A stretch of 36,184 bases of DNA from an uncultured Bacteroidales bacterium (GTDB lineage: Bacteria > Bacteroidota > Bacteroidia > Bacteroidales > Paludibacteraceae), in assembly GCA_902784585.1 (NCBI GenBank), contig CACZVM010000013.1, positions 1 through 36,184 of the forward strand. Direction: 5' to 3'. Below the pieces are notes generated by a model. It was not told the origin of the DNA. It saw only the letters and a program-made list of their open reading frames with translations, and ran no database searches. Shown here one piece after another: positions 1 through 36,184 of the stretch (positions within the stretch are counted from its first letter, which is position 1; the number at the start of each line of letters is the position of its first letter). The translations under genes were made by a program, and so were the position numbers.

Positions 1-513
1 CACCTGCATAACATAATTCATAATTGTGTATTCGTCATTAACACAAACTACATGTAGTGCAGTCTCTTCTGTTAAAGCATCACCTGTTGCATAAACAGCG
101 TCCATTAGCCGATCATACTGCCATAAATATTTGCTTGTAGTGATACTATCATTTGCATTGTATGCTGCAATAAAACGCATTCGTAGTGCGCCTAGATTCA
201 AAGGCGATTCCGATAATAACGAATCCACGTATATGATGACGCCCTCATTACCCTCTGCTTCATAAATAGCATTAAGCCGTTTCATGCTCATTCCTGATGA
301 AGGAGCCCCATAAAATGCCGAGCCATAGTAAATAGCCTGAAAATCACGGATGGACAGAGTCGTGTCTTGTGCCTGAAAACGATTTAAAAGCAAATTGTAA
401 TTGGATTTCCCCATTGCTTGAATGCCATCATAATCAGGGAGAAGGAAATCTTCTGCGGAAGTCATAGTAACGATATACACGCAAGAAATCAGTAATAGTA
501 GAGTCTTTTTCAT
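1..513 (-). CDS. DUF4919-like secreted protein, 3' end cut by the window edge
   Basis: Reading leftwards from the ATG at 513 gives 171 codons with no stop before the window edge. The first residues (MKKTLLLLISCVYIVTMTSA) form a clear signal peptide, so the product is exported. The mature start, with a proline-aspartate-tyrosine lead-in followed by asparagine-tyrosine-rich helices, DTTLSIRDFQAIYYGSAFYG and LRMRF, resembles what I recall of the DUF4919 family of Bacteroidetes. No biochemical role is known to me. An in-frame ATG at 519 is an alternative start and would only add MI. No consensus promoter was found directly upstream. The family call rests on remembered motifs and is moderately sure; secretion is surer. 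Confidence 0.7.
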   Translation of the reverse strand, partial: MKKTLLLLISCVYIVTMTSAEDFLLPDYDGIQAMGKSNYNLLLNRFQAQDTTLSIRDFQAIYYGSAFYGAPSSGMSMKRLNAIYEAEGNEGVIIYVDSLLSESPLNLGALRMRFIAAYNANDSITTSKYLWQYDRLMDAVYATGDALTEETALHVVCVNDEYTIMNYVMQV

Positions 514-597
514 AATCATAATTGTTTAATACACGAAGTCCGTTCACTACGAGCTTGTCTTTCTCCATCTTTTACGTCTCGGAGAGGGACGATTATT

Positions 598-954
598 TTA
601 TTTTGCCATCAGTTGGCGTTGAACGCTACCGATGGTCGCACAATGGATAATTGGCATGTCACCTGCCGTGTGATGACGTGGAAGGAAACGACCTTTGGTG
701 ACAGCAGAGAGCATCTTCTCTACAAATGGTTCCAGATTGATCAAATCCACATGCATTTCGCTGTGGGTAAGGTTGTAGAGTTCGTCTGCTGCCGAACGGG
801 AGATTTGCTCTACACCCTCCATATCCAGCAGATATTCATTCTCTGGACTTAACGAAGCAGCCAAATAGCCATGTTCGTCATGCGCATCGTAAGGAAATTG
901 CAGACGGCAATCACGACCGCCGATGTGAATGGTGTGCCTAACAAATCTCCATAG
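598..954 (-). pseudogene. Unrecognised open frame without a good start; possible gene remnant
   Basis: The frame is open for 118 codons between a TAA at 955-957 and the TAA at 598-600. It has no ATG near its beginning. The first common alternative start is TTG at 864, and internal ATGs leave fewer than 75 residues. Codon choice looks like that of real genes here, and the product is acidic and soluble (for example SPENEYLLDMEGVEQISRSA), with no signal peptide or membrane segment. I do not recognise the family. A 5'-truncated remnant of a once longer gene is my preferred reading. A short real gene with a TTG start, or chance, are alternatives. It lies between the DUF4919 gene and the dicarboxylate transporter, both on the same strand. 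Confidence 0.35.
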
Positions 955-1031
955 TTACATATCGCCTAAACTCAATGCAACAAATTGTATCTGATAGCCG
1001 CGGAAATGAGAACGGATCGAAAAGTCTGAAT

Positions 1032-1053
1032 ATATTCATAAGTTGCTGAATAT
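1032..1053 (-). terminator. Weak stem-loop after the dicarboxylate transporter gene
   Basis: A 7-bp inverted repeat (ATATTCA / TGAATAT, 8-base loop) begins 9 bases after the transporter stop codon. The following tract on the transcribed strand is only moderately T-rich (ATTCAGACTTTTC). It may be a weak terminator or only a 3' stabilising hairpin. The rest of 955-1031 shows nothing I can name. Confidence 0.35.
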
Positions 1054-1061
1054 AAACAATA

Positions 1062-2507
1062 TTACATATATATCAACCATGCAAGCAGGTAGGCTACCGC
1101 CGTAGAGACACCGACGGAGACGAGTCCCGGCATCATGAACGAGTGGTTGAGCAGATACTTGCCTATCTTGGTGGTACCCGAGCGGTCGAAATTGACGGTG
1201 GCAACATCGGAGGGGTAGGTGGGGATGAAGAAATAGCCATAGACCGACGGCATGACGCCGAGCAGTACCGCTCCGGGTATGCCGAGCGAGTAGGCGAGCG
1301 GAAGCATAGCCACGATGACAGCCCCCTGCGAGTTGATCAGGATAGAGACGATGAAGAAGACGATAGCAATACTCCAGGGATAGTGGGCCACCACATTCTC
1401 AAGCACCGGCTCTATCTGAGGCATGAAATTGACGAAATAGGTATCTGCCATCCATGCGATACCGAAGATAGCCACCACGGCCGTCATGCCGGCTTTCCAC
1501 ACGGCACCGTCCACCGCCTGCTTGGAGGTGGCGCGGCAGAAGAGCACCATCAGTGCTGCGGCGGAGATCATAAGGATCTCGATGACATGGTTCATCTTGA
1601 TCTCCTCCATCTCCACTTGTGTGAAACTGCTCAGTTCGATCCCCGCGTCAGCCAACTGCTGGGCAGTGATAGTGGTGCCGCCAATCAGCTCGAGAGGGTC
1701 GGCTCCCTGGATGGCCTTGATCGTCTCATAGTTCGGGAGAAGGCCCGGAAAAGCGGCGAAGAGGATGACGAGCAGCAGTGCGCCCAGGAAGATGAAGACA
1801 GAGGCTTTGGCCCGAGGAGAGATCTGCTTGTCGAGCGAGCTGTTGCTATCGCCGAAGATAGCGGCGCGCTGCTGAGGATCAGCGATCTTAGCCTGGAACT
1901 CCGGGTCTTTGTCGAGATCCAGACCTCGCTTATAGGAGCATGCTGCTGCCGCCGCGAGTCCGCACAGACAGGCCGGGATATTGACCATCAGCACCTGCGG
2001 GATCGTGATATCGAAACCGTTGGCGTTGCTGATAGCCACAAACGCCACGACAGCTGCGGCGATAGGCGAACAGGTGATACCCACCTGTGCCGCCACAGAG
2101 GCTACGGCGCATGGACGCTCCGGACGGATACCCTTCTTGAGCGCGATATCGCAGATGATAGGCATCATCATATAGACCACATGTCCTGTTCCGCAGAGGA
2201 CGGTGAGCAGGAACGTGGAGAACGGTGCCAGGAAAGTGATGTTGTTAGGATGCTTGCGCAGCAGCTTCTCCGCCAACTGCACGAGCCAGTCCATACCTCC
2301 GGCCGCCTGCATGATACCGGCACAGGTGATGGCGGCAACGATGATGAGCATCACATCGATAGGCGGTGTGCCCGGTTTGAGTTCGAAGCAGAATACCATG
2401 ACAGCCAGTGCCAGACCGCAGATGGCTCCCAACGCCAGACCGCCGTGCCTGGAACCCAACCACAGCGCGAAAAGCATCAGCACAAAAAGAAGAATCATCA
2501 GTAGCAT
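1062..2507 (-). CDS. Anaerobic C4-dicarboxylate transporter, DcuA/DcuB family
   Basis: A polytopic membrane protein of 481 residues. The N-terminal half matches the DcuA/DcuB family: LWLGSRHGGLALG, then LKPGTPPIDVMLIIVAAITC, AGGMDWLVQLAEKLLRK, and a TFLLTVLCGTGHVVYMMMPI helix. Such proteins exchange fumarate, malate or aspartate for succinate across the inner membrane during fumarate respiration or fermentation. The frame could begin at 2588, but I chose the ATG at 2507. A good promoter (2535-2566) lies between these two points, and the family starts with the membrane segment at once. The remaining N-terminus is MLLMILLFVLMLF. The central loop (roughly residues 215-320) is longer than in E. 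coli Dcu proteins. Which Dcu paralogue it corresponds to cannot be settled here. Confidence 0.88.
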   Translation of the reverse strand: MLLMILLFVLMLFALWLGSRHGGLALGAICGLALAVMVFCFELKPGTPPIDVMLIIVAAITCAGIMQAAGGMDWLVQLAEKLLRKHPNNITFLAPFSTFLLTVLCGTGHVVYMMMPIICDIALKKGIRPERPCAVASVAAQVGITCSPIAAAVVAFVAISNANGFDITIPQVLMVNIPACLCGLAAAAACSYKRGLDLDKDPEFQAKIADPQQRAAIFGDSNSSLDKQISPRAKASVFIFLGALLLVILFAAFPGLLPNYETIKAIQGADPLELIGGTTITAQQLADAGIELSSFTQVEMEEIKMNHVIEILMISAAALMVLFCRATSKQAVDGAVWKAGMTAVVAIFGIAWMADTYFVNFMPQIEPVLENVVAHYPWSIAIVFFIVSILINSQGAVIVAMLPLAYSLGIPGAVLLGVMPSVYGYFFIPTYPSDVATVNFDRSGTTKIGKYLLNHSFMMPGLVSVGVSTAVAYLLAWLIYM

Positions 2508-2534
2508 AAAGCAAAAAAATAATATAATCGGTTG

Positions 2535-2566
2535 CAAAGTTAATAAAAAGATTGCACACATGCAAT
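2535..2566 (-). promoter_or_regulatory. Promoter of the dicarboxylate transporter with overlapping dyad
   Basis: On the minus strand TAACTTTG (2542-2535) matches the Bacteroidetes -7 box TAnnTTTG, and an ATTG sits exactly 20 bases upstream as the -33 box. The -33 region is a perfect dyad, ATTGCA-CACA-TGCAAT read on the plus strand (2551-2566). Predicted transcription starts about 23 bases before the ATG at 2507, which supports that start. A regulator binding the dyad would overlap RNA polymerase. Confidence 0.7.
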
Positions 2567-2631
2567 ATGTACGTGCATTTTTTTTCATAAACTAAATTTT
2601 TCAGGTTATTTTTTGACGCAGAGTAGATAAA

Positions 2632-2663
2632 TTTGCTCAGGTCAAATATTTTGTGTATCTTTG
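2632..2663 (+). promoter_or_regulatory. Promoter of the NUDIX hydrolase gene
   Basis: TTTG at 2632-2635, 20 bases, then TATCTTTG at 2656-2663: a full match to the Bacteroidetes consensus. Predicted transcription begins near 2669, just upstream of the ATG at 2686. It diverges from the dicarboxylate transporter promoter about 65 bp away. Confidence 0.75.
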
Positions 2664-2685
2664 CCGACGCAAAGACAGAAAGAAA

Positions 2686-3249
2686 ATGGATTATCCGAAA
2701 TTGAAGAACCGCCCTTGGAAGGTGGTGAAGAGCGAGAACATCCTGCACCTGGGACCGTGGTTGTCGGTGAGGCAGGAGTGCGTGGAGTTGCCCAACGGCC
2801 GGCAGATACCGACCTGGTATGTGATGGAGTTTCCCGACTGGATCAATGTGATCGCTATCACGAAGGACGGACAGATGGTGATGGAAGACCAGTACCGGCA
2901 CGCGTTAGGCGAGACCCACTACGAACTGGTGGCGGGCGTGATAGATCCCGGCGAGACACCGCTGGAGGCTGCGCAGCGCGAGTTGAGCGAAGAGACAGGA
3001 TACGAAGGAGGCGAGTGGACCCTCTTCATGACGCTGTCGCCCAATCCGACGAACCATAACAACCTCTCGTATACGTTTCTGGCAACAGGTGTGGAGAAGC
3101 GGCGCGAACAGCACCAGGAACCGACCGAGGACATCCACGTGGATGTGATGGCCCCGGAGCAGGTGAGGCAGATGCTGGAGGATGGCGAGATAGTGCAGGC
3201 GCTACATGCGGCTCCGCTGTGGAAGTACTTTTTGAAGTTTTACGATTAG
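2686..3249 (+). CDS. NUDIX hydrolase, ADP-ribose pyrophosphatase-like
   Basis: A soluble 187-residue protein with a complete NUDIX box: G-VIDPG-E, seven residues, then REL-SEETG-Y, fitting GX5EX7REUXEEXGU. The two glutamates of REUXEE bind the divalent metals. Upstream, WYVMEFPDWINVIAITKDGQ and the YRHALGETHYELVAG lead-in resemble ADP-ribose and nucleoside-diphosphate-sugar pyrophosphatases of the NudF type. These hydrolyse ADP-ribose to AMP and ribose 5-phosphate. The substrate is an inference. The ATG at 2686 was chosen because a longer frame from 2653 would overlap the -7 box. Its stop codon overlaps that of the convergent tatD by four bases (3246-3249), so no terminator separates the two genes. 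Confidence 0.85.
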   Translation: MDYPKLKNRPWKVVKSENILHLGPWLSVRQECVELPNGRQIPTWYVMEFPDWINVIAITKDGQMVMEDQYRHALGETHYELVAGVIDPGETPLEAAQRELSEETGYEGGEWTLFMTLSPNPTNHNNLSYTFLATGVEKRREQHQEPTEDIHVDVMAPEQVRQMLEDGEIVQALHAAPLWKYFLKFYD

Positions 3250-4082
3250 AGGCGGAAGAGAGTGCGGGCGTTGGCGGTGGTCCGAGCCATCACCTCGTCG
3301 GGAGTGACTAGCAAGGTCTCCGCTATGCAGTTGGCGACGTGCTGGATATAGCGACTCTCGTTGCGCTCGCCGCGGTGAGGCACAGGAGCCATGTAGGGAG
3401 CATCCGTCTCCAAGAGGAGACGATCTAAGATTTCAAATTTAGGATTCAGGATTTTAGATTTCTGATTCAGTTCGGCGATGGTGTCGGGCAGACGGCTGTT
3501 CTTGAACGTGAAGACACCACCGATGCCGAGATAGAAACCCAGATCGAGAATGATCTGCGCTGTCTCGCGGCTGCCGCTGAAGCAATGGAAGACACCACGA
3601 AGCGGAGCTTCGTATTTGTGATTTGTGATTGGTGATTTGTGATTGGTGATTTCTTTGACGATGGTCAAGATATCTTCGGTGGCTTCGCGATTGTGGAGTA
3701 TGACAGGCAGATCGAGTTCGCGAGCCAGGAGAAGCTGATGGCGCAGCACTTGTTGCTGCGCTTCTTTGTAGGTGCGATCCCAGTAATAATCGAGTCCGAT
3801 CTCACCGATAGCAACGAGTTGGTGGCGATGGTTGCGGATGGCGTGTTCGATGGTGGCGAGTTGCGTTTGCCAATCATCCTTGACATCTTCGGGATGCAGG
3901 CCCAGCGCAGGGAAGCAGAAGCCCGGATGGGCATGGCACACATCGAGCACCGTGCGGATGGAAGCCGCATTGATGCCGGGTACGATCATGGCGCGTACGC
4001 CTGCTTCGCGCTGGCGCAAGATGACCTCCTCGCGATCGGCGTCAAAAGCTTCTTCGTCAATATGGCAGTGAGTGTCGATCAA
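3246..4082 (-). CDS. tatD: TatD-family metal-dependent hydrolase/DNase with two 14-residue repeat insertions
   Basis: TatD-type TIM-barrel hydrolase. Visible metal ligands are the N-terminal IDTHCHID (HxH), EIGLDYYW with its glutamate, FHCFSGS (histidine) and LLLETDAPYMAP (aspartate). The family acts as 3'-5' exonuclease or DNase in DNA repair and turnover. The chain is 278 residues, against roughly 250-265 usual. The excess is explained by two in-frame insertions of heptanucleotide repeat DNA, at about residues 144-157 (ITNHK repeated) and 205-218 (KSKILNPKFEIL). Both fall between conserved blocks. The start appears to be TTG at 4082: no ATG lies in frame upstream before a stop, and the HxH motif begins at residue 5. 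It is the last gene of the kinase-rlmL-queA-tatD operon, and 9 bases separate it from queA. Confidence 0.92.
   Translation of the reverse strand: MIDTHCHIDEEAFDADREEVILRQREAGVRAMIVPGINAASIRTVLDVCHAHPGFCFPALGLHPEDVKDDWQTQLATIEHAIRNHRHQLVAIGEIGLDYYWDRTYKEAQQQVLRHQLLLARELDLPVILHNREATEDILTIVKEITNHKSPITNHKYEAPLRGVFHCFSGSRETAQIILDLGFYLGIGGVFTFKNSRLPDTIAELNQKSKILNPKFEILDRLLLETDAPYMAPVPHRGERNESRYIQHVANCIAETLLVTPDEVMARTTANARTLFRL
3429..3470. repeat. Heptanucleotide repeat array inside tatD (copy 1)
   Basis: Six abutting 7-base units on the plus strand: gattTCA, aatttag, gattcag, gatttta, gatttct, gattcag. They total 42 bp and so add 14 codons without shifting the frame. They sit just before the conserved LDRLLLETDAP block of TatD. 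Confidence 0.85.
3612..3653. repeat. Heptanucleotide repeat array inside tatD (copy 2)
   Basis: Six 7-base units on the plus strand, alternating tgatttg and tgattgg (first unit gtatttg, last tgatttc). They total 42 bp or 14 codons. The translated repeat is 7 residues long (ITNHKSP, then ITNHK). Confidence 0.87.
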
Positions 4083-4086
4083 ATTT

Positions 4087-4107
4087 GGGATTTATGATTT
4101 AAGATTT
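4087..4107. repeat. Heptanucleotide repeat array at the queA-tatD junction
   Basis: Three units (gggattt, atgattt, aagattt on the plus strand) fill the gap between queA and tatD. On the coding strand they supply the last residues of QueA (NLKS) and its TAA stop. Confidence 0.8.
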
Positions 4108-5276
4108 AGTATGCTGCTGTCGCCGTAGGAGAGGAAGCGGAAGTCGTGGGAGAGGGCGTAGTCGTATATCTTGCGCCAGTCGCCACCGACGAAGGCGCTG
4201 ACGAGCAGCAGCAGGGTGGATTGGGGTTGATGGAAATTGGTGATGAGCTGATCGACGATATGGAAACGATAGCCTGGGCGGATCATGATCTGCGTCTCGG
4301 CGTGCAAGGTCTCTTGCCCCGTTTGGTCCATCCAGTCGAGCAATGACCGCAATGCATCCTTCGCGCTCATTGGGTAGTCCTGCTCATAGGGCTCGAACTG
4401 ACCGACATGCGGCGAACGGCTGCAGCCCATGAAATAGAGCGACTCGAGTGTACGCATAGAGGTGGTGCCGACAGCGACGATATGACCGAGCCGACGCAGG
4501 ATATGTGCGATCGTCTCGCGTGGTACGGCGATGATCTCCGTATGCATGGTGTGCTGGTTGGCATCGGCTGTCTTGACCGGCAGGAACGTGCCTGCACCGA
4601 CATGGAGCGTCAGTTCGTCCGTCTCTATGCCGCGTGTGCGCAGATCGTTGAGCACCGCCTCCGTAAAATGGAGTCCGGCCGTAGGTGCGGCTACCGACCC
4701 TTTGATACGCGAATAGACCGTCTGGTAGGTACGTTTGTCCGACTCTTCGGTAGGGCGGTTGAGATATGGAGGGATAGGCAGTTCGCCCATGGCGTCGAGT
4801 AGCTCGGCGAAAGAGACCTGCGGGTTGTCCCAATCGAACCGGACGGCATACGCGTTGCCAATGGCTTCGCCCTTGTGCGCGCAGAATGTCAACTCTGAAC
4901 TCTCCACTCTCAACTCTAAACACTCATCGTGCCATTTCTTGGCATTGCCGACGAGACATTTCCAGGTGCAGCCGGCAGTGGAAGAGAGCGAGAGCTGATA
5001 GTCGTGCGGATCGAGCGGTTCCAGACAGAACACCTCGATACGTGCACCGGTGGGTTTACGGAACTCGAGACGCGCCTGGATGACGCGTGTGTTGTTGTAG
5101 ACGAGGAGTGAACCGGGAGTGATATAGTTGCCGACACGGAAGAAAAGATCTTCCGACACCTCACCGTCGCGATAGACGAGCAGTTTGCTATGGTCGCGTT
5201 CTGGCAGCGGGTACTTGGCGATACGTTCGTCGGGCAGGGGATAGTTGTAATCGGCTATGTAGATGGGCTGAGACAT
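4092..5276 (-). CDS. queA: S-adenosylmethionine:tRNA ribosyltransferase-isomerase
   Basis: QueA transfers and isomerises the ribosyl group of S-adenosylmethionine onto preQ1-modified tRNA, giving epoxyqueuosine, the penultimate step of queuosine synthesis. Family blocks are clear: the N-terminal YPLPERDHSKLLV, the LLVYNNTRVIQARL strand, GSVAAPTAGLHFT, HVGAGTFLPVK and ITNFHQPQSTLLLLVSAF. The protein is 394 residues, longer than the 356 of E. coli. Part of this is a 14-residue in-frame insertion at about residues 118-131 (LELRVESSELTF) encoded by 7-base repeats at 4884-4925. The C-terminal NLKS and stop come from another repeat array. It lies 34 bases downstream of the methyltransferase gene, in a gap filled by repeats. 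Confidence 0.96.
   Translation of the reverse strand: MSQPIYIADYNYPLPDERIAKYPLPERDHSKLLVYRDGEVSEDLFFRVGNYITPGSLLVYNNTRVIQARLEFRKPTGARIEVFCLEPLDPHDYQLSLSSTAGCTWKCLVGNAKKWHDECLELRVESSELTFCAHKGEAIGNAYAVRFDWDNPQVSFAELLDAMGELPIPPYLNRPTEESDKRTYQTVYSRIKGSVAAPTAGLHFTEAVLNDLRTRGIETDELTLHVGAGTFLPVKTADANQHTMHTEIIAVPRETIAHILRRLGHIVAVGTTSMRTLESLYFMGCSRSPHVGQFEPYEQDYPMSAKDALRSLLDWMDQTGQETLHAETQIMIRPGYRFHIVDQLITNFHQPQSTLLLLVSAFVGGDWRKIYDYALSHDFRFLSYGDSSILNLKS
4884..4925. repeat. Heptanucleotide repeat array inside queA
   Basis: Six 7-base units on the plus strand: gaatgtc, aactctg, aactctc, cactctc, aactcta, aacactc. They total 42 bp or 14 codons. On the coding strand the unit reads roughly GAGTTNA, which gives the 7-residue pattern RVESSEL. 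Confidence 0.85.
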
Positions 5277-5322
5277 TAAGAATTAAGAATTCAAAATTAA
5301 GAATTAAGAATTAAGAATTAAG
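5275..5322. repeat. Heptanucleotide repeat array between the RlmL-like gene and queA
   Basis: Six 7-base units, five of them exactly aattaag and one aattcaa (5281-5322), with a partial unit at the queA start. The array makes up the whole 34-base gap. On the coding strand it also encodes the final NLNS of the upstream methyltransferase and its TAA stop. Confidence 0.9.
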
Positions 5323-6489
5323 ATTTTCTTTTCTCTTTCCCTGAAAGAGGTCGTAGCGATTGAACTGGCAGTCGAGTTCACCGTTGAGCAGGCGTAGCTT
5401 CTTAGACGGTTTGAGACCGATACATTTCATGGCCACCTCGTTGGAGGAGATGATCCACGCGGTGGAACCGGCAAACTGGTGCTTGAGGGCCGTACCGATA
5501 CGGCTGTAGAGATCTTCCATATCCTTGTTGCTCGCCAGTCGTTCTCCATACGGAGGATTGATCATCACCAAGGCGGATGTATTGGCGGTTTGTGATTCCG
5601 AATTTGTGATCTTCAACTCCTCGAGGCGGATCTGCCTTAACTCGATATCCTTCTGCAGGCTTGCCGCGCGGACGTTCTTAGTGGCTTGCTGGATGGCGAA
5701 GAAAGAGGCGTCGGAGCCATAGATATGATGGGTGAACGGTCGTTCAGCGGAGTCGTCGTTGTAGATCTCGCTCCATAGCTCGGCATCAAAATCGCGCCAG
5801 TGCTCGAAGGCGAACGATTGGCGGAAGATACCCGGTGCGATGTTGCGTGCGATGAGTGCCGCCTCGATGGGTAGCGTGCCGGAACCGCACATGGGGTCGT
5901 AGAAATCGCATTGCCCGTGCCAACCGGCCAGCAGCAACATACCTGCCGCGAGTGCCTCGTTGATAGGCGCTTCGGTGTTAGCGACGCGATAGCCGCGTTT
6001 GTGCAGACTCTCTCCGCTACTGTCGAGCGAGAGGGTGACACGATCTTGCGCAATATGGATATTGAGCAGCAGGTCGGGATCGGTGACACGCACAGAGGGC
6101 CGTTTGCCTCCGTGGCCGGTCCACCAGTCGGCGATGGCATCTTTGACGCGATAGGTGACATAGCGGCTGTTGCGGAAATGTTCGCTATAGACCGTAGCAT
6201 CGATGGCGAAGGTGGTGTCGGCCGACATATAACGGTCCCAGCTGAGTTGCATCAGTTGGGCGTACACCTCATCGGCATCTTTCGCGCGGAAAGAGGCGAT
6301 AGGAAGGAGTACGCGACTGGCGGTACGCAGACATAGATTGGCGCGATAGAGCAGCGCTTTGTCGCCCGCAAAACGTACGGCGCGTCGCTCGATCTGCACC
6401 TGGTCGGCACCCAGTTCGATGAGTTCTTTTGCCAAAACGGGTTCCAGACCCTTGAAGGTCTTGGCAATCATTTCCAATGGTTGGTTCAT
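5311..6489 (-). CDS. THUMP-domain class I SAM-dependent RNA methyltransferase, RlmL-like
   Basis: A cytoplasmic 392-residue protein with an N-terminal ferredoxin-like/THUMP region (KTFKGLEPVLAKELIELGA, then SLDSSGESLHKRGYR near residue 160) and a Rossmann methyltransferase domain. The SAM-binding motif is DPMCGSGTLPIEAALIARNIAPG, followed by an acidic IYGSDAS strand and the catalytic NPPYGERL motif typical of N2-guanine or N6-adenine methylation. The nearest well-studied relative is the N-terminal half of E. coli RlmL (23S rRNA m2G2445); the fused RlmK half is absent. Whether the target is 23S rRNA is an inference. Residues about 293-302 (ITNSESQTAN) come from a heptanucleotide repeat array, as do the C-terminal NLNS and stop. 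It starts 7 bases after the kinase gene. Confidence 0.9.
   Translation of the reverse strand: MNQPLEMIAKTFKGLEPVLAKELIELGADQVQIERRAVRFAGDKALLYRANLCLRTASRVLLPIASFRAKDADEVYAQLMQLSWDRYMSADTTFAIDATVYSEHFRNSRYVTYRVKDAIADWWTGHGGKRPSVRVTDPDLLLNIHIAQDRVTLSLDSSGESLHKRGYRVANTEAPINEALAAGMLLLAGWHGQCDFYDPMCGSGTLPIEAALIARNIAPGIFRQSFAFEHWRDFDAELWSEIYNDDSAERPFTHHIYGSDASFFAIQQATKNVRAASLQKDIELRQIRLEELKITNSESQTANTSALVMINPPYGERLASNKDMEDLYSRIGTALKHQFAGSTAWIISSNEVAMKCIGLKPSKKLRLLNGELDCQFNRYDLFQGKRKENLNS
5587..5614. repeat. Heptanucleotide repeat array inside the RlmL-like gene
   Basis: Four degenerate 7-base units (ggtttgt, gattccg, aatttgt, gatcttc) lie between the SAM domain strands and the NPPY motif. The ends are uncertain, since flanking sequence may contain further decayed units. 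Confidence 0.6.
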
Positions 6490-6496
6490 AGCGAGT

Positions 6497-7357
6497 CTAT
6501 TCGGTAGTGGGTCGTGCGTCTGCGCGGTGATAGTCGATGAGTCCGGGGATAGGATCGAGCAGGACAGTGCCTACCGTGAGTCCTTCTGCCGCGAGTGCTT
6601 CCTCGAGGATGGGACGGTAGTAATAGGCGATGGAGCCGACGAAAGAGGCCGACGACACCCCATATTGCAGCAGATTGCGGCGGATGAAGCTAAGGAAATG
6701 GTCGTAAACCAGGTGGTGGATACGCTCATCGTCCAGATGGGTGGCACAGAAACGTGACAGCGAGGCCAGATAGCGGTTGGGCAGGGGCTGGCGATAGACG
6801 CGGTCGATGATCTCGGCCATGGACGTCTGTTGTTCACTTAGAAAGGCTTCTTTCAGATCCTCCCCCAGCTGATTCTTGAGTATATCACCCACCAGTCGTT
6901 TGCCCAGCACGGCACCTGATCCTTCGTCACCGAGGATGAAGCCCAGCGAGGGAACGCACCACTCAATCTGCTGTCCGTCGTAGGCACAACTGCCGCTACC
7001 CGTACCGAGGATACAAGCTACGCCGGGTTGATGCCCCAGCAGTCCGCGGGCTGCACCCAACATGTCGGATTGCACCTCGGCTGCGGCCTTGGGAAACACA
7101 TCGTTGAGCGCTTCGCTGACGAGCACTTTCTTCTCCGGCGTACATCCGGCACCGTAGAAGAAGATATGGGTGATAGTTCCCGCCCAGAGCAGGCGTGCCA
7201 TCTGCGGAAGCAGCTGATTGTTAAGACACCGGCGGATATCGTCGGCAGACTGGAAGACGGGGTTGATGCCATCGGTGCGGAATTCGGACACTTGTCCGCT
7301 GGCTGTGAGCAGACACCAGTGGGTCTTGGTGCTGCCGCTATCGGCGAGGAGAATCAT
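6497..7357 (-). CDS. BadF/BadG/BcrA-type ATPase, probable N-acetylglucosamine-type kinase
   Basis: A 286-residue member of the ASKHA (actin-like) kinase fold. The phosphate-1 motif is ILLADSGSTKTHWCL at the N-terminus. The phosphate-2 region is ACILGTGSGSCAYDG near residue 120, followed by PSLGFILGDEGSGAVLGKRL, a hallmark of bacterial GlcNAc kinase-like BadF proteins. It probably phosphorylates an amino sugar, perhaps from recycled cell-wall material; the substrate is an inference. The ATG at 7357 was chosen over a longer frame from 7417 because the motif begins right there and a promoter lies at 7387-7418. It heads the kinase-methyltransferase-queA-tatD operon. A 7-base repeat array occupies its short untranslated leader. 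Confidence 0.85.
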   Translation of the reverse strand: MILLADSGSTKTHWCLLTASGQVSEFRTDGINPVFQSADDIRRCLNNQLLPQMARLLWAGTITHIFFYGAGCTPEKKVLVSEALNDVFPKAAAEVQSDMLGAARGLLGHQPGVACILGTGSGSCAYDGQQIEWCVPSLGFILGDEGSGAVLGKRLVGDILKNQLGEDLKEAFLSEQQTSMAEIIDRVYRQPLPNRYLASLSRFCATHLDDERIHHLVYDHFLSFIRRNLLQYGVSSASFVGSIAYYYRPILEEALAAEGLTVGTVLLDPIPGLIDYHRADARPTTE

Positions 7358-7359
7358 TT

Positions 7360-7380
7360 CAGATTTATGATTTATGATTT
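7360..7380. repeat. Heptanucleotide repeat array in the kinase leader
   Basis: Three units (cagattt, atgattt, atgattt on the plus strand) lie between the predicted transcription start near 7382 and the ATG at 7357, so the leader RNA is almost entirely repeat. Confidence 0.8.
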
Positions 7381-7386
7381 TGGGTG

Positions 7387-7418
7387 CAAAATTACAAAAA
7401 AACTTGCATATACGCAAG
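7387..7418 (-). promoter_or_regulatory. Promoter of the kinase-rlmL-queA-tatD operon
   Basis: TAATTTTG (7394-7387 on the minus strand) is the -7 box, with CTTG 20 bases upstream. The -33 region is part of a dyad, ACTTGC-GTATAT-GCAAGT (7402-7419). Its centre is 16.5 bases upstream of the -7 box, the same geometry as in the dicarboxylate transporter promoter. Confidence 0.7.
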
Positions 7419-7437
7419 TCTCAACATAAATTTGGGT

Positions 7438-7471
7438 AAAAAAAGAAGGTTGTCACGAAAAGTGAAGCCTT
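7438..7471 (-). terminator. Second of two tandem terminators after the small RNA
   Basis: On the minus strand, AAGG pairs with CCTT and TCAC with GTGA around a TTTTC loop (7446-7471), with a small internal loop. A run of T interrupted by one C follows. It shares the 14-base direct repeat aaaagaaggttgtc with the first terminator. Confidence 0.5.
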
Positions 7472-7483
7472 TTTGTATAAAAC

Positions 7484-7509
7484 AAAAGAAGGTTGTCATC
7501 CCGACAACC
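7484..7509 (-). terminator. Rho-independent terminator of the small RNA
   Basis: A perfect 7-bp stem GGTTGTC / GACAACC (7509-7503 with 7497-7491 on the minus strand) and a 5-base GGGAT loop, followed by TTCTTTTG. Confidence 0.75.
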
Positions 7510-7552
7510 AATCTTTTTCATTTAACCTTAAAATCTAATACCATGAAAAACA
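7484..7552 (-). ncRNA. Candidate small non-coding RNA of about 68 bases
   Basis: A full promoter (7558-7589) is followed after about 60 bases by a strong terminator hairpin, with no open frame of any use between. Predicted RNA runs from near 7552 to 7484. Its 5' part (GUUUUUCAUGGUAUUAGAUU, then AAGGUUAAAUG) resembles a leader-plus-terminator element I recall in many Bacteroidales intergenic regions; that recollection is not verified here. Function is unknown. The alternative is an attenuator in front of the kinase operon, but that operon has its own promoter at 7387-7418, downstream of both terminators. Neighbours: the UspA-like gene terminator upstream and the kinase promoter downstream. Confidence 0.6.
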
Positions 7553-7557
7553 CGGTG

Positions 7558-7589
7558 CAAAAGTACTGCTTTTTGAGCATATGACCAAA
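7558..7589 (-). promoter_or_regulatory. Promoter of the small RNA, a copy of the tRNA-Val promoter
   Basis: On the minus strand TTTG (7589-7586), 20 bases, TACTTTTG (7565-7558). The stretch from 7556 shares ggtgcaaaagtactgctttt with the promoter of the tRNA-Val gene at 26581, and both also carry atatgaccaaat at the -33 box. Confidence 0.78.
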
Positions 7590-7609
7590 TATTTTGATTA
7601 GAAAGTGTC

Positions 7610-7645
7610 AAAAATTCACATTTTGCAATTTTTAGTTTGCAAAAT
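7610..7645 (-). terminator. Terminator of the engB-to-uspA gene run
   Basis: On the minus strand a 9-bp stem ATTTTGCAA / TTGCAAAAT with an 8-base loop (7645-7620) is followed by GTGAATTTTTG. It begins 19 bases after the stop of the UspA-like gene. Confidence 0.65.
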
Positions 7646-7663
7646 GGCAGTATTCGGGTGTGA

Positions 7664-8236
7664 TTAGTCGCAAAGTGAGAAAAGATCTTCGCGAGGGTTG
7701 ACCAGTAGAACAGGTACGAGTGCGCGTTGGATGGCATGTTGTTCGGGTGGTCCGAAGAGGATGTCGTCGAGTCCGTAGTCGCGGCTGGCCGTGAGGACAA
7801 GCAGGTCGTGGCGGAAATCTCTCTGTCGTTCGCTGGCCTCCTTGACGAGCGAGAAACTGTCTTTGCGAGCTTGTGCTATCTCGTAAGAGACAGGCTGCCG
7901 GCCATCGGCTATCAGCTGCTGGCTGATTCTCTCGATATGGGTGACGATGCGGTTGACGTTCTGCCGTGCGCGGGAGCCGTAGTCGTTGGCCTGGAGCAGG
8001 ATGATATGTGCGCCGGTATGCCGAGCGATATAGGTACATATCTCCGCCTTGTAGGTTTCTTCTTCGAGCATGGAAACGGGTACGAGCAAGCGGTGCAGCG
8101 GTTTGATCGTCATCGTGGGGGTGATGAAGACGTAGGGACGTCGTTCGTCGCGACACTCCTGCAGATGCTGTCGGATGGTGCGTGACCGGTTGGCGCACTC
8201 GATGAGTCGGATATCGTCGTTATTGTCCCAGATCAT
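7664..8236 (-). CDS. Universal stress protein (UspA)-like domain protein
   Basis: A soluble 190-residue protein. The central and C-terminal parts look like a UspA alpha/beta fold: a first strand HRLLVPVSMLEEE, a second HIILLQAND, a helix with SFSLVKEASE, then HDLLVLTASRDYG and the closing strand VPVLLVNPRED, which is typical of the family. The usual GxxGx9G(S/T) ATP-binding loop before the last strand is not obvious (GLDDILFGPPEQHAIQ instead), so nucleotide binding may be lost. Its ATG overlaps the mltG stop by 4 bases (ATGA), implying translational coupling. The role is unknown. The fold call is fairly sure; a Bacteroidales-specific variant is likely. Confidence 0.65.
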   Translation of the reverse strand: MIWDNNDDIRLIECANRSRTIRQHLQECRDERRPYVFITPTMTIKPLHRLLVPVSMLEEETYKAEICTYIARHTGAHIILLQANDYGSRARQNVNRIVTHIERISQQLIADGRQPVSYEIAQARKDSFSLVKEASERQRDFRHDLLVLTASRDYGLDDILFGPPEQHAIQRALVPVLLVNPREDLFSLCD

Positions 8237-9345
8237 AGTGTCTGCTGCTCTTGTTGTTTGGCGGCTTCGCGTTGCTGGCGTCGCATCTCATCGAAGCGTT
8301 CCCAATTGATGGTATCCATGGTGTGGCGGTACTGACGTGCTGCTGCGGCATGGTTGCCGTAGGAGGACGAGAAGATATGGGTGTTGTTGAGTTGCGGGTT
8401 GGCGCACATGAACAGATAGTCGGTCTTAGGCGCATGGAGCACCATATCCATGGTCTCGGGATTAGGACAGCGGATGGGGCCGGGAGGTAGTCCGGGGTAG
8501 AGATAGGTGTTGTAGGGATTGTCGACAGCCAGATGTCGGTTGAGTACGCGTCGCAGTTTGAAATCGCCCACGGCATACTTGACGGTAGGACAGGCCTGTA
8601 GGTGCATCCCGCGGTGTACGCGGTTGATATAGAGGCTGGCGATGATAGGCATCTCCTGTTTGTTATGGCTCTCGCCCTCGACGATAGAGGCAATGATGGC
8701 CACCTCGACAGGAGTGAGGCCAAGCGAGTCGGCCAGTTGGCGTCGCTCTGTATTCCAGAAGGTGTTGTACTCCTGCTGCATACGCTGGAAGAGTTTGTCG
8801 GGCGTGATAGTCCACAGCACCTCGTAGGTATTGGGGATGAAGAGGCATCGGCTGGTCTCGCGGTTGAGGCCGTATTGTGCCATATACGCATCGCTGTCGA
8901 GCAGGCAGAGCAAGGTGAGGCTATCCATCATAAGATGGCGTGTGACACGTCCCGCCAGTTCTTCACGCGTGCGGACATAGTTGTTCCACGTGATCATGAC
9001 GGGGGTCTGTCGTCCGTATTTGAGCCTGTTGATCAGTTCGCTATCGCCCATCTGCGGCGGGAAGGTATAGTGGCCGGGTTCGGGCGAGAGGAAGAGCTTG
9101 AAGCGCTTATGGAGATAGAAATCGTGCCGGCTGCCGATGAAATAGTCGCTATCAAGCAATGCCAGCACGGAGTCGACGGTGGCTCCGGGGTAGATATGAT
9201 AGCTATGCGACTGGCCGTCGCGAGCGCGGAAGTTGCTCACTTGCAGACGATAGTACTGCTCGACGGCGAATGAGCCGACGAGGAAAAGCAGTATGCTCAG
9301 CGTAATAAGCACCGTGCGGACGATATAGCGTTTCTTAATGTCCAT
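8233..9345 (-). CDS. mltG: Endolytic murein transglycosylase MltG (YceG-like)
   Basis: MltG cuts nascent glycan strands in the periplasm and so sets peptidoglycan strand length. The 370-residue chain starts with KKRYIVRTVLITLSILLFLV, a single membrane anchor. A LysM-like region follows, then the YceG catalytic domain: AIIASIVEGE with the presumed catalytic glutamate at residue 223, YINRVHRGMHLQACPTVKYA, NPYNTYLYPGLPPGPI and the final NNTHIFSSSYGNH block. The EKE seen in E. coli is EGE here, which keeps the first glutamate. It lies 30 bases after mutS, in a gap containing a heptanucleotide repeat array, and is coupled to the UspA-like gene downstream. Confidence 0.95.
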   Translation of the reverse strand: MDIKKRYIVRTVLITLSILLFLVGSFAVEQYYRLQVSNFRARDGQSHSYHIYPGATVDSVLALLDSDYFIGSRHDFYLHKRFKLFLSPEPGHYTFPPQMGDSELINRLKYGRQTPVMITWNNYVRTREELAGRVTRHLMMDSLTLLCLLDSDAYMAQYGLNRETSRCLFIPNTYEVLWTITPDKLFQRMQQEYNTFWNTERRQLADSLGLTPVEVAIIASIVEGESHNKQEMPIIASLYINRVHRGMHLQACPTVKYAVGDFKLRRVLNRHLAVDNPYNTYLYPGLPPGPIRCPNPETMDMVLHAPKTDYLFMCANPQLNNTHIFSSSYGNHAAAARQYRHTMDTINWERFDEMRRQQREAAKQQEQQTL

Positions 9346-9363
9346 CGTAGCAATGATTGAATT

Positions 9364-9384
9364 AGGGTTTATGATTTAGGATTT
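9364..9384. repeat. Heptanucleotide repeat array at the mutS-mltG junction
   Basis: Three units (agggttt, atgattt, aggattt on the plus strand). On the coding strand they give the last residues of MutS (KS) and its TAA stop. Confidence 0.75.
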
Positions 9385-12018
9385 GCCACCGACGAGGCGT
9401 TGGATCTCCGACAGTTTGTTGAGTGCCTCGAGGGGCGTGAGACGGTTGATATCGAGCGATTTGACTTCGTCGCGGACCTGCTCGAGAACGGGGTCGTCGA
9501 GTTGGAAGAAACTGAGTTGCATCCCTTCGCGATTCTCGCCCAGGTGGGCCTTGGTATTGATATTAGTATTGGCTGATCCTTCCAGTTCGGACAGGATCTG
9601 GTTGGCCCGTTCGATGATAGAGGCAGGCATGCCAGCCAGTTTGGCCACATGGATACCAAAGCTGTGTTCGGAGCCGCCGCGCACGAGTTTGCGCAGGAAG
9701 ATCACCTTGCCGTTGATCTCCTTGACAGAGACGTTGTAGTTGCGGATACGATCGAAAGTCTGCTCCATCTCATTGAGTTCGTGATAGTGGGTGGCGAAGA
9801 GGGTCTTGGCGTGTCCTTTGTTCTCGTGGATATACTCGACGATGGCCCAGGCGATGGAAATGCCGTCGTACGTGCTGGTACCGCGTCCGAGTTCGTCGAA
9901 GAGGACGAGGCTGCGTTCGCTCAGGTTGTTCAGGATAGAGGCGGCTTCGTTCATCTCAACCATAAAGGTGGACTCTCCTAATGATATATTATCGCTCGCG
10001 CCCACACGCGTGAAGATCTTGTCGACCACTCCGATAGAGGCGCTCTCGGCAGGCACGAACGAACCCATCTGTGCGAGCAGCACGATGAGTGCTGTCTGGC
10101 GGAGTAGGGCCGATTTACCGGCCATGTTAGGACCTGTGATGATGATGATCTGCTGGCTGTTGTTGTCGAGCAGCACGTCGTTGGCGATATACTGTTCGCC
10201 GGGTGGCAGTTGTTGTTCGATGACGGGATGGCGTCCTTGTCGGATATCGATCAGGAGGCTGTCGTTGACATCGGGGCACACATAGCGGTAGTCGGCAGCT
10301 ACGGTCGCGAAAGAGAGCAGGCAGTCGAGTTGTGCGAGAACGCTTGCGTTGAGTTGCATCTGCGGCACCCATTCGGTGAGGGCGAGCATCAGTTCCTGAT
10401 AGAGTCGGTTCTCGATGACGAGGATGCGGTCTTCCGCCGACGTGATCTTCTCTTCGTACGCCTTCAGTTCGTCGGTGATATAGCGTTCCGCTCCGACGAG
10501 TGTCTGCTTGCGTATCCACTCGGCAGGTACTTGATCTTTGTAGGTGTTGCGTACCTCGAGGTAGTAGCCGAAGACATTGTTGAATCCGATCTTGAGGCTC
10601 TGTATGCCGGTGCGTTCTGCTTCGCGCTGCTGGACCTGGATCAGGTAGTTCTTGCCGTCCGACTGGATAGCGCGCAGTTCGTCCAGTTCGCTATCCACGC
10701 CGTGTGCGATGGTGCCTGGGCGCCCTTGAGCGAGTGGCGGATCGGGTACTATCTCGCGTTCGATACGGCTGCGCATCTCGGAGCAGGGATCGAGTTGTTC
10801 GCCCAACAGCGTCAGATAGGTGTTGTCGTGAGCGGCCTGACAGATGTCTTTGACGGGTCGGACAGCACGCAGGGCGCGTCCGAGTTGAACCATCTCACGT
10901 GGTCCGATACGGCCGGTGGATATCTTGCTGACGATGCGCTCGAGGTCGCCCACCTGGGAGAGTGCTTCGCGGAGTGTCTCGCGTGCCTCCGGGTGGCGGA
11001 AGAGGTGCTCCACTACCGTCTGACGATTGCGGATAGGCCGCACGTCCTTGAGCGGGAAAGCCATCCATCGATGGAGCAGGCGTCCGCCCATAGGGGTGAT
11101 GGTGCGATCGATGATGTCGTAGAGGGTACGACTCTCTTCTGTCTGTCCACCGAGCAGTTCAAGATTGCGGATGGTGAAGCGATCGAGCCACACATATTTC
11201 TCTTCTTCGATACGGCTGAGGTGCTGTATATGGCCTGTCTGCAGGTGCTGCGTCATATCCAGATACATCAGTATGCCTCCTGCTGCGGTGATGCCTGCAG
11301 GCATGTTGTCGAGTCCGAAGCCCTTGAGCGAGGAGACGCCCCAGAGCTTCTGTAGGCGTTCGTGTGCAGTGGACTCGACGAGCATCCAGTCCTCGAGTTC
11401 GAAAGTGAAATACTTATTGCCAAAGAGGTTCTCTATGTCGGCTTTGCGTCCGCGCAGATAAAGAATCTCTTTGGGCGCAAAGTTGGTGAGCAGTTTGTCG
11501 ATATAGTCGCTATCCCCTTGTCCGGCCATAAACTCACCGGTGGAGATGTCGAGGAAGGCTACGCCTATCTGGCCTCTGAATGCTGAATGCTGGCGGCTGT
11601 CCACAAAATGGATACAAGCCACCCAGTTGTTCTCCTTCTGGGTAAGGGTGGTGTCGGAATAGCTGACCCCGGGGGTGACGAGCTCGGTGACACCGCGTTT
11701 GACCAGTTTCTTGGTCAATTTGGGATCTTCGAGTTGGTCGCAGATAGCGACGCGTAGGCCGGCACGCACGAGTTTGGGCAGATAGGTGTCGAGTGCATGG
11801 AAGGGGAAGCCTGCCATTTCGAGTGCCTGTGCGGCGCCGGAAGAGCCGTTGGAGCGGTGGGTAAGGGTGATATTGAGTATCTTGCTGGCCCGGACTGCGT
11901 CCTCGGCGTAGGTCTCGTAGAAATCGCCGCAACGGAAGAGCAGCATCGCATCGGGATACTGCGTCTTAATGTCGCGGAATTGGCGCATCATCGGGGTTAG
12001 TTCTTCGTTATTTGCCAT
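9376..12018 (-). CDS. mutS: DNA mismatch repair protein MutS
   Basis: Full-length 880-residue MutS, which recognises mismatches as a dimer and starts repair with MutL. The mismatch-reading motif is present (RCGDFYETY, Phe33 and Glu35). The ATPase domain has Walker A GPNMAGKS at about 629-636, [13 protein letters not shown], Walker [17 protein letters not shown], and the [12 protein letters not shown] histidine switch, followed by the dimerisation helix-turn-helix. The C-terminal tail after residue 810 carries a short linker and a small helical region that could serve tetramer formation. The start at 12018 lies 3 bases after the TonB receptor stop, so the gene is co-transcribed with an outer-membrane receptor gene. 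The last two residues and the stop lie in repeat DNA. Confidence 0.98.
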
Positions 12019-12021
12019 GAT

Positions 12022-14493
12022 TTAGCGTAGATCAAAAGTTATCTTCAGATTATATCGTCTTCCGGTGAGGTAGTTGGGGCTGCGCCAGGAGTGACCGTCG
12101 GCATCGTCGAGGTAGAAATAGGAATTGACGTTGCGCCATCCGACGAGGTTGAACACCTCGAACTGGATAGCCCACTGCTTGATATGTCTGGCTCCGGGGC
12201 GGCGCATGAACTTCGCTGTCTTCTCGTTGAAGACATAGGTGGCACCGAGGTCGATACGTTTGTACATAGGCATTCTTCCCCACTGCTGGCTGTTATGCGG
12301 CAGGTAGAATGGTTGGCCGTCGGAGAACTGCATCTTGAGATGGAACTTCAGTTGTGGCAGTTGGGGCAGATAGTCCTGGAAGAGCATGGTGAAATTGAAC
12401 CGTTGCTCTGTGGGGGAGGGGATCCATGGCCCGCTTCCGGTTCCCTCCTGACTGGCGATTTGCCGTTGCCGGGCTGTCATGGTGGAGAAGGATATCCAAG
12501 AGTCGGCACCGGGTACGAGTTCGCCATAGAGCTTGAGATCAAGTCCTGCGGCATAGCCTACGGCATCGTTGCGTCCGCTGTAGCGTACGCGCACATTGTC
12601 AACGGTATAGGTCTCCATCCTGTCGATATACTTGTAGTATGCTTCGGCGGTGAACTTAAACGGTCGGCCCCATGCTCGGAAATAATAGTCGGTGCCAAGT
12701 ACAACATGTACAGAACGCTGGGCGCGCAGATTGCGATTGAGTGCGATGCGGGTGATGCCGTTATGGTCGGTGACGGTGTCGCGCAGTTCCTTGTAGAACG
12801 GCGCTTGATAGTAGAGGCCCGTAGCCAGTCGGAGGCTCAGGTCGCGTTTCCATCCGGGTATCCACTCGACACTGGCGCGTGGGGAGGGGAGTACTTCGTT
12901 GTTCCAGCTCCACCATTGGAGACGTCCGCCGACGGTGAGGATCCACTGTCCGGAAGAGGTGTGCCAGCGGTGTTGATTCTGGACGTATGCTTGAAGCCGT
13001 GCGGACTGCATCGAGCTGTCGCCACGCATGGAATAGTAGAGGGCCATATCGTGCCCGTTGTTGGGCATGGAGTAGCCGGCAGAGTCGCGCCATTCCCATT
13101 CGCTGATATGATCGCGGATGAGTTCGCCCTGTCCGCTTATTCCCCAGGAGAGCGTGTTAGACTCGCGTGTCCAACTGCCGTGGTGGGCGAGGGTGAAGAC
13201 ACCGGCGCGGAGGAAGTTGCGCGCGTGCTGATGGAAGATACCCGTGGCGAGTACGTTGCTCTGGTCGGACGGGTTGACTTGCTCGCTGAGCATGTTGCCG
13301 GTGGCGGAACCGTCGGCCGAACCCTTGGAGAGTACATACTGACCGGTGATGTCGAAGGTCTCGCGCTCGTTGGTATAGAAACCGGACAGGTCGAAGCCGA
13401 TCTCCACCTCATCGCTCACGTGACCTTGTGCACTGATAGCCGCAAAGGCAGTGAGGAATCGGTCTTTCTCCTGACCGTCGTAGTAGATATTGAGTTGGCG
13501 TGTGGCTACCAGTCCACCCCAACTCTCGCTAAGTGAATCAGGTGTGAAACGGTAGTCGTTGAGGCTGACATTACCCAGAAATGACATGTGCCAACGCGGT
13601 GCTACACGCCACGTGATATAGGTCTGATAATCAAGGTATGTGGGTTGATAATTGCCGGAAGTGGAGAGACCTCCGAGCATATACTTGCTGGTCTTATAGC
13701 GCAAGCCGTGCATCATCGAATAGGTGCTGTCACCGTGTCCTATGTAGAGTTGTGCTCCAAGCAGGCTGGCGCTAAGGCTGGCCTCGAAAGCGGTAGGCCG
13801 CTTATAGCTGATATCGAGTACGGAGGACATCTTATCGCCGTAACGTGCGCTATAGCCACCGGCTGAGAAAGAGAGGTTGTCCACCATCTCTGGATTAACG
13901 AACGAGAGTCCTTCCTGTTGGCCCGATCGGATCAGCAAGGGGCGGTGTACCTCGATGCCGTTGACATAGACGGAGTTCTCGTCGAACGAACCGCCGCGAA
14001 CGTTGTATTGCGAACTGAGTTCGTTGGTCTGACTCACACCGGCGAAGGTGATGAGCAGACTCTCGATAGATCCACCGGTAGCATCGGGCATGACGCGGGT
14101 GGTGGAGGCATCTATCTGGTCCATCGTTCCCTGGGTGCGTTTGAGACCGCGTACCTCTATCTCGGTGAGCAGTTGTTCGTCGGTAAGCAGTTGAACGTTG
14201 ATATTGAGCACGTCATGCAGATCGATGATACGTTGTTGGACGGTGGTATAGCCGATCATGGAGTAGGAGAGGACTACCGTGTCCGCTTCGTCCATGACGA
14301 GTTCGTAAAAGCCGTTCTTGTTCGTCGATGTACCGAGCGGTCGGTCGGCATTGAGAACCACCACATTCGCCAACTCAATACCTATGTTGTCTTGATCGAC
14401 CACGTAACCGTAGATACGGGCGTTGCGAGCAAAGACCGTCAGACTGCACGAACACAGGAGCAAAAAGTTTACTATTTTTAAGATTCTATGCAT
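12022..14493 (-). CDS. TonB-dependent outer-membrane receptor with carboxypeptidase-like regulatory domain
   Basis: An 823-residue outer-membrane protein. Residues 1-22 (ILKIVNFLLLCSCSLTVFA) are a signal peptide. A CarboxypepD_reg-like domain follows (ARIYGYVVDQDNIGIELANV to VQLL, about residues 25-105), then a plug domain (GGSIESLLITFAGVSQTNEL, YNVRGGSFDENSVYVNGIEV) and a beta-barrel ending in LKITFDLR, whose final arginine follows a hydrophobic strand as in other barrels. It should import a large or scarce substrate using TonB energy. No SusD-like partner lies beside it and it is shorter than most SusC proteins, so the ligand is unknown. It follows engB after about 90 bases that hold an 11-bp tandem repeat. 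Confidence 0.92.
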   Translation of the reverse strand: MHRILKIVNFLLLCSCSLTVFARNARIYGYVVDQDNIGIELANVVVLNADRPLGTSTNKNGFYELVMDEADTVVLSYSMIGYTTVQQRIIDLHDVLNINVQLLTDEQLLTEIEVRGLKRTQGTMDQIDASTTRVMPDATGGSIESLLITFAGVSQTNELSSQYNVRGGSFDENSVYVNGIEVHRPLLIRSGQQEGLSFVNPEMVDNLSFSAGGYSARYGDKMSSVLDISYKRPTAFEASLSASLLGAQLYIGHGDSTYSMMHGLRYKTSKYMLGGLSTSGNYQPTYLDYQTYITWRVAPRWHMSFLGNVSLNDYRFTPDSLSESWGGLVATRQLNIYYDGQEKDRFLTAFAAISAQGHVSDEVEIGFDLSGFYTNERETFDITGQYVLSKGSADGSATGNMLSEQVNPSDQSNVLATGIFHQHARNFLRAGVFTLAHHGSWTRESNTLSWGISGQGELIRDHISEWEWRDSAGYSMPNNGHDMALYYSMRGDSSMQSARLQAYVQNQHRWHTSSGQWILTVGGRLQWWSWNNEVLPSPRASVEWIPGWKRDLSLRLATGLYYQAPFYKELRDTVTDHNGITRIALNRNLRAQRSVHVVLGTDYYFRAWGRPFKFTAEAYYKYIDRMETYTVDNVRVRYSGRNDAVGYAAGLDLKLYGELVPGADSWISFSTMTARQRQIASQEGTGSGPWIPSPTEQRFNFTMLFQDYLPQLPQLKFHLKMQFSDGQPFYLPHNSQQWGRMPMYKRIDLGATYVFNEKTAKFMRRPGARHIKQWAIQFEVFNLVGWRNVNSYFYLDDADGHSWRSPNYLTGRRYNLKITFDLR

Positions 14494-14504
14494 GTTAAGT
14501 GTGA

Positions 14505-14566
14505 ACGAGACTTTAACGAGGAACTAACGAGACGTTAACGAGACATTTACGAGACATTTACGAGGG
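14505..14566. repeat. 11-bp tandem repeat upstream of the TonB receptor gene
   Basis: Five complete 11-base units and a partial sixth on the plus strand: acgagacttta, acgaggaacta, acgagacgtta, acgagacattt twice, then acgaggg. The array fills most of the engB-receptor gap. A related array lies at 35884-35927. Confidence 0.85.
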
Positions 14567-14583
14567 CAAAAAGTATACGATTT

Positions 14584-15216
14584 TTAAGATTTTACTTCTG
14601 CGTTCAACTGTTCAATATAGTTCGTTAATTCTTCTCCGCCAAGACCGGTTTCCGAACTGGTTACAAACACAGGCGGCAGTTCTTCCCATTCTTCGAGCAG
14701 GCGTGTCTTGTAGGCCTCAACGTTCTCTTTCAGCCGTACTTTGCCGAGTTTGTCTCCTTTGGTAAACACGATGGCAAACGGAACACCGTTCTCGCCGAGC
14801 CAGTTAATGAACTCGAGGTCGATCTTTTGCGGCTCGTGGCGACAGTCGATGAGCACGAACAGGCATACCAGCTGTTCACGGAGCAGGCAGTACCGTTCAA
14901 TCATCTTTTTCAGCGCCTCACGTTGTTTCTGGCCCGCTTGTGCATAGCCGTAGCCGGGAAGGTCGACGAGGTGCCATTTTTGATTGCTGATTGCTGATTG
15001 CTGATTGCTGACGCTCTCAACCAAAAAATGGTTGATGAGCAGCGTCTTACCCGGTTTCTGGCTCGTCTTGGCGAGCTTGGAATTATGGCACAGCATATTG
15101 ATCAGCGACGACTTGCCCACATTACTGCGGCCGATGAAGGCGTACTCCGGAAGTGTGCTCTGCGGACACGACGCTACATCCGGATTGGATATGATATATT
15201 GAGCGGATTTGATCAT
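14584..15216 (-). CDS. engB: Ribosome biogenesis GTPase EngB (YsxC/YihA)
   Basis: EngB is a small essential GTPase needed for assembly of the large ribosomal subunit. The 210-residue chain has the P-loop GRSNVGKS (29-36), DLPGYGYA as the G3 motif, TKGDK as G4 and a C-terminal [10 protein letters not shown] as G5. Between the strands before G3, where relatives have a short turn, this protein carries about 14 extra residues ([15 protein letters not shown], near 66-81) encoded by 7-base repeats. It starts 21 bases after the cstA-type gene, in a gap that is itself a repeat array. The ATG at 15216 is the only sensible start. Confidence 0.95.
14974..15015. repeat. Heptanucleotide repeat array inside engB
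   Basis: Four perfect consecutive copies of tgattgc (14981-15008) with a decayed unit on each side (ccatttt, tgacgct), 42 bp if the flanks are included. The translation repeats every 7 residues ([10 protein letters not shown]). The flanking boundaries are uncertain; the perfect core is not. Confidence 0.88.
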
Positions 15217-15225
15217 AAATTAGTT

Positions 15226-15253
15226 ATGATTTCAAATTTATGATTTAGGATTC
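15226..15253. repeat. Heptanucleotide repeat array at the cstA-engB junction
   Basis: Four units (atgattt, caaattt, atgattt, aggattc on the plus strand). On the coding strand the array supplies the last residues (NPKS) and TAA stop of the CstA-type protein and nearly all of the gap to engB. Confidence 0.82.
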
Positions 15254-16752
15254 TTTTTCGCCCAAACAATGAAACCGCAGAGGCAACCCAAGGTAACTAT
15301 ACCGGCTATCAAATAGCCTACCCAGTGGAGGGGCAGATGGAAACCTTCCGGTGCAATGAAGATATAACTACTGCATACCATCGTCATGAACAGTGCCGGT
15401 ATCATGGCTATCAGGTAGCCGTATTTGTAACCGTTGGCTACGGGTTGGCCGTTCGCCTTCTTGTAAAGCCATATGGCGCCTGCCCAGAGAGTGAAAGTAG
15501 CGAGCGTCTGGTTGGTCCATGCAAAATAACGCCAGACGATGTTAAAATCGACAAACACCATGCCGAAAACGCAGAGGAAGAGCGGCAGGGCGATGATGAG
15601 GCGCTTGGGGATGGGGCGTTGGTCCCATTGGAGGAAATCGGCTACGATGAGTCGAGCCGAACGGAGCGCTGTGTCGCCACTGGTGATAGGTGCGGCAATG
15701 ACACCGATGATAGCCAGTATGCCGCCTACTGTGCCAAGCCAGCTGCGGCTCACTTTGTCAATCACCAGTGCGGCTATATTCTCTCCATGATGTTCCGCTG
15801 CAAAAGCCTGAAGTCCGTCAATGCCGTACAGACCCTTCTCGGGATCGGCGAAGAAGGTGCCGGCTGCGGCCGCCCAGATGAGGGCAAGGATGCCTTCGGC
15901 CACCATCGCACCGTAGAAGATCCAACGGCCCTGACGTTCGTTGGTCACGCAACGCGCCATGATAGGGCTTTGCGTACCGTGGAAACCGGAAATAGCGCCG
16001 CAAGCGATGCTCACGAACATCATCGGGAAAAGCGGCAGACCGTTGGTCTGTCTGTTGTGCAACCCGTCGAACACTTCCGGCATCTCACCGGCGTGCCAGC
16101 CAAGCATGACAACCATGATGCCCAGACCCATAAACAGCAGAATACCGCCGAATATAGGGTAGAATCGACCGATCAGTTTGTCCACGGGCAATACCGTCGC
16201 CAAAGCGTAGTAACCGAAGATGATGAGCACCCACATAATAGGCACATAAAAGATTACGCCCATGCGTTCTATCTCCATCGTACCGAGCGGAGCAAGGCCT
16301 TGCAGTAGGACAGCAGGACCGCTCAGAAACGTGGTGGTCAGCAGAATTAGAAGGACGAGCGAGAGGACGCGCAGGAACGATTTGGTACCTTTGCCCAATT
16401 CGTCTCCCACTATCTCAGGAAGTGATGCGCCGCCTTTACGGATGGAGAGCATTCCGCTCAGATAATCGTGTACGCCACCGGCGAAGATCGTTCCGAAGAC
16501 GATCCATAGGAAGGCTGCGGGACCGTAGAAAATACCCATAATGGCACCGAAAATGGGGCCAAGGCCGGCAATGTTAAGGAACTGAACGAGGAAGATACGC
16601 CACGGTGCCATAGGCACAAAATCCACGCCGTCAGTTCTTGTCAAGGCCGGTGTCTTTCGTTCCGGCTCCACTCCAAAAATCTTCTCCACCAGCACACCGT
16701 AGGTGAAAAAGCCTACGACTAACAATACCAGTGCTACAATAAATGTGATCAT
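15238..16752 (-). CDS. CstA-family carbon starvation protein, probable pyruvate/peptide transporter
   Basis: A polytopic inner-membrane protein of 504 residues with more than ten hydrophobic segments. CstA landmarks are FGVEPERKTPALTRTDGVDF after the first segment, then FLVQFLNIAGLGPIFGAIMG, GGVHDYLSGMLSIRKGGASL, and later FHGTQSPIMARCVTNER and ITSGDTALRSARLIVADFL. E. coli CstA and its relative BtsT are linked to pyruvate or peptide uptake; the substrate here is not determined. The start at 16752 (MITFIVALVLL) is preferred to a frame from 16863, whose first 37 residues would overlap the giant gene and look non-membrane. It lies 14 bases after the giant T9SS gene, so read-through from it is likely. 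No own promoter was found. Confidence 0.9.
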   Translation of the reverse strand: MITFIVALVLLVVGFFTYGVLVEKIFGVEPERKTPALTRTDGVDFVPMAPWRIFLVQFLNIAGLGPIFGAIMGIFYGPAAFLWIVFGTIFAGGVHDYLSGMLSIRKGGASLPEIVGDELGKGTKSFLRVLSLVLLILLTTTFLSGPAVLLQGLAPLGTMEIERMGVIFYVPIMWVLIIFGYYALATVLPVDKLIGRFYPIFGGILLFMGLGIMVVMLGWHAGEMPEVFDGLHNRQTNGLPLFPMMFVSIACGAISGFHGTQSPIMARCVTNERQGRWIFYGAMVAEGILALIWAAAAGTFFADPEKGLYGIDGLQAFAAEHHGENIAALVIDKVSRSWLGTVGGILAIIGVIAAPITSGDTALRSARLIVADFLQWDQRPIPKRLIIALPLFLCVFGMVFVDFNIVWRYFAWTNQTLATFTLWAGAIWLYKKANGQPVANGYKYGYLIAMIPALFMTMVCSSYIFIAPEGFHLPLHWVGYLIAGIVTLGCLCGFIVWAKKNPKS

Positions 16753-16766
16753 ATTGTTTGTCTCAA

Positions 16767-19700
16767 TTAATACATGATTATCTTGTGTGTCTCGTGCTGT
16801 CCGTCGCTGGTAATGGTGTGGATGAACCACAAGCCGTTCTGAGCCGGCAGTTTTATCTGACAAGTGCCTGCCTCAAAGGTACGTGTCTCCACGAGCATGC
16901 CTGCCGTCGAATAGACGGAATAGGAACCGCTCTCGGTGGCCTCGAGTGTCACAACAGGCGAACGACGCGATACCTGGGTAGGATATACCAGGACAGGATA
17001 GGTGTAGACAGGTGCTGCGGCGCGTTGGATGATGAGCGGACAGGTCGGGATAGGATAACTCTCGCCTTGACGTGTAGCGTAGAGCACCACTTCGTCTCCT
17101 TCGCGCAAGGACTGGCTGTAGAGATAGCCCTTGCCGTCGGTAGCCTGGCGTGTGCCGTTGACGTACCAATCGTAGAGCGAGAAGGTGTAGCCGCCATTGA
17201 GTTCGGGCTTGAGCGATGCCACTACGTCGGACCAGTTCTGCTCTATGATCCAAGACGGATAGCGAACGAGGAAGCCCACAGAATCTACTGTGCTGGACGG
17301 GCAGACGGTGTTGTCGAACACCAGACTCAGCGTGTAGTAGTCAGGACGCACGTAGTTGGTGTGATCCAAATAGATGACATCCGAACTCTGCGGCATCGGT
17401 GCACGTGCCACCATATCGCTGGTGAACGGCTGGCCGATGACATCCCGGAAGCCCTGACGCTTGGCTAGTTGGTCAAAGAGGATGCTGTAGCGAGTGGGTT
17501 CGGCACCTGTGTATTCAAACTTCACTTCCAGCGTCTGTGCATCGGCACATACCTCGTTGATAGTGGCTCTCCGGAGTCGGGTAGGCGGCACAACGATCAG
17601 ACGCAGCGAATAGATGACAGAGGTGTGGGTGCCCAATACGCAAACGGTGTCGGAATAGAGTCCCGTGTCGTAGAGCGTGTCGCCACGCCAGATATATTTC
17701 TCTCCCAGACAGATCGAGTCCTCCATATGGATACGCTGGGTGGGGATAACTGTGAGTCGCAGTGTATAGGTGCTGTCACAATCGTTGATCGTAGGATAGG
17801 TCTGATGGAACTCACCCTGCTGATCGTACTCGCGTCCGCGCCATAGATAAGACTGATAGTCGGTGATGGTGGCATCGGTGAAGAACTCATAGGTGGGATA
17901 AACCGTCAAGTCGAGGTGGAGTAGTGAGTCGCACCCTTCTTGGGTCTTGAGCGTGAAGTCATAGTGGCCTCCGCGTGTCAGTTCACGTCCGCCGTAGCGC
18001 AGAGTGTCGCCCTGACATATACGGCGTGTTTCGGTAGGCATGTCGTAAGCAGGGGCGTCATATACCTGCACGCGATACAGACTGTCCATCAGTCCGCTGA
18101 CCTGAGAGCGGCGCAGGAAGGTATATTCGCCTGCTTGCGTGATCACATCACCGCCGATCTTGATCTCCGTTCTCGGACAGAGAGGCATCTGATACCATGG
18201 CGAGACGTGTTGCGAGATGGTTAGATTGAGTTTGAAGATCGAGTCGCATCCATGCATGTTGGTGAAGGTATCCACGTAGACATCCGTATTCCAGTACTCA
18301 TGTCCCTTGTATCGATACGGCAGATCTTCGTCAGCCACCACCACTTTCTTCTCCACAATGTCCTTAGGCCGAACGACGAGATGGAGGATGATGACAGAGT
18401 CGCATCCTATCTCATAGCGGACAGTACGTGTGGTGGTATAGTCCACTCCGTAGAAATTATAGGTTTCTCCCTGACAAATGGTGTCGGAATACTCTTGACG
18501 GAAGGTACGTGTCTCATTGACAGTGATCTGATAGATCGAGTCGCATCCATGGATGGTATAGAGCGTGTCGAGATAGATACCCGGACGGGATATCTCGATG
18601 CCGTGGATATAGGTGCTGCGTCCCGGGCAGATCAGATGCGACTCCTGCATAAAGTACGTAGGATGAACGATCAGATGAAGTTTGTATACTGAGTCGTAGC
18701 CCTGTGTCGTCAGCAGCGAATCGTAATAGATACCTTCGTTAACCAAGCGACGTCCGTTGCGCCAGATGAACGTATCTTTCTGGCATATTTCCTCTTCGGT
18801 CTCAATCAGATACGAGGGGTGAACCTGCAATTGGAGATGAATGATCGAGTCGCACCCCGAAGCCGTCTTCTTGTATGCTACGTACGGACCGGGTACCCAG
18901 AGTGTACGTCCGTCGAATTCATAGGTCTCCTTGTCGGAGATATGTACGGTGTCGTATTTCTCATAGGTGGGCAGTACACGTACGTTGATACGGAAGATCG
19001 AGTCGCAGCCGTCCACAGACGGGATGGTGTCGTAGAAGATACCGTTGGTGCTATAGGGCTTGCCCCGATAGTAGAAGGCGCTGGAGCCTTCGCACAACTC
19101 GATATGTTGCTCGGCATAATAGGACGGCATGATCTGCAGCACTTTGAGCATATAGACGGAGTCGTATCCCAGTGAGGTCTGCAGACTGTCGTAATAGATT
19201 CCCGTATCGTGGATCTGCTGTCCGCGCCAGAGGTAAGGCAATTCGGACTGGCAGAGTCTGATGGAGTCGGGGAACAGATAGGTCTGGCCTACCGTGAGAT
19301 GGAGTACGTAGCGGATAGAGTCGCACATACCATCTTTGGTGCGTACGATATGTTCGTGTTCGCCTGCAGCCAGGAAACTGTAAGTGGCATCTTCTATATG
19401 CCAGATATATGGTTGTTTGTTAGGTGTCTTGGCATAGAAATCGATCACCTGCAACGGACGGAAACGGAGGAAGAGCGTGTACTCTTTGCCGCAACCGAAA
19501 CCTGTTTGGATGGTATCGCGTAGCAGGGTGTCGCGTGTGTAGATATGGCCATGGAACGAATAGTTGTCGCCTGCGCAGAGGGTCTTCTCTATCGTCTCAT
19601 ATTCCATCTGTGTGATACGTACATCGACACGCCAGATAGTGTCCACTCCAAGCGTGGTGATGGTGTCATAGATGATGCCGCTTTGGCTGAGCCATTTGCC

Positions 19701-22700
19701 GCGCCAGTGGATAGGCAACTCGGTCTGGCATGCATTAATGAAGGTGTCGCGCAGCACCTCTTTGTCGTACACGGTCAGCACCAACTGATAGATCGAGTCG
19801 CAACCGGTGGAAGCAGTGAGCGTATCGGCATAGACACCGGTGTGTGTCAAGGTTCGTCCGCGCCATAGATAGGGTTGACGGTTGGCAGTCGCAGCCGTGT
19901 CGGGGAAGAAATAGTGCGGACGCTCTTGTACGCGAATAATCACGATGGAGTCGCAACCGTAGGCTGTATGCAATGTATCCAGATAAACACCGCCGTGCGA
20001 ATATTTCTTGCCGTTATAGGTGAAACTCTCACCGTGGCAGATAGTGAACGGATGTTCTACGTAGAAGGTGTCGCGTACGGTGAGATGGAGAATGAAGAGC
20101 GAGTCGTAGTGCGCAGCGGTCTGCATGCTATCTACATAATCACCGCTGGTCCAGTACTGACGTCCGTGCCAGAGATATGGTGTCTCCGATTCGCAGATGA
20201 TCTGATTTTCCTCAAACAGATACGTGGGATAAACCGTAAGCGTCAGGGCGATGATCGAGTCGCAACCATGGATAGAGGGGAGCGTGTCGTAATACGTACC
20301 CGAATAGTTGAGTGTACGCACGATATTACCTTCCGTCCATATGTACGGTGTCTTGTCATCTGTCTTGGCTGTCTTGTTGACGAAATAGGTGTCAAACCAA
20401 TCCAGATGGATGGTGAGTACGGAGTCGCAGCCGTGCGATGTCAGCAGTGTATCCGTATAGACGCCCGGTTGATTGTACGTTTTGCCGTTCACCAGGATAG
20501 AGTCACCATGACAAGTGGTGAAGAAGAGTTCTTCGTAAGCCTGATCCCAGACGTTGATACGTACGACATGTGTACTGTCGTAGCCATCGTGAGTGAGGGC
20601 AGAGAAGACGTAATCACCGCTCTTGGTGATATTGGTCAATCCGCGCCAGGTATAAGGAGTCTCCTTGCGGCATATGTTGATCTCGTCATCCACGATATGA
20701 TAGGACTGATGGATGAAGAGTGTCAGACTGTCGATACTGTCACAGCCGTGACGGCTGAGCATATGACAACTATAGTTGCCCGAAGCGGTGAGCAGACGCA
20801 GCGAATCGATGGCATTTCCATCCGCGTCGGTCCACTGATGATGCCACTGATAGGGTGTCTGTTGGTCGGATATATGTACTGTCTGATGGGTAGTGGCGAT
20901 GCGATCGTACAAGCTGAGATGCAGAGTGATGATCGAGTCGCACCCGTTGTGGGCTGTGATGGTGTCGCGATAGGTTCCTGCCTTAGAGATATACTGCAGC
21001 GCTACGGAGTTGTCGTTGGTAGCCATCCAATGACGATCAAACACCACGGAGTCGCCCGGACAGATATTCATATAGAGCGTTGTGTCGTGGATGAGTCGCT
21101 GGACAACATATAGATCATAGACGCTGTCCAGACTCAGCGTACTATGGGTCTTGAGTTGATGAATCACATGGAAAGCCGTGTCCTTGCGCTCAGTGTTGAA
21201 CTGCGTGACATGACCATCGGCCCATGTATGGGTGATCGTCTTGTCGGCCCGTTCGCACAACTCCACTGTGTCGCGCAGTATATAGGCGGTATCTACGATC
21301 AGATGCAGCGTGTGCGTCAGACGGCAGTACTTGTCCTGCGTGTCCTTGTCTGTAGCATTGCCTATCGAATCGTAGTCACCGGTGTGGTGGCGCCATATGC
21401 CATTGAACAACAGCGAGTCGCCCAATAGGATATGACGTGTCTCTTCGGTGTGCTCAGGATGACGATAGATGACGCCCCAACGAGTGACACTGTCGCACGC
21501 GAAGGTGTCTAAGTCGTAGGTGTAGCCGTGTGCTTCATCCAGCCAGGGAGAGTAAGCCGGTACGGTATCCAGATGCCAACCTGCTGTCTTGATCCATGTC
21601 TGCTTGGGCCAGAAGAGTTGTACAGAGTCGCCCTGGCAGAGATAATAGAGGGTATCTTTGACGATAGTGGGACGTACGATGACGTGGAAGAAATGCGAAC
21701 TGTCGCAGTTCCAAACAATAGTGTCGTCGTAGTATTGCACACCGTGCCACTTGTTCTCCCACAAGCCGTGATAGCGTCCGCCCTCTCTGGTGTCGAATAC
21801 CGGATCAACCAGATTGCCCAGTACGACAGGGTTGTGCTTGATATCTTCCTCGCAAACCAGAATAGAGTCGTTATGATCAATGCTGGGGATGATGGTCAGG
21901 TTGACACGGATAGTAGAATCGCAACCGCAGGCTGTAGTGTCTGTGTGCGGCCATGTTCCCTCCGACCAAATCATCTCGGGCTTCTGGCGACCGATGATGA
22001 GCGGTAGGTCTTGCTCGCAGATCGTGGTGTCGATGGTTATGTTATACATCGTGTCGATGCGTATATTCACATGGAAAACAGAGTCGCACGGGTTGAGCGG
22101 ATTGTACGGATTAACGGGTACACGGTCGATAAACGTAGTATCTTGGAGGTAGAGTTGATCACGCCATACCACACCGGTCTTCTTGCATGCATGCAGATAA
22201 ACCGTTGTGTCATGAGGCATGGTGATATGGAGATCGAGCGAATAGAACTGCTCTATCTCATGGTTGGAGTTATAAATAGTGTCGAACCATAAACCGGAAG
22301 TGTAGAACGTGTCTTCGCGCCATACATAGGGAGTGTCCAGATAGCAGACATAAACCGTCTCACGCAAGTCGCCGATGACACGCAGCGTGCTGTCTATACC
22401 ACATCCGCCAATGCCTTCGTCCAACTGGCTATGTGTGATGATTGTGGGATGCGTGATAGTGTCACCGTGCCAAACAACGGTGTCTCCAGGATGGAGTACG
22501 ACGGTCTCGGTATACTGGGTCTTCGGGTACTTATAGATCTCCAGAAAGACGGTATCCGGACAACCCAGATGCTCGGGATTGATGACCGTGACGGTGTCGC
22601 GATATACTTCGCCTGTCTTGACCAGATCATTATAATCGGTGCCGTAGATACTCTCCAGTCTGCCGCCTTCACAGAAGGTGTATTGCTCATGACGACGTTC

Positions 22701-25307
22701 TACCTGAGTCACTTGCAGACGAAGCACATAGATCGTGTCTCTCTCATCCTGATTAGTGGCATAAACAGTATCGGGATAGTTACCTTGGTTGAAATACTTA
22801 TTGCCTCGCCAGACATAATAATCGCCCTCGCATATCTCTGCTACGGTAGTGACCAGATTGGTCTGCGGAGCAGCCGGCTGGATACCTACGTGCAACTCAT
22901 AGGTGCTGTCACAACCGAACTGATTGGTATGGGTGTCGTAGTACACGCCACTGGTAGTGATAGTGTGCTGATGCCATACCAGGCGTTCGCCTTGCACTAT
23001 TGTGGCTGTGTCGCGACGGAAGAACCCTTCGGTCTTGCGCAGACTGATTTCTACGATAGAATCACATCCGTTAGCAGCTGTCAGGGTATCGTAAACAATA
23101 GTCGAGGCTGTATAACTAGTGCCTTTCCACGTGGTGCTACCACAGAAAGTAACGGTGCGATAGCCGTATCCTTTTGGGCGTACGGTTACTTGCAACTCAT
23201 AGATGCTGTCTTGGCCTGTACGTGTCTTGAGGTTGTCGAAATACGACATCGTACCTGGCACTTGGCTGATATTAGTCAATCCGTGCCAAGTATAGGGTTC
23301 GCCCTCACAGAGCGTCACTTGCTCTACGAAATGATAGCTGGTGGTATCCAGACTCAATACCAGTCGCCAGGTGTCGTTACAACCCGTAGTTGCGTTAAGA
23401 CTGGTATACTCGTACGTGCCTGGGTTGCTGAACTCGGTGGTGTCTTGTTTCCCGTCGTGCCAATAAATCCAGGTGTAGGGATGAATGCCGTCTAGGCGTG
23501 CATTGGTGACGTAGGTCTGTAGGGGCGCCTGGCTAATCGTGATGTGGTAGAGCGTGTCGCAGGTGCCTTTGTCGTAGTAATAGCCTGCGCGGTCATAGGT
23601 CTTGCCGTTGAACGATATACTCTCGTCGCCGCAGATAGAGAATCGTACTTCTTTTTCTTGCAGCTCGCGTACGGTTAGATCCAACCGGTAATAACGCATG
23701 TCGCCGTGTGCACCGGTCTCTGCGTTCTCATAGTGTCCAGTCTGATTAGCACTGATGGAATGCCAAATGAGCGTTTCGCCCGGACAAATGGTAGCTACGG
23801 TGTCTATGGTGTCTACATGGTTGATTGTCAGTACCAAACGGGTGATGCTATCGCAGCCGAAGCGGTTGATATTGGTCTCCTGATACGTGCCGGCAGCACT
23901 GTAGGTGTGGCCGTTGGCAGGCCATGTGTACGTCTCGCCTGGATTGAGGCGATGCACCTGAACGATGGTGTCCACATCGGCTATGTTGAGCGAGAGTACG
24001 ACAACAGAATCGCAACCATCCTGCTTGAAGGTATGGCGATAGATGCCTGCTTCCGTCAGAATACGTGTGCCGAAGACGTAACTGTCGCCCTGGCATATCG
24101 TACGGGTAATGTGAGTCTCGGGAATAGTGTGTACATTCAGATGGAGTATATATATCACACTGTCGGTACCATCTTTTCCTTTGATGGTCTCCGAGTAGGT
24201 CTGGGCTTCTTTGAGGTGCTGAAAACGCCATACATATTCTTCGCCCGAACAGATCGTTGCCGTTTCCTCATGCACGATGGCCTGACGGTTGACGATGACG
24301 TTGATGACGCTGTCGCAGCCACCGGAGGAGATATAGGTGATTGGGTACGTACCCGGACCGGTAATGGTCTGACCACGATAGAGCTGCGGGAAGGAGCTGA
24401 AAGATACCGTTTCTGTGAACTCGTAAGTGGGGTTGACTGTCAGATGGAGAACAAAGAGCGTATCAATCTCAGTGCCAACCCAAGCTGTGTCGTAGTAGCT
24501 GCCATTCAATGTGCGCGCTTGTCCTCGCCAGAAGAAGAAGTCGCCCTGGCAGATAGATTGACGCGTGGTGTGCATCTTTGGCTGAGGTGCTGAGGCTTTC
24601 AGTTCGACGCGCAATACGTAGGTACTGTCACAACCGAATCGACTGATGTTAATATCTTGATATTCACCGGCTTCCGTAATGGTTTGACCATGCCAATAGA
24701 GCGTCTGACCAACAGATATGGTATCGGTCTCATAGTGACGGAAAGGCATGCCCTTCTGCAATATAGTCGTCACGATGGAATCGCAACCATATACCAGCGA
24801 GCGGAGCGTGTCGATGCGAATGGTGGACTCGTGAAAGGTCGTCCCCTTCCATGCTACACTGTCGCAGAACGGAATGATCTGCTGCGAACGAAACTCCATG
24901 TGCATGCCCTCTTTGAGCGTGACCACCAGTACGCGCGTACTGTCGCAATCGTGCTGCGACTTGTAGACCTTGGTGTACGTACCGGGTTCGTGGATCGTCT
25001 CGCCACACCAACTGAAGGTCTGACCCAACACAATCTCGCGATGCTCCACCTGCCGATACGCAGGATAGATATTCACTATATAGCGCGTGATACTATCCAG
25101 CGTGGGATCGCCCACATGAATGGTATCCTGGAAGATCGTGTCGCGGAATACTTCTACCTCATGCGATGCGGTGATAGTCAGGGTGTCGCCCGGACAGATG
25201 GAGTAGGTACGTGTTCCTATCAGTCCATCTGCTGCCCATCCCTGCGTAGTGGCGATACACATGGCCACAAGGAGGAAAAGTCGTTGAAAACTATATCTCA
25301 TATTCAT
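16767..25307 (-). CDS. Giant repetitive cell-surface protein exported by type IX secretion (about 2846 residues)
   Basis: A signal peptide (MRYSFQRLFLLVAMCIATTQ, cut near GWA) is followed by some 35-40 units of about 50-60 residues. Each has a PYLWRG-like strand, a G-x-Y-x-D-T/S turn, and a close such as GCDSIYQLVLTVYPTY. The C-terminal 400 residues are different. They end in a T9SS sorting domain: VYPTQVSRRSPVVTLEA, SGSYSVYSTAGMLV, LPAQNGLWFIHTI, HKIIMY. The units cycle in threes by cysteine pattern (see findings). It is probably a surface adhesin or fibre; no enzyme motif is visible. Starts at 25307 and 25301 are both possible; a frame from 25352 would overlap the upstream gene. It lies 7 bases after an outer-membrane barrel gene, with which it is probably co-transcribed. 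Confidence 0.9.
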   Translation of the reverse strand: MNMRYSFQRLFLLVAMCIATTQGWAADGLIGTRTYSICPGDTLTITASHEVEVFRDTIFQDTIHVGDPTLDSITRYIVNIYPAYRQVEHREIVLGQTFSWCGETIHEPGTYTKVYKSQHDCDSTRVLVVTLKEGMHMEFRSQQIIPFCDSVAWKGTTFHESTIRIDTLRSLVYGCDSIVTTILQKGMPFRHYETDTISVGQTLYWHGQTITEAGEYQDINISRFGCDSTYVLRVELKASAPQPKMHTTRQSICQGDFFFWRGQARTLNGSYYDTAWVGTEIDTLFVLHLTVNPTYEFTETVSFSSFPQLYRGQTITGPGTYPITYISSGGCDSVINVIVNRQAIVHEETATICSGEEYVWRFQHLKEAQTYSETIKGKDGTDSVIYILHLNVHTIPETHITRTICQGDSYVFGTRILTEAGIYRHTFKQDGCDSVVVLSLNIADVDTIVQVHRLNPGETYTWPANGHTYSAAGTYQETNINRFGCDSITRLVLTINHVDTIDTVATICPGETLIWHSISANQTGHYENAETGAHGDMRYYRLDLTVRELQEKEVRFSICGDESISFNGKTYDRAGYYYDKGTCDTLYHITISQAPLQTYVTNARLDGIHPYTWIYWHDGKQDTTEFSNPGTYEYTSLNATTGCNDTWRLVLSLDTTSYHFVEQVTLCEGEPYTWHGLTNISQVPGTMSYFDNLKTRTGQDSIYELQVTVRPKGYGYRTVTFCGSTTWKGTSYTASTIVYDTLTAANGCDSIVEISLRKTEGFFRRDTATIVQGERLVWHQHTITTSGVYYDTHTNQFGCDSTYELHVGIQPAAPQTNLVTTVAEICEGDYYVWRGNKYFNQGNYPDTVYATNQDERDTIYVLRLQVTQVERRHEQYTFCEGGRLESIYGTDYNDLVKTGEVYRDTVTVINPEHLGCPDTVFLEIYKYPKTQYTETVVLHPGDTVVWHGDTITHPTIITHSQLDEGIGGCGIDSTLRVIGDLRETVYVCYLDTPYVWREDTFYTSGLWFDTIYNSNHEIEQFYSLDLHITMPHDTTVYLHACKKTGVVWRDQLYLQDTTFIDRVPVNPYNPLNPCDSVFHVNIRIDTMYNITIDTTICEQDLPLIIGRQKPEMIWSEGTWPHTDTTACGCDSTIRVNLTIIPSIDHNDSILVCEEDIKHNPVVLGNLVDPVFDTREGGRYHGLWENKWHGVQYYDDTIVWNCDSSHFFHVIVRPTIVKDTLYYLCQGDSVQLFWPKQTWIKTAGWHLDTVPAYSPWLDEAHGYTYDLDTFACDSVTRWGVIYRHPEHTEETRHILLGDSLLFNGIWRHHTGDYDSIGNATDKDTQDKYCRLTHTLHLIVDTAYILRDTVELCERADKTITHTWADGHVTQFNTERKDTAFHVIHQLKTHSTLSLDSVYDLYVVQRLIHDTTLYMNICPGDSVVFDRHWMATNDNSVALQYISKAGTYRDTITAHNGCDSIITLHLSLYDRIATTHQTVHISDQQTPYQWHHQWTDADGNAIDSLRLLTASGNYSCHMLSRHGCDSIDSLTLFIHQSYHIVDDEINICRKETPYTWRGLTNITKSGDYVFSALTHDGYDSTHVVRINVWDQAYEELFFTTCHGDSILVNGKTYNQPGVYTDTLLTSHGCDSVLTIHLDWFDTYFVNKTAKTDDKTPYIWTEGNIVRTLNYSGTYYDTLPSIHGCDSIIALTLTVYPTYLFEENQIICESETPYLWHGRQYWTSGDYVDSMQTAAHYDSLFILHLTVRDTFYVEHPFTICHGESFTYNGKKYSHGGVYLDTLHTAYGCDSIVIIRVQERPHYFFPDTAATANRQPYLWRGRTLTHTGVYADTLTASTGCDSIYQLVLTVYDKEVLRDTFINACQTELPIHWRGKWLSQSGIIYDTITTLGVDTIWRVDVRITQMEYETIEKTLCAGDNYSFHGHIYTRDTLLRDTIQTGFGCGKEYTLFLRFRPLQVIDFYAKTPNKQPYIWHIEDATYSFLAAGEHEHIVRTKDGMCDSIRYVLHLTVGQTYLFPDSIRLCQSELPYLWRGQQIHDTGIYYDSLQTSLGYDSVYMLKVLQIMPSYYAEQHIELCEGSSAFYYRGKPYSTNGIFYDTIPSVDGCDSIFRINVRVLPTYEKYDTVHISDKETYEFDGRTLWVPGPYVAYKKTASGCDSIIHLQLQVHPSYLIETEEEICQKDTFIWRNGRRLVNEGIYYDSLLTTQGYDSVYKLHLIVHPTYFMQESHLICPGRSTYIHGIEISRPGIYLDTLYTIHGCDSIYQITVNETRTFRQEYSDTICQGETYNFYGVDYTTTRTVRYEIGCDSVIILHLVVRPKDIVEKKVVVADEDLPYRYKGHEYWNTDVYVDTFTNMHGCDSIFKLNLTISQHVSPWYQMPLCPRTEIKIGGDVITQAGEYTFLRRSQVSGLMDSLYRVQVYDAPAYDMPTETRRICQGDTLRYGGRELTRGGHYDFTLKTQEGCDSLLHLDLTVYPTYEFFTDATITDYQSYLWRGREYDQQGEFHQTYPTINDCDSTYTLRLTVIPTQRIHMEDSICLGEKYIWRGDTLYDTGLYSDTVCVLGTHTSVIYSLRLIVVPPTRLRRATINEVCADAQTLEVKFEYTGAEPTRYSILFDQLAKRQGFRDVIGQPFTSDMVARAPMPQSSDVIYLDHTNYVRPDYYTLSLVFDNTVCPSSTVDSVGFLVRYPSWIIEQNWSDVVASLKPELNGGYTFSLYDWYVNGTRQATDGKGYLYSQSLREGDEVVLYATRQGESYPIPTCPLIIQRAAAPVYTYPVLVYPTQVSRRSPVVTLEATESGSYSVYSTAGMLVETRTFEAGTCQIKLPAQNGLWFIHTITSDGQHETHKIIMY

Positions 25308-25314
25308 CTGTTTT

Positions 25315-26271
25315 TCATTGATAACACATACATCCGTGGTGGAAACCGGCACGCGCAGTGCGGCTGCCTCCTATCATATAAGTCAACTTGGCACCTGCAT
25401 AGAACGGTACAATACGTCCGCTCAGGGTGTTGATATAGGGATACACAGTGGCCCGAGTGGCATTCTGCTGTTCGGGTACAATATTGGGTTGCGCTTCATC
25501 CCACGATGCAGTAAAATTGTTCAGACCGTACTCAAAATAGAAACCTAACTTCAGCACATGGCACAACTGGCTGCGTGTGCCTACCGACGATAACAGGTCG
25601 TAGCCGATCTCGCCGATGAGGGACACACCTACGTTCAGCCTGTTGGCTGCCTTGGAACGGAAGGCGTAGTCGGTGTACATATGGTTGGGCATATCCTCAA
25701 AGGGGATATTATAATCTGTGTTGGTGGCGCTGAAGTTATACGTACCTCTACTGATGGTAGTAGGACGAATCGCATAACTCAGTTTCGGACCCGCACCGAT
25801 ATAAAAGCCCTGAATATAATAACCTACCATGATAGGAACATCAAAGAAGTTCCAGGTGTGTTCATCCGTTTGATCCACGCGGTAGTGAAAGACAGCAGCT
25901 TTACCCTGTGTGTCAAAACCATCGAAGTCACGCGTGTACTGATCTACCAGCAACGACGAACGGTGCATGCTGATCTGCACACCCATGCTGGTCCAGAAAC
26001 CACTGTTGCGGAACTCATAGCCTATACCCAGTGATCCACCCAATGCTCCTTTGGATACTGCACTGGAGGAACTCATCTGCAGCATCGAGTAGCCCATGCT
26101 ACCGCTGACATAACCGAAGTGATAGTTGTCTCCGTTGAGACCTGCCGAGTGATTTCTGCGCCATACTTGTCCGGAGACCGGTAAGACGGATAGAGTAAAA
26201 CAAATAACGCATATCATCCGCATATTGCTATATGCTCGACGAAGCGCAATGGATTGCATGATAGATGTCAT
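25315..26271 (-). CDS. Outer-membrane beta-barrel protein, probable partner of the giant T9SS protein
   Basis: A 318-residue frame with a signal sequence ending ICVICFTLSVLPVSGQ and then alternating strands rich in glycine and aromatics (GSLGIGYEFRNSGFWTSMGV, VPIMVGYYIQGFYIGAGPKL, LKLGFYFEYGLNNF, FYAGAKLTYMIGG). This is typical of an OmpA/PorT-like eight- to ten-strand barrel. The final residues after GSRTARAG (FHHGCMCYQ) do not look like a barrel end. The start is uncertain: ATG at 26271, 26259 or 26223 all leave a usable signal peptide. It heads the transcript that continues into the giant repetitive protein, and Bacteroidetes often pair a barrel gene with a large exported protein. Anchoring or export of that protein is an inference. 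Confidence 0.75.
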   Translation of the reverse strand: MTSIMQSIALRRAYSNMRMICVICFTLSVLPVSGQVWRRNHSAGLNGDNYHFGYVSGSMGYSMLQMSSSSAVSKGALGGSLGIGYEFRNSGFWTSMGVQISMHRSSLLVDQYTRDFDGFDTQGKAAVFHYRVDQTDEHTWNFFDVPIMVGYYIQGFYIGAGPKLSYAIRPTTISRGTYNFSATNTDYNIPFEDMPNHMYTDYAFRSKAANRLNVGVSLIGEIGYDLLSSVGTRSQLCHVLKLGFYFEYGLNNFTASWDEAQPNIVPEQQNATRATVYPYINTLSGRIVPFYAGAKLTYMIGGSRTARAGFHHGCMCYQ

Positions 26272-26326
26272 ATCAATTGGATGTTATTTTCTGTGTTTCA
26301 TCGCTCGCGTAACGGGCGTGGCACAT

Positions 26327-26342
26327 GTGCGTATATACGCAC
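26327..26342. promoter_or_regulatory. Perfect 16-bp palindrome in the leader of the barrel gene
   Basis: GTGCGTATATACGCAC reads the same on both strands. It lies about 15-30 bases downstream of the predicted transcription start, where a repressor could block elongation or the RNA could fold. It resembles the core of the extended -33 motif (GCGTATATGC). Confidence 0.5.
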
Positions 26343-26361
26343 GCACGATACATTAAGCGTG

Positions 26362-26393
26362 CAAAGGTACAACAAAAAATGCATATACACAAA
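26362..26393 (-). promoter_or_regulatory. Promoter of the barrel/giant-protein transcript
   Basis: TACCTTTG (26369-26362 on the minus strand) with TTTG exactly 20 bases upstream (26393-26390). The -33 region, TTGTGTATATGCAT, resembles that of the kinase promoter and has the same spacing to the -7 box. Confidence 0.75.
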
Positions 26394-26454
26394 TTTTTAT
26401 TACTTTTTTTGCGAAAATGATAGAAAAAGATACTATTCGCAGAGATGAATACAC

Positions 26455-26482
26455 AAAAAAAGAGGAACTATTAAGTTCCTCT
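26455..26482 (-). terminator. Rho-independent terminator of the tRNA-Val gene
   Basis: A perfect 9-bp stem AGAGGAACT / AGTTCCTCT with a 4-base loop, followed on the minus strand by a run of six T. It starts 3 bases after the tRNA. Confidence 0.9.
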
Positions 26483-26485
26483 GTG

Positions 26486-26560
26486 TGGGCGTTTACGGAT
26501 TCGAACCGCAGACCCTCTGCTTGTAGGGCAGATGCTCTAAACCAGCTGAGCTAAACGCCC
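26486..26560 (-). tRNA. tRNA-Val (anticodon UAC) with C at position 33
   Basis: A full cloverleaf on the minus strand: acceptor GGGCGTT / AACGCCC, D arm GCTC...GAGC, anticodon stem TCTGC / GCAGA, T arm TGCGG-TTCGAAT-CCGTA and discriminator A. The CCA end is not encoded. The anticodon loop reads CCTACAA, giving anticodon TAC (valine), but position 33 is C instead of the near-universal T. It has its own promoter and terminator. Confidence 0.93.
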
Positions 26561-26580
26561 TTTCTTTTCGAAAGCGGGTG

Positions 26581-26612
26581 CAAAAGTACTGCTTTTTTTT
26601 GATATGACCAAA
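26581..26612 (-). promoter_or_regulatory. Promoter of the tRNA-Val gene
   Basis: TTTG (26612-26609 on the minus strand), 20 bases, TACTTTTG (26588-26581), ending 20 bases before the tRNA 5' end. Nearly identical to the small-RNA promoter at 7558-7589. Confidence 0.8.
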
Positions 26613-26641
26613 TTTTTTGACAAAAAAATGCACTTTTACCG

Positions 26642-27310
26642 TCATTTTTTTGCAAAAACACGGTAATTATACCATTTTTGCTCCTCAAAACGATGAAAAA
26701 TGGCAAAACAAACCAAAGTGATACTTATTCCAATTACGATGCCGCCCAACACATCTGCTGCAAAATGTTGGCTCAGATAGATGCGGCTGTAGCCACCCAA
26801 GGCCGCCAGCACAAATAGAGTCGGTTGTAGCCATGCATTGGTGAATCGGTTGTATCGCTGAGAAACCAATATACTCAGTACAAATGCCAGAGCAAAAAAA
26901 GAGGTGGTGTGCCCGGATGGGAAGGACAACCAGTGATTCATTTTCACTCCTTCTGCAAGTGGTAACTGTATGTTCGGATAGTGTTCTGCAAACCATGTGA
27001 GCGGGCGAGGAGCAACTAATAAATGTTTGATTATCTGCGTGGTGAGTGCTGAAAATGCTTGACATGCAGATGCAAAACAGCCGTCTCCTACACGACCGAA
27101 AAGGAGTAGTAGAATGCAGAGTATATACGGAAACCATTCGGCCAAACGAGTGTAATAGCGGAAAAAGATATCTCTGTTCGCTGTGTGATGATCGCATAGC
27201 AATAGATGCAATTCGCCCTTAGGTATCCCTACAAGAGCAAAGCCCAATGCCAGAATCAGCATTAGGCTTAACCCTATAAAAAGGAAGTTTTGTCTAAACA
27301 AGGACTTCAT
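26642..27310 (-). CDS. PAP2-family membrane phosphatase
   Basis: An integral membrane acid phosphatase of 222 residues with the three PAP2 motifs: KHLLVAPRP (KxxxxxxRP, about residue 88), FPSGHT (PSGH, about 129) and SRIYLSQHFAADVLGG (SRxxxxxHxxxD, near the C-terminus). Such enzymes dephosphorylate lipid phosphates such as undecaprenyl pyrophosphate, phosphatidylglycerol phosphate or lipid A. Lying in an operon with pssA, a phospholipid or undecaprenyl role is plausible but not shown. Its ATG overlaps the stop of the PKD-domain gene by one base (TAATG), implying coupled translation. It is the last gene of the operon. A weak inverted repeat just after the stop may end transcription. Confidence 0.92.
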   Translation of the reverse strand: MKSLFRQNFLFIGLSLMLILALGFALVGIPKGELHLLLCDHHTANRDIFFRYYTRLAEWFPYILCILLLLFGRVGDGCFASACQAFSALTTQIIKHLLVAPRPLTWFAEHYPNIQLPLAEGVKMNHWLSFPSGHTTSFFALAFVLSILVSQRYNRFTNAWLQPTLFVLAALGGYSRIYLSQHFAADVLGGIVIGISITLVCFAIFHRFEEQKWYNYRVFAKK

Positions 27311-28629
27311 TATTTCACGCGCTGTCCGAAGAAGTCGTATAAACGATTGTCTATACGGATATACAGGTGTTTGTCGCGTATCACCTTACTCGGCAACAAC
27401 TGCGGTTCGGAAGTGCCGTATACGGGGACATTGTCAATGACTTTCTCACACGATGGAAGTGTCACCCCGTTCTTATCTGTCAGTAGCACATAGAAACGAT
27501 CACCGGCAGTGAAAGGCTCTTCTTGATAATAGGTGGCACTCGTGGCACCCTCGATAGGTTCACCGTTCTTATACCACTGATAAGCTGTAAACTCATACCC
27601 CGCATTTCCTCCATACCCCGGCAGATAAACAGAGAGCACGTTGTTGAACTTATATTTGATAATATCTTTCGGATACAAGATGGTGAACTTGATCGGCACT
27701 TCTACGATCTGGTTGCAATACGTATCGCTGAATTGCAAAGTGCCATCATAGTTGCCTGGTTTGAGGTTGCTAATCGGCAAGTTTAACTGATTGTTTTCCG
27801 AGGATAGACGGGTTTTCTGTCCATTCAATACAAAATAGACATCCCCTAGTTCGCCCTTCATCACTTGGTAAGTGATCGTAATACCTCCTTCGCCTTTGCA
27901 TACCTGTGCTGACACAGGATTTACATATACCTCCAGGCACGAACTGATGATGATATGACGTTGGATGATTGAGTCGCACTCCGTGACATTTTTGATGCCC
28001 ATCAACTCTGTCAGATTGAGTTCTATCTCGCTTGTGTAGATATAGGTCTGTCCGTTCAGCGGTTCGTAGTACGAATCCACCGCACGTACCTCATCTTGAT
28101 GCACCGAAGGCACGCCATAGACGACAACTGTGTCCACGCGATGACTGCAGTCTGCAGGCTCCGCCTCAGGAATAGTATCGTTGCGAAGCGAACCGGTATA
28201 GCCCAACTCTTTGCACTCATGACGATACACATATTGCGTGTCGGGCTGTGTTATCGGAATAGAGAACGCTACGGTATAACGTGTGTTGACGCTGTTCAGA
28301 CGCCCGTATATATCGGCCACGATTCGGAACCAACCGGACGTCGTGTAGTCATGGGTAACACTGGCCGTACCATCCAGCAGGGTGATGCCGTCGCCGAAAT
28401 CCCAGTTCACGCGCTGAAGGGTAAAACCTGCTGCATTCACTTGCGCTTCGAATTGAAATTCCCGACTGTCTCCAAAGCAGAATTTCTCCGTGCTTATATC
28501 ACCGTCGGCGAAGGTCTTCGTAATGGTGCCATAGGTTGCCTGAACCGTTGCTTGCTCGGTTTGTGCAAACAACGTAGCAGGCAGTACACAACATGCCCAT
28601 AATATACCAATGAATACTTTTTTTCTCAT
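27310..28629 (-). CDS. Secreted PKD-domain protein with T9SS-type C-terminus
   Basis: A 439-residue exported protein with signal peptide MRKKVFIGILWACCVLPATLFA. A PKD domain follows (QRVNWDFGDG, then SVTHDYTTSGWF, about residues 65-120). Next is a segment with two or three disulfide-type cysteines and a TECDSIIQR motif like those in the giant protein, and Ig-like strands ending in YQWYKNGEPIEGATSATYY. The last 27 residues (SKVIRDKHLYIRIDNRLY, then DFFGQRVK) match in pattern the end of the neighbouring endonuclease. I take this as a short T9SS sorting signal. No enzyme motif is visible; a surface-bound binding protein is the likely role. It lies 27 bases after the endonuclease gene and is coupled to the PAP2 gene. 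Confidence 0.8.
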   Translation of the reverse strand: MRKKVFIGILWACCVLPATLFAQTEQATVQATYGTITKTFADGDISTEKFCFGDSREFQFEAQVNAAGFTLQRVNWDFGDGITLLDGTASVTHDYTTSGWFRIVADIYGRLNSVNTRYTVAFSIPITQPDTQYVYRHECKELGYTGSLRNDTIPEAEPADCSHRVDTVVVYGVPSVHQDEVRAVDSYYEPLNGQTYIYTSEIELNLTELMGIKNVTECDSIIQRHIIISSCLEVYVNPVSAQVCKGEGGITITYQVMKGELGDVYFVLNGQKTRLSSENNQLNLPISNLKPGNYDGTLQFSDTYCNQIVEVPIKFTILYPKDIIKYKFNNVLSVYLPGYGGNAGYEFTAYQWYKNGEPIEGATSATYYQEEPFTAGDRFYVLLTDKNGVTLPSCEKVIDNVPVYGTSEPQLLPSKVIRDKHLYIRIDNRLYDFFGQRVK

Positions 28630-28656
28630 ATTTTTTTATGCTATTATTCTCTTTGC

Positions 28657-30060
28657 TTAACGCAACTCTTGCCCTGTGGGCGAGTATATCTTCTGGTCGC
28701 GTACAATCACGATCTGTCCGTTGCGTATCTCTTTGCGCACACTTTGACCTGTCTGTCCGATAGGCTCAATAGCTGTATTGCTCCGCGGCTGCAACAAATA
28801 CAATTCTTGCATGCAGGCACGTTTGTTGGTGCTGCCGCCTACCGATACAATGCGGATAGAGGTGGTGTTTTGGGGCAGGGAAGTGCGATAGCGCACTTCG
28901 TTGCGAGTCTCTTGTTCCACGGTTTCTTCAATGCATCGCAATGGGGTAGTGTTCCCGTTGATGTAGATGTCCAACTGCATGCTGGTTGCGCTGTTGTAGG
29001 GCGAAGCACGGAAGGCCAACACAGCTGTGTCGGTCAGGTTGATTCCTGAGAAGGAAATCTCACCGTCAGTGGAGGATTTACCCATGGTGATTGATGCGTT
29101 GCCGTTGGATTGAATGCCGGAGTTCGCGCTAGCTCCATCTATTGCATTGACTAAGGCTGCGGTAATGGCAGGCAGATTGATGAGGGTGTCATAGAGGATA
29201 GGGCTTGGCTCCGGCGTAATAGGTTCGGGGCAAATACCCGTTCCTGCCGTACATGTAAGCGATGAGAGGTCAACGGTTTGTCCTTTCCGGTTTCCCCATA
29301 TGTATTCCACCAAGTCGGGGTAGTCGATAAACGGGTTGCGGTTGTGCTGAATAGTGGAGATCTGATCGGCACGACAAATTTCCTTATCGCTCACCGGATC
29401 TGCTCTGTGCCAGTCCAGTAGCACCTTTTGTATCGTATCAGAGAACATCAGATACGATGCATTGCTGATATAATCCGGATAAGCCGTCCACTCCAGATAC
29501 TCGTATGCGGTTGCCATGTAGAAATAGGTACGAGCAAAATCACCACGGTATTCAGGCGCTGGTTCCCAGCATATATAGCCGTACTGCGACTTGCTCTTCG
29601 AATCCATAAGGAATGAACCGTTATTGAACTTGTCGCCCTTTGTGACATGTCCCGGCGCATAAGCCTCATTCATCGTACCGCCCCACCAGCTCTTAGGCAA
29701 ACAGTGTTCGATATTGAGCGAACAGCCGGAGTCTCCTCGTTTGTTCGGATAATAGCGCACACAATTGGAATACATGTCCCATACGATGCCGTCGGGGTGC
29801 ATGTCGGTCAGTGGCAAGGCTTGCCATGTACCATAGGCCTTTAAGTCGCCTTTTTCCCACTCCGGCGGATTACTCGAGCTATGGTATTGGTTCAGGCCAT
29901 ACTCATACCGGTCACCGCCGCGGACAATCAGACATAGTGTCGATTTGAGCACCGAGTCTTGCTTGCCTTGGATGTTGTTGTAGTAATTAGCGGGAATGGC
30001 TTCTGCCATCATGGCGATGGAGAAGGTTACTGCACATAGCAACGCGATTTGTCGTTTCAT
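28657..30060 (-). CDS. Secreted endonuclease I family nuclease with T9SS-type C-terminus
   Basis: A 467-residue exported nuclease. The signal peptide ends near MMAEA. The endonuclease I (NucM/EndA) domain covers about residues 25-265: LNIEHCLPKSWWGG supplies the histidine of the His-Me finger, followed by HVTKGDKFNNGSF, and FARTYFYMATAYEYLEW, a family hallmark. Two cysteines in SLTCTAGTGIC mark the domain end. A beta-sandwich-like region of about 150 residues follows, and the tail KEIRNGQIVIVRDQKIYS ... GQELR matches the tail of the next gene's product. It probably degrades extracellular DNA for nutrients. The usual DLHN-like block is altered to PGHVTKGDKFNN, so activity should be confirmed. 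Confidence 0.88.
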   Translation of the reverse strand: MKRQIALLCAVTFSIAMMAEAIPANYYNNIQGKQDSVLKSTLCLIVRGGDRYEYGLNQYHSSSNPPEWEKGDLKAYGTWQALPLTDMHPDGIVWDMYSNCVRYYPNKRGDSGCSLNIEHCLPKSWWGGTMNEAYAPGHVTKGDKFNNGSFLMDSKSKSQYGYICWEPAPEYRGDFARTYFYMATAYEYLEWTAYPDYISNASYLMFSDTIQKVLLDWHRADPVSDKEICRADQISTIQHNRNPFIDYPDLVEYIWGNRKGQTVDLSSLTCTAGTGICPEPITPEPSPILYDTLINLPAITAALVNAIDGASANSGIQSNGNASITMGKSSTDGEISFSGINLTDTAVLAFRASPYNSATSMQLDIYINGNTTPLRCIEETVEQETRNEVRYRTSLPQNTTSIRIVSVGGSTNKRACMQELYLLQPRSNTAIEPIGQTGQSVRKEIRNGQIVIVRDQKIYSPTGQELR

Positions 30061-30079
30061 GATATTTCGTTTTTAGGGT

Positions 30080-30787
30080 TTACTTCTTTTTAGGCATGGC
30101 AGCCAGTAGCAGGTTCAGTGCTACATACCATACGATGCATGCGGTTCCGCCAAACAATGCGAACTCGATATGTTTGGTAATCAGTGCTTTAGCGATGCAA
30201 TAAGCCAGCAATATGATACAACCGCAGAGGAAGAGTATGACCTCGGTTTTCTGTGTCTTCATGCTCTTGAAACTGAAGAACGGGATCTGCGCGTTCAGCA
30301 GATAGCAGCTCACCAGCGACAAGCCCAGCAACGCCCATGCCATCCAGTCATAAGCCAGCATGGCGTACGGCATACAGCATATGCCGCCCCAGAAAATGGC
30401 ATTTGCCGGTGTAGCCAGGCCGATAAACGACTCATGTTGACGTTCGTCTACATTGAAGATCGCCAGACGCAGCGCAGAGAAAGCGGCCATCAGCAACGCA
30501 ATACCTGCCCACCATCCTAACAATGGACGCAGATAGCAGAACAGCATCATTGCCGGGGCCAGACCAAAGGTGATGTCATCCGCTAGCGAATCCAATTGTA
30601 CGCCAATGGGGCTTGGCGCTTTCAGCAGACGGGCACTCAGTCCGTCGAAGAAATCCAGAAAAGCACCTGCCATCACAAACACGAATGCCCATATGAAGGC
30701 ACCTTGAGTCGCCAGAAAAACAGCTATACTTCCGCAAATCAGGTTGCCGCTCGTAATAGCATCGGGTATAATACGTTTGATGTTCAT
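30080..30787 (-). CDS. pssA: CDP-diacylglycerol--serine O-phosphatidyltransferase
   Basis: An inner-membrane CDP-alcohol phosphatidyltransferase of 235 residues that makes phosphatidylserine from CDP-diacylglycerol and serine, the precursor of phosphatidylethanolamine. The signature D-x2-DG-x2-AR-x8-G-x3-D-x3-D is complete: DFFDGLSARLLKAPSPIG followed by VQLDSLADD. The N-terminal IKRIIPDAITSGNLICGSIA is typical of the PssA subfamily of Bacteroidetes and Gram-positive bacteria. About six hydrophobic segments follow. The ATG overlaps the MFS transporter stop by 4 bases (ATGA), and the endonuclease gene follows after 19 bases. Confidence 0.95.
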   Translation of the reverse strand: MNIKRIIPDAITSGNLICGSIAVFLATQGAFIWAFVFVMAGAFLDFFDGLSARLLKAPSPIGVQLDSLADDITFGLAPAMMLFCYLRPLLGWWAGIALLMAAFSALRLAIFNVDERQHESFIGLATPANAIFWGGICCMPYAMLAYDWMAWALLGLSLVSCYLLNAQIPFFSFKSMKTQKTEVILFLCGCIILLAYCIAKALITKHIEFALFGGTACIVWYVALNLLLAAMPKKK

Positions 30788-32094
30788 AATCGTTTATATA
30801 CTAAATATGTTATCAAAAATGTCGTTACGCTACATGCGTTCGCAATCCAGAAGAAGGCGGAATAGCCGACTGCCATTTCGATAGAACCGGCGATAAATCC
30901 CGGAATCATCATCGATAGTGCCATAAAGGCGGTGCAGATCGCATAGTGTGAGGTCTTGTACGGCCCATCTGAGAAATACATCATATACATCATATACGCC
31001 GTAAAACCGAATCCGTAGCCGAACTGCTCCAGACTGACCGCACTTCCGATCAGCCATAGGGACTCCGGTTGCGCCATGCTCAGATAGCAATACACAAAAC
31101 TCGGTAATGTCAATGCTGCCGCCATCAGCCAGATCGAGCGTTTGAGGCCTTTCTTGGATATATATATACCTCCCAGGATACCGCCGAGCAGGAGACAGAT
31201 GACGCCAATTGTGCCGTAGAGCAGCCCCACAGTGTCCGTACTCAGTTCCAATCCGCCGCCGATGATCTGTCCCTCGCGGATGAATGTTTCTCGAGCGTCT
31301 ACCAGAAACGGTTGACACAGTTTGACGAGGAAGCCTTCGCTCAAACGGTATAGCAGCATAAATGCGATGGCCAGCGCCACGCCCGGTTTGGTGAAGAAAG
31401 TCACGAACGACTCTTTCAATTCGCGCATGGCTCCCTTATAGTCTTTCACTTCCCGCGGTTGGTCTTCCGTTGCATGGGGTAGGAAGAAGCAATGGTACAG
31501 CGTGACACCCAATAGGATAGCGCTTGTCACACCCAGAGTGATTTGCCATGAACCCGGGATGTCTCCCGTCTTATTCTCCAGATAACCAGCTATATAGACG
31601 ATGACGCCTTGCGAGAAGACGGCAGCGATGCGGTAGAACGTAGAGCGAATTCCTACGAACGCCGCTTGGCTTTTTGTATCATGCGCCAGCATATAAAAGC
31701 CGTCTGCTGCGATGTCGTGCGTGGCGGAGGCAAAAGCGGCGATGATGAATAGAATCAGCGTGAAGCGGAACGTTCCTACCGAGGTCGCTTTGGCTGCTAT
31801 TGTCTCTGCTGCAGGGTGCGGCAGACTGATTGTCAGCAAGATACACAAAGCCGTCAGCAATAGTTGCATGGCGATTATCCACCACCTTTTGGTACGCAGT
31901 ATATCTACGAACGGACTCCAGAGTCCCTTGAGGAACCAAGGGAAGTAGAGCAGGGTGGTGAAGAACGACAACTGGTCATTGGGCACACCCATCTTGGCAA
32001 ACAGCATGACAGATATGCTGTTTACCAGAAAGTACGGGATTCCTTCCGTAAAATACAGCGTTGGAACCCAAGCCCAAGGACTAATGTGTTTCAT
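30784..32094 (-). CDS. MFS transporter, AmpG/SLC33-like
   Basis: A 12-segment major facilitator protein of 436 residues. The start WVPTLYFTEGIPYFLVNSIS with LLYFPWFLKGLWSPFVD and later SATHDIAADGFYM resembles the AmpG muropeptide permease and acetyl-CoA transporter (SLC33) subgroup. In Bacteroidetes such proteins are usually annotated as AmpG-like; uptake of anhydro-muropeptides for cell-wall recycling is an inference. The second half repeats the fold (SDGPYKTSHYAICTAFMALS). It follows the PpiD-like gene after 68 bases that contain a stem-loop, and is translationally coupled to pssA. Confidence 0.87.
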   Translation of the reverse strand: MKHISPWAWVPTLYFTEGIPYFLVNSISVMLFAKMGVPNDQLSFFTTLLYFPWFLKGLWSPFVDILRTKRWWIIAMQLLLTALCILLTISLPHPAAETIAAKATSVGTFRFTLILFIIAAFASATHDIAADGFYMLAHDTKSQAAFVGIRSTFYRIAAVFSQGVIVYIAGYLENKTGDIPGSWQITLGVTSAILLGVTLYHCFFLPHATEDQPREVKDYKGAMRELKESFVTFFTKPGVALAIAFMLLYRLSEGFLVKLCQPFLVDARETFIREGQIIGGGLELSTDTVGLLYGTIGVICLLLGGILGGIYISKKGLKRSIWLMAAALTLPSFVYCYLSMAQPESLWLIGSAVSLEQFGYGFGFTAYMMYMMYFSDGPYKTSHYAICTAFMALSMMIPGFIAGSIEMAVGYSAFFWIANACSVTTFLITYLVYKRL

Positions 32095-32103
32095 TTTAGC
32101 GCA

Positions 32104-32135
32104 AAGGAGAGTTGCCCTTGTCGAGCACTCTCCTT
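32104..32135 (-). other. Stem-loop between the PpiD-like gene and the MFS gene
   Basis: A perfect 9-bp inverted repeat AAGGAGAGT / ACTCTCCTT with a 14-base loop. The tract after it on the minus strand (TTGCGC) is too short to be a good terminator. It may reduce downstream expression or mark an RNA processing site. It ends 9 bases before the MFS start codon. Confidence 0.5.
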
Positions 32136-32162
32136 ATTTATTATCACGTACGCGCGCACGTA

Positions 32163-34163
32163 TTACTGGAAGTTAGCGCGGTTGTCTTCCACCTCTGCTT
32201 GGTCTTCCATCAACTGGATAGCCTGGTAGGGCAGATATGCAAAGCGAGCACCCAGTTGGGCCTTCTCTGCATCCGCGTTAAACTCAGCTGTGTTATTGAG
32301 TGCAGCTCCTGTTTTTACTACAAACACACCCATGTTACCCTGAATGGGCTCACTAAGGGTGTTCTCGCCCAATGCCATCGTCTTTCCGATCACTTCGGGC
32401 TCCATGCCGGCATTGCCAAAGCGGTTGTCAGCAAGACTGATGCGCTCTGCGGTCTGAATCTGCTGACCCATGATCTGAGCAGCGGCTTCCAGACTTTCTG
32501 CACCCTTCAGCTGTTTGATGATATATTCGGCTTTCGCATTGTTGGTGGCCTCATAGGTCAGTTCAGCACGCACGGCTTCCAACGGACGATACTCGCCGTC
32601 GTTCACTTCCGTCAATGCGGCTACGATGAACTGCTGACCGCATTCAAACACGTCACTCACCTGTCCCTCTTTAGCTTCGAAAGCCCAACGAACGATAGGA
32701 CGACTTGCTTTGAGTTGACCTACCTTGTCGGTGGTGGCGGTCAAACCATATTGCGGAATAATAGCCATACCGGCCTCCTGAGCAGCTGTTTCCATCGCTT
32801 CTGCGTTCTGGTTGGCTACGATGAACTGCTTTGCCTGGTTGTATAGGATTGAATAGGTCTTGCTTGACGGAGTTACTTCACGGGCCAGTATAGCCAGTTT
32901 CACTTTCGGTGTCGGCTTGCCCATATCCATGATCTCGTAGGTCTGCTCACCCATGCCTTGTGCTACTGTGAATTGCTCGCCACGCTTGCCTGCAAATGCA
33001 GGATCTGCGATGTTCTTCGGCAGATCGGTGGCTTTAAACCAACCCAGTTCCTGATCTTCACCGTCCTTGACGATAGCCTTCAGTTCTACTGAGTCAGGCA
33101 GCATATAGCCGGCCTGCATGATACGTGCCATAGCGTACGTGTTGTTCTCAAACAGTATTTCGGTGCAATCACCGGCTTTGGCACCCTTTGCAAAAGCAAA
33201 CTCCTTGAACTGTGCAGGCACAGTCTCTTCCGAGAAGTCACGGCCATCATACATAATGTCCGAATTGGTATTCACTACCAGGCTTATATCCTCGGTGGAC
33301 TTGAACTCCTCTTGCAGGTCTGTCAGCAGTTTCTCTGCAGCCTTGAAGTCGTCATCCGACGGCTTAATGTCAAAGGCTACATATTTAATCGCACGGTTCG
33401 GGGTCTGCTTGTAGAGCGGCATATGTTTCTTATACAGCGCCTTGATGGCACGGTCGCTCACCTTTACCAAACTGTCGGCTACCGTATAATACGGTTGCAT
33501 CACGTACTCGGCAGCTACACCGTGATTGCGTGCTTCGAAGGCATACTCGGCCTCCAGACTGTTGGCTTTCACTAGGTGTTGCAGCAGGTTGGTGTATTTC
33601 TCCTGCATATAACTGATACGTACGGCGGTCTCCCAGTAGAGCCAGTAGGTCTTGGCCTGCTTCAGGTTCGCGTTCTGCTCTGCGTCATCGCTTTCGTTGT
33701 TGATGGCTTGCAGCAGGTTGATCACCGCGTTGCGGTTGAACTGACCGTTCTCGTCCATGAATGCACGGCGGCCGCGGATGATCTGGTGCGGATGTTCTCC
33801 GATGCAGAGTTCGCTCAACTCATCGGAGGTGATGTCCATACCGATCTCCTTAGTCTGCGCACGCATCGTGTAGTCCATCAGGAGCATGTTCCATACCTGA
33901 TTGCGGATCTGCGCGGTCATGTCCTCGTCAAAATCCGAGCGTCCGGTTTCAATTTTGTACACTTCTGTCAGTTGCTCCTTGGCCGATTCGTACTCGGTGT
34001 AGTGGATCTTCTGACCTTCGATCACCGCTACGTTTTCGCGGCTGCGGTTGAAGAAACTGCTACCCGAGTTAAGGAAGTCGCCAAGGATAAAAGCGAGCAT
34101 GGCCAAACCCACAATTACAATCAAGAGGGCGCCATGATTTCTAATTCGTTGTAAACTTGCCAT
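32163..34163 (-). CDS. PpiD-like periplasmic chaperone with reduced parvulin domain
   Basis: A 666-residue inner-membrane-anchored protein. One membrane segment near the N-terminus (LLIVIVGLAMLAFILGDFL) is followed by a SurA/PpiD-type chaperone region (VAVIEGQKIHYTEYESAKEQ, residues about 46-340). Parvulin remnants follow: LPDSVELKAI at 355-364, then directly ELGWF and DPAFAGKRGEQFTVAQGMGEQ, and a second chaperone region to the C-terminus. In relatives about 50 residues lie between the first two remnants, including most of the isomerase core, so catalysis is probably lost. Its role would be folding of exported and outer-membrane proteins, fitting the many T9SS and barrel clients here. It starts 28 bases after a lipoprotein gene. 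Confidence 0.87.
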   Translation of the reverse strand: MASLQRIRNHGALLIVIVGLAMLAFILGDFLNSGSSFFNRSRENVAVIEGQKIHYTEYESAKEQLTEVYKIETGRSDFDEDMTAQIRNQVWNMLLMDYTMRAQTKEIGMDITSDELSELCIGEHPHQIIRGRRAFMDENGQFNRNAVINLLQAINNESDDAEQNANLKQAKTYWLYWETAVRISYMQEKYTNLLQHLVKANSLEAEYAFEARNHGVAAEYVMQPYYTVADSLVKVSDRAIKALYKKHMPLYKQTPNRAIKYVAFDIKPSDDDFKAAEKLLTDLQEEFKSTEDISLVVNTNSDIMYDGRDFSEETVPAQFKEFAFAKGAKAGDCTEILFENNTYAMARIMQAGYMLPDSVELKAIVKDGEDQELGWFKATDLPKNIADPAFAGKRGEQFTVAQGMGEQTYEIMDMGKPTPKVKLAILAREVTPSSKTYSILYNQAKQFIVANQNAEAMETAAQEAGMAIIPQYGLTATTDKVGQLKASRPIVRWAFEAKEGQVSDVFECGQQFIVAALTEVNDGEYRPLEAVRAELTYEATNNAKAEYIIKQLKGAESLEAAAQIMGQQIQTAERISLADNRFGNAGMEPEVIGKTMALGENTLSEPIQGNMGVFVVKTGAALNNTAEFNADAEKAQLGARFAYLPYQAIQLMEDQAEVEDNRANFQ

Positions 34164-34191
34164 TTTTTAACTATAATCTTTTTTGTAACTT

Positions 34192-35085
34192 TTATTGTTG
34201 CATAAATTGTGCTTGCCAATTCGGATTGTTCGATTTAACGAGATAACATCCGGTGGCTATCTGCGGGAAGTTGTTGTATACCGTCAGCATACCTTCAATG
34301 GTGATTTCATCACCAATCATCAGCTGATCTTTCGAGGTGAACTTCTTGTTGCCCTCTGCAGCCCAACTGCGATATGCCAGCAGCGTCTTCTGACCGTCCG
34401 TGATCAGGATCTGGGCGTTACCGTAACCGGTACTGAACTCCAGCATACCAACCACTTTACCCTTCGTCTGATATTTCTTCGAACGACCGAGCTTAGCCGT
34501 GTCAGCAGCCTGCGTACAACTCAACTCACCCTCTTCGGGAGCCGAGCAACTCGGCAGCGGGCTGGTGATGAACGTCGGGTTCTCCCAACTGGTGATGAAG
34601 CAGTGCTCGCTGTTGTCGTAGCCCTTCAGCTCCGGCGCGTTGTTGTATTTGGTCAGGTGACCGCGGAAGGTAGCAATCGTTCCTGCCAGAGGCACTTGGC
34701 TGCGATTACGGAAGGCTACGTTGTTCAGACCCCACGAACGATAAGCCACCACTTTCTTATTGGTGTTCGTTGCGCCAATAGGAATGATCTCAAAGTCTAC
34801 GTTGGTGTAGCTCGACGGAATCAGGAACGGATTGGTCTTCACCAGACTGATCTCACCACGGATCTTGTAGATCTCTGCCGAGGTCGCGTTGGCTGGCAGC
34901 GCGTTTACGATCGTATAGGCACTGTCGATACTGATCTCAATACCGTCGGTGTCCGGTATCAACACGGGAATCGTGTCCGGAATCTGCGGATTGTCTTCGC
35001 CAGGCCCCCCAATATACGGGTTCTCCTTGCAACTAAACATTACCAGCGCTACAAGCGCGATCATCATAAATAAGTACTTTTTCAT
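34192..35085 (-). CDS. Lipoprotein with two OB-fold-like repeats
   Basis: A 297-residue lipoprotein. The signal MKKYLFMMIALVALVMFSCKE has a lipobox (MFSC), so the cysteine is lipidated and the protein is membrane-anchored, possibly at the surface. The mature chain holds two similar domains. The first has RGEISLVKTN ... VVAYRSWGLNN ... GHLTKYNNAPELKG; the second has KGKVVGMLEFS ... LLAYRSWAAEGN ... GMLTVYNNFPQIATG. They resemble the OB-fold nucleic-acid-binding-like modules found in Bacteroidetes surface proteins. The function is unknown. The start at 35085 is preferred over a frame reaching 35244, which would run through the promoter. It heads the seven-gene operon that continues through the PpiD-like gene to the PAP2 gene. 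Confidence 0.78.
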   Translation of the reverse strand: MKKYLFMMIALVALVMFSCKENPYIGGPGEDNPQIPDTIPVLIPDTDGIEISIDSAYTIVNALPANATSAEIYKIRGEISLVKTNPFLIPSSYTNVDFEIIPIGATNTNKKVVAYRSWGLNNVAFRNRSQVPLAGTIATFRGHLTKYNNAPELKGYDNSEHCFITSWENPTFITSPLPSCSAPEEGELSCTQAADTAKLGRSKKYQTKGKVVGMLEFSTGYGNAQILITDGQKTLLAYRSWAAEGNKKFTSKDQLMIGDEITIEGMLTVYNNFPQIATGCYLVKSNNPNWQAQFMQQ

Positions 35086-35100
35086 AATCGTTATTTTTTT

Positions 35101-35121
35101 GATATTAGATTCAGGGTTTAC
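35101..35121. repeat. Short heptanucleotide repeat in the lipoprotein leader
   Basis: Three 7-base units (gatatta, gattcag, ggtttac on the plus strand) lie in the untranslated leader, similar to the arrays at 3.4-15.3 kb. This is the only one I saw outside that region and it is degenerate. Confidence 0.5.
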
Positions 35122-35142
35122 ACACTTTCTCAAAATAGCGCA

Positions 35143-35174
35143 CAAAATTACAAAAAATATTTTGCTTACGCAAA
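35143..35174 (-). promoter_or_regulatory. Promoter of the lipoprotein-ppiD-...-PAP2 operon
   Basis: TAATTTTG (35150-35143 on the minus strand) with TTTG 20 bases upstream. The -33 region TTTGCGTAAGCAAA is again a dyad. Predicted transcription starts near 35138, giving a leader of about 50 bases. Confidence 0.75.
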
Positions 35175-35209
35175 TAATTATAGAAAAAAGTGAAAAAAAA
35201 TTCATTTTT

Positions 35210-35241
35210 CTTGCGAGTGTCACAAAATTGTTGTATCTTTG
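35210..35241 (+). promoter_or_regulatory. Promoter of the infC-rpmI operon
   Basis: CTTG at 35210-35213, 20 bases, TATCTTTG at 35234-35241. Transcription should begin near 35247, leaving a leader of about 65 bases before infC. It diverges from the lipoprotein promoter about 35 bp away. Confidence 0.75.
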
Positions 35242-35311
35242 CACGCTTTTTCGATGGTGGGGTGTATTGTGCCCGCACGAGAAGGTGGATTATTAACCAC
35301 TAAAAGTTAAG

Positions 35312-35872
35312 ATTATAGCAACTCCTCAACCCAGACCGCGTGGCGGTCGCGTTATTAAAGAAGACCCGCATCGTATCAACGACAAGATACGCGGTGTCCA
35401 GCAGGTTCGCCTCATTGGCGACAACGTAGAACCCGGTATCTACACCTTTCAGCAGGCAATGCATATTGCCGACGAGCAGAATCTCGATCTCGTCGAGATT
35501 GCTGCAACGGCTACACCCCCTGTCTGCCGTGTGATTGACTACCAGAAGTTCCTCTACGCCCAGAAGAAAAAGCAAAAAGAGGCCAAGGCCAACCAGAAGA
35601 AGCAGGAAGTCAAGGAGATTCGTTTCGGTCCCCAAACCGACGATCACGACTACAACTTCAAGCTCAAGCATGCGCAGGAGTTCCTCAAAGAGGGCAACAA
35701 GGTGAAAGCCTACGTCTTCTTCCGCGGACGCTCCATCGTCTTCAAGGAGCAGGGCGAACTGCTGCTCGCACGCTTTGCCAACGACCTCGCTGAATTCGGC
35801 AAACCCGATAATGTGCCCAATCTTGAGGGGAAACGCATGTTCCTCAACCTCAGTCCGAAAAGCCAGAAATAA
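35312..35872 (+). CDS. infC: Translation initiation factor IF-3, AUU start
   Basis: IF-3 binds the 30S subunit and checks start-codon pairing with initiator tRNA. Both domains are present. The N-domain is [20 protein letters not shown] ... [20 protein letters not shown]. After the lysine-rich linker comes the C-domain, [33 protein letters not shown] and the final [16 protein letters not shown]. The frame has no ATG between the upstream in-frame TAA (near 35294) and 35459, which is inside the N-domain. The start is therefore most likely ATT at 35312 (ATA at 35315 is the other option). An AUU start is the classic device by which IF-3 limits its own synthesis. The protein is then 186 residues, normal for the family. 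No SD sequence is evident. Confidence 0.95.
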
Positions 35873-36050
35873 CCCAAGTGTGATCGAGACATTATCGAGA
35901 TCAGAACGAGACAATAATGAGAGTGCACCCCCTCCCAGGGGGACCACTGATAGATAAAAAACAAGTCGTAAGGCTTACCTTGGAAGCCCCATGAACTGGG
36001 GCCGGCTGCCTGAGACTGTGTATTTACTAACAAACTAAATTTATAACAAA
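35873..36050 (+). promoter_or_regulatory. Structured leader between infC and rpmI, candidate ribosomal-protein autoregulatory RNA
   Basis: 178 bases without an open frame of note. In order they hold an 11-bp tandem repeat (35884-35927), a hairpin CCCCC-TCCCA-GGGGG (35928-35942), an A-rich stretch, and a hairpin GCCCC-ATGAACT-GGGGC (35986-36002). A competing pairing GGCTT / AAGCC (35972-35988) would exclude that last hairpin. In other bacteria L20 (or L35/L20) represses this operon by binding such a leader; a similar role here is inferred. No -7 box was seen, so it is probably transcribed with infC. Confidence 0.55.
35884..35927. repeat. 11-bp tandem repeat in the infC-rpmI leader
   Basis: About four degenerate 11-base units: tcgagacatta, tcgagatcaga, acgagacaata, atgagagtgca. 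Same family as the array at 14505-14566 (acgagacattt). Confidence 0.65.
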
Positions 36051-36184
36051 ATGCCAAAGGTAAAAACGAACTCCGGTGCAAAAAAGCGTTTCACGCTTAC
36101 CGGAACCGGTAAAATCAAGCGTAAGCACGCTTACAAAAGTCACATTCTGACGAAGAAGACTAAAAAGCAAAAACGCAACTTGAC
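36051..36184 (+). CDS. rpmI: Ribosomal protein bL35, 3' end cut by the window edge
   Basis: The first 44 codons of bL35 are visible: [20 protein letters not shown] followed by [20 protein letters not shown]. This highly basic large-subunit protein matches the family from its first residue. It follows infC after the structured leader, the usual infC-rpmI-rplT order, so rplT is expected just outside the window. Confidence 0.97.

Follow-up and report, generated by a model that had tools for sequence, protein, structure and literature searches.

Seven-base tandem arrays with species-specific units recur at the same protein loops in uncultured Bacteroidales

Introduction

The window analysed here, a whole stretch of 36,184 nucleotides from an uncultured Bacteroidales bacterium, contains tandem arrays of seven-base units within housekeeping genes. 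It raises the question of how such repeats come to be read in frame, and whether they are insertions kept by descent. A sequence-only reading had described exact arrays (42 bp in tatD and queA), inserted in frame in tatD, queA, engB and an RlmL-like gene, and had suggested an equivalent of the cyanobacterial STRR repeats.

Results

Arrays in the window

The genes and arrays concerned are given below; sister genome G042 serves as the reference for loop lengths, and the scores of the gene products are from NCBIfam models.

3246..4082, minus strand: tatD gene with two heptamer arrays (TIGR00010, 241.9 bits against a cut-off of 206)
3422..3467, minus strand: tatD array 2, imperfect, peptide NQKSKILNPKFEIL; loop 6 aa longer than in G042
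3614..3651, minus strand: tatD array 1, unit ATTTGTG/ATTGGTG, peptide ITNHKSPITNHK; loop 14 aa longer than in G042
4089..4108, no strand assigned: short noncoding array between tatD and queA, unit GATTTAA; detected at the lower scan threshold only
4092..5276, minus strand: queA gene (PRK00147, 344.1 bits against a cut-off of 324)
4891..4924, minus strand: queA array, unit GAGTTGA, peptide ECLELRVESSEL; loop 2 aa longer than in G042, nearly no net insertion
5275..5338, minus strand: heptamer array between queA and rlmL, unit ATTAAGA, seven copies, from the queA start codon through the rlmL stop codon
5587..5614, minus strand: possible decayed array in the RlmL-like gene, below every threshold of the genome scan
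7356..7380, no strand assigned: noncoding array at the 5' end of the next gene, unit GATTTAT, from the period-7 scan
14504..14564, no strand assigned: array of period 11 (AACGAGACATT), intergenic beside engB
14584..15216, minus strand: engB (yihA/ysxC) gene (TIGR03598, 199.2 bits against a cut-off of 124.45)
14976..15011, minus strand: engB array, unit GATTGCT, 11-letter peptide; loop 11 aa longer than in G042

The window genome is an incomplete assembly (21 contigs, 79.3% complete), of which we scanned 20 stretches of 20 kb, or 400 of 1634 kb, using one trinucleotide-Markov shuffle per stretch as a control. This yielded 58 period-7 arrays; shuffling left none, and periods 5, 6, 8, 10 and 13 averaged 1.4. 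Within the window, five stretches matched themselves at lag 7 over at least 17 of 21 bases, and none did so at lags 2-6, 8 or 10. The seven-base excess that had been proposed is thus strong and genome-wide, the arrays are real, and the lag and shuffle controls exclude chance periodicity. The unit differs from locus to locus, as had been stated; the period is seldom exact, most arrays being imperfect. Genes contain 22 of the 64 arrays found in the sampled stretches and the window together, and the array-carrying genes of the sample include pheT, ribBA, tsaB and a dapB-like gene. At five of six compared window loci, the array is absent from G042. Loss of mismatch repair was rejected as a cause, considering MutS alone: the window encodes it at full length (TIGR01070 over residues 7-873 of 880).

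Placement of the arrays between conserved blocks was supported, and their character as clean 42-bp insertions held for the first tatD loop (+14 aa), not for the second (+6), engB (+11) or queA (+2). Both TatD inserts fall in gaps of the alignment to the solved structure 2gzx, whose loop at array 2 is 11 aa shorter, and TatD without them has the family length, as predicted (253 positions in TIGR00010; 254 residues spanned by the 2gzx alignment). The EngB loop is also 11 aa longer than that of the B. subtilis-type YsxC 1sul, the insert lying in the gap at the YsxC hairpin. QueA, when aligned to the solved QueA 1vky, gains no length at its array and only 2 aa relative to G042, so the insertion proposed there is hardly borne out. 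In-frame period-7 arrays occupy tatD, queA and engB, and the fourth gene falls away: the RlmL-like stretch reaches no scan threshold and is at best a decayed array. This protein matches PRK11783 at a score under the cut-off; the corresponding loop varies in length among relatives, with repeat-like peptides in L087, L092 and L095.

The idea that the frame fixes array length, at 21 or 42 bp, was rejected: the loop lengths do not fall into steps of seven, and relatives have EngB loops of 7, 11, 12, 13, 14, 15, 17, 18, 19, 20 and 21 residues at the same site.

The earlier reading did not include the noncoding arrays at 4089-4108, 5275-5338 and 7356-7380, nor the period-11 array at 14504-14564. G042 and G053 carry no array at the counterpart of the queA-rlmL array, and at the site of the period-11 array G042 has a heptamer array with unit GGACAAA.

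Recurrent slots across orthologs

Thirty orthologs of each of five proteins (150 sequences) contained 69 internal arrays, and their positions cluster: 204 pairs lie at most three residues apart, compared with 19.1 for random placement (maximum 37 in 5000 trials). Arrays occur at the slot of the first tatD array (core residue 150) in 5 of 30 orthologs, at that of the second (192-196) in 3, and at the queA slot (124-129) in 4; the eight EngB arrays all lie at core residue 68. Between species, identical units were found in 8 of 207 pairs at the same slot and in 10 of 332 pairs at different slots. The fewest changes needed to explain array presence on the species tree fell within the shuffled range at eight of nine slots. 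The exception, TsaB slot 187-190, follows the tree (5 changes against a shuffled minimum of 6), so that some arrays are inherited.

Unrelated units at the same slot, coupled with presence that departs from the tree, indicate that arrays are gained and lost faster than species form. At most slots, TsaB 187-190 excepted, this leads us to reject a clean ancient insertion kept by descent; alignments of relatives, which had been expected to confirm clean insertions, instead reveal slots filled in different species with unrelated units. The closest pair available for estimating turnover, G014 and G041, is 77% identical in DNA over 26.8 kb, and none of its 16 arrays (10 of period 7, 6 of period 11) could be aligned on both flanks.

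Placement and units across the genus

Across the genus, 16 genomes sampled over 2.0 Mb in total returned 192 arrays, at densities of 0 to 19 per 100 kb. They span 25-103 bp, with a median of 4.9 and a maximum of 14.7 units of 7 bp. Only 55 lie within called genes, although about 81% of the sampled DNA is called coding (by hand-weighted fractions), which amounts to roughly tenfold depletion. At least one strand of the unit reads without a stop codon in 49 of these 55, against 97 of the 137 outside genes (P = 0.008). In 15 of the 55 the consensus unit is closed on the called coding strand; these are imperfect arrays or wrong gene calls. Outside genes, 84 of 137 arrays lie nearest a stop codon, 49 include one, and 15 include a start codon.

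A GATT or GAAT core is present in 78 of the 192 arrays (17% expected at matched GC). We discarded the rule that units have a C-free strand: 129 of the 192 arrays follow it where 55% would be expected at the same GC, which is only a weak tendency. Pairs of arrays share a unit in 3.4% of cases within a genome, 0.9% between genomes and 0.2% among GC-matched random units; in G000, sharing is 27 times that predicted from noncoding heptamer frequencies (0.0345 against 0.0013). With sharing within genomes so far above background, slippage alone fails to explain the vocabulary. Copying of whole arrays was rejected: multi-unit segments are shared in G000 by 29 pairs, against 25.6 expected, G003, G006 and G046 show no excess either, and G007 shows a slight one (6 shared segments at 16 bases against a shuffle maximum of 5). 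Related array flanks in G000 gave 22 matches, comprising 9 array pairs among the 20 matches listed.

Distribution beyond the genus

Of 394 genomes from the phylum, 130 contain the pattern GATTNNN in four copies. Records with exact GATTGGT arrays bear the names of about eleven phylum-level groups. The phenomenon is therefore not, as had been implied, a peculiarity of the Bacteroidales. LepA from a Berkelbacteria bin and citramalate synthase from Calothrix also contain GATTGGT read in frame. In viral contigs a privileged status for this unit found no support: it matched 8 times, against 14 times each for its reversed order and for GAATTAA, and once for a scramble.

Discussion

Proposed mechanism and alternatives

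We think it probable that the arrays are heptameric microsatellites undergoing continual birth, rewriting and loss, with tolerant loops being refilled in all species. Birth would be a local, slippage-like tandem expansion to about five 7-bp units, with a strong preference for seven nucleotides (and, outside genes, for eleven). Births may occur chromosome-wide, with selection then purging nearly all arrays that break genes and leaving those that are intergenic or at gene ends, often including the stop codon. Survival inside a gene would require a unit without stops on the coding strand, a net change that keeps the frame, and a protein loop that tolerates a presumably neutral peptide. The same few loops may be tolerant in all species, and so be refilled repeatedly with unrelated units.

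Dispersed selfish repeats, spread from locus to locus through recombination or an RPE-like route with a dialect for each genome, would account for unit sharing 3.6 times higher within genomes than between them and for species-specific units such as GATTCYT (G023), GATTYAA (G009) and GATTATG (G040); the G000 sample even holds an element of about 440 bp with both kinds of array, in two copies 80% identical. We nevertheless regard such copying as unlikely: imperfect segments of 16, 20 or 24 bases are shared in G000, G003, G006 and G046 no more often than when unit order is shuffled, and units at one slot are unrelated between species. Functional DNA sites, in which motifs spaced by 7 bp are bound by protein or mark transcript ends and coding copies are by-products, fit the common GATT/GAAT core and the many arrays near or including stop codons. 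Units differ excessively between and within genomes, however, array positions are not conserved between sisters, and G044 and G049, of the same genus, each have zero arrays per 100 kb sampled, which makes this account very unlikely. A unit of seven, not being a multiple of three, would also suit phase-variable contingency loci, in which one unit gained or lost shifts the frame and switches a gene off; heptanucleotide tracts near the Haemophilus hmw genes are reportedly phase variable. The host genes here are housekeeping (engB, pheT, tsaB, ribBA), and the arrays have few, mostly imperfect copies and avoid genes, so that we find phase variation highly improbable.

A dedicated, telomerase-like enzyme writing heptamers from a template could produce a shared, species-biased vocabulary far above background. 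We give it equally little credence: of 41 genomes, 10 have a reverse transcriptase (PF00078), none of them the array-rich G000, G003 or G006 (75-84% complete), whereas G046, also rich in arrays, has two matches, so that no consistent link emerges. PF00078 was the one enzyme family searched for, and we rejected it as the writer. The incompleteness of the window genome could invite suspicion of an artefact of assembly or binning, or of chance periodicity. Chance fails the lag and shuffle controls, slots agree among orthologs from dozens of separate assemblies, and similar arrays occur in the isolates Sphaerospermopsis kisseleviana NIES-73, Lysobacter spongiae and Calothrix membranacea FACHB-236; an artefact is thus extremely improbable.

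Implications

If continual birth and loss of heptameric microsatellites is the correct account, repeats with a seven-base unit, which three does not divide, would rank among the main visible sources of in-frame length change for the genus's essential proteins, and arrays would by themselves mark insertion-tolerant loops. Peptides of the NHQSPIT and NQQSAIS type in database proteins would then represent in-frame repeat DNA, not domains. The arrays offer an unusual natural source of protein-length variation, with the same loop positions and species-specific repeats, and a genus with both array-rich and array-free species makes the seven-base preference of bacterial repeats testable. Speculatively, and in our judgement improbably, a species-biased, genome-encoded process may write a restricted 7-nt vocabulary and serve as a general bacterial engine of protein-loop evolution, repeatedly rewriting loops of essential proteins with unrelated peptides; in its boldest form this would be a templating activity, not plain slippage.

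Comparison with known systems

Both heptameric repeats and selfish DNA inserted in frame are already known; a search of the open-access literature found no report combining the two. The STRR sequences of heterocystous cyanobacteria are short tandem heptamers at many places in the genome. Their proposed equivalence to the present arrays stands for the form of the DNA and for that only. The units differ, and the mention of Calothrix in PMC4692102 describes no coding sites.

Long simple sequence repeats with a unit of 5-11 nt are, in the passages available of PMC4679880 and PMC4692102, commonest in the heptanucleotide class (Mrazek et al. 2007), with polymerase slippage proposed as their origin; examples are GGGAATC in Xanthomonas and GGGGA(C/T)T in Nostoc, whose length and sequence differ between close relatives. 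The present arrays resemble them as tandem 7-nt units that exceed expectation (58 against 0 in 400 kb) and vary between close relatives, in presence and units at the species level. As described in those passages, however, the known repeats are mainly intergenic with one dominant unit, whereas here there are many units, a third of arrays are intragenic, and the same protein loops recur. The TAACTGA direct repeats of Beggiatoaceae, Cyanobacteria and five Bacteroidetes, including Paludibacter, are also tandem heptamers; passages of PMC4679880 place them mostly directly upstream of start codons, with one set inside purC and related heptamers seldom repeated. Unlike that fixed, start-proximal unit, the units here are diverse, gene ends outnumber starts, and the 33 unit classes found do not include TAACTGA.

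Rickettsia palindromic elements (Ogata et al. 2000), as excerpted in PMC10969869 and PMC2996958, are repetitive DNA read in frame within unrelated metabolic genes, where they encode unstructured protein segments. The present arrays, too, are inserted in frame into unrelated protein genes at tolerant segments, queA being hardly an insertion. They differ in that those elements, on the same excerpts, form defined families of about 150 bp with a conserved sequence and peptide, whereas ours are direct 7-bp arrays of 25-103 bp with unconserved sequence.

Period-7 arrays in the window and across the genus

Tandem direct repeats with a 7-base period (arrays), which the sequence-only reading had placed in tatD (two), queA and engB, are present in the window; a stretch of an RlmL-like gene, likewise proposed as an array, failed the array scan. 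Arrays were also located at the following window positions:

5275-5338: period-7 array, intergenic
7356-7380: period-7 array, intergenic
14504-14564: period-11 array

The suspicion that 7-base periodicity is in excess beyond the window proved justified. The window belongs to genome G000, a 21-contig assembly of 1,634,244 bases with 79.3% completeness. Twenty of its 20-kb stretches, scanned with a loose lag-7 score, yielded 58 arrays; shuffling each stretch once by a Markov model gave 0, and periods 5, 6, 8, 10 and 13 averaged 1.4. Under a strict score, there were 40 arrays of period 7, 10 of period 11, and at most 3 for each of periods 1-6, 8-10, 12 and 13. Four successive GATTNNN units occur 46 times in G000, and the backward-read pattern once. 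Array-rich though this genome is, the window encodes an intact MutS (9376-12018). A single ORF at 16767-25352 (2861 aa) is built from numerous similar modules that carry a Cys-Asp-Ser motif; its product is probably a large secreted or surface protein.

Adding 80 stretches from 15 other genomes gave a genus sample of 2.0 Mb with 192 period-7 arrays; density peaked in genome G006 (19.2 per 100 kb), and G044 and G049, sampled over 100 kb apiece, had none. A second tandem class, of period 11, comprised 71 arrays including that of the window, 65 of them intergenic. Period 11 far exceeded period 7 in G011 (22 vs 3 arrays, strict score), where heptamers were few. A dispersed element of ~440 bp in G000, found inverted and 80% identical at loci L031:2747-3178 and L035:385-799, carries an 11-mer array as well as a 7-mer array, and shorter pieces of it match other stretches. 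Within the TatD gene of G009 (locus L080), an array mixing 7- and 8-base units of AAATGGT and AAATGCCC types suggests that one array can combine different periods.

Gene context

Genes were called with our own simple codon-usage script, not a standard tool. Among 64 arrays placed in G000 (the 58 above and 6 from the window), 22 were inside a called gene, 22 straddled a gene boundary and 20 were intergenic. Across the genus sample, 55 of 192 were within genes, compared with ~81% of the DNA being called coding. Units were stop-free on at least one strand in 49/55 arrays inside genes and 97/137 outside (P = 0.008). The consensus unit left the coding strand open in 40 of the 55 inside arrays; the remaining 15 reflect array imperfection or a miscalled gene. 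Of the 137 arrays lying outside, 49 included a stop codon and 15 a start codon.

When 16 array-bearing gene calls from the G000 sample were scanned against NCBIfam, pheT, cinA, ribBA, tsaB and genes for a diaminopimelate dehydrogenase, a WecE-type transaminase and a YicC-type nuclease exceeded the curated cut-off. Recognisable though below it were dapB, trmN, rsbW and an alpha-amylase, while five of the 16 had no match.

Recurrence and probable turnover at protein positions

Orthologs of TatD, QueA and EngB were sought in 41 genus genomes, and the best 30 loci each, G000 included, were retained. DapB and TsaB were added for the arrays in their G000 genes, a choice which biases both towards at least one array each. 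With arrays at most 8 core residues from a protein end set aside, 69 internal arrays remained (TatD 8, QueA 9, EngB 8, DapB 19, TsaB 25), and these are concentrated at few positions, or slots:

EngB: residue 68 (8 of 8 arrays)
TatD: 150 (5), 192-196 (3)
TsaB: 107 (8), 187-190 (13)
DapB: 86-88 (8), 151 (6), 36 (4)

Over the five proteins, 204 array pairs lay at most 3 residues apart, against 19.1 at random. A stricter test of 12-residue-wide clusters was significant for TatD, QueA and EngB and not for DapB or TsaB (P 0.13 each), where many arrays in a short protein give few expected clusters. Relative to solved structures, TatD of G000 carries +9+2 and +11 residues (2gzx), and EngB +11 residues (1sul, YsxC) at a gap separating two beta-strand-like stretches.

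Slots are shared between species and units seldom are: identical units occurred in 8/207 same-slot pairs from different species and 10/332 different-slot pairs. On a tree of 33 genomes built from TatD, QueA, EngB, DapB and TsaB, the minimum number of changes lay within the span obtained by shuffling at eight of the nine slots, DapB 36 being at the lower end of that span; array presence at TsaB 187-190 follows the tree. In the sister genome G042, counterparts of five of the six window arrays lacked an array, the sixth being incomparable (a gap of 752 vs 123 bases). In G053, four of six counterparts lacked one and two were unalignable.

Unit vocabulary and breadth

The unit vocabulary is restricted: 38 of the 58 G000 arrays have a unit class in common with another array, against 5.6 for GC-matched heptamers, and sharing in that genome is 27 times the prediction from noncoding heptamer counts. 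Units are shared at 3.4% within genomes, 0.9% between genomes and 0.2% at random; sharing of multi-unit segments was no greater than chance, save a slight excess in G007.

Four successive GATTNNN units occur in 20/25 genus, 3/16 order and 130/394 phylum genomes, but many of these also contain the backward control, so other heptamers are abundant too. Exact 27-base GATTGGT arrays were found in at least 112 stretches; among the 80 matches listed, record titles span about eleven phylum-level groups, many being metagenome bins and possibly contaminated. Thirteen of these 80 lie in an ORF that extends 60 residues or more to either side of the array, several of them GC-rich and probably spurious. 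Five of seven proteins scanned belong to known families:

MurF: Paludibacteraceae bin (locus L146)
UvrA: Saprospiraceae bin
Radical SAM protein: Anabaena lutea
LepA: Candidatus Berkelbacteria bin
Citramalate synthase: Calothrix membranacea

Proteins of L146 are 69-84% identical to those of the window's genus; one weak match (35-40%) lies antisense to a better one. By these identities, the placement of the window is probably close to Paludibacteraceae.

Proposed mechanism and precedents

Turnover of heptameric microsatellites, coupled with strong selection for tolerant sites, would best account for these arrays. The bias in unit vocabulary is the chief observation which that explanation leaves uncovered. 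Mrazek and colleagues, as cited in PMC4679880 and PMC4692102, observed the preference for 7 nt and attributed it to polymerase contact length. The present analysis adds that arrays recur at shared protein sites, their units being unrelated, and that heptamer arrays occur widely in essential genes. At the protein level, the nearest precedent is the Rickettsia palindromic element; as described in PMC10969869 and PMC2996958, such elements form defined 150-bp families, whereas the heptamer arrays described here are without such families.
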